Shown piece after piece: positions 1 through 45,384 of a stretch of 45,384 bases of DNA. The DNA comes from Anaerolineaceae bacterium (GTDB lineage Bacteria; Chloroflexota; Anaerolineae; Aggregatilineales; Phototrophicaceae): NCBI GenBank assembly GCA_007693385.1, contig REDR01000037.1, positions 1 through 45,384 of the forward strand, written 5' to 3'. A program made the translations under genes and the position numbers. The notes under the pieces were generated by a model. That model was not told the DNA's origin and made no database searches. It saw only the letters and a list, made by a program, of their open reading frames with translations. Positions within the stretch are counted from its first letter, which is position 1, and every line of letters begins with the position of its first letter.

Positions 1-1
1 T

Positions 2-133
2 GACGGCTTCGACACGTTCGACATTCTCGACATCGTGAACGACGAAGACGGCAATCCGGCATGGTACGGTATCTTTCTGGGTGGCTGTGATCCGGTCTAC
101 GTGGACGCCAGTCTGGTAACACGCATCCGGTAA
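2..133 (+). CDS. 3' end of a secreted-protein paralogue (partial)
   Basis: This is the last 43 codons of a gene that begins before the window, open from base 2 to the TAA at 131-133. Its sequence, and about 30 bases beyond the stop, is identical to the end of the next gene (945-1076 and following), so the two are tandem paralogues or products of gene conversion. The visible part contains an acidic stretch that starts with the last residues of a DxNxDG-like loop (seen in full in the neighbour) and ends in VTRIR. No function can be given. The start and N-terminal domain are outside the window. Confidence 0.75.
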   Translation, partial: DGFDTFDILDIVNDEDGNPAWYGIFLGGCDPVYVDASLVTRIR

Positions 134-166
134 CGCCCGCGAAATTCCCCGCATAACACATCAATC

Positions 167-192
167 AGGGGGCACAGTACATTGTGCCCCCT
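167..192 (+). terminator. Hairpin after the partial gene, probable terminator
   Basis: A perfect 10-bp stem (167-176 with 183-192, AGGGGGCACA paired with TGTGCCCCCT) and a 6-base loop lie 34 bases after the stop codon. No long T-run follows, so it may be a weak terminator or an mRNA 3'-end stabiliser. The same hairpin follows the next gene at 1112-1137. Confidence 0.5.
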
Positions 193-270
193 ATCAATTA
201 CTGGATTTGCGCCCGCAATGTATGCACCTGCTCTTCGCTTCGCCTATTATTCAATTTTCTTTATAGTTTA

Positions 271-299
271 TTGACAATAATAGTCAAAGATAGTACGGT
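271..299 (+). promoter_or_regulatory. Putative sigma70-type promoter of the 242-aa secreted protein
   Basis: TTGACA (271-276) is followed after 17 bases by TACGGT (294-299). The -35 is consensus and the -10 is weak. The surroundings are AT-rich, and the start codon lies about 50 bases downstream at 348. Confidence 0.4.
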
Positions 300-347
300 C
301 TGTGGGTGCACTCTGTAGATAACGACAAACAATAAGGTAAAAAAACT

Positions 348-1076
348 ATGTATTCACGTATCTTTCGCTTACTGATTTTGACCACTTTCTTGATCTTCGC
401 GTTGATTTTATCCACTGCGCCGTCATTTGCTGAAGGAGATTCCGGAGGGCCGCCCGGGTTTGACCGTGAAGATGCGGACTTGACGTGCGAGCAATTGCTG
501 TCTGCGCCGGTTTCCAGCTTCGAGGGGCGCAATTATTTCGTTCAGTCCAACGGCGAAGATACCCTTCAAACTTTCATCTTCATCATCACGTTGCAGGCCG
601 ATGAGCGCATTGTGTTCCGGCTTAGTGGGACGGGCGGCGCTTTGGGCTCTCTATTCCCAGAGGTGGCCGATGTTCCGCTTCTGGTTGAGAATATTAGTGA
701 GATAACTCTCGAAAATCAGACGATCATTTTCAGCCCGAGAGCTAATGTCGATAGTGTTTACGGGGCACAGATAAGAGCATCCGGAGGTGTCACCATCGAA
801 GTTTTAGACTGTGGCTTCCCGCCTGCGTGCGCGAGAGGCTATCCGGTGCTGGGGCAGATCATGGTGACCGGCGATCTGGAAGGTTACGGCCAGCCGGGGC
901 AAGATCGCATCTCCGGCCTGAACGTGTTCAACGATGCCAACAATGACGGCTTCGACACGTTCGACATTCTCGACATCGTGAACGACGAAGACGGCAATCC
1001 GGCATGGTACGGTATCTTTCTGGGTGGCTGTGATCCGGTCTACGTGGACGCCAGTCTGGTAACACGCATCCGGTAA
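348..1076 (+). CDS. Secreted protein of unknown function, tandem paralogue
   Basis: This is a 242-aa exported protein. Residues 1-29 form a signal peptide: basic residues at the start, a long leucine/isoleucine core, and a likely cleavage after APSFA. No lipobox cysteine is present. The mature part is rich in acidic and small residues and looks like a beta-rich domain (about 40-150). A C-terminal part (about 180-242) holds a single DxNxDG acidic loop that could bind calcium, similar to but not matching a dockerin repeat. Its last 44 codons are identical in DNA to those of the gene ending at 133. A plausible promoter lies at 271-299. I do not recognise the family. An extracellular or wall-associated role is inferred from the signal peptide only. 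Confidence 0.75.
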   Translation: MYSRIFRLLILTTFLIFALILSTAPSFAEGDSGGPPGFDREDADLTCEQLLSAPVSSFEGRNYFVQSNGEDTLQTFIFIITLQADERIVFRLSGTGGALGSLFPEVADVPLLVENISEITLENQTIIFSPRANVDSVYGAQIRASGGVTIEVLDCGFPPACARGYPVLGQIMVTGDLEGYGQPGQDRISGLNVFNDANNDGFDTFDILDIVNDEDGNPAWYGIFLGGCDPVYVDASLVTRIR

Positions 1077-1111
1077 CGCCCGCGAAATTCCCCGCATAAC
1101 ACATCCCAATC

Positions 1112-1137
1112 AGGGGGCACAGTACATTGTGCCCCCT
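1112..1137 (+). terminator. Hairpin after the 242-aa gene, second copy
   Basis: The same perfect 10-bp stem (1112-1121 with 1128-1137) as at 167-192, here 35 bases after the TAA. It was carried along with the duplicated 3' end. There is no strong T-run. Confidence 0.5.
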
Positions 1138-1207
1138 ATGATATATTGTGCCCCTGCAAATCGTGGGATTTGCGCCCGCGTTGCATCGCGCCCGCGAATC
1201 ACGTCTG

Positions 1208-1236
1208 TTGACAGGCTGTGCGCCCTGTGTTATCTT
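1208..1236 (+). promoter_or_regulatory. Promoter of the cobalamin-riboswitch operon
   Basis: TTGACA (1208-1213), a 17-base spacer and TATCTT (1231-1236) form a near-consensus sigma70-type promoter. It lies about 30 bases upstream of the first base of the riboswitch fold, which is the expected position for a leader starting near 1243. Confidence 0.7.
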
Positions 1237-1265
1237 CTACTCATCTTTAACAACAGTACACACCT

Positions 1266-1427
1266 AAGGCGAAGGTGTAGACCGGCCCGGAAGTCGGCTA
1301 CACAATAGGGGAAGACCGGTGGCCGTTCACAGCGATTGTATCGCGGGTGGGCGGGAGTCCGGCGCTGTCGCGCAACGGTAATTGTACGGTGCAGAATGCC
1401 CCGCACAAAAGCCCGATTACCTGCCTT
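1266..1427 (+). ncRNA. Cobalamin (B12) riboswitch aptamer
   Basis: The leader carries the ordered conserved blocks of the cobalamin riboswitch: AGGGGAAGACCGGTGG near 1307-1322, then GGGAGTCCGGCGCTGTCGCG (B12-box region, about 1354-1373) with CAACGGTAAT, then AAGCCCGATTACCTGCC ending at 1425. The closing stem can form between GGCgaAGGT (1268-1276) and ACCTgCC (1419-1425). The element sits between a good promoter and an ABC operon of the type that imports corrinoids, and is followed by an intrinsic terminator at 1509-1531. By family knowledge, adenosylcobalamin or a related cobalamin binds it and lowers expression. A long reading frame running through this region is an artefact of the structured leader; the true protein start is 1621. 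Confidence 0.88.
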
Positions 1428-1508
1428 CGTTTTAGCTCGTACTTCACTCTCTTCGCGTCAAAAGGGGGGAACGAGCGTGCATGAACCAGTCTATTACACG
1501 ACATCTAT

Positions 1509-1531
1509 GCCCGCCCCGTTGCGGGCTTTTT
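1509..1531 (+). terminator. Riboswitch expression-platform terminator
   Basis: GCCCGC (1509-1514), a 6-base loop, GCGGGC (1521-1526) and TTTTT (1527-1531) form an intrinsic terminator between the aptamer and the ribosome-binding site of the binding-protein gene. This suggests control by premature termination. The competing antiterminator helix was not resolved by eye. Confidence 0.75.
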
Positions 1532-1620
1532 CGTCTGGCATGAATGGCGGGTTTGCGTCTTTTTGTCTCCTCTGGATGGCGTCTGTTTCGCGTCTACATA
1601 CCCAAAGGAGGGACTTACAG

Positions 1621-2823
1621 ATGCGTAAAATTTATCCGTTTCTACTGCTCAGCTTCATGGTGATGGCATTCGGCGTTTTCGCGCAGGACGAAGCGCCCAT
1701 CGCTAACCCACCCGCTTGCGTCGAGTCATTCGATGAAAGCGCCGACTACTTCCCCGATCAAGCCACATTCACCCATGCTGAAGGCGTCGAAGTGGCGTAC
1801 TTCAACCACTACAAAATCGTCACCGTGACCAACGCCTTCGCCGGTGCCGAACCGGTTGATTATGTGCTGGTGCAATGCGGCACGCCGACGCCGGACGACA
1901 TCCCCGACGCCGCGCAGGTCATCGAAGTGCCGGTCTCATCCGTTGCCATGCTCTCCACCACCCAGCTACCGCACCTGACCCTGCTCGATCTGCTGGATAC
2001 GCTGGTCGCGGTGGATAGCGGCATGTTCATCTACGATGAGACGGTGCGCGAACTGGTGGCCGATGGCACAGTAGCCGAGATCGGCGGCGGCGCGAACGTC
2101 AATATCGAGCTAGCGCTGGACATCGCGCCGGATGTCGTGTTCGCTTACGGCTTCAATCCCGACACCGACGCGCACCCGCTACTGATCGACTCCGGAATCT
2201 TCACCGCGCTCAACGGCGAACACCGCGAAGCCTCCCCATTGGGGCGGGCGGAATGGCTGAAGTTCACCGCGCTATTCTTCAACGCGGAAGCGGAGGCGGA
2301 GGCGGTGTTTGCCGAAATCGAAGCCCGCTATAACGCGCTGATTGATCTGGTGGCGGAAAACGTGCCGGAGGACGAGCGCGTGCTGGTCTTGCCCAACGCT
2401 TTCTCCCCGTTTACCGATGCATGGAGCATCCCCGGCAGTGAGACATACGCCGGATTCTTCCTGCAACATGCGGGCGCGGATGTGGTGCTAGCCGATGAAG
2501 TGACCGACGCCACCGACAGCGTATTGTTCGACTTTGAAGTGATTTACGATGCCGGATTAGACGCCGACGTGTGGTTCTTGAACGCTTTCGGCGTATTCAC
2601 CGAAGATGATCTGCTCGCGTTGGATGAGCGCTTCGCTGACTTCGCCGCGTTCCAGAATGGCCGCGTGTATAACAATGTCGGGCGCGTCAACGAGGCGGGC
2701 GGTACCGATTACTTTGAAGGTGGCGTCACCGCGCCGGATGTCATTCTGGCCGACTTCATCGCCATCCTGTACCCCGAATTGCTCCCTGACCACGAGCTGG
2801 TCTACTGGGTGCCGATTCGTTAG
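1621..2823 (+). CDS. ABC transporter substrate-binding protein, corrinoid/iron-complex type
   Basis: This 400-aa exported binding protein belongs to the class III (BtuF/FecB-like, Peripla_BP_2) family. Residues 1-21 are a signal peptide ending in FGVFAQ. There is no lipobox cysteine, so anchoring is not by the usual lipid. A conserved first lobe (about 90-180) and a second lobe (about 225-390, with the YDAGLDADVWFLNAF segment) are joined by a helical linker, as in this class. The ATG at 1621 is preceded eight bases upstream by AAAGGAGGG (1604-1612), a strong ribosome-binding site. It follows a cobalamin riboswitch and precedes a BtuC-type permease and ATPase, so a cobalamin or corrinoid ligand is the best inference. 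Family alone would also allow haem or iron-siderophore. Confidence 0.85.
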   Translation: MRKIYPFLLLSFMVMAFGVFAQDEAPIANPPACVESFDESADYFPDQATFTHAEGVEVAYFNHYKIVTVTNAFAGAEPVDYVLVQCGTPTPDDIPDAAQVIEVPVSSVAMLSTTQLPHLTLLDLLDTLVAVDSGMFIYDETVRELVADGTVAEIGGGANVNIELALDIAPDVVFAYGFNPDTDAHPLLIDSGIFTALNGEHREASPLGRAEWLKFTALFFNAEAEAEAVFAEIEARYNALIDLVAENVPEDERVLVLPNAFSPFTDAWSIPGSETYAGFFLQHAGADVVLADEVTDATDSVLFDFEVIYDAGLDADVWFLNAFGVFTEDDLLALDERFADFAAFQNGRVYNNVGRVNEAGGTDYFEGGVTAPDVILADFIAILYPELLPDHELVYWVPIR

Positions 2824-2874
2824 TTTATGGCTATTCGCGGAAGATAAAACTTCCGATTGAATATGCGGCGCTTG

Positions 2875-2900
2875 AGGGGCGGTGGTGATGCGCCGCCCCT
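2875..2900 (+). terminator. Hairpin between binding-protein and permease genes
   Basis: AGGGGCGG (2875-2882) pairs with CCGCCCCT (2893-2900) around a 10-base loop, 52 bases after the binding-protein stop. The run after it (GTCTT) is weak. It may attenuate transcription so that the binding protein is made in excess over the membrane parts, as is common for ABC importers (inference). Confidence 0.45.
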
Positions 2901-2923
2901 GTCTTAAAAAGATGATTCTTTGC

Positions 2924-3060
2924 TACCTTTTTTGAAGAAAGGGTCTCTCCTGCGGAGAGGGACTTCAAAGCATGGTTTTCTCCCCTTCTCCCAGCGTAGC
3001 GTTTGGGAGAAGGGGCCGGGGGATGAGGGCAAAAGGCGGCAAAATCTTTTGAAAATCAAT
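2924..3060. repeat. Interspersed repeat, copy A, with two nested hairpins
   Basis: The segment starts ACCTTTTTTGAAGAAAGGGTC, carries a CTCTCC-TGC-GGAGAG hairpin, then a perfect 12-bp hairpin (2982-2993 with 3004-3015, CCCCTTCTCCCA with TGGGAGAAGGGG), and ends in AAAATCTTTTGAAAATC. The 5' part and the CTTTTGAAA end recur at 45301-45384. It has no coding potential and splits the ABC operon between the binding protein and the permease. Confidence 0.6.
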
Positions 3061-3093
3061 AGATACCTTTAACGATGAAATGATGACTTGAAC

Positions 3094-4206
3094 ATGACTG
3101 CCTACCAGATTCCACGAAAACCCGCCCGCGATGACCGCGCCGAAACGCCCGCGCCGGATTTGCGGCTCGGCTTGCGCCCGTTGGCGTTGATCGGGCTGGG
3201 ATTGCTGGCCGTCGTGGTGTTTCTATTCAGCCTGTCGCTGGGATCGGTCAATATCACCCTGCACGATACATTGACCGTCCTGCTAGGCGGCGAGCCGGAA
3301 CGCGCATCGGCCACGCGCATCATTCACAATGTCCGCATCCCGCAGGCGATCACGGCGGCCTTCGCGGGCGCGGCGCTGGGAGTCAGCGGCCTGCTGATGC
3401 AGACGTTCTTCCGCAACCCGTTAGCCGGGCCGTTCGTGCTGGGCATCAGCTCCGGCGCGAGTCTCGGCGTGGCGCTGGTGATATTGGGCACGGGCGCTTT
3501 CAGCGTGCCGGTGATCGTCGGGTTGGGCGTGCGCGGCGATCTGGTGGTCGCTTTCGCGTCGAGCGTCGGCGCGGGATTGACGATGATGGCGGTGCTGTTC
3601 GTCGCCGGACGTGTCGGCAATAGCCTGACATTGTTGATTCTCGGCGTGATGTTCGGCTACCTGACCGGCGCGGTGGTCAGTCTGTTGCTGTATTTCAGCG
3701 TGCCGCAACAGGTGGACGCTTACGTGTCGTGGTCGTTTGGCACGTTCGGGCGCGTGACCACCGCCCAGCTTCACATCCTGATTCCGGCGGTGGTGGTCGG
3801 GCTGGGGCTGGCCGCCCTGCTGACCAAATCGCTGAACGCGCTATTGCTGGGCGAAGGATACGCCCGCAGTATGGGGTTGAATGTGCGGCTGGTGCGCTGG
3901 ACGGTGATCGCGGCGACGGGCATCTTAGCCGGAGTCGTGACCGCTTTCTGCGGGCCGGTGAGCTTCATCGGTATGGCGGTGCCGCATCTGTGCCGGAGCT
4001 TGCTGAATACATCCGACCACCGGATGCTTTTACCGGCCTGTGTGCTGATGGGGGCGGCGGTGGCGATGCTGGCCGGATTGATCGCCCGCGTGCCCGGCAG
4101 TCACATCATCCTGCCACTGAACGCCGTCACCGCGTTGATCGGCGCGCCGGTGGTCGTCTGGGTGATCCTGAAGCAGAATAACCTGAATAGGACATTTGCG
4201 CGATGA
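3094..4206 (+). CDS. btuC: ABC transporter permease, FecCD/BtuC family
   Basis: This 370-aa polytopic membrane protein should act as a homodimer and form the translocation path for a corrinoid-type substrate. A hydrophilic N-terminus of about 30 residues precedes roughly ten membrane segments. Family hallmarks are visible: NVRIPQAITAAFAGAALGVSG, QTFFRNPLAGPFVLGISSGAS, and FCGPVSFIGMAVPHLCR (the loop that contacts the ATPase), with LPLNAVTALIGAPVVVWVIL near the end. ATG 3094 is chosen; an in-frame TTG at 3088 is an alternative, and no strong ribosome-binding site is seen for either. The stop overlaps the ATPase start (ATGA at 4203-4206), so the two are translationally coupled. The gene symbol is inferred from the upstream B12 riboswitch. 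Confidence 0.85.
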   Translation: MTAYQIPRKPARDDRAETPAPDLRLGLRPLALIGLGLLAVVVFLFSLSLGSVNITLHDTLTVLLGGEPERASATRIIHNVRIPQAITAAFAGAALGVSGLLMQTFFRNPLAGPFVLGISSGASLGVALVILGTGAFSVPVIVGLGVRGDLVVAFASSVGAGLTMMAVLFVAGRVGNSLTLLILGVMFGYLTGAVVSLLLYFSVPQQVDAYVSWSFGTFGRVTTAQLHILIPAVVVGLGLAALLTKSLNALLLGEGYARSMGLNVRLVRWTVIAATGILAGVVTAFCGPVSFIGMAVPHLCRSLLNTSDHRMLLPACVLMGAAVAMLAGLIARVPGSHIILPLNAVTALIGAPVVVWVILKQNNLNRTFAR

Positions 4207-5267
4207 AAAAGGCGATCTTACAGGCCGACCAGCTAACAACCGGCTATGATGACGGCGTGCCCGTGTCGCATGGCCTGAACTTGACCTTACGGGCGGGTGA
4301 ATTGACCTGCTTGATCGGTCCGAACGGCGCGGGGAAATCGACACTGCTCCGCACGGTGGCCGGATTGCAAGCGCCGTTAAGCGGCGTGGCGCGGCTGACG
4401 GGGAAGGACGTGGCGCGATTATCGAACGGCGCGTTAGCCCGCCGCGTCAGTCTGGTGCTGACCGAGCGCCCGGAAGTCGGCTTGCTGAACGGTTACGCGC
4501 TGGTGGCGCTGGGGCGGCATCCGTACACCGACTGGTTAGGGCGGCTATCCGCGCATGATCTGGCGATGGTGCATTGGGCGGTGGCGGCGGTGGGCGCGGA
4601 CGACATCGCGCACAAGCCGTTGATCGAGATGAGCGACGGCCAGCGCCAGAAAATCATGATCGCCCGTGCGCTGGCGCAGGATACCGCGCTGATGATTTTG
4701 GACGAGCCAACCGCGTATTTAGACCTGCCGCGCCGCGTGGAGATCATGACCTTGTTGGCGCATCTGGCGCACCAGACCGGCCAGACGATCCTCGTCACCA
4801 CGCACGATTTAGACCTCGCGCTCCGCATGGCTGATAGCCTGTGGTTGATGTCGGCGGATGGCGCGGTGCAGGTCGGCGCACCGGAAGACCTCGTACTCAA
4901 CGGCGCGTTCGAGCGTGCCTTCCACAGTGAGGGCATCTGCTTTGATCCGCAGACCGGCACATTCCACACCGGCGCGGTACAGGTCGCCACCGTCACGCTG
5001 AACGGGACAGGACTCGGCTATACATGGACGCGCCGCGCCTTACAGCGCAAAGGCTGGCGGGTGATGGAATCCGTCGCGACGGGGGGCACACCCCATATAG
5101 AGGTTTGTCAGGATGGTGATAGCGTGCGCTGGACGGTGCGCTGTGGCCGTCAGGTGCGGATATGTCGCACGGTTGATGAGGCGGTGCGGGCGCTGGACGA
5201 CAGTCAGCGCGAGACGGTGGCCGACGAAACGACCAGTCCGGCGGCGTTAATCCGCGCTAACGGGTAA
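4203..5267 (+). CDS. btuD: ABC transporter ATPase, FecE/BtuD type with C-terminal extension
   Basis: This is the 354-aa ATP-hydrolysing subunit of the importer. Walker A is GPNGAGKS (39-46, Lys45), the signature is MSDGQRQK (143-150) instead of LSGGQ, Walker B is ALMILDEP (162-169), and the switch His is in TTHDLDLAL (His201). The usual Q-loop glutamine is not seen: the segment reads VSLVLTERPEVG (83-94). FecE-type ATPases are usually about 255-270 aa, and here about 95 extra residues (260-354) form a small domain with alternating beta-like segments. The 3' end overlaps the convergent histidine-kinase gene by 21 bases. Substrate is inferred from the upstream riboswitch. Confidence 0.87.
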   Translation: MKKAILQADQLTTGYDDGVPVSHGLNLTLRAGELTCLIGPNGAGKSTLLRTVAGLQAPLSGVARLTGKDVARLSNGALARRVSLVLTERPEVGLLNGYALVALGRHPYTDWLGRLSAHDLAMVHWAVAAVGADDIAHKPLIEMSDGQRQKIMIARALAQDTALMILDEPTAYLDLPRRVEIMTLLAHLAHQTGQTILVTTHDLDLALRMADSLWLMSADGAVQVGAPEDLVLNGAFERAFHSEGICFDPQTGTFHTGAVQVATVTLNGTGLGYTWTRRALQRKGWRVMESVATGGTPHIEVCQDGDSVRWTVRCGRQVRICRTVDEAVRALDDSQRETVADETTSPAALIRANG

Positions 5268-6383
5268 TTCCAGCCAGAACACCGAGCCGCCGTCCGGCGG
5301 GAAATCCGCGCCGACGCGCCCGCCCTGGATGGCGGTCACCTGCTTGACGATCCACAAACCGAGTCCGGTACTGCTCTCCGTGCCGGTAGGACGCGGCGTT
5401 AATTTGCCGAATTCGGTAAATAGCAGATGGCGCTCCTCCGGCGGGATGCCCGGTCCTTGATCGGCGACGCTGAAGCGGATCATATCGCCGGATGGCGTGG
5501 CGCAAATGCTGACCGTGCTCCCGGGTGGGCTATACTTTATCGCGTTACTAATCAGATTGCTGAGCGCCTGTTGCAGACGCGCCACGTCCGCGTGAACCAC
5601 GCCGTCTACATTGGTGATGTTCAGCGTGATCTGCTTCTTGTTGGCGACTGGCTCGTACTGGCGGGCGATCTGGCCGATGACTTCTCGCGCCACCACCGGC
5701 GCGAGTTCCACCGCCACTACGCCATTTTGATAAGCGGCTAGATCGAGAAAATCCTCGATGATGTCGTGCATGTGGTCGGCGGTCAATTTCATCATGTCCA
5801 GCACTTCCAGCGCTTCCGGCGCGTCGAACATCTCACGCAGGAGCGCCTCCGACATGCGAATGTTGGATAGCGGCGACTTGAGATCGTGCGACGCGATACG
5901 CAGGAGGCGGTCTTTCATGCGTTGCGCCGATTCTAATTCGACGATGGCGCGTTTGTTGATGTCCATGATCTTCTTCATCTTGAGCTGGGTATTCACCCGT
6001 GCGATGACCACATCCAGCGCGACTGGCTTGGTGATGTAGTCGTTCGCGCCGTGCCGTAGGCCGGTGGCGATGTCCTGACTCTGGTTCATGGCGGTGATGA
6101 GGATCACTGGCAGGTCTTCAAGGCGCTCGTCGCATCGTATCTGGCGCAAGACTTCAATACCGTTGACGCCCGGCATCATCACATCCAACAGAACGATGTC
6201 GAAGCTCTCATTGGCTAGTTTTTCCAGTGCTTCCGCGCCGTCGGTGACTTCGCTGATGTCGGCGTAATTGGCGAATAGTCGCCCCAACAGATGCCGGTTA
6301 TGCGGTTCATCATCCACAATTAAAATACGCGGACGACCGCCATAAAGCGCGACAATCGAATCGTGAGTATCTAAGCTCAACAT
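5247..6383 (-). CDS. Receiver-histidine kinase hybrid (REC-HisKA-HATPase)
   Basis: This 378-aa soluble signalling protein has an N-terminal receiver domain (about 18-135: Asp24/Asp25, phospho-acceptor Asp67 in LLDVMMPG, Thr97, Lys119), a short coiled linker (about 137-160), a HisKA domain with the H-box SHDLKSPLSN (His166), and an ATPase domain with N-box SNLISNAIKYSPP, G1 DQGPGIPPEE and G2 GLGLWIVKQ. It has no membrane segment or input sensor other than the receiver, so it probably sits inside a phosphorelay. A Met codon follows an upstream TTG; ATG 6383 is preceded by GGGAG six bases away. A promoter with TATACT is at 6432-6459. A paralogue with the same layout lies at 23049-24194. Confidence 0.9.
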   Translation of the reverse strand: MLSLDTHDSIVALYGGRPRILIVDDEPHNRHLLGRLFANYADISEVTDGAEALEKLANESFDIVLLDVMMPGVNGIEVLRQIRCDERLEDLPVILITAMNQSQDIATGLRHGANDYITKPVALDVVIARVNTQLKMKKIMDINKRAIVELESAQRMKDRLLRIASHDLKSPLSNIRMSEALLREMFDAPEALEVLDMMKLTADHMHDIIEDFLDLAAYQNGVVAVELAPVVAREVIGQIARQYEPVANKKQITLNITNVDGVVHADVARLQQALSNLISNAIKYSPPGSTVSICATPSGDMIRFSVADQGPGIPPEERHLLFTEFGKLTPRPTGTESSTGLGLWIVKQVTAIQGGRVGADFPPDGGSVFWLELPVSAD

Positions 6384-6431
6384 CAAAAGCTCCCGTCAAG
6401 ATAACTATAAAATCTCTGCCCCATCATATAT

Positions 6432-6459
6432 AGTATAGCCCAGATTAGCGTCGGATGAA
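6432..6459 (-). promoter_or_regulatory. Putative promoter of the receiver-kinase gene
   Basis: On the minus strand, TTCATC (6459-6454), a 16-base spacer and TATACT (6437-6432) lie about 50 bases before the start codon. The -10 is good and the -35 is weak. Confidence 0.35.
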
Positions 6460-6500
6460 CGTCACGAATCTTAATGCTAATAGTACAAAAGTAGCCAACA

Positions 6501-6527
6501 AAAAAGCCGCCCTATGCGACGGGCGGC
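6501..6527 (-). terminator. Intrinsic terminator of rho
   Basis: Read on the minus strand, GCCGCCC pairs with GGGCGGC (6521-6527 with 6506-6512) around an 8-base loop and is followed by a run of T. It lies about 70 bases after the rho stop codon. A further small palindrome (6546-6564) lies between. Read on the plus strand it also has T's (GGTTTTT), so it may work in both directions. Confidence 0.8.
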
Positions 6528-6594
6528 GGTTTTTGGCGGTGTACAGGCGTAGTCACGCTACGCCCGATTCGCGTCAGATTGTTATGTCGCCGTG

Positions 6595-7896
6595 TTATAG
6601 GCGTCCGTTGCCGCCCGGCAGAGAGTTGAGGAAATCTTCGTTCGTCTCGTATTGCCGGAAATTGTTCAGCAGTTGCTCGGTTGCCCCTATCGAGCCGGAC
6701 GGGTCGCTTTCGGCCAGATGTGACCACATGCGGCGCAGGGTATAAACGCGCTGGAGGATGTCCGGGCCGAGTAGCAGGTCTTCGCGGCGCGTCGATGATT
6801 GCTCGATGTCGAACGCGGGGAAGATGCGGCGCTCCTGTAGCTTACGGTTCAGGTGTAGCTCCATGTTGCCGGTGCCCTTGAATTCTTCATAGATCACATC
6901 GTCCATCTTACTGCCGGTATTCACCAGACAGGTGGCGATGATCGTCAGGCTACCGCCGTCTTCGACATTACGCGCCGCGCCGAAAAAGCGCTTGGGCGGT
7001 TGCACGGCGGAGGGGTCAATACCGCCGGTCAGCGTGCGGCCACTGGGCGGCACGACCAGATTATAAGCGCGGGCGAGCCGCGTGATGCTATCCAGCAGGA
7101 TGACCACATCGCGCCCGACTTCTACCAGACGCCGCGCCCGTTCCAGCGCCATTTCCGCGACTTTGACGTGTTGCTGTACCGGATCATCGAATGTTGAGGC
7201 GATCACTTCCGCATCCACCGAGCGATCCATGTCGGTGACTTCTTCGGGACGCTCGCCGATCAGCACCGTCATCAGATGCACGTCGGGATAATTGTAGCTG
7301 ATGGCGTTGGCGATGTCTTTTAACACGGTGGTTTTACCGGACTTGGGCGGGGAGACGATCAGCCCGCGCTGGCCTTTGCCGATAGGGGCGACCAGATTCA
7401 AGATGCGCGTGGATAAGACTCGCGGCGTCGTTTCCAGATCAAAGCGCTCTTGCGGGAAGATCGGCGTCAGGTCTTCAAAGTTGGGGCGTCGGCGGGCGTC
7501 TTCGGGGTTCAATCCGTTGACCGCATCCACGCGCAACAGGCCGTAATACTTCTCGTTATCCTTCGGTGGGCGCACCTGACCGATGACCATATCGCCGGTA
7601 CGCAGGCTAAAGCGCTTGACCTGCGACTGGCTCACGTAGATGTCATTCGGGCCGGGCATGTAAGTATCCGCCCGCAAAAAGCCGATCCCATCGTCCACGA
7701 CCTCCAGCACACCGCCGCGCAGTTTGTGGCCTCTGCTCTCGGCATCAGTCCGCAATAATTCGAGGATGAGTTCCTGCTTTTTCATGCGACTAAAACGCGA
7801 GACGCCAGCTTCACGGGCGATAGCGCGAATTTCTTCCAAGTTTTTTGTTTCTAAATGGGTAATGTCCATAGGTATCGCTAACGAAGCGGGATTCAC
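6595..7896 (-). CDS. rho: Transcription termination factor Rho
   Basis: This 433-aa RNA-dependent helicase forms a hexamer that terminates transcription. Its domains are complete: a Rho N-terminal helical domain (about 12-50, starting [17 protein letters not shown]), a cold-shock RNA-binding domain (about 58-135), and the RecA-like ATPase with Walker A SPPKSGKT, Walker [18 protein letters not shown], the segment [20 protein letters not shown], and the C-terminal [16 protein letters not shown] and RRIFPAFDI blocks. Length is normal. The GTG at 7896 is chosen because AAAGGAG lies 13 bases upstream; ATG 7869 ([10 protein letters not shown]) has no ribosome-binding site but gives a typical N-terminus. 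It has its own promoter (8077-8105) with a leader of about 170 bases, which would allow autoregulation as known for other rho genes. Confidence 0.97.
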
Positions 7897-8076
7897 GCGG
7901 GCGCTCCGTCTCCTTTCCGTGTCAATTCGGTTGATTATGAATAAGCCTAGCGGCTTGATTTTGCATCGTCACTGAGCGTCCCATGCCAGACGGTCATCAT
8001 CCATTACGACTCTTGTAAAATCGGGGTCTGCTGTTCGTTGGCTGTTGGCTGAAGGTGTTTTGGGTCTATAATCGCA

Positions 8077-8105
8077 AATATAGCACAGTTTTCCGCTTTG
8101 GTCAA
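8077..8105 (-). promoter_or_regulatory. Promoter of rho
   Basis: On the minus strand TTGACC (8105-8100), a 17-base spacer and TATATT (8082-8077) form a good sigma70-type promoter. Transcription would start near 8070, leaving a leader of about 170 bases before rho. Confidence 0.65.
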
Positions 8106-8408
8106 ATCAGGCGAAAAACAGGGGGTAAGTCACACGATAACGGGGGCAATCCATCGGGCGCAATCCATCGCGCCCCGACAACCGAACACAAATCTGTAGG
8201 GGCGTAGCGTACAACGCCCAACACCCAACGCACCCCACGCCCGCACACTCGACAAAGCCCCGCCATTATGCGACAATGAGTACAAAATAAGCCACCTTCT
8301 TTAATGTGAACAAAAAGATTTTGACACAGGGCGATGGCCGCCCATCCTAGCGAAGAATTGCCAAGCCATAGCCCCCTACAAGGCGGGCATTTAAGGGAGG
8401 TTGGTTCA
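8106..8408. other. Intergenic region between rho and the dehydrogenase gene
   Basis: This divergent region has no convincing gene. It contains a short direct repeat (GCAATCCATCG twice, near 8146-8170), a palindromic element of the GTAGGGGCG...CGCCC type (8195-8219), and a possible plus-strand promoter: TTGACA (8321-8326) with a weak -10, CATCCT (8343-8348), 60 bases before the dehydrogenase start. Confidence 0.5.
8195..8219. repeat. Small palindromic repeat (GTAGGGGCG...CGCCC family)
   Basis: TGTAGGGGCGTAGCGTACAACGCCC is an imperfect inverted repeat. Related elements occur at 9432-9455, 9477-9501, 18144-18169 and 39181-39203, all between genes. These look like REP-type or miniature palindromic elements. 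Confidence 0.5.
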
Positions 8409-9413
8409 ATGGAGCTATGTGTAATCCTCGGCGATGGAGTCGGGCAGGAGGTTGTTCCGGCGGCGGTGCGCGTGTTGCAGGCCGTTCTACCGGATGTGCG
8501 CCTGCATTACGCGAACGCGGGCTATGATTGCCTCAAAGAACACGGCACACCGCTACCTGATGAGACGGTTGAACTGGCGACGCGATGCCGTGCGGTATTG
8601 TTCGGCGCGGCGGATTCCCCCTCCTTTCCGGTAGAAGGTTACTATTCGCCGATCATCCGCTTGCGCCGCCACCTCAAGACATACGCCAACGTGCGCCCCA
8701 CGCGCCATCTGCCGGTGCCGACATCGCGCTTCGGCGTTGATCTGGTGGTGGTGCGCGAGAACACCGAAGATTTATACGTGGTGGACGAGCAGACCGACGC
8801 CGACGGCGGCCGCAGTACCGCGCAGAAGATCATCACCCGCGACGCTACCGAGCGCTTCGCCCATCTGACCTATCAAATGGCACGCCGCGCCGAGCGCGAA
8901 CGGGTGACGATTGTGCATAAGGCCAACATCTTGCCGCAATCCGACGGCCTATTCCGGCGCGTTGCGCTGGAAGTCGGCGAGCAATACCCCGACATCCAGA
9001 CCGATGAACTGCTGGTCGATACCGCCGCGTACTGGATGGTCAAAGAGCCGACGCGCTTCGACATGATCCTGACATCCAATTTATACGGCGATATTCTATC
9101 CGATATGGCGGCGGCATGGGGCGGCGGTCTGGGTATGGCGCCCGCGCTCAATCTGGGCGACGATGCCGCCATCGCCGAGCCGGTACACGGTGCCGCGCCC
9201 GACATCGCCGGACAGGGCATCGCCAACCCCACCGCGATGATTATGAGCATGATGATGCTGATTCGTCATCATTGGCATTTGCCGGAAGTGGCGGATCGCC
9301 TTCGCGCCGCCGTCCGTGCCACGCTATCCGACGGCGATCACACCGCCGACATCATGATGGAAGGCGCGATCAGTACCGAGATGTTCACTGACCGCGTTAT
9401 TTCGCATCTGTAG
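8409..9413 (+). CDS. Isocitrate/isopropylmalate/homoisocitrate dehydrogenase family protein
   Basis: This 334-aa NAD(P)-dependent beta-decarboxylating dehydrogenase oxidises a 2-hydroxy-3-carboxy acid. The start ATG 8409 is set by GGGAGG eight bases upstream; an earlier in-frame Met at 8334 would add 25 unlike residues. Family blocks are in order: GDGVGQEV near the N-terminus, a substrate helix with RLRRHLKTYANVRP, VVVRENTEDLY, HKANILPQSDGLF, the metal-binding TSNLYGDILSDMAA (the two Asp), and the cofactor segment EPVHGAAPDIAGQGIANPTA. The YANVRP and RRHL substrate-loop pattern resembles homoisocitrate or NAD-isocitrate dehydrogenases more than LeuB. No leucine- or lysine-pathway genes are adjacent, so the substrate is undecided. 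Confidence 0.85.
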   Translation: MELCVILGDGVGQEVVPAAVRVLQAVLPDVRLHYANAGYDCLKEHGTPLPDETVELATRCRAVLFGAADSPSFPVEGYYSPIIRLRRHLKTYANVRPTRHLPVPTSRFGVDLVVVRENTEDLYVVDEQTDADGGRSTAQKIITRDATERFAHLTYQMARRAERERVTIVHKANILPQSDGLFRRVALEVGEQYPDIQTDELLVDTAAYWMVKEPTRFDMILTSNLYGDILSDMAAAWGGGLGMAPALNLGDDAAIAEPVHGAAPDIAGQGIANPTAMIMSMMMLIRHHWHLPEVADRLRAAVRATLSDGDHTADIMMEGAISTEMFTDRVISHL

Positions 9414-9431
9414 ACGGCGGAGACGCGACAA

Positions 9432-9455
9432 GGGGCGTAGCACACGCTACGCCCC
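9432..9455. terminator. Perfect hairpin after the dehydrogenase gene
   Basis: GGGGCGTAGC (9432-9441) pairs perfectly with GCTACGCCCC (9446-9455) around a 4-base loop, 18 bases after the dehydrogenase stop in a convergent gap. It probably ends transcription or protects the 3' end, although no T-run follows. It belongs to the palindromic repeat family. Confidence 0.5.
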
Positions 9456-9476
9456 ACAATTTCAACTGATAGAGTC

Positions 9477-9506
9477 TGTAGGGGCGCAACGTGTTGCGCC
9501 CGTTTT
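9477..9506. terminator. Palindrome with T-run in the convergent gap
   Basis: GGGCGCAAC (9482-9490) and GTTGCGCCC (9493-9501) form a near-continuous palindrome followed by GTTTT, lying just before the end of the convergent secreted-protein gene. It would act mainly on plus-strand transcripts. The leading TGTAG places it in the same repeat family as 8195-8219. Confidence 0.5.
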
Positions 9507-9516
9507 GATGTGTCGA

Positions 9517-10377
9517 TTAGCGGATGCTGAGGCCGGTGATTCCGTCCTGCGTCCATGTGAAATCCGACTCGGCGGTGCGCTCGTAAAGGTAGGCCGTGAC
9601 CATCGCCAGATACAGCCCGTCGTCCTCGATGTCGATTTCCAGCCGCGAGAGCATCCCGATGCCGGGTGCGTCGTCGTTGATGCCGATGCGCCGCCCTGCC
9701 GCGTCAAATAACAGCAGGATGGTATCCACGCCGTCGCCGGGGTCATCCGTCTCTAGCGTGAGGGTCTGGCCGTCTCGCGCCTCAAATGTCACGAAAGCGA
9801 CGGCTGATTCCGCGCTGATTTCGACTAGCACGCGCTCGCCTACCGATGCGATCAGGCCGGGCAGGGTCGCGTCGTCCAGTTCAAAGTCAGTCGGCGGGGT
9901 GATGCCGTTGATGCTCAGCGTATAATCCAGCCCACCGGCCAACGCGCTCTCGCCGATGACTTCGGCAAGCGGGAAGCGCGGCCCTTCTTTATGCGTGGCG
10001 ATGATAAGATACAGCCCGTCCTCCGGCACGATGAAGCCGTCAATCAGCGCGGAGAAATACGGGTTCGCGCCGCCGTCATCATCGTAGGCGACCACCGCGC
10101 CATCCATCCCCAGCACGATCAACAACGGATCAAGCGGGCTGTCGTCGGGTACTTGCGCCATGCGGATGGTCACGCGGTCATTGGCGCTAGCGACGAAAGC
10201 GTAAATCTGGCTATCATGGCCGGTCTCGAAGCTGGCTTCTACCGTGTCGCCGTTTTCCAGAAAAGGCCACTCGAAGCCGTCGTCTAGGCTGTTGTTGGTT
10301 TCTGCCAGCGTGGGGAATACGGCGACAACCGCACACAGCAAAACAGCAAACAATACCCGCACGGATGATTTGAACAT
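9517..10377 (-). CDS. Secreted protein with two PPC-like beta domains
   Basis: This 286-aa exported protein has a signal peptide (about 1-25, ending TLAET). Two domains resembling bacterial pre-peptidase C-terminal (PPC) domains follow: about 35-155 (pattern GDTVEASFETGHDSQIYAF ... YLIIATHKEG) and about 165-270 (VGERVLVEISAE ... DGLYLAMVTAYL). PPC domains are beta-sandwiches found at the ends of secreted proteases, but no protease domain is present here, so it is a stand-alone extracellular protein of unknown role. ATG 10377 is chosen because GAGG lies about 11 bases upstream; GTG 10383 is possible. The extended -10 promoter at 10431-10439 serves it. Confidence 0.8.
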   Translation of the reverse strand: MFKSSVRVLFAVLLCAVVAVFPTLAETNNSLDDGFEWPFLENGDTVEASFETGHDSQIYAFVASANDRVTIRMAQVPDDSPLDPLLIVLGMDGAVVAYDDDGGANPYFSALIDGFIVPEDGLYLIIATHKEGPRFPLAEVIGESALAGGLDYTLSINGITPPTDFELDDATLPGLIASVGERVLVEISAESAVAFVTFEARDGQTLTLETDDPGDGVDTILLLFDAAGRRIGINDDAPGIGMLSRLEIDIEDDGLYLAMVTAYLYERTAESDFTWTQDGITGLSIR

Positions 10378-10430
10378 GGTCACAATACCTCATCTATAAA
10401 TACCGCCTCAACACGTGTTTATTATAGCAC

Positions 10431-10439
10431 GCCGCGCTC
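10431..10439 (-). promoter_or_regulatory. Extended -10 promoter of the PPC-domain protein
   Basis: On the minus strand the sequence reads TGCTATAAT, an extended -10 (TGN before a consensus TATAAT). No clear -35 is present, which is normal for this promoter type. The start codon is about 55 bases downstream. Very similar boxes stand before the secreted protein at 21887-22852. Confidence 0.6.
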
Positions 10440-10980
10440 TGATGATGCGTTGTTACACCGCACAATCCCCCAATCGTTGGGTAGAAAACGGCATATTACA
10501 GGGCAAATCCGGCTTTGGCGTCCGGTCTGATGTGGCATTAAAGAATCTTTTATAGAAAGTTCAGGCGAAATGTGCTATTTTCAAAGGCGGTTTACCAGTT
10601 TTTTTTACACACACCAGCGTCGCCAGCACATTAACAGGCGGCGGATGACGGGCGCGGTGCGGCTGTGTTCGTCAGCGAAATTAAACAGATTTGCGCTCCG
10701 GTATGGCTATGACACGTTAGCCAGACGCGCTCTTTAATGAAAGAAAAAATCCACCGTCCGCTGTATGGGGCATCGTGGACGGTTGTCGAAGGCCGTCCGG
10801 CGATAATCTAGCTTGCCCGTCGGCTCATCAAAATAGACCATCTTACTTTGCTTAATAAAAATGCTTGTTCGGCAGTGGTTCATATGGCTTCGCGTCGTCG
10901 AGCAGTTGTGCCCCGTGCGCTGATCGCGTGATCGGTGCGGGTGGCGAATGATTGATGTATGCGGGCATGGAGAAATATTT
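10440..10980. other. Long intergenic gap upstream of the Mrp operon
   Basis: About 540 bases without a supportable gene. It holds a T8 run near 10600, an inverted repeat (ACCGTCC near 10754 with GGACGGT near 10778), and a very short reading frame of 24 codons from an ATG at 10738 that I do not count as a gene. The Mrp operon promoter must lie here, but no pair of boxes stands out; AT-rich sequence around 10835-10865 is the best place. A small RNA or a decayed gene cannot be ruled out. Confidence 0.4.
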
Positions 10981-11514
10981 ATGAACGATCAACCAAACGG
11001 CGCGGATGAGGTGGTGATGTTTCCGCGCAATCTTACGCAATGGTCAGACATGCTGTTGCGTTTGGCGTCATTCGCGTTACTGTGGTTCATCCTCAATGAA
11101 GGCGCGATGGATTCGTGGATTCTGGGCGTACCGGTGACGATCATCGCCACATACGCCAGTCTGCACATCTCCCCTCTGCGTTCGTGGCACATCCACCCCA
11201 TCCACCTGACCCGCTTCTTGTTGTTCTTCCTGCAAAACACGATTGTCAGTAGCTTCGATGTGGCGCGGCGTGTGTTTCACCCCGATTTGCCGATTCAACC
11301 GGCGCTACTGCGCTATAAGTTCCGAATCAAAGCGGAAACGCCGCGTGTGATTATCGCCAATACGACCAGCCTGCTACCGGGCACGCTCAGCGTTGATGTG
11401 ACCGACGATGAATTGCTGGTGCATACGCTGGATGAGACGTTGCCGAACGCGGCGTCGTTGCGCCGTCTGGAAGAACTGGTCGCCAAAGCCTACGGCCTGA
11501 AACTGGAGGATTAA
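10981..11514 (+). CDS. mnhE: Na+/H+ antiporter subunit MrpE/MnhE
   Basis: This 177-aa subunit belongs to a multi-subunit cation/proton antiporter in the cytoplasmic membrane. Two or three membrane segments (about 18-75) are followed by a soluble C-terminal domain (about 85-177) with the family pattern KAETPRVIIANTTSLLPGTL and VHTLDE, which is typical of MrpE and archaeal MbhA. The ATG at 10981 has GGAG eight bases upstream; the earlier in-frame Met at 10948 lacks one. It is the first gene of a nine-gene operon in the order E-F-G-A'-A''B-C-D plus two antiporter-like genes. MrpE is needed for assembly of the complex in known systems. Confidence 0.9.
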   Translation: MNDQPNGADEVVMFPRNLTQWSDMLLRLASFALLWFILNEGAMDSWILGVPVTIIATYASLHISPLRSWHIHPIHLTRFLLFFLQNTIVSSFDVARRVFHPDLPIQPALLRYKFRIKAETPRVIIANTTSLLPGTLSVDVTDDELLVHTLDETLPNAASLRRLEELVAKAYGLKLED

Positions 11515-11521
11515 GCCACTT

Positions 11522-11824
11522 ATGGACACGATTATCGCTATCGTGACGGTCTTTTTGCTGTTGAATATCGCCGCCGGTCTGGTGCGCGTTTTTCTCGGCC
11601 CGACACCGGCAGATCGGCTTCTGTCAATTCAACTTTTTGGTACCACGGGTACCGCGATTCTGTGCCTGCTGGCGGTGGTCGATGGCAACCGTAACTATCT
11701 GAATATCGCGCTGGTGTTCGCGTTGTTGGCCGCGATTCTGGGGGTGGTTTTCACCCGTTACTGGCAAGAAGACGACGAAGAAACGCCGCAATCATTGGAG
11801 GATTTAGGCCGTGAACTTGATTGA
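11522..11824 (+). CDS. mnhF: Na+/H+ antiporter subunit MrpF/MnhF
   Basis: This 100-aa membrane protein has three predicted helices (about 2-22, 32-55, 60-80) and a charged C-terminal tail. The segment RVFLGPTPADRLLSIQLFGTTGTA matches the MrpF pattern of GPT..DR followed by a short loop and a second helix. The ATG at 11522 follows GGAGG at a spacing of about 12, seven bases after the mnhE stop. The 3' end overlaps mnhG by 14 bases. It corresponds to MbhB in archaeal hydrogenase-linked modules. The role of the small subunit is structural within the complex. Confidence 0.88.
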   Translation: MDTIIAIVTVFLLLNIAAGLVRVFLGPTPADRLLSIQLFGTTGTAILCLLAVVDGNRNYLNIALVFALLAAILGVVFTRYWQEDDEETPQSLEDLGRELD

Positions 11825-12116
11825 CGCCTTGACAAGTATTCTGGTTGTGGCAGGGGCGGTGTTCTTCCTCGCGGGGACAGTCGGCCTGTTGCGCCTGCCG
11901 GATGTGTTCACACGTCTGCACGCATTAACAAAAGCGGATAATCTCGGCTTAGGGCTGGTCGTGGTCGGCGTGTCGTTGCAGATGGACGCATGGCAGGACG
12001 CCTTCAAGCTGATCGGCATCTGGTTTCTGGTGCTGGTATCCAGCGCGACAGTCGCCCATCTCATCGGGCGCTATGCCCTGCTACACGGCTATAAGCCCTG
12101 GGAGAAAGAAGAATGA
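11811..12116 (+). CDS. mnhG: Na+/H+ antiporter subunit MrpG/MnhG
   Basis: This 101-aa protein has three helices (about 8-28, 42-60, 64-85). The family signature FFLAGTVGLLRLPDVFTRLHALTKADNLG is complete, and RLPD.(F/Y).R.HA is diagnostic for MrpG. Translation starts at GTG 11811, which has GGAGG at a spacing of about 10 and overlaps the end of mnhF. Its stop overlaps the next ATG (ATGA at 12113-12116). MbhC is the archaeal equivalent. Confidence 0.9.
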   Translation: MNLIDALTSILVVAGAVFFLAGTVGLLRLPDVFTRLHALTKADNLGLGLVVVGVSLQMDAWQDAFKLIGIWFLVLVSSATVAHLIGRYALLHGYKPWEKEE

Positions 12117-12433
12117 TCTTTGACGTTTTACTCGGTCTGATCTTGATCGTGATCGCGTGGTACGCCATTTCCAGCCCCGACTTGTTGCTGGCGGTGGTGC
12201 TATATATCGCGCTGGGTTTGCTGGCGGCGCTGGTCTGGACGCGCATGGGGGCGCCTGATGTGGCGATGGCGGAAGCCGCCGTCGGCTCCGGGCTGACCGG
12301 CGCGTTGTTGATCTCCACGCTCAGCCATCTGCGGCGCAACCGGCCAAAGCCGGAAATCGAAGCGGAGCGCCAGCAAGCGCAAGACGAGACGCGCACCGAG
12401 CCAAGCGAACAGGAGGACTCGAACATTGTCTGA
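12113..12433 (+). CDS. DUF4040/MbhD-like antiporter subunit (MrpA C-terminal part)
   Basis: This 106-aa membrane protein has three helices and a polar, charged tail. The block GAPDVAMAEAAVGSGLTGALL is the hallmark of the DUF4040/MbhD family, which corresponds to part of the long C-terminus of bacterial MrpA. In Bacillus-type Mrp this part is fused inside MrpA; here it is a separate gene, as in archaeal Mbh clusters. It starts in an ATGA overlap with mnhG, and its end overlaps the next gene by eight bases. It helps form the region between the antiporter core and the small subunits in the known complexes. Confidence 0.85.
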   Translation: MIFDVLLGLILIVIAWYAISSPDLLLAVVLYIALGLLAALVWTRMGAPDVAMAEAAVGSGLTGALLISTLSHLRRNRPKPEIEAERQQAQDETRTEPSEQEDSNIV

Positions 12434-13145
12434 TAACAGTTACGATGATGTACGCCTGACCCCCGCCCGCCGCTTTGTGCTGGCGATGATGGCGCTTTTG
12501 GTCGGCGGGTTGGCGGCGGCGGTACTGAGCATTGAAGAAGAAGTCATCGAATTGCGCGATCTGGCGCTGGGCAATCTGGAAGCGAGCGGCGTCGGTAATC
12601 CGGTGACGGCGGTCTTGTTGAACTATCGCAGTTACGACACGTTCTTAGAGGTGGCGGTGCTACTGCTGGCGCTGATCGGTATCTGGGCGGTGGCGAAGAA
12701 AGCGCGTATCCCGATCAAATCACCCAATACGCCGGTATTAATCACGTTTGAGCGCCTGTTTATGCCGTTGATGATCGTCAGTGGTGGTTATCTGCTGTGG
12801 CTGGGCGCGGATCGCACCGGCGGCGCGTTTCAGGCGGGGGCGGTGCTGGGTGCGCTGGGCGTGCTGTGGGTGGCGGCTTCGCTATGGACGCCGAATGACC
12901 GCCTGCGACGGCTAACCCGTCCGGCGCTGGTGGTCGGCATGGCCGCCTTCTTGCTGGTCGGCGGGGGCATGATGCTGTTGGGCGGCGACTTCTTCGAGTA
13001 TCCGCGTGAAGATGCGAAAACGTGGATTCTGCTGATCGAAACGGCGGCGACTATCTCCATCGGGATCACGCTGGTCATGCTGTTCATCGGTGGCATCCCG
13101 CCCAACGCGGACCAAAACAAAGGAGAAAGCGGCGATCATGATTGA
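12426..13145 (+). CDS. MbhE-MrpB fusion subunit of the antiporter
   Basis: This 239-aa membrane protein appears to join two parts. Residues about 15-95 match the MbhE-type MrpA C-terminal segment (NPVTAVLLNYRSYDTFLEVAVLLLALIG). Residues about 100-230 match MrpB/MnhB (PVLITFERLFMPLMIVSGGYLLWLGADRTGGAFQAGAVLGAL). In Pyrococcus-type clusters these are separate genes (mbhE and mbhF). Translation begins at TTG 12426, with AGGAGG about 10 bases upstream. The 3' end overlaps mnhC by eight bases. The fusion is visible in the sequence; the naming of the N-terminal half is from family knowledge. Confidence 0.85.
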   Translation: MSDNSYDDVRLTPARRFVLAMMALLVGGLAAAVLSIEEEVIELRDLALGNLEASGVGNPVTAVLLNYRSYDTFLEVAVLLLALIGIWAVAKKARIPIKSPNTPVLITFERLFMPLMIVSGGYLLWLGADRTGGAFQAGAVLGALGVLWVAASLWTPNDRLRRLTRPALVVGMAAFLLVGGGMMLLGGDFFEYPREDAKTWILLIETAATISIGITLVMLFIGGIPPNADQNKGESGDHD

Positions 13146-13452
13146 TCTGGATACAGGTACATTTTATATGCTGGTGGGCACGGTGCTATTCGGCATCGGC
13201 TTCTATGGGCTGATCGCCTACCCGCATTTACTCCGCAAAATTCTAGCGATGAACATCATGGGCATCGGCGTTTTCATGATCTTCATCGCGGCGGCTTATG
13301 GCAGTGGGGAAGGCGACCCCGATCCGGTGCCTCATGCGCTGGTCATCACCGGGATCGTCGTGGCGGTCTGCGCGACAGGGTTGGCGTTATCGCTGGCCGT
13401 GCAGGTGCAAGCGCTGACCGGAAGCCCCAAACTCGACGCAGATAAGGAATGA
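13138..13452 (+). CDS. mnhC: Na+/H+ antiporter subunit MrpC/MnhC
   Basis: This 104-aa NuoK-like protein has three helices (about 8-30, 36-58, 68-92). The pattern GLIAYPHLLRKILAMNIMGIGVFMIFIA and PVPHALVITGIVVAV matches MrpC, where HALVITGIVI is characteristic. ATG 13138 has AAAGGAGA about 11 bases upstream and overlaps the previous stop; a longer in-frame start at 13090 would lie well inside the previous gene and is rejected. In the NuoK family this subunit helps carry the proton path between antiporter units. Four bases separate its stop from the next ATG. Confidence 0.9.
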   Translation: MIDLDTGTFYMLVGTVLFGIGFYGLIAYPHLLRKILAMNIMGIGVFMIFIAAAYGSGEGDPDPVPHALVITGIVVAVCATGLALSLAVQVQALTGSPKLDADKE

Positions 13453-13456
13453 TGGC

Positions 13457-14938
13457 ATGATTCTGGAGAGTGAAATCTGGCTGGCGCTGGTGGTGCTTTT
13501 GCCGCTAGCGGGTGCCATCCTCACGTTTATGGCGCCACGTTACGCGCCACAGATCGGGACGGTTAGCGGCGTGATCGTGTTCGGCGCGGTGGTCGCGCTG
13601 ACGCTGGCCGTCGTTGAATCCGACGCGACGCGCCTCACGGTAGGCGGTTGGGGCGCACCACTGGGTATTGATCTGGTGGCTGATGGCTTGAGTACGCTGA
13701 TGTTGTTGATGACCGCCGTCGTCGGGCTGGCGATTACCGCGTATGCGGTGGGCTACTTCGGCGAAAGCTCGGCGCATAAACGGGCGTATTTCTGGCCGTT
13801 ATGGTTGTTCCTGTGGGCATCCATGAACGCGCTATTTTTATCCGGCGATGTATTCAACCTGTACGTGACGCTGGAATTGTTGAGCTTGGCCGCCGTCGCG
13901 TTGACCGCGCTCGTCGGCCAGCCCGCCGCAGTACAGGCCGCCATGCGCTATATGCTGGTCGGTCTGGCTGGCTCGCTGATGTATCTGATGGGCGTCGCTT
14001 TCCTGTATGCGGAGATTGGCGTGCTGGACATCATGGCGCTGGCGAGTGTTTCGGAAGCGACGCCGCCGGTGTTCGTGTCTGCCGCGCTCATCACGGCGGG
14101 GTTGATGATGAAAACCGCGTTGTTCCCGCTTCACTTCTGGTTGCCGCCCGCGCACGCCAACGCCGCCGCGCCGGTCAGCGCGTTGCTTTCGGCGCTGGTG
14201 GTCAAAGGGTCGTTTTACATCCTGTTGCGACTGTGGCTGACGGTGTTCGCGCCGTTGGGCGATACGTTCGCGCCGTATGTGTTGAGCGCGTTGGGCATCG
14301 GCGCGATCATCTGGGGATCAATACAGGCGCTACGCCAGCCGAGCATCAAATTGCTGGTGGCGTATTCTACCGTCGCGCAGTTGGGCTATCTGTTCCTGCT
14401 CATCCCGCTATTGATGGATGATGGCGCGGATCGGCAGGCGGTGCTAAGCGGTATCGTCTACTTCATGATCGCGCACGCGATGGCGAAGTCCGCCGCATTC
14501 TTGAGCGCGGGCAACATCTTGCACGCGCTGGGCAATGACCGCATCACGTCGATCATCGGCATGAGTCGCAAGATGCCGTTGACCATTACCGCGTTCGCGC
14601 TGGCCGGGATCAGTCTGGTTGCCCTGCCGCCGAGCGCCGGATTCATCGCCAAGTGGCTACTACTCAATGAAGCGATAGACGGCGGCCAATGGTTGCTGGT
14701 GGTGGTCATCATCGCCGGTGGTTTGCTGGCGGCGGGCTATGTGATGCGCGTGGTTGGCCCGGCCTTCCGGCAGGTGGCGGACGATCAATTAGCGGTGGCG
14801 AATCCGGTGGTGCCCGCTTCGATGGCGTGGTCGGCGCTGGGACTGGCGATACTGGCTATCGTGCTAGGATTTACCGGCGTCTATCTGCTGGATGTGCTGG
14901 ATATTGGCGTCGTGATCCTGACGGGAGGTGAAGCATGA
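13457..14938 (+). CDS. mnhD: Antiporter-like subunit MrpD/MnhD (NuoL/M/N family)
   Basis: This 493-aa protein has about 14 membrane helices. The residues known to form the ion path are present: Glu140 in VTLELLSL (TM5), Lys219 in LMMKTALFPLHFWLPPAHANA (TM7), Lys250 in ALVVKGSFYILLR (TM8), and a Lys in PPSAGFIAKWLLL (TM12). It is the first of three antiporter-like genes in a row. ATG 13457 follows AGGAA about eight bases upstream. Its stop overlaps the next gene in an ATGA. In the complex it exchanges cations (usually Na+) for protons across the cytoplasmic membrane. Confidence 0.9.
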   Translation: MILESEIWLALVVLLPLAGAILTFMAPRYAPQIGTVSGVIVFGAVVALTLAVVESDATRLTVGGWGAPLGIDLVADGLSTLMLLMTAVVGLAITAYAVGYFGESSAHKRAYFWPLWLFLWASMNALFLSGDVFNLYVTLELLSLAAVALTALVGQPAAVQAAMRYMLVGLAGSLMYLMGVAFLYAEIGVLDIMALASVSEATPPVFVSAALITAGLMMKTALFPLHFWLPPAHANAAAPVSALLSALVVKGSFYILLRLWLTVFAPLGDTFAPYVLSALGIGAIIWGSIQALRQPSIKLLVAYSTVAQLGYLFLLIPLLMDDGADRQAVLSGIVYFMIAHAMAKSAAFLSAGNILHALGNDRITSIIGMSRKMPLTITAFALAGISLVALPPSAGFIAKWLLLNEAIDGGQWLLVVVIIAGGLLAAGYVMRVVGPAFRQVADDQLAVANPVVPASMAWSALGLAILAIVLGFTGVYLLDVLDIGVVILTGGEA

Positions 14939-16422
14939 CGTGGGAGAGCTTCTTGCCGGTTGCCATCGTGCTTAGCTCGATGATCCCCGGCCTTATCATC
15001 TTCTGGATACCGGAAAAACAGAGCCAATGGCGCACCGGCGTTAATCTGCTGGGTGCGGTTGTGAAGCTGGTGTTCATCGCTATCGTGATGGCTGGTGTGT
15101 GGCGCGGCGATACCGAGTATGAGGCGCGGTTGTCGCTATTGCCCGACCTTGATCTGGTACTGCGGGCGGACGGGCTGGGCTTGCTGTTCGTGGTGCTATC
15201 GGGGACGCTGTGGCTGGTGACGACGATCTACGCCATCGGCTATCTGGAGCATAGCCACAGCCGCAGTCGCTTCTTCGCGTTCTTCTCGCTGTGCGTCAGC
15301 GCGACGATGGGTATCGCGCTGGCTGGCAATCTGTTCACGTTTCTCATCTTCTATGAATTGCTGACCATCTGCACCTATCCGCTAGTCATCCACAACGGCA
15401 CGGATGAAGCGATGGGGGGCGGACGGACGTATCTCGCGTATACGCTGACCGGCGGCGTCGCGTTGCTGGTCGGCGTGGTGTGGCTCTCGGTGATCGCCGG
15501 GCCGGTAGAATTCACCGACGGCGGAGCGCTGGGGCATGTGGAGGGGCACGTCACCGCGTTGACGGTCATCTTCGCGCTATTCATGATCGGGACGGGCGTC
15601 AAGGCGGCGATCTTCCCGATGCACGGCTGGTTGCCGCGTGCGATGGTCGCGCCTGCGCCGGTCAGCGCGTTGTTGCACGCCGTCGCGGTGGTGAAAGCTG
15701 GCGCTTTCGGCGTGTCGCGCATCGTGATTGATGTATACGGCGTCGATCTGGCGCAATCGTTGAACTTGCTGTTGCCGCTATTGATCGCGGCCTGTACGAC
15801 GGTCATCGTCGGCTCGGTGCTGGCGGTGTTTCAGGACGACCTCAAACGGCGTCTGGCTTACTCAACGGTCAGTCAGGTGTCGTATGTGGTGATGGGCGTG
15901 GCGATCTTCGGGCCGATTGGCGCGGCGGGTGGCTTGCTCCATCTGGTGCATCAGGGCGTGATGAAGATCACGCTGTTCTTCGGCGCGGGCGCTTTCGCGG
16001 AGACGCTGGGCGTGAAGAAGGTCAGCCAGATGAACGGCATCGGCTCGCGGATGCCGTGGACGATGGCGGCGTTTACCGTCGGGGCGCTAGGCATGATCGG
16101 CGTGCCGCCGGTGGCCGGATTCATCAGCAAGTGGTATCTGGGCACGGGGGCGATTGCCGCCGATGTCGATTGGGTGGTGCTGGTGTTGCTGGGAAGCAGT
16201 CTGCTGAACGCGATCTACTTCTTGCCCATCCTGTATCGGGCGTGGTTCCTGCCGCAGATTGACGAATGGCCGCACGAAGAGCCGGGCCCGGCGAACTGGA
16301 TGCTGGTCGCGCCGCCGGTGGTGACGGCGGTCGCCGCGCTGTTGTTGGGCGTGTTCGCTAGCGCGGACTTCAGCTTGCTGAGCTGGGTCGAACTGATTAT
16401 CGAACGGGAGTACATGCCATGA
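14935..16422 (+). CDS. Second antiporter-like subunit (MrpD/MrpA core-like)
   Basis: This 495-aa, 14-helix protein of the NuoL/M/N-MrpA/D family retains the full charged set: Glu141 in FLIFYELLTICTYPLV, Lys223 in GVKAAIFPMHGWLPRAM, His248 and Lys254 in LLHAVAVVKAG, and Lys in VAGFISKWYL. It starts in an ATGA overlap with mnhD, with GGAGG seven bases upstream. It may take the place of the MrpA core, whose C-terminal parts are encoded separately here by 12113-12433 and 12426-13145. I cannot tell by eye whether it descends from MrpA or from a duplicated MrpD. Confidence 0.85.
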   Translation: MTWESFLPVAIVLSSMIPGLIIFWIPEKQSQWRTGVNLLGAVVKLVFIAIVMAGVWRGDTEYEARLSLLPDLDLVLRADGLGLLFVVLSGTLWLVTTIYAIGYLEHSHSRSRFFAFFSLCVSATMGIALAGNLFTFLIFYELLTICTYPLVIHNGTDEAMGGGRTYLAYTLTGGVALLVGVVWLSVIAGPVEFTDGGALGHVEGHVTALTVIFALFMIGTGVKAAIFPMHGWLPRAMVAPAPVSALLHAVAVVKAGAFGVSRIVIDVYGVDLAQSLNLLLPLLIAACTTVIVGSVLAVFQDDLKRRLAYSTVSQVSYVVMGVAIFGPIGAAGGLLHLVHQGVMKITLFFGAGAFAETLGVKKVSQMNGIGSRMPWTMAAFTVGALGMIGVPPVAGFISKWYLGTGAIAADVDWVVLVLLGSSLLNAIYFLPILYRAWFLPQIDEWPHEEPGPANWMLVAPPVVTAVAALLLGVFASADFSLLSWVELIIEREYMP

Positions 16423-18131
16423 CGTTTTATGAGATATTGCTGGTCGTCGCGTGGCTTTTGCCGCTAGCCGTCGGCCTGTGGCAGATCGCCCGCCCCGCGC
16501 ACATGCTACGCTATGCGCCGTATACCGCCGTGCCCGCGCTGGTGGCGGCGCTGGCCGTGCCGCTGGATACATCGTTCGAGCTATCATGGTTATTGCTCGG
16601 CGCGACGCTTCAACTGGACGCGATGGGGCAGGCGTTCCTGCTGTTCACCGCGACGCTGTGGCTGGTTTCCGGCGTGGTCGGCATGGCGTATCTGCAAAAG
16701 GACGCCAACCGCCCGCGCTTCTTCGGCTATTACATGCTGGCGATGTCGGGCAACTTCGGCCTGATTATCGCCGGTGATATGCTGTCGTATTATCTATGGT
16801 TCGCGGTGATGAGCTTCGCCTCTTACGGGCTGGTGGTGCATACCGGCGCGGAATTCGCACGGCGGGCGGGGTCGGTCTATATTCAACTGGTGGTCATCGG
16901 TGAGGTGTTGCTATTCGCCGCGCTGGTGATGATCGCCTCTGATAACGGCTCGTTGCTGTTGCCGGACGCGAGCGACGCGACGATCAGCACATTGGCCGCC
17001 GTGCTGGTGTTCATCAGTTTCGGCCTGAAGGCGGGCGTCATCGTGTTGCATGTGTGGCTACCGTTGGCGCACCCCGCCGCGCCGGTCCCGGCCAGCGCGG
17101 TACTGAGTGGCGCGATGATTAAGGCCGGTCTGCTAGGCTGGATGCGCTTCTTGCAACCGGCGGAATTCGCGCTGGAATGGGGCGAATTCCTCATCATGGC
17201 CGGTCTGCTCTCCGCGTTTTATGGGGCGCTGGTCGGCGTGTGGCAACATGACCCGAAGGCGGTGCTGGCATATTCCAGCATCAGCCAGATGGGACTTATC
17301 ACGGTTGGCGCGGGCGCGTCGTTGCTCCTGCCGCCGGAATCGCAACCGTTGGCGCTCTCCGCCGTGATGCTGTATGCGTTGCATCACGGGTTGGCGAAGG
17401 GAGCGCTGTTTCTCGGCGTCGGCTTGATCGGCACATCGCGGGCGATGGTCGGCCTGCTGTTCGTTCCGGCTTTGGCGTTGGCCGGTCTGCCACTGACCAG
17501 TGGCGCGGTGGCGAAGGCGGAACTGAAATACGCCGCCGAGTCTTTGCCGCCGGTGTGGAAAGATAGCCTTGAGATGTTGTTGCCACTGGCCGCCATCGGC
17601 ACGACGCTATTGATGGCGCGTTTCCTGCATCTGATGTGGACGCGGGCGACGGGTGAAAAAGTGCCGCATCCGATCATTCGCGCCGGGGTGCTGGCGACTA
17701 TCGTCGTCGGGCTGATCGTCATGCCGATCTGGTCGCAGGCCAGCGACGCCCTGCAGAAGTCGTTAGAGCCGGAAAAGCTGTGGGTGGCGCTGTGGCCGAT
17801 ACTGGCCGGGACGGTGATCGCGCTGGGCTATGGCGTGCTGAGTCGCGGGATGCCCGCGCTGAAGGATTTCACCATCGCCGCCGGTGATGTGTTGTATCCG
17901 TTGGAAGCGCTGATTCATGGTCTGCTGGGCGGTCTGGTGGCGGTCAAGAAAGGCGTGGAGGCCGTCGCCGACGCGATCTTCGTGTGGGCGCAGAGGGCGC
18001 TACAGCCGTCCGAAGCGCAGAAAGAGACCGCCGTCGCGCTGGAATTGCGCCTGCGTAACTGGACGACAGCCGGTAGCTGGCTGTTGGGGTTGGCGCTGGT
18101 GTTTCTGCTGGCGGTGTGGCTGGGCGGGTGA
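16419..18131 (+). CDS. Third antiporter-like subunit (HyfB/NuoL-like), TM5 Glu lost
   Basis: This 570-aa protein of the HyfB/NuoL type has about 14-16 helices and a longer C-terminal part (about 450-570) that ends in a membrane helix after a stretch of amphipathic sequence. Lys204 (FGLKAGVIVLHVWLPLAHP), Lys235 (SGAMIKAGLLG) and Lys in TSGAVAKAELKY are kept. The TM5 glutamate expected before MS..SY.LV is Ala129 (YLWFAVMSFASYGLV). It starts in an ATGA overlap. It is the last gene of the operon; a strong terminator follows at 18247-18276. The lost Glu suggests that this subunit carries out only part of the transport cycle, or a structural job (inference). Confidence 0.85.
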   Translation: MTFYEILLVVAWLLPLAVGLWQIARPAHMLRYAPYTAVPALVAALAVPLDTSFELSWLLLGATLQLDAMGQAFLLFTATLWLVSGVVGMAYLQKDANRPRFFGYYMLAMSGNFGLIIAGDMLSYYLWFAVMSFASYGLVVHTGAEFARRAGSVYIQLVVIGEVLLFAALVMIASDNGSLLLPDASDATISTLAAVLVFISFGLKAGVIVLHVWLPLAHPAAPVPASAVLSGAMIKAGLLGWMRFLQPAEFALEWGEFLIMAGLLSAFYGALVGVWQHDPKAVLAYSSISQMGLITVGAGASLLLPPESQPLALSAVMLYALHHGLAKGALFLGVGLIGTSRAMVGLLFVPALALAGLPLTSGAVAKAELKYAAESLPPVWKDSLEMLLPLAAIGTTLLMARFLHLMWTRATGEKVPHPIIRAGVLATIVVGLIVMPIWSQASDALQKSLEPEKLWVALWPILAGTVIALGYGVLSRGMPALKDFTIAAGDVLYPLEALIHGLLGGLVAVKKGVEAVADAIFVWAQRALQPSEAQKETAVALELRLRNWTTAGSWLLGLALVFLLAVWLGG

Positions 18132-18143
18132 TCGCCCTGATCC

Positions 18144-18169
18144 GGGTCGTAGCGCCCTACGCCCCTACA
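18144..18169. repeat. Small palindromic repeat after the Mrp operon
   Basis: GGGTCGTAGCGCCCTACGCCCCTACA is a degenerate member of the GTAGGGGCG/CGCCCCTAC family, here in the reverse sense with a short GTAG-CTAC stem. It lies between the operon stop and its terminator. Confidence 0.4.
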
Positions 18170-18246
18170 TGATTCTGTTTTATGCGGGATGTATGGCGCC
18201 CTGAATGCCGCGCTCTAAGCCCTGACTTATACCTCTGATAAGCGAT

Positions 18247-18276
18247 GAACCGGACAAAAAGTCCGGTTCTTGTTTT
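18247..18276 (+). terminator. Intrinsic terminator of the Mrp operon
   Basis: A perfect 9-bp stem, GAACCGGAC (18247-18255) with GTCCGGTTC (18261-18269), an AAAAA loop and TTGTTTT after it. It lies 115 bases beyond the last antiporter gene and is the clearest intrinsic terminator in the window. Confidence 0.9.
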
Positions 18277-18349
18277 ATAGTTCTATATGAGCCGTGCGCC
18301 GCATGTGCCCCGAACCGATCATATAATTGAGCAAATGGAATCAAATCGT

Positions 18350-20125
18350 ATGGCGACACAGACCTATAATCCGGTGCAGGATCGCGGCGTTTCATGGCGC
18401 GATTATCTGCCGTTCCTCGATTGGCTGGTGAATTACAAGCGCGAACATCTATCCGGTGACGTGATCGCCGGTGTGATCGTCGCGGTGATGCTGGTGCCGC
18501 AGGGGATGGCTTACGCGCTTCTGGCCGGATTGCCGCCACAGGTCGGACTATACGCCAGCATCCTACCCCTGATTATCTACGGGTTACTGGGCACCAGCCG
18601 GACGCTGGCCGTCGGCCCGGTGGCGGTGGTGTCTTTGCTGGTGGCGAGTGGCATCGGCGCGTTGAACCCGGCCACCACCGAAGAATACATCGCGCTGGCG
18701 CTGACGTTGGCGCTGATGGTGGGCATCATTCAGGTGGCGATGGGCTTCTTGCGCGTCGGCTTTCTGGTCAACTTCCTCAGCCATCCGGTGCTATCCGGCT
18801 TCACCAGTGGCGCGGCGGTGATGATCGCGCTCAGCCAGCTTAAGAACGTATTCGGCTTTGACGTGCCGCGCAGTGAGCAATTCCACGCGCTGATCCTCAG
18901 CACGATCAGCCGTATCGACCAGACCAACATCGCCATATTCGCCATCAGCATGGCGAGCATCGGCGTTCTGCTGTATTTCAAGTTCGCGCTGGGCAAACAC
19001 TTGAAAGCGCTGGGCGTGTCGAACGTGGTCGCGCTGACTTTGACCAAGATCGGCCCGTTGTTGATCGTGGTGGGCGGGGTGTTGATCGTTTCGGTGTTCG
19101 GCCTGCATCAGAGCGCGGATGTGGCGATTGTCGGCGCGGTGCCGGGCGGATTGCCGCCGTTAACCATCCCGCTATTCGATGTGGCGACGTGGCAGGCGCT
19201 TTTGCCCATCGCGCTGACCATCAGCATCGTCAGCTATATGGAGAGTATCTCCGTCGGGAAGGCGCTGGCCGCCAAGCGTCGCCAGAAGATCGACGCTAAT
19301 CAGGAATTGATCGCGCTGGGCGCGGCCAACTTCGGCGCGACGTTCACCGGCGGCTATCCGGTAACGGGTGGGTTCAGCCGTTCGATGGTCAATTTCACGG
19401 CGGGGGCGAATACCGGCCTCGCGTCGCTCATCACGGCGGGGCTGGTACTGCTGACGGTGCTATTCCTGACGCCGCTATTCTACTATTTGCCGAACGCGGT
19501 ACTGGCCGCGATTGTGGTGGTGGCCGTCGCCTCGCTGGTCGATGTCGGCGCGTTCCTCCATGCGTGGCACTACGATAAATCGGATGCGATCTCCCTGCTG
19601 GTGACGTTCCTCGCGGTGATTCAGCTCGGCGTGGAAGTCGGTATTCTGGTGGGCGCGGCGGCGTCGATGGGCTTGTACCTGTGGCGCACCAGTAGGCCGC
19701 ATGTGGCCGTCGTCGGGCGCATCGGCGAGACGGAAGAATACCGCAACATCTTGCGCCACGAGACGCAGACCTTCCCCAATATCCTCGCGTTGCGCGTGGA
19801 CGAGAGCCTGTATTTCCCGAACGCGCAATATCTGGAAGATGTGGTGCTGGGGCATGTCGCCGACAACCCGCAGATCGACCATTTCGTGCTGGTGTGTAGC
19901 GCGGTGAACTACATCGACATCAGCGCGTTAGAAGTGTTGCGCGATGTTCACGAGCGCCTGCGCGATAACGACATCGGCTTTTACATGGCGGAGGTCAAAG
20001 GGCCGGTGATGGATCGTCTGGAGGCTATCGGCTTCGCGGATCGCATGGGGCGGCAGAATTTCTTCCTGACCACGCATGAAGCGTGCAAGACGTTGCGGCA
20101 ACTAGGCAAGGCACAGGCTTTTTGA
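18350..20125 (+). CDS. SulP family anion transporter with STAS domain
   Basis: This is a 591-aa transporter of sulfate, bicarbonate or similar anions. A cytoplasmic N-terminus (about 1-40) leads to a SulP core of 12-14 helices with the entry motif LVPQGMAYALLAGLPPQVGLYAS, then GPVAVVSLL, NFGATFTGGYPVTGGFSRS and LTPLFYYLPNAVLAAIV. A cytoplasmic STAS domain (about 470-580, with YIDISALEVLRDVHERL) closes it. Starts at 18287, 18335 and 18350 are all in frame without clear ribosome-binding sites. I take 18350 because a TATAAT (18322-18327) lies in the longer N-terminus; 18287 cannot be excluded. Its place after the Na+/H+ antiporter operon would suit Na+-coupled bicarbonate uptake, but substrate is not shown. 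Confidence 0.9.
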   Translation: MATQTYNPVQDRGVSWRDYLPFLDWLVNYKREHLSGDVIAGVIVAVMLVPQGMAYALLAGLPPQVGLYASILPLIIYGLLGTSRTLAVGPVAVVSLLVASGIGALNPATTEEYIALALTLALMVGIIQVAMGFLRVGFLVNFLSHPVLSGFTSGAAVMIALSQLKNVFGFDVPRSEQFHALILSTISRIDQTNIAIFAISMASIGVLLYFKFALGKHLKALGVSNVVALTLTKIGPLLIVVGGVLIVSVFGLHQSADVAIVGAVPGGLPPLTIPLFDVATWQALLPIALTISIVSYMESISVGKALAAKRRQKIDANQELIALGAANFGATFTGGYPVTGGFSRSMVNFTAGANTGLASLITAGLVLLTVLFLTPLFYYLPNAVLAAIVVVAVASLVDVGAFLHAWHYDKSDAISLLVTFLAVIQLGVEVGILVGAAASMGLYLWRTSRPHVAVVGRIGETEEYRNILRHETQTFPNILALRVDESLYFPNAQYLEDVVLGHVADNPQIDHFVLVCSAVNYIDISALEVLRDVHERLRDNDIGFYMAEVKGPVMDRLEAIGFADRMGRQNFFLTTHEACKTLRQLGKAQAF

Positions 20126-20131
20126 TATAAT
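20123..20131 (+). promoter_or_regulatory. Extended -10 promoter of efp
   Basis: TGATATAAT at 20123-20131 is an extended -10 with a consensus hexamer, overlapping the SulP stop codon. The -35 region (TAGGCA, 20103-20108) is poor. The efp start is 43 bases downstream of the hexamer. Confidence 0.6.
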
Positions 20132-20173
20132 GCGCCGTATTCGCAAACACAACTATTCAAGGGTTTTAGACAC

Positions 20174-20731
20174 ATGATTGATGTCAACCAATTACGGCGC
20201 GGCACGACTTACGTCGATGACGGCGACCTGTACAAAGTGCTGAGCTATAGCCACAACAAGACCGCACGCGGGGCGGGCACGGTGCGCGTCAGCATCCGTA
20301 ACCTGCGCACCGGCTCGACCATCGAAAAGACCTACAACACCGGAAGCCGCGTGCAGGATGTGCGTCTGGAAGCGGTGCATGTGGAATATCTGTATGACGA
20401 CGGCGAGTTCCTGACGTTCATGGACAACGAGACGTTTGAACAGCCGCAACTCTCACGCGGGCTTTTCGGCGATGATGCGCTGTATCTCAAAGAGGGCGTG
20501 TCTGTCAAGTTACTGCGCTATGAGAATGAATTGATCGACTACGAATTGCCGATGACGATGGATTTGCTGGTCGTGGAGGCTGAGAACGCGGTGGCCGGTG
20601 ATCGCGCCAACAATCCGACCAAAAAAGTGACAACCGAGACCGGATTGGAAGTGACCGTCCCGATGTTTGTCAATGAAGGCGACACCATCCGCGTTAAGAC
20701 CGAAGACGGCACGTACCAGACCCGCATTTAG
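20174..20731 (+). CDS. efp: Translation elongation factor P
   Basis: This 185-aa factor relieves ribosome stalling at proline runs. All three beta domains are present: KOW-like N-domain (1-64), OB domain (about 67-128, from VEYLYDDGEFLTFMDNETFEQ) and C-terminal OB domain (about 130-185, with NNPTKKVTTETGLEVTVPMFVNEGD). The tip of the domain I loop reads HNKTARGAG, so the residue that is normally a modified lysine is Arg32, and the usual Pro-Gly before it is Thr-Ala. ATG 20174 has AAGGG upstream. The next gene begins eight bases after the stop and may be co-transcribed. Confidence 0.95.
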   Translation: MIDVNQLRRGTTYVDDGDLYKVLSYSHNKTARGAGTVRVSIRNLRTGSTIEKTYNTGSRVQDVRLEAVHVEYLYDDGEFLTFMDNETFEQPQLSRGLFGDDALYLKEGVSVKLLRYENELIDYELPMTMDLLVVEAENAVAGDRANNPTKKVTTETGLEVTVPMFVNEGDTIRVKTEDGTYQTRI

Positions 20732-20739
20732 CACAGCCG

Positions 20740-21909
20740 ATGCTGGATTGGCTGATCGTCGGGGGCGGCGCACAGGGCACGGCGCTATCGCTAGCGCTGA
20801 CCGTGCGCGATGGCGTCCCGCGCCACCGCTTGCGCGTTTTAGACCCGCACGACGCTGTGCTGGCGCTGTGGCACAAATACACAACGAACGTCGGGATGCG
20901 CTATCTGCGTTCGCCCGGCGTTCATCACCTGCATTATGACCCCTTCTCGCATCGTATATTCGCGCAGACCAAACGCGGCCAGCCGCTTTTGCACAGTATC
21001 CCGCGCTTCGAGCGCCCGTCGTTGCGCTTCTTCAACGCCTACACCGACTATCTGCTGGAACGCTACGATCTGGCGGCTTTGCGCTGGTGCGGGCGGGCTA
21101 TCGGACTAACGCGGGCGCGGGATGGCTGGCGCGTGCAGACCGACGACGGCGCGATCACGGCGCGGCGCGTGGTGCTGGCGATCAGCGCCAATGAGTCGCC
21201 GCATTATCCGGCGTGGGGGCGCGGTGTGCGCGGCGTCGAACACATCTTCGCGCCCGACTTCCGGCGGGACGCCATCGCGGACGGCGAACGGGTGATCGTG
21301 GTCGGCGGCGGCATCAGCGCGGCGCAGGTGGCGCTCTCGCTGGCCGGACGGTGCGCGGTGACGCTGGTCATGCGCCATCCGCGCCGCGTGCATCACTTCG
21401 ATAGCGACCCGTGCTGGGTGACGCCGATCTGCCTGAAAGACTTCCACGCGCTGGACGACCCCGACGCCCGCCGCGCCGTGATCCAGAGCGCCCGCAATCG
21501 CGGCTCTATGCCGCCCGACATCGCACAAGCGTTAGCCGACGCGATTGATCGCGGGCGGGTGCGCCTACGCGAAGGGCAGATCACCCGCGCCGACTCTGTG
21601 GCGGGCGGCGTCCGCGTCACGTTCAGCGATGGCGCAACAAGCGACGCCGGACGGGTGATCTGCTGTACCGGCTTCCAGACGGGCAGGCCGGGCGGCGACT
21701 GGCTGACGGCGGCCATCCACGCCGAAGGGTTGCCGGTTGCCGCCTGTGGCTATCCGGTCATCGGGCGCGATTTACGCTGGGCGCATGGCCTGTATGTGAT
21801 TGGTGCGCTGGCCGAACTGGAAATCGGCCCGGTGGCGCGTAACCTGATCGGCGGACGGTTGGCCGCCGAACGGCTTCTGCATGTCGTCAGGGCATCTCCG
21901 GCGCGTTGA
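20740..21909 (+). CDS. FAD/NAD(P)-binding flavoprotein, monooxygenase-like
   Basis: This 389-aa soluble enzyme has two dinucleotide-binding motifs: VGGGAQGTALSLAL (7-20) for FAD, and VVGGGISAAQVALSL (187-201) for NAD(P)H. A CCTGF segment (about 308-312) and a C-terminal YVIGALAELEIGPVARNL block resemble the FAD-closing region. The layout fits the flavin monooxygenase and lysine/ornithine N-hydroxylase-like group, or a related pyridine-nucleotide reductase. The substrate is unknown. The gene starts eight bases after efp without a clear ribosome-binding site and overlaps the convergent secreted-protein gene by 23 bases. Confidence 0.8.
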   Translation: MLDWLIVGGGAQGTALSLALTVRDGVPRHRLRVLDPHDAVLALWHKYTTNVGMRYLRSPGVHHLHYDPFSHRIFAQTKRGQPLLHSIPRFERPSLRFFNAYTDYLLERYDLAALRWCGRAIGLTRARDGWRVQTDDGAITARRVVLAISANESPHYPAWGRGVRGVEHIFAPDFRRDAIADGERVIVVGGGISAAQVALSLAGRCAVTLVMRHPRRVHHFDSDPCWVTPICLKDFHALDDPDARRAVIQSARNRGSMPPDIAQALADAIDRGRVRLREGQITRADSVAGGVRVTFSDGATSDAGRVICCTGFQTGRPGGDWLTAAIHAEGLPVAACGYPVIGRDLRWAHGLYVIGALAELEIGPVARNLIGGRLAAERLLHVVRASPAR

Positions 21910-22852
21910 CCGGCTCTAGCGGCACGTTGATGCCGGTCAAAATCTCCTGCTGGAGCATAAACGTGCTAGATGTGACCGTGCCGCCAGCCAACTCCGGGCC
22001 GACATCCGCACCGTCGATGACCACTTCCAGACGCATCTCAAGCTCGTTACCGGCGATCTGCCCGTCGGCGTTGATGAACAGCGTGAAGCTGAACACTTCG
22101 TCATCCTGTACGCTGACCTGCGCGGCGATGATCTCCCCTAGCACGTTGCCCGCTAGCTGTAGATCAACCACCTGTTCGGAGAACGTCAGGAAATCCGCGC
22201 CGGTGTAGCTGAATGTCACCGTCTCGTATGTCTCCTCCTGCAAGATGGCCTCGCCGAGCGTGATGCTATTCGCCAGATCAATCGAATCGACCAGCGCCAG
22301 CCACGTTAACGTCGTCACGCCGTCTACCGCAAACGTGTTGTTGAACTCCGAGACGGCCAGTTCTGCGATCTGCACCGGATCATCAATCAGCCGCCAATCC
22401 TCGCCCAGTTCCAGCGCCGCGTTCATCTCCTCGCTGTCGATGGCGGTGCGTAGATACACCGTGCCATCCACCAGCCGCGTCTCCGCGATGAGCTGGTAGC
22501 CGTCGGTGAATTCATCGACGACTTCAAACACGTCGATCACCGAAAGCACACCGGCATTGACCGGCGTCCCGTCGTCGGCGTCGAAGATCAGGTCGCGCAC
22601 CGCGCTGTAATAAACGTTCGTGGCGGAATCGACCTCATAATCCAGATCGGGCACGCTGATGAGCGAGCCGCGCTCGGTGATGTTGTTGACGTTACTGGTG
22701 AAACTGGTGTAGGTCTGCGCCGTCTCGATCAACGCGCTCAGACGCTCGATCAGCGCGTCTAATTCGTCGTCAGATGTCGATTGCTGGGCGTTCATCGGCA
22801 ATGGGTGGGCGAAGCAGACAGCCAGCAACAGCGCGATCATCAGGTGTTTCAT
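21887..22852 (-). CDS. Secreted protein of unknown function
   Basis: This 321-aa exported protein has a signal peptide (1-22, cleavage near MNAQQ) and no lipobox. The mature part is acidic, poor in cysteine and rich in beta-type alternation, with repeated patterns such as DGVTTLTWLALVDSI and ETVTFSYTGADFL. The overall look (an exported protein testing a marker over a helix-beta layout, with FTLFINADGQIAGNELEMRLEV) recalls LolA/LppX-like exported lipid-carrier proteins, but this is a weak resemblance. AAAGG lies about 11 bases before the ATG. A TGCTACAAT extended -10 is at 22904-22912. Confidence 0.7.
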   Translation of the reverse strand: MKHLMIALLLAVCFAHPLPMNAQQSTSDDELDALIERLSALIETAQTYTSFTSNVNNITERGSLISVPDLDYEVDSATNVYYSAVRDLIFDADDGTPVNAGVLSVIDVFEVVDEFTDGYQLIAETRLVDGTVYLRTAIDSEEMNAALELGEDWRLIDDPVQIAELAVSEFNNTFAVDGVTTLTWLALVDSIDLANSITLGEAILQEETYETVTFSYTGADFLTFSEQVVDLQLAGNVLGEIIAAQVSVQDDEVFSFTLFINADGQIAGNELEMRLEVVIDGADVGPELAGGTVTSSTFMLQQEILTGINVPLEPVNAPEMP

Positions 22853-22903
22853 AGCGGGATTTACCTTTCAAAATACGGTCTTGATGTGCCTACGCACCTT
22901 TTC

Positions 22904-22912
22904 ATTGTAGCA
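22904..22912 (-). promoter_or_regulatory. Extended -10 promoter of the 321-aa secreted protein
   Basis: Minus-strand TGCTACAAT, an extended -10 differing by one base from the TGCTATAAT at 10431-10439. The start codon is about 52 bases downstream, nearly the same spacing as in that case. Confidence 0.55.
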
Positions 22913-23048
22913 CGCGCCGGACGCGGGATGTATCCTGCCCGCATCCCACCTATTAAGACAGGACTTAACGCTTTATAGCGGCTTTCGCCCGTATAATATG
23001 AACAAAATAGAGCCGAAGCATCATTGAATCAATCGAGATTGAAGAAAC

Positions 23049-24194
23049 ATGATAGCCAATGTATTCAGAAAAGCAGTTGAGGAACGGCAAAAGCACATGA
23101 AAACCGTCTCCCCCGCGACGGTGCTAATTGTGGATGACAAACCCGCTAATCAGGCATTGCTCAGTCGCATACTACGAGAACACAACCATATCTTGCTGGC
23201 CGATTCCGCCCCCGCCGCGCTGGAAATCCTGCGCCGTCAGCCGGTTGATCTGGTGCTGACCGATGTGCTGATGGGCGGCATGAGTGGGCTGGCGCTATTG
23301 CGCCGTATACGCGAAGTCGATGACTGGCGTCATATCGGCGTGGTGCTGATTTCCAGCATGGCCGACAATGACACCATCGCGCAGGGTTTCTACACCGGCG
23401 CCAATGACTTCATCAGCAGGCCGATTAACCCGACCATCTTACGGGCGCGGGTGGACGCGCAGATCGCATCGAAGCGACTGCGCGACGAACGCGAGCAGGT
23501 CATCCGCCGTCTGGAACAGACGCAGGCCACGCAAGCGCGTTTGATGAAGATGGCGTTGCACGATCTGCGCCACCCGATGACCAATATTCGCATCGCGGGC
23601 GATATGCTGGATGAGTATATCGCGGCACATCCCGACAGCCGCCCCATCCTGCAAAGTCTGGTGGAATCGGTGGACAACATGGGCGAAATATTTGAGGATT
23701 TCGTCAGCGCCCTGTCGATCAACGGGCAGACGTTCCACCCGGAAACGCTGAATGTTCAGCGCGTGGTGGATACCGTGTTCTTGCAATATTACTTCGCCGC
23801 CACCAAAAAGCACATCACGCTGGAGCAGGCCGCCATCACCGGCACGGTGTACGCCGACGCCACGCGGCTAGAGCAAGCGCTGGGCAACCTGTTGAGCAAC
23901 GCGATCAAGTACAGCCCGCCGGATAGCGTGGTGCGCGTCTGCGCCAGTCATCATGACGGACAGGTGACGATCAGCGTCGCCGACGAAGGCGCGGGCGTGC
24001 CCGCTAATGAGCGCGATCAGCTATTCACCGAATTCGGCAGTCTCAGCACCCAGCCCACCGGCGACGAGTCGAGCGTCGGGCTGGGGTTGTGGATCGTCAA
24101 GCAGGTGATCGAAGCGATGGGCGGGCAGGTCGGCGCGGAATTTCCGCCGGAAGGCGGCTCGGTGTTCCGGGTGTCGTTGCCTGCTGAGGGCTAA
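23049..24194 (+). CDS. Receiver-histidine kinase hybrid, second copy, receiver Lys replaced
   Basis: This 381-aa soluble protein has the same REC-HisKA-HATPase order as the gene at 5247-6383. The receiver (about 22-140) keeps Asp29/Asp30, phospho-acceptor Asp72 (LTDVLMGG) and Ser102/103, but the conserved switch lysine is Arg124 (FISRPINP). The kinase half has the H-box LHDLRHPMTN (His171), N-box SNAIKYSPP, G1 DEGAGVPANE and G2 GLGLWIVKQ, all intact. Start ATG 23049 gives 16 residues before a second ATG at 23097, which has GAGGAA upstream; either could be used. A TATAAT at 22992-22997 is the probable -10. The end overlaps the convergent metalloprotease gene by four bases. Confidence 0.9.
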   Translation: MIANVFRKAVEERQKHMKTVSPATVLIVDDKPANQALLSRILREHNHILLADSAPAALEILRRQPVDLVLTDVLMGGMSGLALLRRIREVDDWRHIGVVLISSMADNDTIAQGFYTGANDFISRPINPTILRARVDAQIASKRLRDEREQVIRRLEQTQATQARLMKMALHDLRHPMTNIRIAGDMLDEYIAAHPDSRPILQSLVESVDNMGEIFEDFVSALSINGQTFHPETLNVQRVVDTVFLQYYFAATKKHITLEQAAITGTVYADATRLEQALGNLLSNAIKYSPPDSVVRVCASHHDGQVTISVADEGAGVPANERDQLFTEFGSLSTQPTGDESSVGLGLWIVKQVIEAMGGQVGAEFPPEGGSVFRVSLPAEG

Positions 24195-24823
24195 TCGTAG
24201 GGATCGTCGCGCACGAAAACGCTGATGCTGTGCGCCTCATCGCGTATCAGCGTATCGGCTTCGTCGTAGCGCCGCACGACTTGCGTCATCCACAGATCGC
24301 CCGCCGCCCCACTGCCGTTCAGCACGATTGCCAGCACGATATAGTAATTGACGGTATCCGGCAGAAAGACCATCAGCAATGCGCCGATGCCGGTGATGAT
24401 GATGACCGGCGCTAACGCGATAGCGATGAAATCGCGGCGGTAGAAGTAGGCGTTATCCGCCGTCGCGTAGAAAGCGAGCGGCACGCTCACGCGCCCGATC
24501 TGGGCGGTCAGCACGCCATAGCGCGGCGTGTGACCGGCGCGCCGGATGAATAGCCCGTGTATCCATTCGTGCAGGATGATAACCCCCACCGCGAAGACGA
24601 TGACCAGCACGAAGCGCGGCACCGGCAGATCAACGGAGAAATCGCCGCGCACCGCCCGCACCGCTTCCAGCCATGCTCGCCCCGCGATGAAGAAAATGAC
24701 GATACCGGCCAGCCCCAGCATATTCAACGGGCGGGCGTGGTCGGGGTTGGTGATGTCCAGATGATAGTCCTGCCGGTAGCCTTCCGGCAGGGTGTGGATG
24801 ATCGGGCGCTGGTCGTCGGTCAT
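24191..24823 (-). CDS. DUF3267 family membrane metalloprotease-like protein
   Basis: This 210-aa membrane protein has helices near 35-52, 68-88, 128-150 and 155-180. A zinc-binding HEWIH motif (85-89) lies at the end of the second helix, as in DUF3267 and site-2-protease-like zincins; a third ligand could be Asp195 or a nearby acidic residue, but I cannot place it. ATG 24823 is chosen since it starts four bases after the upstream nitrilase-like gene stops; a longer in-frame start at 24877 would overlap that gene by 50 bases. It is the last gene of a five-gene minus-strand operon. Whether it cleaves peptides is unknown for this family. Confidence 0.75.
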   Translation of the reverse strand: MTDDQRPIIHTLPEGYRQDYHLDITNPDHARPLNMLGLAGIVIFFIAGRAWLEAVRAVRGDFSVDLPVPRFVLVIVFAVGVIILHEWIHGLFIRRAGHTPRYGVLTAQIGRVSVPLAFYATADNAYFYRRDFIAIALAPVIIITGIGALLMVFLPDTVNYYIVLAIVLNGSGAAGDLWMTQVVRRYDEADTLIRDEAHSISVFVRDDPYD

Positions 24824-24827
24824 CCGC

Positions 24828-25634
24828 TTATAGCCCCGGCAGGTCGAGCGTCTCGTATGTTTCCGGACGCCGGTCATCGAACACCGGAATTTGCTTGCGG
24901 GCGGTCTGGATGTGGTCGAGTTCGATGTCGGCGGTCAGCAGTTGCGCCTCCTCGCCCGCCTCGACGATGACCTTGCCCCACGGATCAACGATCAACGAGT
25001 GCCCGCCGAAGACCGTCCCGCCGATGTCGCCCACCGTGTTCACGCCGATCATGTAGCATTGGTTTTCGATGGCACGGGCGATCATCAGCGCCCGCCAATG
25101 TTCGATCCGCGCTAACGGCCATTCCGCCGGAACGATGACCACTTTCGCGCCTTCCAGCGCGTACCGGCGGAAAAGCTCCGGAAAGCGCAGGTCATAGCAG
25201 ATGGCGACGGCGGTCTGCCCCCACGGTAAATCCATCACGAGCGGCGATGAACCGGCCTGTAGATAGCGGTCTTCGTCCATCAGCTTGAACAGATGTATCT
25301 TGCGATAGACGCCCATCGTCTGCCCGTTAGCGGCGAAGAAGGGCGCACTATTGGCGACTTCCCCGCCGCGCTTCTCCAGCATACTGCCGGTGATGCTGAT
25401 TTTGTTCTGCTTGGCGAGCGATGCCACCTGCGCGAAGACGCCTTGATTCAGCGTGTGGGCTAATTCGCGGGCGTCGATCAGCGCGTAGCCAGTCGTCCAC
25501 AATTCGGGGAATATGACGATGTGCGACTCGCGGCGGGCGGCCTCTTGCGTCAGCTTTTGCATATTGTTGAAGTTGCGCTTGACGTCACCCAGATAGACCG
25601 GCATCTGCGCCAACGTCACTTTTAATTTTGCCAT
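24828..25634 (-). CDS. Carbon-nitrogen hydrolase (nitrilase/omega-amidase-like)
   Basis: This 268-aa cytosolic amidase-like enzyme of the nitrilase superfamily has the catalytic triad in order: Glu44 (FPELWTTGY), Lys112 (YRKIHLF) and Cys146 (ICYDLRFPELFR). The length and the YRKIHLFK and CYDLRFPE blocks are closest to Nit2/omega-amidase or YafV-type members, which deaminate alpha-ketoglutaramate or similar amides. The substrate is not settled. ATG 25634 is preceded by GGAGG about 11 bases upstream; a longer in-frame start at 25742 would overlap the upstream gene and is rejected. It lies in an operon with the shikimate-kinase-like, HAD and SDR-like genes. Confidence 0.88.
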   Translation of the reverse strand: MAKLKVTLAQMPVYLGDVKRNFNNMQKLTQEAARRESHIVIFPELWTTGYALIDARELAHTLNQGVFAQVASLAKQNKISITGSMLEKRGGEVANSAPFFAANGQTMGVYRKIHLFKLMDEDRYLQAGSSPLVMDLPWGQTAVAICYDLRFPELFRRYALEGAKVVIVPAEWPLARIEHWRALMIARAIENQCYMIGVNTVGDIGGTVFGGHSLIVDPWGKVIVEAGEEAQLLTADIELDHIQTARKQIPVFDDRRPETYETLDLPGL

Positions 25635-25684
25635 CTCGCTCTGCCTCCAATATTGATCGATTCCGGCCTGTGTGCGGGCGCACA

Positions 25685-26257
25685 TCAGCCGTCGTTGTTG
25701 CTTGGTGCGGGCGTGCTGGAACGCACGATCAACGAGCGCCACGTCGTCGCCAGCGTCGCCACGATCTCATCCGTCGTCATGCGCGTGACGTTCATGCGGT
25801 GCAGGTCGTCCAGACGATGCACCATGCGTTCGCGCTCCAATTCGCCCAGCGCCAGTGCGCGGTCTTTCGGGTCGTGGTAGCGTGCGCCCATGCTGATATG
25901 CAGGCGTTGGAGCATCGCGTCCAGATCAACCATCAGACAGAACACCATGCCGGTCGCCGCTAAATAAGCGTAATTATCGCCATTAATCAGCGTGCGCCCA
26001 CTGACGCGAATCACCGTGCTACGGCGTAGCGCCGTTTCTTCTACGATCTCCGCTTCGATGGATTTCAGCCGCGTCTCGCCGTAGTAGGCGCGTATCTCGT
26101 CGATGGTCATGTCCAGCCGTTCGGCGATGATCTGATCGACATTGACGAACGGCATCGACAACGCCGCCGCCAACTCGCGGCCAATTTGCGTCTGCGTCAC
26201 GCCGATTGCGCCGGTCAAGATCAGGTTGCGCTCGCTAAACGGTAAAAAGCTACTCAC
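25685..26257 (-). CDS. Degenerate shikimate-kinase-like protein
   Basis: This 190-aa protein has the layout of the shikimate kinase (AroK/AroL) fold: NLILTGAIGVTQTQIGRELA at the P-loop position, PFVNVDQIIAERLDMTIDEIRAYYGETRLKSIEAE matching the shikimate-binding region, and a late lid-like helix (ERERMVHRLDDLHRM). The P-loop has lost its key residues: canonical GxxGxGKS reads GAIGVTQT (16-23), with Thr21 and Gln22 for the Gly-Lys pair, and the GGG motif near the middle reads VSGRTL. It probably cannot bind ATP in the normal way. GTG 26257 overlaps the upstream HAD gene stop (GTGAGTAG), so the genes are coupled; ATG 26284 is an alternative. Confidence 0.7.
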   Translation of the reverse strand: MSSFLPFSERNLILTGAIGVTQTQIGRELAAALSMPFVNVDQIIAERLDMTIDEIRAYYGETRLKSIEAEIVEETALRRSTVIRVSGRTLINGDNYAYLAATGMVFCLMVDLDAMLQRLHISMGARYHDPKDRALALGELERERMVHRLDDLHRMNVTRMTTDEIVATLATTWRSLIVRSSTPAPSNNDG

Positions 26258-27017
26258 CCGCCCGCCAACCCGGGAACCATTCATCCAGAATAGGCAACAG
26301 TTCCACCAGACTATTGATCGCGGCGTCAGGCACGACAAGGCCGCTAATCAACGGGCGGCGGCGTGCCGTCACGCGCATGACCGCCCGCATCCCGTTAGAT
26401 TGAGCGCCAGCGATGTCGGCTGTCGGATTGTCGCCGATGAAGATGGTCTGTTCCGGCGCGGTGCCGATGCAATTCAGCGCACGCTCGAAGATGGCCGGAT
26501 GCGGTTTGAGGTAGCCGACATCCGCCGCCGATATGCGACAACGCGGAAAGAATTCCAGCAGGCCGTGTGCCGCCATCTCGACATCGCGTAACCACATCGG
26601 CTGAAAGGCGTTGGTGACGATCCCCAGCCGCAGACCGGCGTCGCGCAGTTCGCTCAGCACGTCCGCCGCTTCGGGGAAGGGCGATGTGCCTTCTACCCGC
26701 GTCCACTCGTAGACGCTCAAGAAGCGCTCCATGTCGGCATGTTCACGCGGGACGCCGACGGCGACGGCGGCATCCACCAGCACGCGGCCTAGATGCGGCG
26801 CGACCAGATTGTTCCGCGCTTCCATCCACGCCTGACGGGTGCGCGTGAAATATTCGCGCCGGTACGTCTCGAAGCCGCCCGCCACGTCGATGATCGTCTG
26901 AATGTGGTCGAATACCTTCTTGATGTGGGGCGTCTCGTTGCGCTCCCATGCTTCGGCGAATGCGCCCCAATCAATCAGCGTATCGTCCAGATCAAATAAA
27001 ATAGCCCGTAACGTCAC
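26250..27017 (-). CDS. HAD superfamily hydrolase (phosphatase-like)
   Basis: This 255-aa protein has all four HAD motifs: DLDDTL (9-14, nucleophile and acid Asp), Thr in IVTNAF, Lys in YLKPHPAIF, and GDNPTADIAG with the metal Asp. The long helical cap between motifs I and II (about 18-100) marks subclass I, as in phosphoglycolate-phosphatase-like and haloacid-dehalogenase-like enzymes. The substrate is unknown. GTG 27017 follows GGAGG nine bases upstream and four bases after the previous gene stop. The 3' end overlaps the shikimate-kinase-like gene. Confidence 0.9.
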   Translation of the reverse strand: MTLRAILFDLDDTLIDWGAFAEAWERNETPHIKKVFDHIQTIIDVAGGFETYRREYFTRTRQAWMEARNNLVAPHLGRVLVDAAVAVGVPREHADMERFLSVYEWTRVEGTSPFPEAADVLSELRDAGLRLGIVTNAFQPMWLRDVEMAAHGLLEFFPRCRISAADVGYLKPHPAIFERALNCIGTAPEQTIFIGDNPTADIAGAQSNGMRAVMRVTARRRPLISGLVVPDAAINSLVELLPILDEWFPGWRAGE

Positions 27018-27021
27018 GCGG

Positions 27022-28011
27022 TTACGCCTCCGTGCGGAAGCTCGCCCGCCATGTCATCAGGATGTCTTCGATTCCGGCGCGATAGTCGGCGAACTGTGGC
27101 CGCCAGCCTAGCGCTTGCTTGGCCTTGCCGTTGCTGACCTGCGTTGAGAATCCCAGCCGTGTTGACGATCTGTTGGGCAATAGGGCGCGTAATAGCGATG
27201 AGAATGGGCTGGCCGGTTGCACGCCCTGGGCGCTGATGAGATGCTCGACAAAAGACTTCGGCGCGGCGGGCACGTCGTCCACGCCGTTGAACGTCTCGCC
27301 GCTCGGCTTGTCGATGGTCACGCGCAGGAGCAAATCGGCCAGATCAGACGCGGTGATCCACGCCGCCAGATGTCGCGCTTCGCCGGTGTGTACCGGACGC
27401 AACGCTTTGACGGCGGCATCCGTCGCCTGCAACACGGCGGAATCGGCGCTGTAGACGAAGCCCGCCCGCACGATGCAATACGGCAGGCCACCGGCTTTGA
27501 CGATGGCTTCGGCGGATTTACCGGCTTGAATCAGCGCGTCGTCGTTGTCGGATAGCGGCGATGCTTCGTCGGCCATCGTGCCGCCGGTATCGCCATACAG
27601 CAGGGCGAAGCTGGTATGCACAAAATGGCTGATTCCGGCTTCAACCGCCGCCGTGATGACGGCTTGCGTCACCGCCTCGATCAAGTCGATGTCGTAATCC
27701 GGCGCGGCGAATGGCGGCTGATTGGCGTGCTGGGGCGCGGTGTTGATGACCACCTGCGCCTCGCTCATCTGCATCATGCCGCGAACTTCACCGGCGCGGG
27801 TCGGGTCTACGAAGACCGGCAGGCCGCCATCTTCGCGCACCAGCACCGCGCCCTCGTGCCCGTCAGTCATCGCGGTGACGCGGTGACCGGCCTCGACCAG
27901 ACGGCGGGTTAATGCCCGCGAGACGGGCGCGGTGCCATCCGTTAAAAAGACGCTGAGCGCCTGCGTTTCGACTAGCTCTTTTTCTTCGTTGTTGTCGCTT
28001 GATTCTGCCAT
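27022..28011 (-). CDS. SDR-like (extended NAD-epimerase-type) protein with weakened motifs
   Basis: This 329-aa cytosolic protein resembles extended short-chain dehydrogenase/epimerases: a Rossmann start (LSVFLTDGTAPVSRALTRRLVEAGHRVTAMT), VVINTAP, a THFVHTSFALLYG-like active-site strand (SHFVHTSFALLYG), and a C-terminal ALGWRPQFADYRAGI. The TGxxGxxG loop reads TDGTAPVS, and no YxxxK is seen at the usual place (the segment reads IQAGKSAEA). It may bind the cofactor differently or have a non-enzymatic job. ATG 28011 has AAGGA seven bases upstream; an earlier start at 28032 is less likely. It is the first gene of a five-gene operon that continues to 24191. Confidence 0.8.
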   Translation of the reverse strand: MAESSDNNEEKELVETQALSVFLTDGTAPVSRALTRRLVEAGHRVTAMTDGHEGAVLVREDGGLPVFVDPTRAGEVRGMMQMSEAQVVINTAPQHANQPPFAAPDYDIDLIEAVTQAVITAAVEAGISHFVHTSFALLYGDTGGTMADEASPLSDNDDALIQAGKSAEAIVKAGGLPYCIVRAGFVYSADSAVLQATDAAVKALRPVHTGEARHLAAWITASDLADLLLRVTIDKPSGETFNGVDDVPAAPKSFVEHLISAQGVQPASPFSSLLRALLPNRSSTRLGFSTQVSNGKAKQALGWRPQFADYRAGIEDILMTWRASFRTEA

Positions 28012-28048
28012 GCGTTTATCCTTTTCGGTCACTTTCCAGCATCACTTG

Positions 28049-28077
28049 ATTATGCCAACGAACGGGAAGTGACACAA
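28049..28077 (-). promoter_or_regulatory. Putative promoter of the five-gene minus-strand operon
   Basis: Minus-strand TTGTGT (28077-28072), a 17-base spacer and CATAAT (28054-28049) with TGG before it (extended -10 look). The first gene starts about 40 bases downstream at 28011. Confidence 0.45.
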
Positions 28078-28163
28078 GTAGAGGACGCGGACGGGGGCAT
28101 TTCAATATTCTGGCGGGATTCGTCGCGCAACGAATACGCGGATAGGGTTCTCGTCGGAGGAAA

Positions 28164-28421
28164 TCACAACAGGCGTAGCTTGTCGATCAGGCGGCGCACC
28201 ATGCCCTTGCTGTTATTTTGCATCCGCTTACGACGGGCGAGCGCGTGTAGCTGGTCGATCTGCTCAATCATGGTGCGGTAATGCACCATCTCGCCGTTGA
28301 CCTGAAACCACTGATTGCCGACGTAGCGTGTCGTCGGCTCGCGGCCATACATGATTTTGTATACATAACTATAGCGATCAACGATGGTCTGCGGCGATGT
28401 CGCATCCGAATCTACTGACAT
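28164..28421 (-). CDS. Small conserved-looking protein of unknown function
   Basis: This 85-aa basic protein is predicted soluble. A short N-terminal tail leads to a compact patterned core: DRYSYVYKIMYGREPTTRYV, GNQWFQVNGEMVHYRT and a basic helix to the end (LHALARRKRMQNN). The DRY.YVY..MY pattern and WF.VNGE suggest a small domain, perhaps nucleic-acid-associated because of the basic helix, but I do not recognise the family. ATG 28421 has only GGTGGG upstream. It lies alone, and is oriented opposite to pcm. Confidence 0.6.
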   Translation of the reverse strand: MSVDSDATSPQTIVDRYSYVYKIMYGREPTTRYVGNQWFQVNGEMVHYRTMIEQIDQLHALARRKRMQNNSKGMVRRLIDKLRLL

Positions 28422-28644
28422 GCTATTTTCCCACCCGATGACTTGGCGTAAATCATCATTTTTACCCTAAATACACTATACAGCATTTGCGTCAAAAACG
28501 AGGAAAGTAAAAAGTTAGGAACTGTTACAGTTCGTAAACAGTTGTCACACAATTATCAAACCTTAATGGTTGCTCCGCGTGGGGCGATTTGCGGGAATCG
28601 GCTAATCATGCTAGTTTGGAAGAATAGTGAAGGGATTGAAGACC

Positions 28645-29337
28645 GTGCTGACCGAAAAACAGTTTGCCGACTTACGGCATAAAATGGTGAAAGACCAACT
28701 CATCGCACGGGGTATTGACGACACGCGCTTGCTCGATGCTCTGCGCCTTATCCCGCGTCACCGTTTCGTCCCGCCGGAATTCCGTCGCCACGCCTATCAG
28801 GACGCGCCACTGCCCATCGGCCAGAACCAGACCATCTCCCAGCCGTTCATCGTCGCGCTGATGACGCAGATGCTCGAACTGCGCGGTGATGAGCGCGTGC
28901 TGGAGATCGGCACCGGATGCGGCTATCAGACCGCCGTGCTGTGCGAGATGGCCGATTATGTGTATTCGCTGGAACGCTTCCCGCTTCTGGCCGACATCGC
29001 CGGGCGTAATTTGCAGAAATTAGGTTACGATAATCTGGACATCCACATCGGCGACGGCAGTCAGGGCTTGCCGGATATGTCGCCGTTCGATGCGATCATC
29101 GTCACCGCCGCCGCGCCCAGCATCCCCGGCCCGTTGGCCTCACAGATGAGCGAAAATGGCGGGCGGCTGGTGGTGCCGGTGGGCACGGCGAAATCACAAT
29201 ATCTGTATATCGTGCGCCGTTTCGACGGGCGGCATCAAGTCGAACGCACGATTCCGGTGCGCTTCGTGCCGCTAATGGGGCGCTACGGCTTCAAAGAGAA
29301 GCCGAAACGGGGCGGCAGTCCGCCCGCGTCGGTCTAG
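28645..29337 (+). CDS. pcm: Protein-L-isoaspartate O-methyltransferase
   Basis: This 230-aa cytosolic repair enzyme transfers a methyl group from S-adenosylmethionine to isoaspartyl residues in aged proteins. The N-terminal part (MVKDQLIARGIDDTRLLDAL) and RHRFVPPEF are typical. The SAM site is VLEIGTGCGYQTAVL. A later DGSQGLPDMSPFDAIIVTAAAP block and RLVVPVG segment complete the fold. GTG 28645 is taken because AAGGGA lies nine bases upstream; GTG 28627 with GGAAG four bases upstream is an alternative. The stop overlaps the convergent dehydrogenase gene. Confidence 0.93.
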   Translation: MLTEKQFADLRHKMVKDQLIARGIDDTRLLDALRLIPRHRFVPPEFRRHAYQDAPLPIGQNQTISQPFIVALMTQMLELRGDERVLEIGTGCGYQTAVLCEMADYVYSLERFPLLADIAGRNLQKLGYDNLDIHIGDGSQGLPDMSPFDAIIVTAAAPSIPGPLASQMSENGGRLVVPVGTAKSQYLYIVRRFDGRHQVERTIPVRFVPLMGRYGFKEKPKRGGSPPASV

Positions 29338-30215
29338 GCATCGCCCATCAGCCGGTAGATCGCTTTGACCAGCGCGTGATTGCCCTCCGCGCCCAGCCCC
29401 CCCGCTTGCAGGGTGCGGTACATCTGAAAGATCATGCCCGTGCCCAGCAAAGGTACGCCCATCTCGTCGGCGGCTTCCAATACCAGCCGCAGGTCTTTTT
29501 GTTGTAGATCAATCGTGAAGCCGGGCGCCCAGTCATCGCGGATGCACTGCGGGGCGCGATTGCTCAACATCCAGCTACCCGCCGCCCCGCCGGATACCGC
29601 CGCCAGTGTGCGCTCCAGATCAAGCCCGCCCGCCCGTGCGAAGGCTAACCCCTCGCTAACCGCCAGCATCGTACCGACGACCAGAATTTGATTCACCAGC
29701 TTGACGGTCTGCCCCGCGCCCTGTTCGCCGACGTGCGTCACCGTCTGCCCCATCGCCGCGAAAACCGCTTCGGCGCGGGTGAAGTCCGCCGCGTCGCCGC
29801 CGACCATGATGCTCAAAGTGCCCTGTGCCGCGCCCTCACTGCCGCCACTGATCGGCGCGTCGAGCATGGCGATGCCGTTCTCGCGCAGTTGCGCGGCGAT
29901 GTGGCGCGTCGCCGTCGGGCTGATGGTGCTACAGTCGATGACCAGCGCCCCCGCTTCCGCGCCGTGAATGATGCCGTTTTCGCCCAGCGTCACCGCTTCG
30001 ACATCGGGCGTATCGCTGACGCAGATCACGATGATGTCGCTCTGCGCGGCGACTCCGGCGGGCGAGTCGGCGGGGTGTGCGCCGGCCACCACCAACGGCG
30101 CGATGCGCTCCGGCGAGCGATTCCACACCGTCAACTCGAATCCGGCTTTTAGCAGATTCCGCGCCATGCCGCCGCCCATAATCCCCAGCCCGATGAATCC
30201 GATTTTTTCAGACAT
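29334..30215 (-). CDS. 3-hydroxyisobutyrate dehydrogenase-family reductase
   Basis: This 293-aa NAD(P)-dependent beta-hydroxyacid dehydrogenase has a GFIGLGIMGGGMARNLLKAG cofactor motif (near the N-terminus), the substrate-binding DAPISGGSEGAAQGTLSIMVGG, the catalytic lysine in GQTVKLVNQ, and an all-helical C-terminal domain ending in KAIYRLMGD. The family includes 3-hydroxyisobutyrate, tartronate-semialdehyde and glyoxylate/succinic-semialdehyde reductases; the substrate is not fixed by sequence alone. ATG 30215 has AGGGG eight bases upstream, so the longer frame to 30329 is rejected. It is divergent from moaA, with 96 bases between. Confidence 0.9.
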   Translation of the reverse strand: MSEKIGFIGLGIMGGGMARNLLKAGFELTVWNRSPERIAPLVVAGAHPADSPAGVAAQSDIIVICVSDTPDVEAVTLGENGIIHGAEAGALVIDCSTISPTATRHIAAQLRENGIAMLDAPISGGSEGAAQGTLSIMVGGDAADFTRAEAVFAAMGQTVTHVGEQGAGQTVKLVNQILVVGTMLAVSEGLAFARAGGLDLERTLAAVSGGAAGSWMLSNRAPQCIRDDWAPGFTIDLQQKDLRLVLEAADEMGVPLLGTGMIFQMYRTLQAGGLGAEGNHALVKAIYRLMGDA

Positions 30216-30227
30216 TCGTTTTCCCCT

Positions 30228-30257
30228 TTGTTTTTTCTCATGATTATCTTCTAAAAT
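30228..30257 (+). promoter_or_regulatory. Putative promoter of moaA
   Basis: TTGTTT (30228-30233), an 18-base spacer and TAAAAT (30252-30257) lie in the divergent gap, about 55 bases before the moaA ATG. Confidence 0.4.
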
Positions 30258-30311
30258 AGGCGCATACGCGGCTAAATCATCATCACCAGTATACACAGAA
30301 AGACAATCGGC

Positions 30312-31322
30312 ATGGATACGCTCGACCAATTCAATCGACCGCTACGCGACCTGCGAATCTCGGTGACGGATCGCTGTAATTTTCGCTGTACGTACTGTAT
30401 GCCCGCCGAGATATTCGGCGAGAAATACCAGTTCTTGCAGAAGCAGAAAATCCTGACGTTTGAGGAGATCACCCGCCTGACGCGCATCATCGCCGGATTA
30501 GGCGCGGTTAAAATCCGCCTCACTGGTGGCGAGCCACTGGTCAGGCAATCGCTGGAAACGCTGGTCGCCGGACTCAGCCAGACGGCGGGCGTCGCCGACA
30601 TCGCCATGACCACCAACGCCTTTCTACTGCCGGAGAAGGCGGCGTTACTCAAGCAGGCCGGACTCCAGCGCATCACGGTTAGTCTGGATACGCTGGATGA
30701 TGCGATATTCCAGCAGATGAACGGCGGGCGCTCCGACGTGGCGAGCGTGCTACGCGGCATACAGGCCGCCGTCGATGTCGGCTTCGCGCCGATCAAGATC
30801 AACTGCGTGGTACAGCGCGGCGTCAACGATGCGACGCTGGTCGATATGGCGCGTTATTGCCGCGAGAACGGCCACATCTTGCGCTTGATCGAATATATGG
30901 ACGTGGGCACGCGCAACGGTTGGGAGATGGCGCACGTCGTCTCTGCGCGTGAGATGCTGGAACGGATTCACGCGGTTTTCCCGTTGGAGCGCGTGGCGCG
31001 GAACTACGCGGAAGAAACCGCCCTGCGCTTCCGCTATCTGGACGGCGGCGGCGAATTGGGCGTTATCGCGTCGGTGACACAGCCATTTTGCCGCAATTGC
31101 TCGCGCCTGCGGTTGTCGCCGGAAGGGTCGATTTATACTTGCCTGTTCGCCACGCAGGGGACAGACCTCAAAACGCCTTTGCGCGATGGCGCGACGGACG
31201 CCGAGCTAGCCGACATCGTGCGCGGGGTATGGCACGAGCGCACCGACCGCTATTCGGAGGAGCGCACGACGGAGAGCGCCGCCGGACGCGAGAAGATCGA
31301 GATGTACTACATCGGCGGCTGA
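30312..31322 (+). CDS. moaA: GTP 3',8-cyclase MoaA (molybdenum cofactor synthesis)
   Basis: This 336-aa radical-SAM enzyme catalyses the first step of molybdopterin formation (GTP to 3',8-cyclo-GTP, with MoaC). The first 4Fe-4S site is CNFRCTYC (Cys22, 26, 29); the C-terminal cluster motif is CRNCSRLRLSPEGSIYTC. The conserved LTGGEPLVR and a final Gly-Gly (YYIGG), which MoaA needs for activity, are present. The length is normal. No other moa or moe gene is in the window, so this one is isolated. It overlaps the unknown 393-aa gene by 16 bases at the 3' end. Confidence 0.95.
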   Translation: MDTLDQFNRPLRDLRISVTDRCNFRCTYCMPAEIFGEKYQFLQKQKILTFEEITRLTRIIAGLGAVKIRLTGGEPLVRQSLETLVAGLSQTAGVADIAMTTNAFLLPEKAALLKQAGLQRITVSLDTLDDAIFQQMNGGRSDVASVLRGIQAAVDVGFAPIKINCVVQRGVNDATLVDMARYCRENGHILRLIEYMDVGTRNGWEMAHVVSAREMLERIHAVFPLERVARNYAEETALRFRYLDGGGELGVIASVTQPFCRNCSRLRLSPEGSIYTCLFATQGTDLKTPLRDGATDAELADIVRGVWHERTDRYSEERTTESAAGREKIEMYYIGG

Positions 31323-32488
31323 AGCGCGACGCCCACCACCACGCCGTTACCCTCAAAGCGGGCATAGCGCACCGCGCCATGTAACGGCAGGCCATCCAGC
31401 GACGCAATCGGGATTTTGACCATCTGCAAACCGGTGTCCACCGCGTCATACACCGGACTCATCGCGTTATCGACGCCGGTCAGCAGGTCGCGCAGAATCG
31501 GCTTGATCGGCGTGGGGACGGCTGGCAAATCCCAGCTAACAAGCGGGCTGGATTCCATCTGGATCACAGTGTACACGGTCTGACTATCGCTCATCAAATC
31601 CAGCGTGAAGCGCGGCGGGGTGATGGTCGGCTGTAAGCTGAGGTTGACGCGCCCTAGCGGTTGCAGGCCGACGCGCAAGCCCGCGCCCGCGCTGAGGTTG
31701 ACGGCGCATGTCGGCTGGCCGCCGCGCACGCGCACCCGCAGATGATCCGCCTGCACGAATCCCACCATCTGCACCGACGCCAGCCCCAACCGCAAGCCCA
31801 TCGGTAACGGAAAATCGGTGTCCTCGTCGATGCCGCGCTTGACCTTGAAATCGGCCTGCGTCGCGGTGATCGCCTCCGCCGTCATGCTCAACAGGATGCC
31901 GGCCTCGTCGTTCACTTCCGGCGCGATGAATGGCGGGGTGCTTTCGCCGCCACCGGCCACGCTCATCAGCATATACAGCGCGTGATTGGCGACCTGCAAG
32001 CCATCGACGCGCACCGCGAAGCCGACCACCTCGCGCAGATCGGGAATGGCGATGCGCGGCAACTGGCGCATGATGGCCGGTAGAATGCGCTGATTCAGCG
32101 CGGTACGCAACAGCCGCCTGCTGAACGGTGCGCCGTCTACTTCCGCGCCGGTCACGTTGATGCCGATGGCGGGCGCGGTGTCGGCGCTGGCCGCTTTGAA
32201 TGTAAAATCGCCGGTGAAACCCAGCGCGAAGGTGCGCGTGATGATGTGTCGCCCGCGCTGGCGATTGCGGTAACGGTAGGCGCTGACCTCGAAGGCGGGC
32301 ACGCGCAGGACGAAATCCGGGCCGGTGGCCGTCCGCCCGCGCAGTTCAAAGCGCGGCGGTTCAATGGCGCGATGGGTGATCTGCAAGCCGAGAGCGCGTA
32401 TGATGTGTACGCCGTTGAAGAACGGCGCATACGGCGCGACCAGCGCGTTCAACAGCGCTTCATTGGCGCAGACGGTCACATTAGCCAT
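31307..32488 (-). CDS. Conserved-looking protein of unknown function, 393 aa
   Basis: I do not recognise this protein. It has no signal peptide and no clear membrane helix. The sequence is beta-rich and divided into an N-terminal part (about 1-200, including FELRGRTATGPDFVLRVPAF and IPDLREVVGFAVRVDGLQ) and a second part (about 200-390, with GLRVGLQPLGRVNLSLQP). The long alternating beta pattern and paired halves recall TULIP-type lipid-binding proteins, but this is only a shape impression. Its ATG 32488 overlaps the stop of the upstream response-regulator gene by one base (TGATG), so the two are co-translated. Confidence 0.65.
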   Translation of the reverse strand: MANVTVCANEALLNALVAPYAPFFNGVHIIRALGLQITHRAIEPPRFELRGRTATGPDFVLRVPAFEVSAYRYRNRQRGRHIITRTFALGFTGDFTFKAASADTAPAIGINVTGAEVDGAPFSRRLLRTALNQRILPAIMRQLPRIAIPDLREVVGFAVRVDGLQVANHALYMLMSVAGGGESTPPFIAPEVNDEAGILLSMTAEAITATQADFKVKRGIDEDTDFPLPMGLRLGLASVQMVGFVQADHLRVRVRGGQPTCAVNLSAGAGLRVGLQPLGRVNLSLQPTITPPRFTLDLMSDSQTVYTVIQMESSPLVSWDLPAVPTPIKPILRDLLTGVDNAMSPVYDAVDTGLQMVKIPIASLDGLPLHGAVRYARFEGNGVVVGVALQPPM

Positions 32489-32907
32489 CACTCACCGGTC
32501 TTTTGACGATCCGCGACTGCGCCACGCAGGAGCGCGTCGAATTGCTTGAGGCCGGGCAGAGGTTTGTATACCAGTTTATCCGCGCCGGAGCGCCGCAGGA
32601 TTTCGCGCTCGTCGGTGGGCGAGAGGTGATAGGCGGTCATCAACACGATGGCGATGTCGCCCAATTGCTGGCTATCGCGCAGGGCGGCGGACACCGCCAC
32701 GCCATCCACCGCGCCCGGCAAGCGAATGTCGATCAACGCCAGTTCCGGCAATTCGTCGTCCCAGCGCCCGCCATTCACCGCGTCGAGCCATTCGATGGCT
32801 TCCTCTCCCGCCGCGAAGGCCAGCCCCGCGATGCCGAGAGTGTCATACATCGCCAGCACCATGTCATAGAGGCCGGGTTCGTCTTCTACTACCATCCATG
32901 TTGTCAT
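32488..32907 (-). CDS. Stand-alone response regulator (CheY-like)
   Basis: This 139-aa single receiver domain has Glu8/Asp9 in the acidic pocket, phospho-acceptor Asp60 (LIDIRLPG), Thr in VLMTAYHLS and Lys in LVYKPLPG. There is no output domain, so it acts by protein contact or as a phosphorelay step. ATG 32907 has AGGA eight bases upstream. Its stop overlaps the ATG of the unknown 393-aa gene, suggesting that the two act together. The receiver-kinase proteins at 5247 and 23049 are possible partners, but no contact evidence is visible. Confidence 0.9.
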   Translation of the reverse strand: MTTWMVVEDEPGLYDMVLAMYDTLGIAGLAFAAGEEAIEWLDAVNGGRWDDELPELALIDIRLPGAVDGVAVSAALRDSQQLGDIAIVLMTAYHLSPTDEREILRRSGADKLVYKPLPGLKQFDALLRGAVADRQKTGE

Positions 32908-32996
32908 GATGTATGTCCTAATGTTTGCGGATTTCGCCCTCAATCATACCGCAAGATGTACGGCGGTAGAATACCGACGGCTACCCGACGAAAACC

Positions 32997-33025
32997 TTGT
33001 TAATTCGCCGGAATGAGACTACTAT
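32997..33025 (+). promoter_or_regulatory. Promoter of the LysM/M23 peptidase
   Basis: TTGTTA (32997-33002), a 17-base spacer and TACTAT (33020-33025) lie about 60 bases before the start codon at 33086. Confidence 0.55.
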
Positions 33026-33085
33026 GCCCTCATGCCTGACCACCAATCAGGCACAAACAAGCGAGATAAAGGCGAGGTTTTTGCT

Positions 33086-34438
33086 ATGTCTAATGATTTC
33101 GATAGATGGGGAGAACATGCGGACGATGCCGCGCCGCCCGTCTATGCTGGTGCGGATGAGCGCCGCCGCGCCCCGCGCTGGATCGGCCTATTGATGATCG
33201 TCATGGCGCTGGGATTTACGACGGGCACGGTGCTGTTGTTGCTCGGCGATGAAGGCGAAACGCCCGCGCCGGACGCGCCGCCGGTCACGGTGGCCGAAGG
33301 CGAAGAAGAGCAACCGCCGACAGAAGCGCCTAGCCCGACAGCCACCGACATCATCATCAGCGAGCCGGAACCGCCGACGGCTGAACCGACTGACGACGCG
33401 CCCGCGCCGCCACCGACCAGCGCCGAACTGCCGACGCTCTCCGCCGATGTCGCCGCGCAATTGCTGGCGCGTCCGGTGCAGGCCGTCGCCCCGCCGAGCG
33501 CGTTGGCCGCGCCCGGCCTCGATCCATTCACCATCATTCCAGACCGCCCGCGCAGTGATATTATTCAGTACGTGGTCAATGAAGGCGACACGATAGACAC
33601 CATCGCCCGCCTGTTCAACCTGAATACGGAATCTATCGCGTGGTCGAACTCCCGCGAGATCATCCAGCGCTTTTTGCGTCCGGGTGATGTGCTGAACATC
33701 CCGCCGGAAGATGGCGTCTACGTGCAGGCTACCGGCTCGCTTCGCACCTTCCGCGACTACGCTGAATTGTACGGCGTCGATGATCCGTTTGTCATTCTGG
33801 ATTCGCCGTTCAATCCCAATCTGCGCGACTACGGCCCGGACGACATCCCGCCGGACGGCGAGCCGATGTTCATTTCCGGCGGCGAATCGTTTGAAGTGGT
33901 GTGGCCGTCAGCTATCGAGATCATCGAAGACCCGACATCGGAAACCGGCGGCAGTAGTGGCCGCACCGGAAGCGGCACCGGTGAAGATACGGTATTCCGC
34001 GTCACGTTCCAGAACGGGCAACTCGGTTCTTGTCCGCCGCAACCGGCAGACGGTGGCACGGTCTGGCAGAATCCGTTAGCCGGTTCGTCCTATCGTTTCG
34101 TGCGTGGCTTTTCCGGCTACCATCCGGGGATTGACCTTGCGGCATCACCCGGGACGCCGATCCGCGCCGCAAATGGCGGGCGGGTGATCTTCTCCGGCTG
34201 GAATGATTTCGGCTATGGCTACATGGTGGCGCTGGTACACGGCCCGACGATGACCGTCTACGCGCACATGCGTAGCCAGCCGTTCGTCGGTTGCGGGCAG
34301 GTGGTTGATTCCGGTCAGGTGATCGGCGAAGTCGGCAGTACCGGCAACTCTAGCGGGCCGCATCTGCATTTTGAGGTACGCTCGCGGCAGGGCAATACCT
34401 ACGTCCCGCAGGTTCCGTCCACTGTGATCGACTTCTAG
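33086..34438 (+). CDS. Membrane-anchored LysM/M23 peptidoglycan endopeptidase
   Basis: This 450-aa cell-wall hydrolase has a short cytoplasmic segment, one membrane helix (about 32-53, GLLMIVMALGFTTGTVLLLLG), a long Pro/Glu/Thr-rich linker (about 60-150) and a LysM domain (about 158-210, YVVNEGDTIDTIARLFNLNTESI and LRPGDVLNI). The M23 peptidase domain (about 335-445) has HPGIDLAASPG and the HLHFEVR motif, giving the zinc ligands His-Asp and HxH. Such enzymes cut peptide cross-links in the wall. ATG 33086 has GAGG eight bases upstream; the longer frame from 33032 is less likely. It ends 14 bases before the convergent mutY. Confidence 0.9.
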   Translation: MSNDFDRWGEHADDAAPPVYAGADERRRAPRWIGLLMIVMALGFTTGTVLLLLGDEGETPAPDAPPVTVAEGEEEQPPTEAPSPTATDIIISEPEPPTAEPTDDAPAPPPTSAELPTLSADVAAQLLARPVQAVAPPSALAAPGLDPFTIIPDRPRSDIIQYVVNEGDTIDTIARLFNLNTESIAWSNSREIIQRFLRPGDVLNIPPEDGVYVQATGSLRTFRDYAELYGVDDPFVILDSPFNPNLRDYGPDDIPPDGEPMFISGGESFEVVWPSAIEIIEDPTSETGGSSGRTGSGTGEDTVFRVTFQNGQLGSCPPQPADGGTVWQNPLAGSSYRFVRGFSGYHPGIDLAASPGTPIRAANGGRVIFSGWNDFGYGYMVALVHGPTMTVYAHMRSQPFVGCGQVVDSGQVIGEVGSTGNSSGPHLHFEVRSRQGNTYVPQVPSTVIDF

Positions 34439-34452
34439 CTAAGCGCGGAAGC

Positions 34453-35550
34453 TCATAACAGCAGATCGCCGCGTTCGTGCAGGGCGGCGATCACGTCGCG
34501 GTCTGCTTTGCCGAAACTATAAGCGTCAAGATCGGCCAGAGTCACCCATGCGAAGTCTTGCGCTTCGATGGCCTGTGGCTCTGCGCCGACATGCTGGCAG
34601 ATGAACGCGCTCATCGTGATCTTGAAATGCGTGAAAGCGTGGCGCACCACGACGAATAGTTCCCCGACTTCGACCTCAAGCGCCAGTTCTTCGCGTAGCT
34701 CACGCTGGAGCGTCTGCGGGAGCGTCTCGCCCGCTTCGCGCTTGCCGCCCGGAAATTCCCACATGCCGCCGAGCAGACCTTCCGGCGGGCGTTGCGCGAT
34801 CAAGAAGCGCCCGTCGGCGCGGTAGACGATGCCCGCCGCCACGTCATAATGCGGGATGGCCGCCCGTCGTGCCTTCACCGGACGCTCGGCCTGTGTGCCC
34901 CGCGCATATGCCAGACACGACCCGCGCAGGGGGCACGCGCCGCAATCTGGCGTCCGAACGGTGCAGACCTTCTGGCCGAGTTCCATCAACGCCTGATTGT
35001 AGTCGCCCGCCCGTTTCTGGGGGACGTTCTGCGCGGCGTAATCCCACAGCCTGTTTTTAGTGGCGGTCTGCGTCACGTCGTCGGGCAGATCGAGCAGGCG
35101 GCTGAACACGCGAATCACGTTGCCGTCCAGTACCGGCGCGGGCTGGTCGAACGCGATGCTGGCAATCGCGCCCGCCGTGTAACGCCCGATGCCGGGCAAG
35201 CGCATCAAGCCGTCCACCGTGCGCGGAAATTGCCCGCCCATTTCGCCCGCCACGATCCGCGCCGTTTTGTGTAAATTGCGAGCGCGGCTATAATAACCTA
35301 AACCCTCCCATGCTTTTAGGATGTCGTGCAATGGCGCATCAGCCAGCGCGACGACATCGGGGAAGGCGGCCAGAAAGCGTTGATAATACGGGATGACCGT
35401 CTCGATCTGCGTCTGCTGGAGCATGACCTCCGAGAGCCAGACGCGATATGGATCGGGGCGAGCATCCGAACCGGACGGCAAACGCCACGGCAAATCCGCC
35501 CGCGTTTCGTCGAACCATGCTAACAAGAGGGATGATTGCACATCGGTCAT
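34453..35550 (-). CDS. mutY: Adenine DNA glycosylase MutY with Nudix-type C-terminal domain
   Basis: This 365-aa repair enzyme removes adenine mispaired with 8-oxoguanine. The N-terminal catalytic domain has Glu41 (LSEVMLQQTQ), a helix-hairpin-helix (LPGIGRYTAGAI), and Asp142 (VLDGNVIRVFSR), then the 4Fe-4S ligands Cys196, 203, 206 and 212. The C-terminal 8-oxoG-recognition part (about 235-365) is MutT-like, with the Nudix-type block GGKREAGETLPQTLQRELREEL. The length is normal. It is divergent from the LSDAT gene, with 87 bases between starts. Confidence 0.94.
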   Translation of the reverse strand: MTDVQSSLLLAWFDETRADLPWRLPSGSDARPDPYRVWLSEVMLQQTQIETVIPYYQRFLAAFPDVVALADAPLHDILKAWEGLGYYSRARNLHKTARIVAGEMGGQFPRTVDGLMRLPGIGRYTAGAIASIAFDQPAPVLDGNVIRVFSRLLDLPDDVTQTATKNRLWDYAAQNVPQKRAGDYNQALMELGQKVCTVRTPDCGACPLRGSCLAYARGTQAERPVKARRAAIPHYDVAAGIVYRADGRFLIAQRPPEGLLGGMWEFPGGKREAGETLPQTLQRELREELALEVEVGELFVVVRHAFTHFKITMSAFICQHVGAEPQAIEAQDFAWVTLADLDAYSFGKADRDVIAALHERGDLLL

Positions 35551-35637
35551 CAGACAATCCAGACTTTACGCTATCCGTCATGCGCCGTGCGACGCCCTGA
35601 CTACCGGTTGATAAATTTGATAGGCACAGGTGAAACC

Positions 35638-36417
35638 ATGTCCAGTCTACCCGATTACGATACGATTTTCAGCATCACGTTCGACAACGGCCACACCGCA
35701 CAAGCCGTCCGCGTTCGCCCGGATGCCAGCCCGAAGCAAATCCTGAATTTGTTCGAGTTATCGGTGTCGCGTCCGGTTATTTTCATCAGTGGCGGCGCGT
35801 CGAAGATGTCCGACGAAGACAAACGCATGACGGAACGCATCATCGCCGAGATCGTTGATTTCGCCGAAGAACACAGCATCCTCATCATCGACGGCGGCAC
35901 GGAAAGCGGCGTGATGAAAATGGTGGGCGACACGCGCCATGATCGCGGCTATAAGTTCCCGCTGGTTGGCGTGTCGCCGCTTGGTCGTGTGGCGTGGCCG
36001 GGCTACGATAATCCCGACCAGCAGGCCATGCTAGAAGATAGTCACACGCATTTTGTACTGGTGGATACGCCGGAGTGGGGCGGCGAGACGATGACCATTG
36101 TCCGCATGACATACGCGATCTGTGGCGAAAACCGCCATCCAGCGATGGGCGTGCTGGTCAACGGCGGCAAGATCGCTATGCAGGAGATGTATCTGGCTTC
36201 CACGTATCCGAAAGCGCGGGAGCGTCTGGCGCTGGCGGTCATCGAAGGCAGTGGACGCGCCGCCGATGAAATCTCGGCGGCTGTCCGTACCGGCGGCAGT
36301 CATCAGCGCGTGTTACAGGCCATCGTAGACGGCGCAGACGTGCAGTTGGTCGCCACCGATGACGGGCCGCAGAAAATGCGCGAGATGCTCCTGCGCCGGT
36401 TCGTCAAGCGCTCATGA
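35638..36417 (+). CDS. LSDAT (SLOG superfamily) nucleotide-ligand-binding domain protein
   Basis: This 259-aa soluble protein resembles the prokaryotic LSDAT group, the SLOG domain also found at the N-terminus of TRPM channels. The glycine-rich segments that shape the Rossmann-like pocket are RPVIFISGGASKMSDEDK (45-62) and ILIIDGGTESGVMKMVGDTR (81-100), followed by KFPLVGVSPLGRVAWPG and a SHTHFVLVDTPEWGGET block. SLOG domains sense or process nucleotide-derived ligands, but the ligand is unknown here. ATG 35638 has AGGTGA about six bases upstream; the longer frame from 35536 is rejected. It is divergent from mutY and overlaps the convergent GH13 gene by six bases. Confidence 0.75.
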   Translation: MSSLPDYDTIFSITFDNGHTAQAVRVRPDASPKQILNLFELSVSRPVIFISGGASKMSDEDKRMTERIIAEIVDFAEEHSILIIDGGTESGVMKMVGDTRHDRGYKFPLVGVSPLGRVAWPGYDNPDQQAMLEDSHTHFVLVDTPEWGGETMTIVRMTYAICGENRHPAMGVLVNGGKIAMQEMYLASTYPKARERLALAVIEGSGRAADEISAAVRTGGSHQRVLQAIVDGADVQLVATDDGPQKMREMLLRRFVKRS

Positions 36418-38793
36418 ACGGCGGGCGAATACCACGCCCTGACTATCGCGCAGGATGATCGGCGTTCCGGCACCCGGCGCTTCGACTCCGGGCGCGATCA
36501 ATGTCGGATGCCAGCCGACACGCTCCAGATTCGGGATCGGTAGCTCTAGCGGCGTGATGGTGACCGGCTCGCCTTCCATATTGGCGGCGAATAGCACCTG
36601 CTCGCTGTTGTCGGGACTACAGCGCAGACCATAATACAATACCGTGCCTGCGGTGGGGTGTAGGTAGTCGAGATAATCGCCGTCGCGCAGATTGTCCATC
36701 AGCCAGCCGCGCTCCTGCCGGAATTGCCGCACACGCATTTTGAAGTCGGCCAGTTCCGGCTCGACATCATCCCAGTAATGCGCCACGTTGCAGAATTCAT
36801 GCACATCGTCCATCCATGCGCGGGCGATGCGCTTCAGAGTCGGCACGTCCAGCCCATCCACCGCGAAATGCGGCGTGACGTTACTATTCAAGATGCGGAC
36901 GATGGCCGATAGATCGTAGCGCGTGGCCTGCACCGCATGGTCTAGCACTTCCATGAAGTTCTGCAACGAGCGCAACGTCTTAAAGCCGAAGCCCTTCAAG
37001 CGCTGGAACTGTGTCGGATCGTCGTACACCGCATCCGACATCAGCCATTCGCTAAAACGTGCTTCTTCGCTGACCACCTTCACGCCGTAGCGGTCATCGG
37101 TGTTGCGGATGAAGCCCCACGGCGCGTGCATCGAAGCGTTGATGAAATCCATCGGCACGCCGGGCATCATGGCGTAGTCGAATAGCTTGGCGGCCACGTT
37201 ATCGTAACCATTGCTGAAAATCTCGCGCAGGTTCTCGCCGAGATAGGCATTCACGCGGGCTTCGATAGGCGTCTGCGAGCCGCGCCGCAATGTGTCATGG
37301 TTGGCGCATCCGGTGATCCACTCCCGCCCGAATTCGGCCATCTCGCGCACGCGCCACCATTTCATCATCCAGAAGGTGAACAGGAACGGCGTATTGTGCG
37401 CGAAGGTCAGCGGCCCCCATTGCCACACATTGGGCATTTGCTTGGTCACTTCGCGGTAGGTGGAAGCCAGCTCCCAATCCGGTTGCGGCCATGGCCGCCC
37501 GTCCTCAAAGATCATCCACGGGCGATAGACTTGTCCGGCAACTTCCAGCGTCACGTCGTTCATCAGGTGCAGATAATCGTCGTCGTGGATCATCTCGTCA
37601 TAGCGCGGATCGTAGTTTTTGAAGTCCTGCGCCCCGTCCACGCGGATGCCATCCACGCCGTAATTGTGCTTGCGGCGCATCATCTCCAGCAAGATCGCCC
37701 GTGTGACCGGATGCTTGAAGTTGACGTTCTGCCCGTACATATTGGCACCGGCGAAGAAGTGCTTGTTCAGTAGCGGCAAGCCTTGATTGTCGATGTGGCC
37801 GTAAACGATGTCCAGCAGAACTTTAATCGGCTTGCCCGGAAAGTTGTGCAACGTGGCGATGAGGTCGATCATCTCATCCGGCCTGCCGCTAGCCAACAAT
37901 GCCGGATTCACCGCCGACGACGCGCTCATGATGACATCATAACCCCAGTTGGTCATGTCCGGCTTACGTAGTTGCATGTTCAGCACGTCGCCTTCGCTGT
38001 GCTGGTCGGGCGTTTGTGACCAGAAATATTGATCGTCTTCGTATTCGATGATCGGCTCGATGGGCATTAACTGCACCGAGTCGTAACCGATGTAATTCTG
38101 CTCCGCCGGAGACAGCGCTTCGCCCGCTTTGATCTTGTCGGCGATGGTCTGGTAGATGCGCGTGAGTCCGGCGACGGTGCCTTCCGGCGACGCATAGCGG
38201 ACGTGAATCTGTAGGATGTTGGTCGGTGCGGCCACGCGATCCACCCCGCCGCGCCGGTGCGACGGGTCAAAATCCAGATTGCGGAAGTGGTCGCGGTCAG
38301 CGCGGTTGGCCTGCATGGTGTCCACGTCGTAGAATTCCGCCGGAGCAAACGCGCCGAACGGGATAGAGTTCGCCAGATAGTCGGGCACGCTGTACCATTG
38401 CTCGCCCATCTGGTAGACCAGATGATAGAAATCGCCGATGACATCACGCGATCCGGCCTGTAATCCGTCGATGACGCCGAACGCGAAATCGCCCAGTATC
38501 CGCAACGGCACGCGCTGGCGCCCGAATTGCGCTGATTGTTGCGGCTGGGATAGGTCGAGCGCGGTCAGGGGGCGGAATACTTCCATGAAGACCTGCCCGG
38601 ACGCGACGTTGTTCTCGTCGATCTCCGGCGCCCAGAAGCCGACCTGCGCTTTGCCGTCGCGCAGATGTGCGCCGAGATACGGCATGATGAGCGTTGCCGC
38701 CTCGAATGGGTCGGGCGTGGCGCGACGATCCGCGTCAATTTTTGCGATCAGTTGTTCCGTTTCTTGCTCTAATAGGCGTAGTTCAAAATCCAT
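36412..38793 (-). CDS. gghA: Glucosylglycerol hydrolase-like GH13 protein
   Basis: This 793-aa glycoside hydrolase of the GH13-type barrel has region I as LLDIVYGHID (Asp328, His333), region II as GVDGIRVDGAQDF (probable nucleophile Asp386), region III as WMIFEDGRPW (probable acid/base Glu430) and region IV as GCANHDTLRRG (Asn498-His499-Asp500). These blocks, the long N-terminal part (about 1-190) and PWGFIRNTDDRYGVKVVSEE match what I know of the glucosylglycerol hydrolase (GghA) group of cyanobacteria. That group degrades the osmolyte glucosylglycerol. ATG 38793 has GGAAGAG upstream; an earlier Met at 38805 has none. The assignment is by motif memory only; other GH13 activity is possible. 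Confidence 0.78.
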   Translation of the reverse strand: MDFELRLLEQETEQLIAKIDADRRATPDPFEAATLIMPYLGAHLRDGKAQVGFWAPEIDENNVASGQVFMEVFRPLTALDLSQPQQSAQFGRQRVPLRILGDFAFGVIDGLQAGSRDVIGDFYHLVYQMGEQWYSVPDYLANSIPFGAFAPAEFYDVDTMQANRADRDHFRNLDFDPSHRRGGVDRVAAPTNILQIHVRYASPEGTVAGLTRIYQTIADKIKAGEALSPAEQNYIGYDSVQLMPIEPIIEYEDDQYFWSQTPDQHSEGDVLNMQLRKPDMTNWGYDVIMSASSAVNPALLASGRPDEMIDLIATLHNFPGKPIKVLLDIVYGHIDNQGLPLLNKHFFAGANMYGQNVNFKHPVTRAILLEMMRRKHNYGVDGIRVDGAQDFKNYDPRYDEMIHDDDYLHLMNDVTLEVAGQVYRPWMIFEDGRPWPQPDWELASTYREVTKQMPNVWQWGPLTFAHNTPFLFTFWMMKWWRVREMAEFGREWITGCANHDTLRRGSQTPIEARVNAYLGENLREIFSNGYDNVAAKLFDYAMMPGVPMDFINASMHAPWGFIRNTDDRYGVKVVSEEARFSEWLMSDAVYDDPTQFQRLKGFGFKTLRSLQNFMEVLDHAVQATRYDLSAIVRILNSNVTPHFAVDGLDVPTLKRIARAWMDDVHEFCNVAHYWDDVEPELADFKMRVRQFRQERGWLMDNLRDGDYLDYLHPTAGTVLYYGLRCSPDNSEQVLFAANMEGEPVTITPLELPIPNLERVGWHPTLIAPGVEAPGAGTPIILRDSQGVVFARRS

Positions 38794-38825
38794 CGTCTCT
38801 TCCATACTGTTTTAGATCGTGATTG

Positions 38826-39152
38826 CTAAGTGTCTAATTCAAATTGTTCAGCATCCGGGATTGGCTCGCCAGCATACGCTAGAATGATCTGATCCCGCAG
38901 AACCCCGCGTTTCTGCAAAGCATCGACCAGTTTCTTGTCGGCCATATCTTCCTCGATGACGATCAAATTACCGACGAGGCGTGCCAGCACAACGACGCCC
39001 GCAACGTCTTCACGCTTAGGGTAATCTACCGCGTTGACCGCGTAAATGCCACGATCATCATCAAGGATAGCGAACAGCAAGATATTCGCGCCACGTCCAC
39101 CGGCGGCATATTTCTCGATTTCTTCTCGAAGAGTCTGCTTCAGGATGTCCAT
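38826..39152 (-). CDS. XisI-like protein
   Basis: This 108-aa small soluble protein matches the XisI family pattern: an N-terminal helix (MDILKQTLREEIEKYA), a central DDDRGIYAVNAVDYPKRE, VVVLARLVGNLIVIEED, and VDALQKRGVLRDQIILAYAGE near the C-terminus. XisI was named as a factor for excision of the fdxN element in cyanobacteria, and usually sits beside XisH. No XisH is next to it here and no element is visible. ATG 39152 has AGGGA about 11 bases upstream; the longer frame to 39245 is rejected. It lies between gghA and dprA. Confidence 0.65.
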   Translation of the reverse strand: MDILKQTLREEIEKYAAGGRGANILLFAILDDDRGIYAVNAVDYPKREDVAGVVVLARLVGNLIVIEEDMADKKLVDALQKRGVLRDQIILAYAGEPIPDAEQFELDT

Positions 39153-39180
39153 TTTATGATTGTTTCCCTGAACATTTTTA

Positions 39181-39203
39181 GGCGCAACGCACCGCGCCCC
39201 TAC
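39181..39203. repeat. Small palindromic repeat between the XisI-like gene and dprA
   Basis: GGCGCAACGCACCGCGCCCCTACA is a reverse-sense member of the GTAGGGGCG palindrome family (compare 9477-9501). It lies in the gap between the two genes. Confidence 0.4.
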
Positions 39204-39231
39204 ATTCATCATCGCACCGCAGATTGTCAGG

Positions 39232-40080
39232 TTAACACGCACCATCCAACATTTGCAAGTTCTCGTCTAACGGGCGCACGCCATCGGCTATCAACGCTTT
39301 GTTGCCCTCCGCCCAATGCTTGAACGTGTACAGCGTGCGGCCTTGATTGCGGGCGAAGCGGACGGCGTGCATCGCGCCGCCACTCGTGCCGGTCTCCACC
39401 ACGATCACCACGTCGGCTAGCGCGGTAATCAAGCGGTTGCGGGCGACCAGCGCGGCGGGACTGGTCATTGCGTCCGGCGCGACTTCGCACAGCAGACCGC
39501 CGCCACGCTCGATCATAGCGGTGGCAATGGCGACATTTTCCGGCGGGTAAATGTTGAGCACGCCACTCCCTAGCACGGCGACGGTCTGGCCGCCTTCGGT
39601 TAACGCTTGCCGATGCGCGGCGGTATCAATGCCGCGTGCTAGCCCGCTAATCACGACGCCGCCCATCCGCGCCACGCGATAGCCGCAATTTCTGGCGCGT
39701 TCGATGCTGACGAAATGCGGCTCGCGGGTACCGACAATCGCCATCGCCGGACGACGTGACGGCAATTGACCGCGCACGAATAGCACCGGCGGCGCGTCGG
39801 CCATCTGCGCCAGCGCGGGCGGGTAATCATCGTCCGCCCATGTGACGATGCGGACGCCGTTCTCCTGCCAGCTCCCCATGCGCCGCGCTACGTCGGCCAC
39901 ATCCACCGCGCCGATCTCCGCCGCGATCTTCGCGCCGATACCGCGCACCTGCTGAAGCTCGTCGGCGGGCGCGGCCAATATCGCGGGCACATCACCGAAG
40001 TGATCGAGCAGGGCGCGGAATGTCTTGCCGCCCATGTGGTGACACAGACTCAGCGCGATGTATTCGGGAGAGGCCGTCAC
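39232..40080 (-). CDS. dprA: DNA processing protein DprA/Smf family, short form
   Basis: This 282-aa protein has an N-terminal helix-hairpin-helix type domain (about 1-60, LLDHFGDVPAILAAPADEL) and a Rossmann-like DprA core (about 100-265). Visible core motifs are AMAIVGTREPH, ISGLARGIDTAAHRQAL, VLGSGVLNIYPPEN, ARNRLITALAD and VVIVVETGTSGGAM. In other bacteria DprA loads RecA on incoming single-stranded DNA. The usual C-terminal winged-helix part is not seen; the protein ends at DENLQMLDGAC. GTG 40080 has GAGGAAG upstream, inside the end of the HTH gene, three bases after its stop, so these two are coupled. Confidence 0.88.
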   Translation of the reverse strand: MTASPEYIALSLCHHMGGKTFRALLDHFGDVPAILAAPADELQQVRGIGAKIAAEIGAVDVADVARRMGSWQENGVRIVTWADDDYPPALAQMADAPPVLFVRGQLPSRRPAMAIVGTREPHFVSIERARNCGYRVARMGGVVISGLARGIDTAAHRQALTEGGQTVAVLGSGVLNIYPPENVAIATAMIERGGGLLCEVAPDAMTSPAALVARNRLITALADVVIVVETGTSGGAMHAVRFARNQGRTLYTFKHWAEGNKALIADGVRPLDENLQMLDGAC

Positions 40081-40083
40081 CGC

Positions 40084-40716
40084 TTATTCTTCCTCGTAAT
40101 ATTCGACCAGCGACAACATCATCGCGTTCATGAAGTTGTTGACCTGCCGCAACAGGTTCGCCCATTCCGAAGCGTTGCGCGGCTGGGTGATCTCCGACCA
40201 TGTGAGGATGCTATTCAGTATCAGGTCGCTGAAGTAGAAGAAGCCGCGCAGAGCTTGCGGCAAGCTGAGGCCGTCGTCGGTCAGCACAACCGCGTATTCC
40301 TTGCCCAGCCGGATCGCCTGCGAGAGCGACTCGTCCGGCGCACCATCGGCCAGAAATTCGCGCAGGGCGTCCAGCATGGCGCGGCCATACGTCCGCATCT
40401 CGCCCCGCGTCTTTTCGCTCATGGCGGCGTACCATGGCACGTCGTCCAATTGCCCGTCGCCGACCTGCATCCGCGTCTGTCCCAGCGCATTTTGAATGAT
40501 GATCTTCACTTCGGCGGGCTGGACATCGTGCGGGCTTTGCGTCTGCGCCAGATGTTCCAGATCAGCACGGCGGAAGCGACGATGACCGCCCGGCGTGCGC
40601 CGTGATGTCAATTCGCCACGATCCGCCCAATTACGCACCGTCGCCGGATGCACGCCGAGAATTTCCGCCGCTTTCCGTAGGCTGACCCATTCTTGTTGAT
40701 CGTTACCGTTACCCAT
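40084..40716 (-). CDS. HTH (MerR/excisionase-type) regulator with helical C-terminal domain
   Basis: This 210-aa DNA-binding protein has an N-terminal winged HTH (about 8-55, SLRKAAEILGVHPATVRNWA ... TPGGHRRFRRADLEHL) of the excisionase/MerR type that carries the HRRF wing signature. The rest (about 90-210) is helical, with SLPQALRGFFYFSDLILNSILTW, and recalls the RsbRD-type helical sensory domain. Ligand and targets are unknown. A TATAAT on the minus strand at 40749-40754 is the likely -10. It is translated together with dprA, so it may regulate DNA uptake or repair, but that is inference. Confidence 0.85.
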   Translation of the reverse strand: MGNGNDQQEWVSLRKAAEILGVHPATVRNWADRGELTSRRTPGGHRRFRRADLEHLAQTQSPHDVQPAEVKIIIQNALGQTRMQVGDGQLDDVPWYAAMSEKTRGEMRTYGRAMLDALREFLADGAPDESLSQAIRLGKEYAVVLTDDGLSLPQALRGFFYFSDLILNSILTWSEITQPRNASEWANLLRQVNNFMNAMMLSLVEYYEEE

Positions 40717-40878
40717 GCTTTTCTCACTGTTCGCGTCGTGTGGTTTTTATTATACCGTGAGACGGCGGCCTGCGCCCGTTGGTATTTAACGGATGTATCC
40801 CGCCGCCCTACGCCGCGATTTGTTTTTTGCGATATAATGTGAAGTAACCTACAAACGACAGCATACGGAGGCACGCCC

Positions 40879-42387
40879 ATGACGCCCGCCAACGGCACAA
40901 CCGCCAGCGCCGGTAGCATTCCGGTCTATAATCCGGTCACCAGCCAATTAATCGGCCATGTCCCCAAGACCAGCCGCGAAGATGTGATCGCCGCAGTGGA
41001 ACGCGCACAGGACGCCGGACGCGCATGGGCGGCTTTCAGCGTGGCGGATCGTTGCCGTTATATTCGCCGCTTCGGTGATCTGCTGTGGCAGAATCAGCAG
41101 GAGGCGATGGACGTGATCCGCGCCGAAACCGGCAAGAACGACACCGGCGCATTCATCGAAGTGGTCGGCATCGACAACACCATCAACTACTACGTTCAGG
41201 GAGCGCCCGACATCCTCGCGCCGCAGAATCGCCAGCCGATTTTCCCGTTGTTGCAATATGGCAAGGTATACCGCAAGCCGCACGGCGTCGTCGGCTTCGT
41301 GACCCCGTGGAACTACCCGATGATGCTCGCCATCATCGACGCGATACCGGCGCTGATCGCGGGCAATACCGCCATCATCAAGCCGAGCGAAGTGACGCCG
41401 TATAGTGTGCTGTACGCCGTCGGCCTGTTGCATCAGGCCGGTATTCCGCCGCATGTGGTGCAGGTCGTCACCGGCGCGGGCGAAACCGGCGCGGCGCTGG
41501 GCGATTATGTGGATTATATGTGCTTTACCGGAAGCACCGCCACCGGACGCAAAGTGGCGGTACAGGCGGCGGAACGGCTGATCCCGTTCAGTCTGGAATT
41601 GGGCGGCAAGGACGCGATGATCGTGCTGGCCGATGCTGATCTTGATCTGGCGGCGGCGGCGGTGTTCATCGGCTCGTGCGAGAACGCCGGTCAGATGTGT
41701 ACCAGCATTGAGCGCGTTTACGTCGAAGCGCCGATCTACAACGAATTCATAGCCCGCGTGCGCCAGAACGCGGCCAACCTGACCATCGGCGCGGGCGCGG
41801 GCTTTGATGTGCATGTCGGCAGTTTGACCAATGAGCGCGAACTGCTCCGTGCTGAAGCCCATATCCGCGATGCGCTGGAACGCGGCGCGGAGTTGATTCA
41901 CGGTGGCCGTCGTCGCCCTGATCTGGGGCCGCTGTTCTTCGAGCCTGCTATCCTGATTAACGTCGATCATTCGATGCTGGTCATGCGTGAGGAGACGTTC
42001 GGCCCGCTCATCCCGATCATGAAATTCAGTAACGAAGAAGAAGCGGTGCGGCTGGCGAACGATAGCGAATACGGCCTATCCGGTGCGGTATTCACCCGCG
42101 ACCTTGATCGCGGTGAACGGCTGGCGCTCCGCATTGATACCGGCGACATCAGCGTTAACCGCAATAGCGCGGTGCAGGCGTCGGCGTCGATGCCGTGGGG
42201 CGGTCAGAAGCATAGCGGCTACGGGCGGCGCGGCGGCGCGGAGGGCTTGTTGCGCTTCACGACGACGCAATCCATCGTGGTTGACCGGCAGATCGGCACG
42301 CGCCCGTCATTGAGTTTGATCGACCCGTTGACGCTGACCGCGCTCAAGGTGATGCGCCGGTTGCGGCGCTGGATTCCCGGCCTGTAA
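40879..42387 (+). CDS. Aldehyde dehydrogenase
   Basis: This 502-aa NAD(P)-dependent enzyme oxidises an aldehyde to a carboxylic acid. The core residues are Asn145 (PWNYP), Lys168 (IIKPSE), Glu240 (LELGGKDAMIV) and the catalytic Cys274 (NAGQMCTSIERV). FTGSTATG is the cofactor loop, and EETFGPLIPIMKF and HSGYGRRGG complete the C-terminal half. It is in the broad succinate-semialdehyde/general aldehyde dehydrogenase group; the substrate is not fixed. ATG 40879 has GGAGG nine bases upstream. A TATAAT (40833-40838) is about 40 bases before the start. It is divergent from the HTH gene. Confidence 0.92.
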   Translation: MTPANGTTASAGSIPVYNPVTSQLIGHVPKTSREDVIAAVERAQDAGRAWAAFSVADRCRYIRRFGDLLWQNQQEAMDVIRAETGKNDTGAFIEVVGIDNTINYYVQGAPDILAPQNRQPIFPLLQYGKVYRKPHGVVGFVTPWNYPMMLAIIDAIPALIAGNTAIIKPSEVTPYSVLYAVGLLHQAGIPPHVVQVVTGAGETGAALGDYVDYMCFTGSTATGRKVAVQAAERLIPFSLELGGKDAMIVLADADLDLAAAAVFIGSCENAGQMCTSIERVYVEAPIYNEFIARVRQNAANLTIGAGAGFDVHVGSLTNERELLRAEAHIRDALERGAELIHGGRRRPDLGPLFFEPAILINVDHSMLVMREETFGPLIPIMKFSNEEEAVRLANDSEYGLSGAVFTRDLDRGERLALRIDTGDISVNRNSAVQASASMPWGGQKHSGYGRRGGAEGLLRFTTTQSIVVDRQIGTRPSLSLIDPLTLTALKVMRRLRRWIPGL

Positions 42388-42407
42388 ACCGCCCGAATCC
42401 AATCGGT

Positions 42408-42436
42408 TTGAGAAAAAATAGGCGGTCTGTTACGAT
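42408..42436 (+). promoter_or_regulatory. Promoter of oligoendopeptidase F
   Basis: TTGAGA (42408-42413), a 17-base spacer and TACGAT (42431-42436) lie about 45 bases before the start codon at 42482. Confidence 0.55.
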
Positions 42437-42481
42437 GATCGCCGTGATCTGACAGGCAATTTGAAATGGAGCAAAATAAGC

Positions 42482-44305
42482 ATGACTGCTATTGCAGACG
42501 AAAAACGTAAGACCGGCGCGGAAGACGTGGTATGGGATTTGACGCCGCTATATGATGGCGTGGAAGACCCCGCCATTCAGCGCGATCTGGCCGCCGTGCA
42601 GGAGGCCGCGCAAGGCTTCACGACGGCGCATCGCGGCGCTATCGCCCGCTATGACGCGCCCACCCTCCGCGCTGTGATTGAGGAGAAAGTGGCGATTGAG
42701 GATAAAATCTATCGCTTGCTGGCCTTCGCCATGCTCAACTTCACCACCGACAGCGCCAACCCGCAGTTCGGGATGTTGATGCAGGCGGTGATGGAGGCCA
42801 AGAGCAAGGTCGATCAAGCGCTGGTTTTCTTCGAGCTGGAGTGGAACGCGGTACCGGAAGACGCCGCCCGCAACTTGATCGCCGACCCCGCCCTGCGCGA
42901 CTACGCGCATCATCTGGAGGCGCAACGGCGCTATGAGCCGCACCAACTACCGGAAGATCAAGAGAAGTTGATCCTTGATAAGGATGTCACCGGCATACAG
43001 GCATGGGAACGTTTCTTCGGTCAGTTCACCAGCGCCCTACGCTATGAGGTGGACGGTAAGCAGTTGACGCAGAGCGAAGTGCTGACGCAACAATTCGCGG
43101 CGGATCGGGCGGTGCGGCAAGCGTCACATGCCGCCATCACGCGCACGCTAAAAGATAATCTGATGCCACTCGGCTATATCATCAACGTGGTAGCCGCCGA
43201 CAAAGCCACCGATGACCGTCTGCGCGGCTATCAATCGTGGATTGCATCGCGCAACATGAGCAACAAAGCGCCGGATGCGGTGGTAGAAGCGCTCATCAAC
43301 ACGGTGACGAGCAATTACGAAGTGGTGGCGCGGCACTATCGCCTCAAACGCGCCCTGCTCGGTCTGGATGAATTGACCGAATATGACCGCTACGCCCCCC
43401 TGCCGACCAAAGACAGCGACCAGTTCTACACATGGGAGCAGGCGCGGGAGATCGTGCTGAATGCGTTTTACGCCTTCAACGATGAGATGGGCGACGCGGC
43501 GAAACGCTTCTTCGATGAAAACTGGATACACGCCGCGCCCGGCGACAACAAACGCGGCGGCGCTTACGCGCATCCGGTGACGGTCTCCGCGCATCCTTAC
43601 GTGTTCATGAACTACAACGGCAAACCGCGTGACGTGATGACGCTGGCGCACGAGCTAGGGCACGGCGTCCACATGCTGTTAAGCGGCAAAGGCGGCATCC
43701 TGTACGACCTCAGCACGCCGTTGACCACCGCCGAGACCGCCTCCACATTTGCCGAGATGCTGGTGTTCCACGATCTGCTCTCACGCGAGACGGACGCCGA
43801 AGTGAAGCTCTCCATGCTGGCACAGAAAATTGAGGATTCATTCTCCACGATCTTCCGGCAAGTCGCCATGAACCGCTTCGAGGACGCCCTGCATCGGGCA
43901 CGGCGCGAAAAAGGCGAATTAGGCACGGAACAGATCAACGCGCTCTGGATGGGGACGCAACGCGCCATGTACGGCGATAGCGTCAACCTGACCGACGATT
44001 ACGGCGTGTGGTGGTCGTACATCCCGCACTTCATCAGCACGCCGGGCTATGTGTATGCGTATGCCTTCGGCGAATTGCTGGTGCTGGCGCTGTACAACAT
44101 CTACCAGCGCGAGGGCGAGTCCTTCGTGCCGAAATACGTGGCGGCGCTGACGGCGGGCAATAGCGACTATCCCGACGTTATCATGCGCGAAGTCGGCGTC
44201 GATCTCAACGATCCGAACTTCTGGCAGGAGGGCATCGACGCGCTGGCCGAGCTGGTGACGGAAGAAGAAGCGCTCGCCCGCGAAGTCTACCCGGAAAAGT
44301 TCTAA
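42482..44305 (+). CDS. pepF: Oligoendopeptidase F (M3 family)
   Basis: This 607-aa zinc metallopeptidase is cytosolic by sequence (no signal peptide) and cleaves short peptides. The zinc site is HELGH (His390, Glu391, His394) with Glu418 (TAETAS) as the third ligand. The AHPYVFMNYNGKPRDVMTLAH segment and the C-terminal YAYAFGELLVLALYNIY block are typical of M3B/PepF. The length is close to the family norm of about 600. ATG 42482 has GGAG about 10 bases upstream; the earlier in-frame Met at 42461 is less likely. The SDR gene starts two bases after the stop, so they are co-transcribed. Confidence 0.94.
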   Translation: MTAIADEKRKTGAEDVVWDLTPLYDGVEDPAIQRDLAAVQEAAQGFTTAHRGAIARYDAPTLRAVIEEKVAIEDKIYRLLAFAMLNFTTDSANPQFGMLMQAVMEAKSKVDQALVFFELEWNAVPEDAARNLIADPALRDYAHHLEAQRRYEPHQLPEDQEKLILDKDVTGIQAWERFFGQFTSALRYEVDGKQLTQSEVLTQQFAADRAVRQASHAAITRTLKDNLMPLGYIINVVAADKATDDRLRGYQSWIASRNMSNKAPDAVVEALINTVTSNYEVVARHYRLKRALLGLDELTEYDRYAPLPTKDSDQFYTWEQAREIVLNAFYAFNDEMGDAAKRFFDENWIHAAPGDNKRGGAYAHPVTVSAHPYVFMNYNGKPRDVMTLAHELGHGVHMLLSGKGGILYDLSTPLTTAETASTFAEMLVFHDLLSRETDAEVKLSMLAQKIEDSFSTIFRQVAMNRFEDALHRARREKGELGTEQINALWMGTQRAMYGDSVNLTDDYGVWWSYIPHFISTPGYVYAYAFGELLVLALYNIYQREGESFVPKYVAALTAGNSDYPDVIMREVGVDLNDPNFWQEGIDALAELVTEEEALAREVYPEKF

Positions 44306-44307
44306 CG

Positions 44308-45288
44308 ATGGCGCGGGCACTGGTCACCGGAGGGACGGGTTTTGTCGGGTCGCATGTGGCGCGGGCGCTGGCCGAAAACGGTCATCACGTCCGCGTCCTG
44401 CACCGCCAGACATCCAAACTGAAAGCGCTGGACGGCGTGCCGTTCGAGTCCGTGACCGGCGGCCTGACCGATCTGGACGCCCTGCGCCATGCCTGCGAGG
44501 GCGTGGACTGGGTGTTCCACATCGCCGCCATTGCGGATTATTGGCGGGCGGATCATCGTGCGATGTACCATACCAACGTCGAGGGAACGCGCTACATCTT
44601 GCAGGCGGCGCGGGAGACCGGCGTTCGGCGCGTGGTATTCACCAGTAGCGCGGCGGCGGTTGGCCTGCGTGATGATAAGCTGGCCGACGAGAATCAGCCG
44701 TTCAATATGTCGCCGGGATCGTTCCCCTACGGGCATAGTAAATGGCTGGCGGAGCAGGTGGTCAAAGAAGCGGTTGAGGCCGGTCAGGATGTCGTCACCG
44801 TCAATCCGGTGGCGGTGATGGGTCCGGGCGACTTGAACCTGATTTCCGGCGATTTTGTGGTGCAGATCAAGCGTTATGGGCTATTCGTGCCGATCACATC
44901 CGGCGGGATCGCGGTGACCGACGTGCGCGACGTGGCGCGGTGGCATCTGGCGGCGGTGCAGGAAGGCATCACCGGCGAGCGCTATCTGCTGGGCACGGCG
45001 AACTATAGTTACCGCGACTGGTTCACGATGATCGCGGAGACCGTCGGCGCACCGCGTCCGCGCTTCGCCCTGCCGGATGTGGTGACGGTGGCCGCCGCCG
45101 ACTTGATCGAACACGCCCGCAAGCTGAACATCCCGACGACGGTCGATTCGGCGCAGGCGCGGCTGGGCGTTAAGCGCGTCTACTTCGATTATCGCAAGGC
45201 GTGGGCGGCGTTCGGCCCGCCGCAGATCGACATGGCGCGTAGCCTGCGCGATACATACGGCTGGTACGTGCAACACGGCTATATGTGA
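44308..45288 (+). CDS. NAD(P)-dependent epimerase/dihydroflavonol-reductase-like SDR
   Basis: This 326-aa extended SDR has the intact cofactor loop TGGTGFVGSHV (near the N-terminus), HIAAIAD, the active-site strand FTSSAAAVGL, and the YGHSK catalytic pair (YxxxK). The pattern resembles dihydroflavonol-4-reductase and hopanoid-associated sugar epimerase (HpnA) types, and a NPVAVMGPGD segment also fits. The substrate is unknown; no hopanoid gene is seen nearby. It directly follows pepF and is the last complete gene in the window. Confidence 0.88.
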   Translation: MARALVTGGTGFVGSHVARALAENGHHVRVLHRQTSKLKALDGVPFESVTGGLTDLDALRHACEGVDWVFHIAAIADYWRADHRAMYHTNVEGTRYILQAARETGVRRVVFTSSAAAVGLRDDKLADENQPFNMSPGSFPYGHSKWLAEQVVKEAVEAGQDVVTVNPVAVMGPGDLNLISGDFVVQIKRYGLFVPITSGGIAVTDVRDVARWHLAAVQEGITGERYLLGTANYSYRDWFTMIAETVGAPRPRFALPDVVTVAAADLIEHARKLNIPTTVDSAQARLGVKRVYFDYRKAWAAFGPPQIDMARSLRDTYGWYVQHGYM

Positions 45289-45300
45289 TCGGTTTTTTGT

Positions 45301-45384
45301 CACCTTTTTGAGAAAGGGTCTTTCCTATGGAAAGGGTCTTTCCTTACGGAAAGGGACGCCAAAAACTTTTGAAAGGATTCAAAG
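45301..45384. repeat. Interspersed repeat, copy B (runs to window end)
   Basis: The segment opens CACCTTTTTGAGAAAGGGTC, and carries two tandem small hairpins (TTTCC-TAT-GGAAA and TTTCC-TTAC-GGAAA), then ACGCCAAAAACTTTTGAAAGG. It matches copy A (2924-3060) at the start and in the CTTTTGAAA end. It has no coding content and is cut by the window end. Confidence 0.55.

Follow-up and report, generated by a model that had tools for sequence, protein, structure and literature searches.

The question raised by this locus is whether nine genes that share their order with the Mrp-derived arm of Mbh and Mbs complexes encode an antiporter working on its own or the membrane part of a redox-driven pump, and what three antiporter-like subunits would do in it. 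The genes are co-directional, occupy positions 10981-18131 of the window (the whole 45,384-nucleotide stretch of Anaerolineaceae DNA analysed here) and follow the order mrpE-F-G-A'-(A''B)-C-D1-D2-D3, adjacent genes overlapping or being at most 7 nt apart (Table 1). The earlier note on this DNA had described this content and order, two further antiporter-like genes after the first D gene and no oxidoreductase. All three points were borne out: each of the nine genes has a domain match, D2 and D3 both contain PF00361, which brings the antiporter-like genes to three, and no redox subunit precedes the terminator.

Table 1. Features of the Mrp operon and of the gene that follows it (positions in the window)
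Feature	Position	Strand	Evidence
mrpE-like gene (MbhA-like)	10981..11514	+	Pfam MNHE 1.3e-27
mrpF-like gene (MbhB-like)	11522..11824	+	Pfam MrpF_PhaF 1.2e-11
mrpG-like gene (MbhC-like), GTG start, overlaps mrpF	11811..12116	+	Pfam PhaG_MnhG 1.1e-26
A' gene, MbhD-like piece of MrpA C-terminal domain	12113..12433	+	Pfam MbhD 2.4e-19
A''B gene, MbhE-like segment and MnhB domain in a single protein	12426..13145	+	Pfam MnhB 4.4e-12
mrpC-like gene (NuoK/MbhG-like)	13138..13452	+	Pfam Oxidored_q2 1.4e-18
D1, MrpD orthologue, 493 aa	13457..14938	+	PF00361 1.8e-52; MrpD clade 95/91
D2, second antiporter-like subunit, 495 aa	14935..16422	+	PF00361 2.8e-55; own clade 100/99
D3, third antiporter-like subunit, 570 aa	16419..18131	+	PF00361 5e-34
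D3 Ala129 codon, aligned with NuoL Glu144 (TM5)	16803..16805	+	
D3 Glu162 codon, aligned with NuoL Asp178 (TM6)	16902..16904	+	
Intrinsic terminator hairpin, operon end	18247..18269	+	9 pairs, 6 G-C, 5-nt loop, then TTGTTTT
SulP-family anion transporter, STAS domain	18287..20125	+	TIGR00815 4.6e-153, above cut-off

A ribosome-binding-like GGAG precedes the ATG 10981 of the mrpE-like gene, for which an alternative start is possible at the upstream ATG 10948, and AAGGAG precedes the ATG 13138 of the mrpC-like gene. The mrpG-like gene scores above the TIGR01300 cut-off; the A''B gene also shows a weak Pfam MbhE match (2.2e-5), slightly below the cut-off. The operon ends at a strong intrinsic terminator that reads GAACCGGAC-AAAAA-GTCCGGTTC-TTGTTTT.

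Subunits E, F, G, B, C and D were all detected in the one operon by a Pfam match. MrpA was found neither in the operon nor, when PF00361 genes were located genome-wide, as a separate gene, since all the other PF00361 genes sit in complex I gene sets (contigs C68 and C127). The intact MrpA or MrpA-MrpB fusion of groups 1 and 2 is absent; the C-terminal pieces of MrpA occur separately, in A' and A''B, and no N-terminal antiporter domain accompanies them. In phylogenetic trees, D1 joins MrpD and not MbhH or MbsH, which fall with NuoN-like sequences, and D2 and D3 form stable separate clades outside MrpA and Mbh. Group 3 Mrp systems have no mrpA gene and only mrpD-type subunits, sometimes several (PMC8415708), which corresponds to what was observed here: no MrpA, D1 grouped with MrpD, D2 and D3 not grouped with MrpA. 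We consider it likely that the operon, as predicted from these comparisons, encodes a stand-alone multi-subunit group 3 (CPA3) Mrp cation/proton antiporter.

An Mbh/Mbs-type complex would be recognised by an antiporter subunit orthologous to MbhH/MbsH, and D1 is not such a subunit. The tree that the earlier note had called for gives no support to kinship as a meaning of its term 'Mbh-like', and the gene order is also that of the stand-alone Pyrococcus Mrp. A placement of D3 as a relative of MrpA, HyfB or Mbh is not supported by the tree, in spite of which NCBIfam ranks HyfB first for this protein. In two loci D2 and D3 are fused into one gene, which indicates that they are partners.

The full gene set was found in essentially the same order at 54 loci from at least 12 bacterial phyla, so that the order is not a matter of chance. 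E comes first in 49 of them, the window included, and last in the remaining five (L091, L099, L122, L128 and L130). The operon is also carried by plasmids (6 plasmid loci detected by tblastn); Thioalkalivibrio has the nine genes, and Aminobacter has a plasmid copy. The earlier view that three antiporter subunits in one Mrp complex are uncommon holds among close relatives, where 2 of the 98 genomes of the family have the nine-gene form, but not across bacteria, where this form is widespread. Databases name such subunits as parts of complex I ('complex I subunit 5 family protein'). In the literature, a search for MrpD in Thioalkalivibrio returned nothing.

We specifically analysed the third antiporter-like subunit. 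The AlphaFold model of D3 (pLDDT 90) has a NuoL/MrpA-like fold with a C-terminal lateral-helix segment, and its best structural match is NuoL (Z 43.5 over 487 residues, 3.1 A). With its PF00361 domain and antiporter fold, D3 belongs to the NuoL/M/N-MrpA/D superfamily, and yet it lacks the conserved TM5 glutamate. This site is A, S or T in all 90 rows compared (88 aligned orthologues and the D3 halves of the two D2-D3 fusions), and the same 90 rows all carry a TM6 glutamate. Among the other antiporter-like subunits in which the TM5 site is present, the TM5 glutamate occurs in 82 of 82 and the TM6 glutamate in none. The TM7 lysine of D3 is retained in 89 of 90 rows (with one Arg) and the TM12 lysine in all, and the TM8 lysine is substituted in about a quarter of D3s. 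D1 keeps the TM5 glutamate and the TM7, TM8 and TM12 lysines, and the key residues of D2 are intact as well. As the fold and the other key residues are retained, D3 was read as a variant of the superfamily.

To control that the TM5 loss was no artefact of the peptide patterns by which the loci had been collected, one of which included the FA motif, we considered three independently found sets. The TM5 glutamate is absent and the TM6 glutamate present throughout 11 loci matched only by the other pattern, 3 genomes from a profile search and the 6 tblastn plasmid loci, which speaks against an artefact. Two rows that apparently kept the TM5 glutamate were D2-D3 fusions read at their D2 half. This exchange of a TM5 for a TM6 glutamate appears to be new.

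Proton-gating models of complex I and Mrp hinge on which carboxylate pairs with the TM7 lysine. In E. coli NuoL, K229 and D178 form a close pair at 3.3 A (PMC13324432). Since the TM5 glutamate of D3 is exchanged for one in TM6, the partner of its TM7 lysine is most likely in TM6 rather than in TM5, and alignment to NuoL points to a putative Glu162-Lys204 ion pair. The roles of the TM5 and TM6 acids are hard to separate in E. coli NuoL because it carries both. D3, with the TM6 acid only, and its sister in genome G405, with the TM5 acid only, make a ready natural pair for testing them.

In the mechanism that we propose, E, F, G, A', A''B and C would form a cation-path and junction module, and D1, D2 and D3 a row of proton-path subunits. 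The membrane potential would drive protons inward by way of the D subunits, and Na+ (possibly Li+ or K+) would be expelled in exchange via the E/F/G/A module without redox input. D3 probably occupies the distal end of this row, adjoining D2, and its C-terminal helix may run alongside the neighbouring subunits, as the corresponding helix does in NuoL and MrpA. We tentatively suggest that D3 represents a distinct proton-conducting class in which the TM6 glutamate replaces the TM5 glutamate in the gating pair; the complex would then run three proton paths for each cation path and exchange more protons per cation than ordinary Mrp does, which would suit saline or alkaline habitats. Loss of the TM5 glutamate could also mean that D3 conducts no protons. 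D3 would in that case be a structural end cap, its half-channel inactivated by the loss and Glu162 being structural, as might be expected from a residue present in the other compared antiporter-like subunits and known as fully conserved (PMC4938563), and from the replaced TM8 lysines. We find this rather unlikely, because a dead channel should drift at the TM6, TM7 and TM12 sites: the TM7 and TM12 lysines are almost invariably kept, and the TM6 glutamate is invariant where NuoL has its ion-pair Asp178. The nine-gene complex is likely a salt and alkali tolerance system, spread over the phyla and plasmids mentioned above.

The next gene in the same direction encodes a SulP transporter. It follows the terminator and is not part of the operon, and its start may be at 18350. 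This protein is a possible functional partner of the operon, and the main job of the antiporter might be to supply it with a Na+ gradient for bicarbonate uptake. A group 3 Mrp, two extra NuoM/NuoL-like genes and bicA are reported at one locus in a passing description of 'Ca. Nitrospira alkalitolerans', and Aphanothece is mentioned in the same source as clustering bicA with Na+/H+ antiporters (PMC7784846). Against such a role, a terminator separates the two units, the SulP protein reaches 121 bits with the BicA model for a cut-off of 880 and is not a BicA equivalog, and a search for SulP orthologues at the remaining 80 related loci found none, so that we regard it as improbable.

The earlier note had left two options, a stand-alone antiporter or an oxidoreductase encoded elsewhere, and had proposed a search for orphan redox genes. 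The partner search was run family by family across the draft genome. No NuoB-, NuoD- or NuoH-like gene, by which the MbhJ-N part of Mbh/Mbs would be recognised, was detected on the window contig. Two NuoH genes and two NuoD genes are all that the genome contains; each of them can be assigned to a complex I, and both NuoH genes adjoin antiporter subunits of their own. No orphan awaiting a membrane module was thus found in the draft, although this absence is not absolute since the assembly is 96.85% complete and in 137 contigs. No conserved redox partner emerged from the 770 kb of DNA that flanks 81 related loci; the only neighbours to recur are histidine-kinase-like and P-type-ATPase-like genes, each at few loci. 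The gene order shared with the Mrp arm of Mbh/Mbs and a nuoB-nuoCD-nuoI cluster on contig C101, apart from any membrane subunit, might suggest that the nine proteins belong to a redox-driven pump as its membrane arm. We regard this as very improbable: the cluster complements the nuoA-H-J-K-L-M-M'-N set of C127, in which NuoH is accompanied by antiporters of that set, and the remaining NuoB-like gene, the third, codes for HoxY in a soluble HoxEFUYH hydrogenase set. The stand-alone option is the one favoured.

We finally compared the operon with known systems. The arm of Pyrococcus Mbh/Mbs has the same order of Mrp-derived genes and the MbhD/MbhE-like pieces, but the window contains no hydrogenase or sulfane reductase module and its D1 is MrpD-like, not MbhH-like. 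D3 resembles NuoL in its fold and in the acid at the TM6 Asp178 position and differs from it in having lost the TM5 glutamate (Glu144), which NuoL also has. In Microbacterium sp. TS-1, mrpFGBCDDAE shows three consecutive antiporter-like genes and E last as in five loci of our set, the order and the name of the third gene, mrpA, being taken from the paper (PMC5703873). The cyanobacterial group 3 Mrp of Aphanothece, mrpCD1D2EFGAB, shown to be a Na+/H+ antiporter (PMC5703873), likewise has extra D genes, but two of them and in another gene order. In the 'Ca. Nitrospira alkalitolerans' locus, two NuoM/NuoL-like genes follow mrpD and the SulP-family bicA lies at the same locus, a likeness by description, whereas the SulP protein of the window is not a BicA equivalog. 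The stand-alone group 3 Mrp of P. furiosus (PF1147-53, mrpEFGBB'CD), tested by deletion (PMC8415708), also lacks MrpA and has the order E-F-G-B-B'-C-D; it is archaeal and has one D subunit where the operon described here has three.

The nine-gene content and the coordinates proposed in the earlier note for the Mrp operon were confirmed using mechanical ORFs and domain searches. All nine genes lie on the + strand, neighbours overlapping or nearly so. The A''B protein combines an MbhE-like segment with an MnhB domain, and the three PF00361 antiporter-like proteins D1, D2 and D3 comprise 493, 495 and 570 aa, respectively.

Coordinates of the operon, its neighbours and related loci
Feature	Location	Positions	Remarks
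mrpE, mrpF, mrpG, A' (MbhD-like), A''B, mrpC, D1, D2, D3	window	10981-18131	+ strand
Terminator	window	18247-18269	strong hairpin with T-rich tail; closes the operon
SulP-STAS transporter gene	window	18287-20125	directly after the terminator
Second complex I, membrane arm	C127 (L011)	8790-18748	without nuoEFG
Second complex I, remaining part	C101 (L048)	8122-11572	without nuoEFG
2-oxoacid:ferredoxin-oxidoreductase-like gene set, then HoxEFUYH-type NiFe hydrogenase with maturation genes	C43 (L049)	1969-13005	
D2-D3 fusion	L087, Algicola sagamiensis DSM 14643, isolate	8312-11533	~1075 aa
D2-D3 fusion	L092, Pseudomonadales MAG	2200-5436	~1075 aa
Eight-gene array F-G-A'-A''B-C-D1-D2-D3', diverged	genome G405, contig C17 (L167)	127-7100	
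P-type cation ATPase-like gene	L128	10694-13408	identified by eye
Second Mrp-like array (D3/D2-like, C, D1, E, F, G)	L112, gammaproteobacterial MAG	6963-end	directly after the nine-gene operon

The window spans the whole of contig C118, which belongs to a draft genome of 3.59 Mb and 96.85% completeness. As the earlier note had considered an oxidoreductase encoded elsewhere, the PF00361, PF00146 (NuoH), PF00346 (NuoD) and PF01058 genes were located across this genome and read in context, subunits being named from size, order and PF domain matches. PF00361 genes are restricted to contigs C68, C127 and C118, with 2 copies of NuoH (C68, C127), 2 of NuoD (C68, C101) and 3 of PF01058 (C68, C101, C43). 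A complete complex I set, with three antiporter subunits among its genes, lies on C68. A further membrane arm, nuoA-H-J-K-L-M-M'-N, is encoded on C127 and its counterpart, nuoB-nuoCD-nuoI, on C101; C43 encodes a soluble HoxEFUYH-type hydrogenase. No spare NuoH- or NuoD-like subunit remains in this draft for the Mrp unit, which argues against such a partner. The second complex I has two NuoM-like subunits, the second carrying Leu at the TM7 lysine site.

The D3 alignment was scanned against one genome per species, yielding 80 loci. The full gene set was found with E first in 49 loci (window counted), in most cases precisely as E-F-G-A'-A''B-C-D1-D2-D3 or with a fusion of A' and A''B; it stands with E last in 5. 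These loci belong to Pseudomonadota, Thermodesulfobacteriota, Gemmatimonadota, Chloroflexota, Myxococcota, Campylobacterota, Binatota, Acidobacteriota, Actinomycetota, Nitrospirota, Verrucomicrobiota and Bacteroidota, claims on any single phylum depending on binning since most are MAG records. In agreement with the lack of a spare subunit in the window's own draft genome, no NuoB/D/H-like gene adjoins the operon in ~770 kb of flanking DNA; a Hox set lies ~7 kb away in one locus (L075), and a NuoG-like gene immediately upstream in L125 only.

The operon is present in the close relatives G037 and G105. Its distribution is patchy, with 2 of 98 genomes of the window's family and 3 of 151 genomes sampled from the order carrying it. 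It is borne by plasmids or megaplasmids (L168-L173) in Rhizobium, Aminobacter, Halomonas, Sinorhizobium, a Rhodobacteraceae strain and Rubrobacter, the last rearranged with D3 before D1 and D2. Horizontal spread is the natural reading of this sporadic occurrence and these plasmid copies. In 8 of 81 loci, visual inspection of the sequence revealed a P-type cation ATPase-like gene at most 4 genes from the operon. Many hosts are halophiles, alkaliphiles or, judging from sample names, soda-lake MAGs (Thioalkalivibrio, Nitrincola, Ectothiorhodospira and others), which would fit a role in salt or alkali tolerance.

The carboxylates of D3 set it apart. The TM5 Glu (NuoL E144) is present in 67/67 D1, in every readable D2 with the exception of one odd row, and in all reference (28/28) and further antiporter-like (82/82) subunits having the site. 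In D3 this site is Ala, Ser or Thr in 90/90 rows (88 by direct alignment and the D3 halves of 2 D2-D3 fusions), and a Glu occupies the NuoL D178 position in TM6 in 90/90. The latter position is occupied by Ser in D1 and Gly in D2, and NuoL, with Asp, is the sole reference subunit to carry an acid there. The TM7 lysine (NuoL K229) is Lys in 89/90 D3 rows and the TM12 lysine (NuoL K399) in 90/90; roughly one quarter of the rows have another residue in place of the TM8 lysine. Loci were collected with two patterns, one including the TM5 motif. Speaking against an artefact of this pattern, the TM5 Glu is missing in all three sets collected by other means: 11 loci from the other pattern, 3 from a profile search and 6 plasmid loci from tblastn.

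Structure prediction for D3 gave a confident model (pLDDT 90, pTM 0.86). Its top structural match is NuoL (Z 43.5, 487 residues, 3.1 Å), reaching the NuoL lateral-helix region, and MrpA chains follow closely. The high-resolution structure of E. coli complex I places NuoL K229 3.3 Å from D178 and 4.8 Å from E144 (PMC13324432); we infer that the TM7 lysine of D3 pairs with its TM6 Glu162. The existence of two D2-D3 fusion genes points to a direct partnership between these subunits.

Given its Mrp membership, the operon product would be a proton-motive-force-driven cation/proton antiporter. Mrp and Mbh structures suggest a cation path via E/F/G/A'/A''B and proton paths via D1-D2-D3; the fold would place D3 distally, with its lateral helix, and the observed residue exchange would relocate its ion pair through a predicted contact. 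No description of this D3 residue state was found in open-licence papers. A conserved carboxylate exchange of this kind allows a debated mechanism to be tested directly.

A maximum-likelihood tree of 67 sequences, for which no root was inferred, grouped D1 with MrpD (95/91) and not with MbhH or MbsH. The Mbh likeness put forward previously holds for gene order but not specifically for the sequences. D2 (100/99) and D3 (100/100) form separate clades, neither with MrpA. The sister of D3 (98/89) is D3', the third subunit of the G405 array, in which E is absent or lies beyond the contig start. Since D3' (661 aa) keeps the TM5 Glu and lacks the TM6 Glu, one exchange on the D3 stem would be the simplest history in this unrooted tree.

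The SulP-STAS gene is reminiscent of the loci in Nitrospira alkalitolerans and Aphanothece where bicA clusters with Mrp, yet scores below the BicA cut-off. A role of the operon with SulP in bicarbonate uptake is possible but weakly supported, this neighbour occurring at the window locus only among 81 loci and not being a BicA equivalog.

The nine-gene architecture is already known in outline, parts of its layout having been published. The published scheme defines group 3 Mrps as having no MrpA and allows them several D copies; the stand-alone group 3 Mrp of P. furiosus has the same order as our operon, with one D (PMC8415708). Microbacterium TS-1 has the order mrpFGBCDDAE (PMC5703873), and in 'Ca. 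N. alkalitolerans' two additional NuoM/NuoL-like genes and bicA accompany a group 3 Mrp (PMC7784846).
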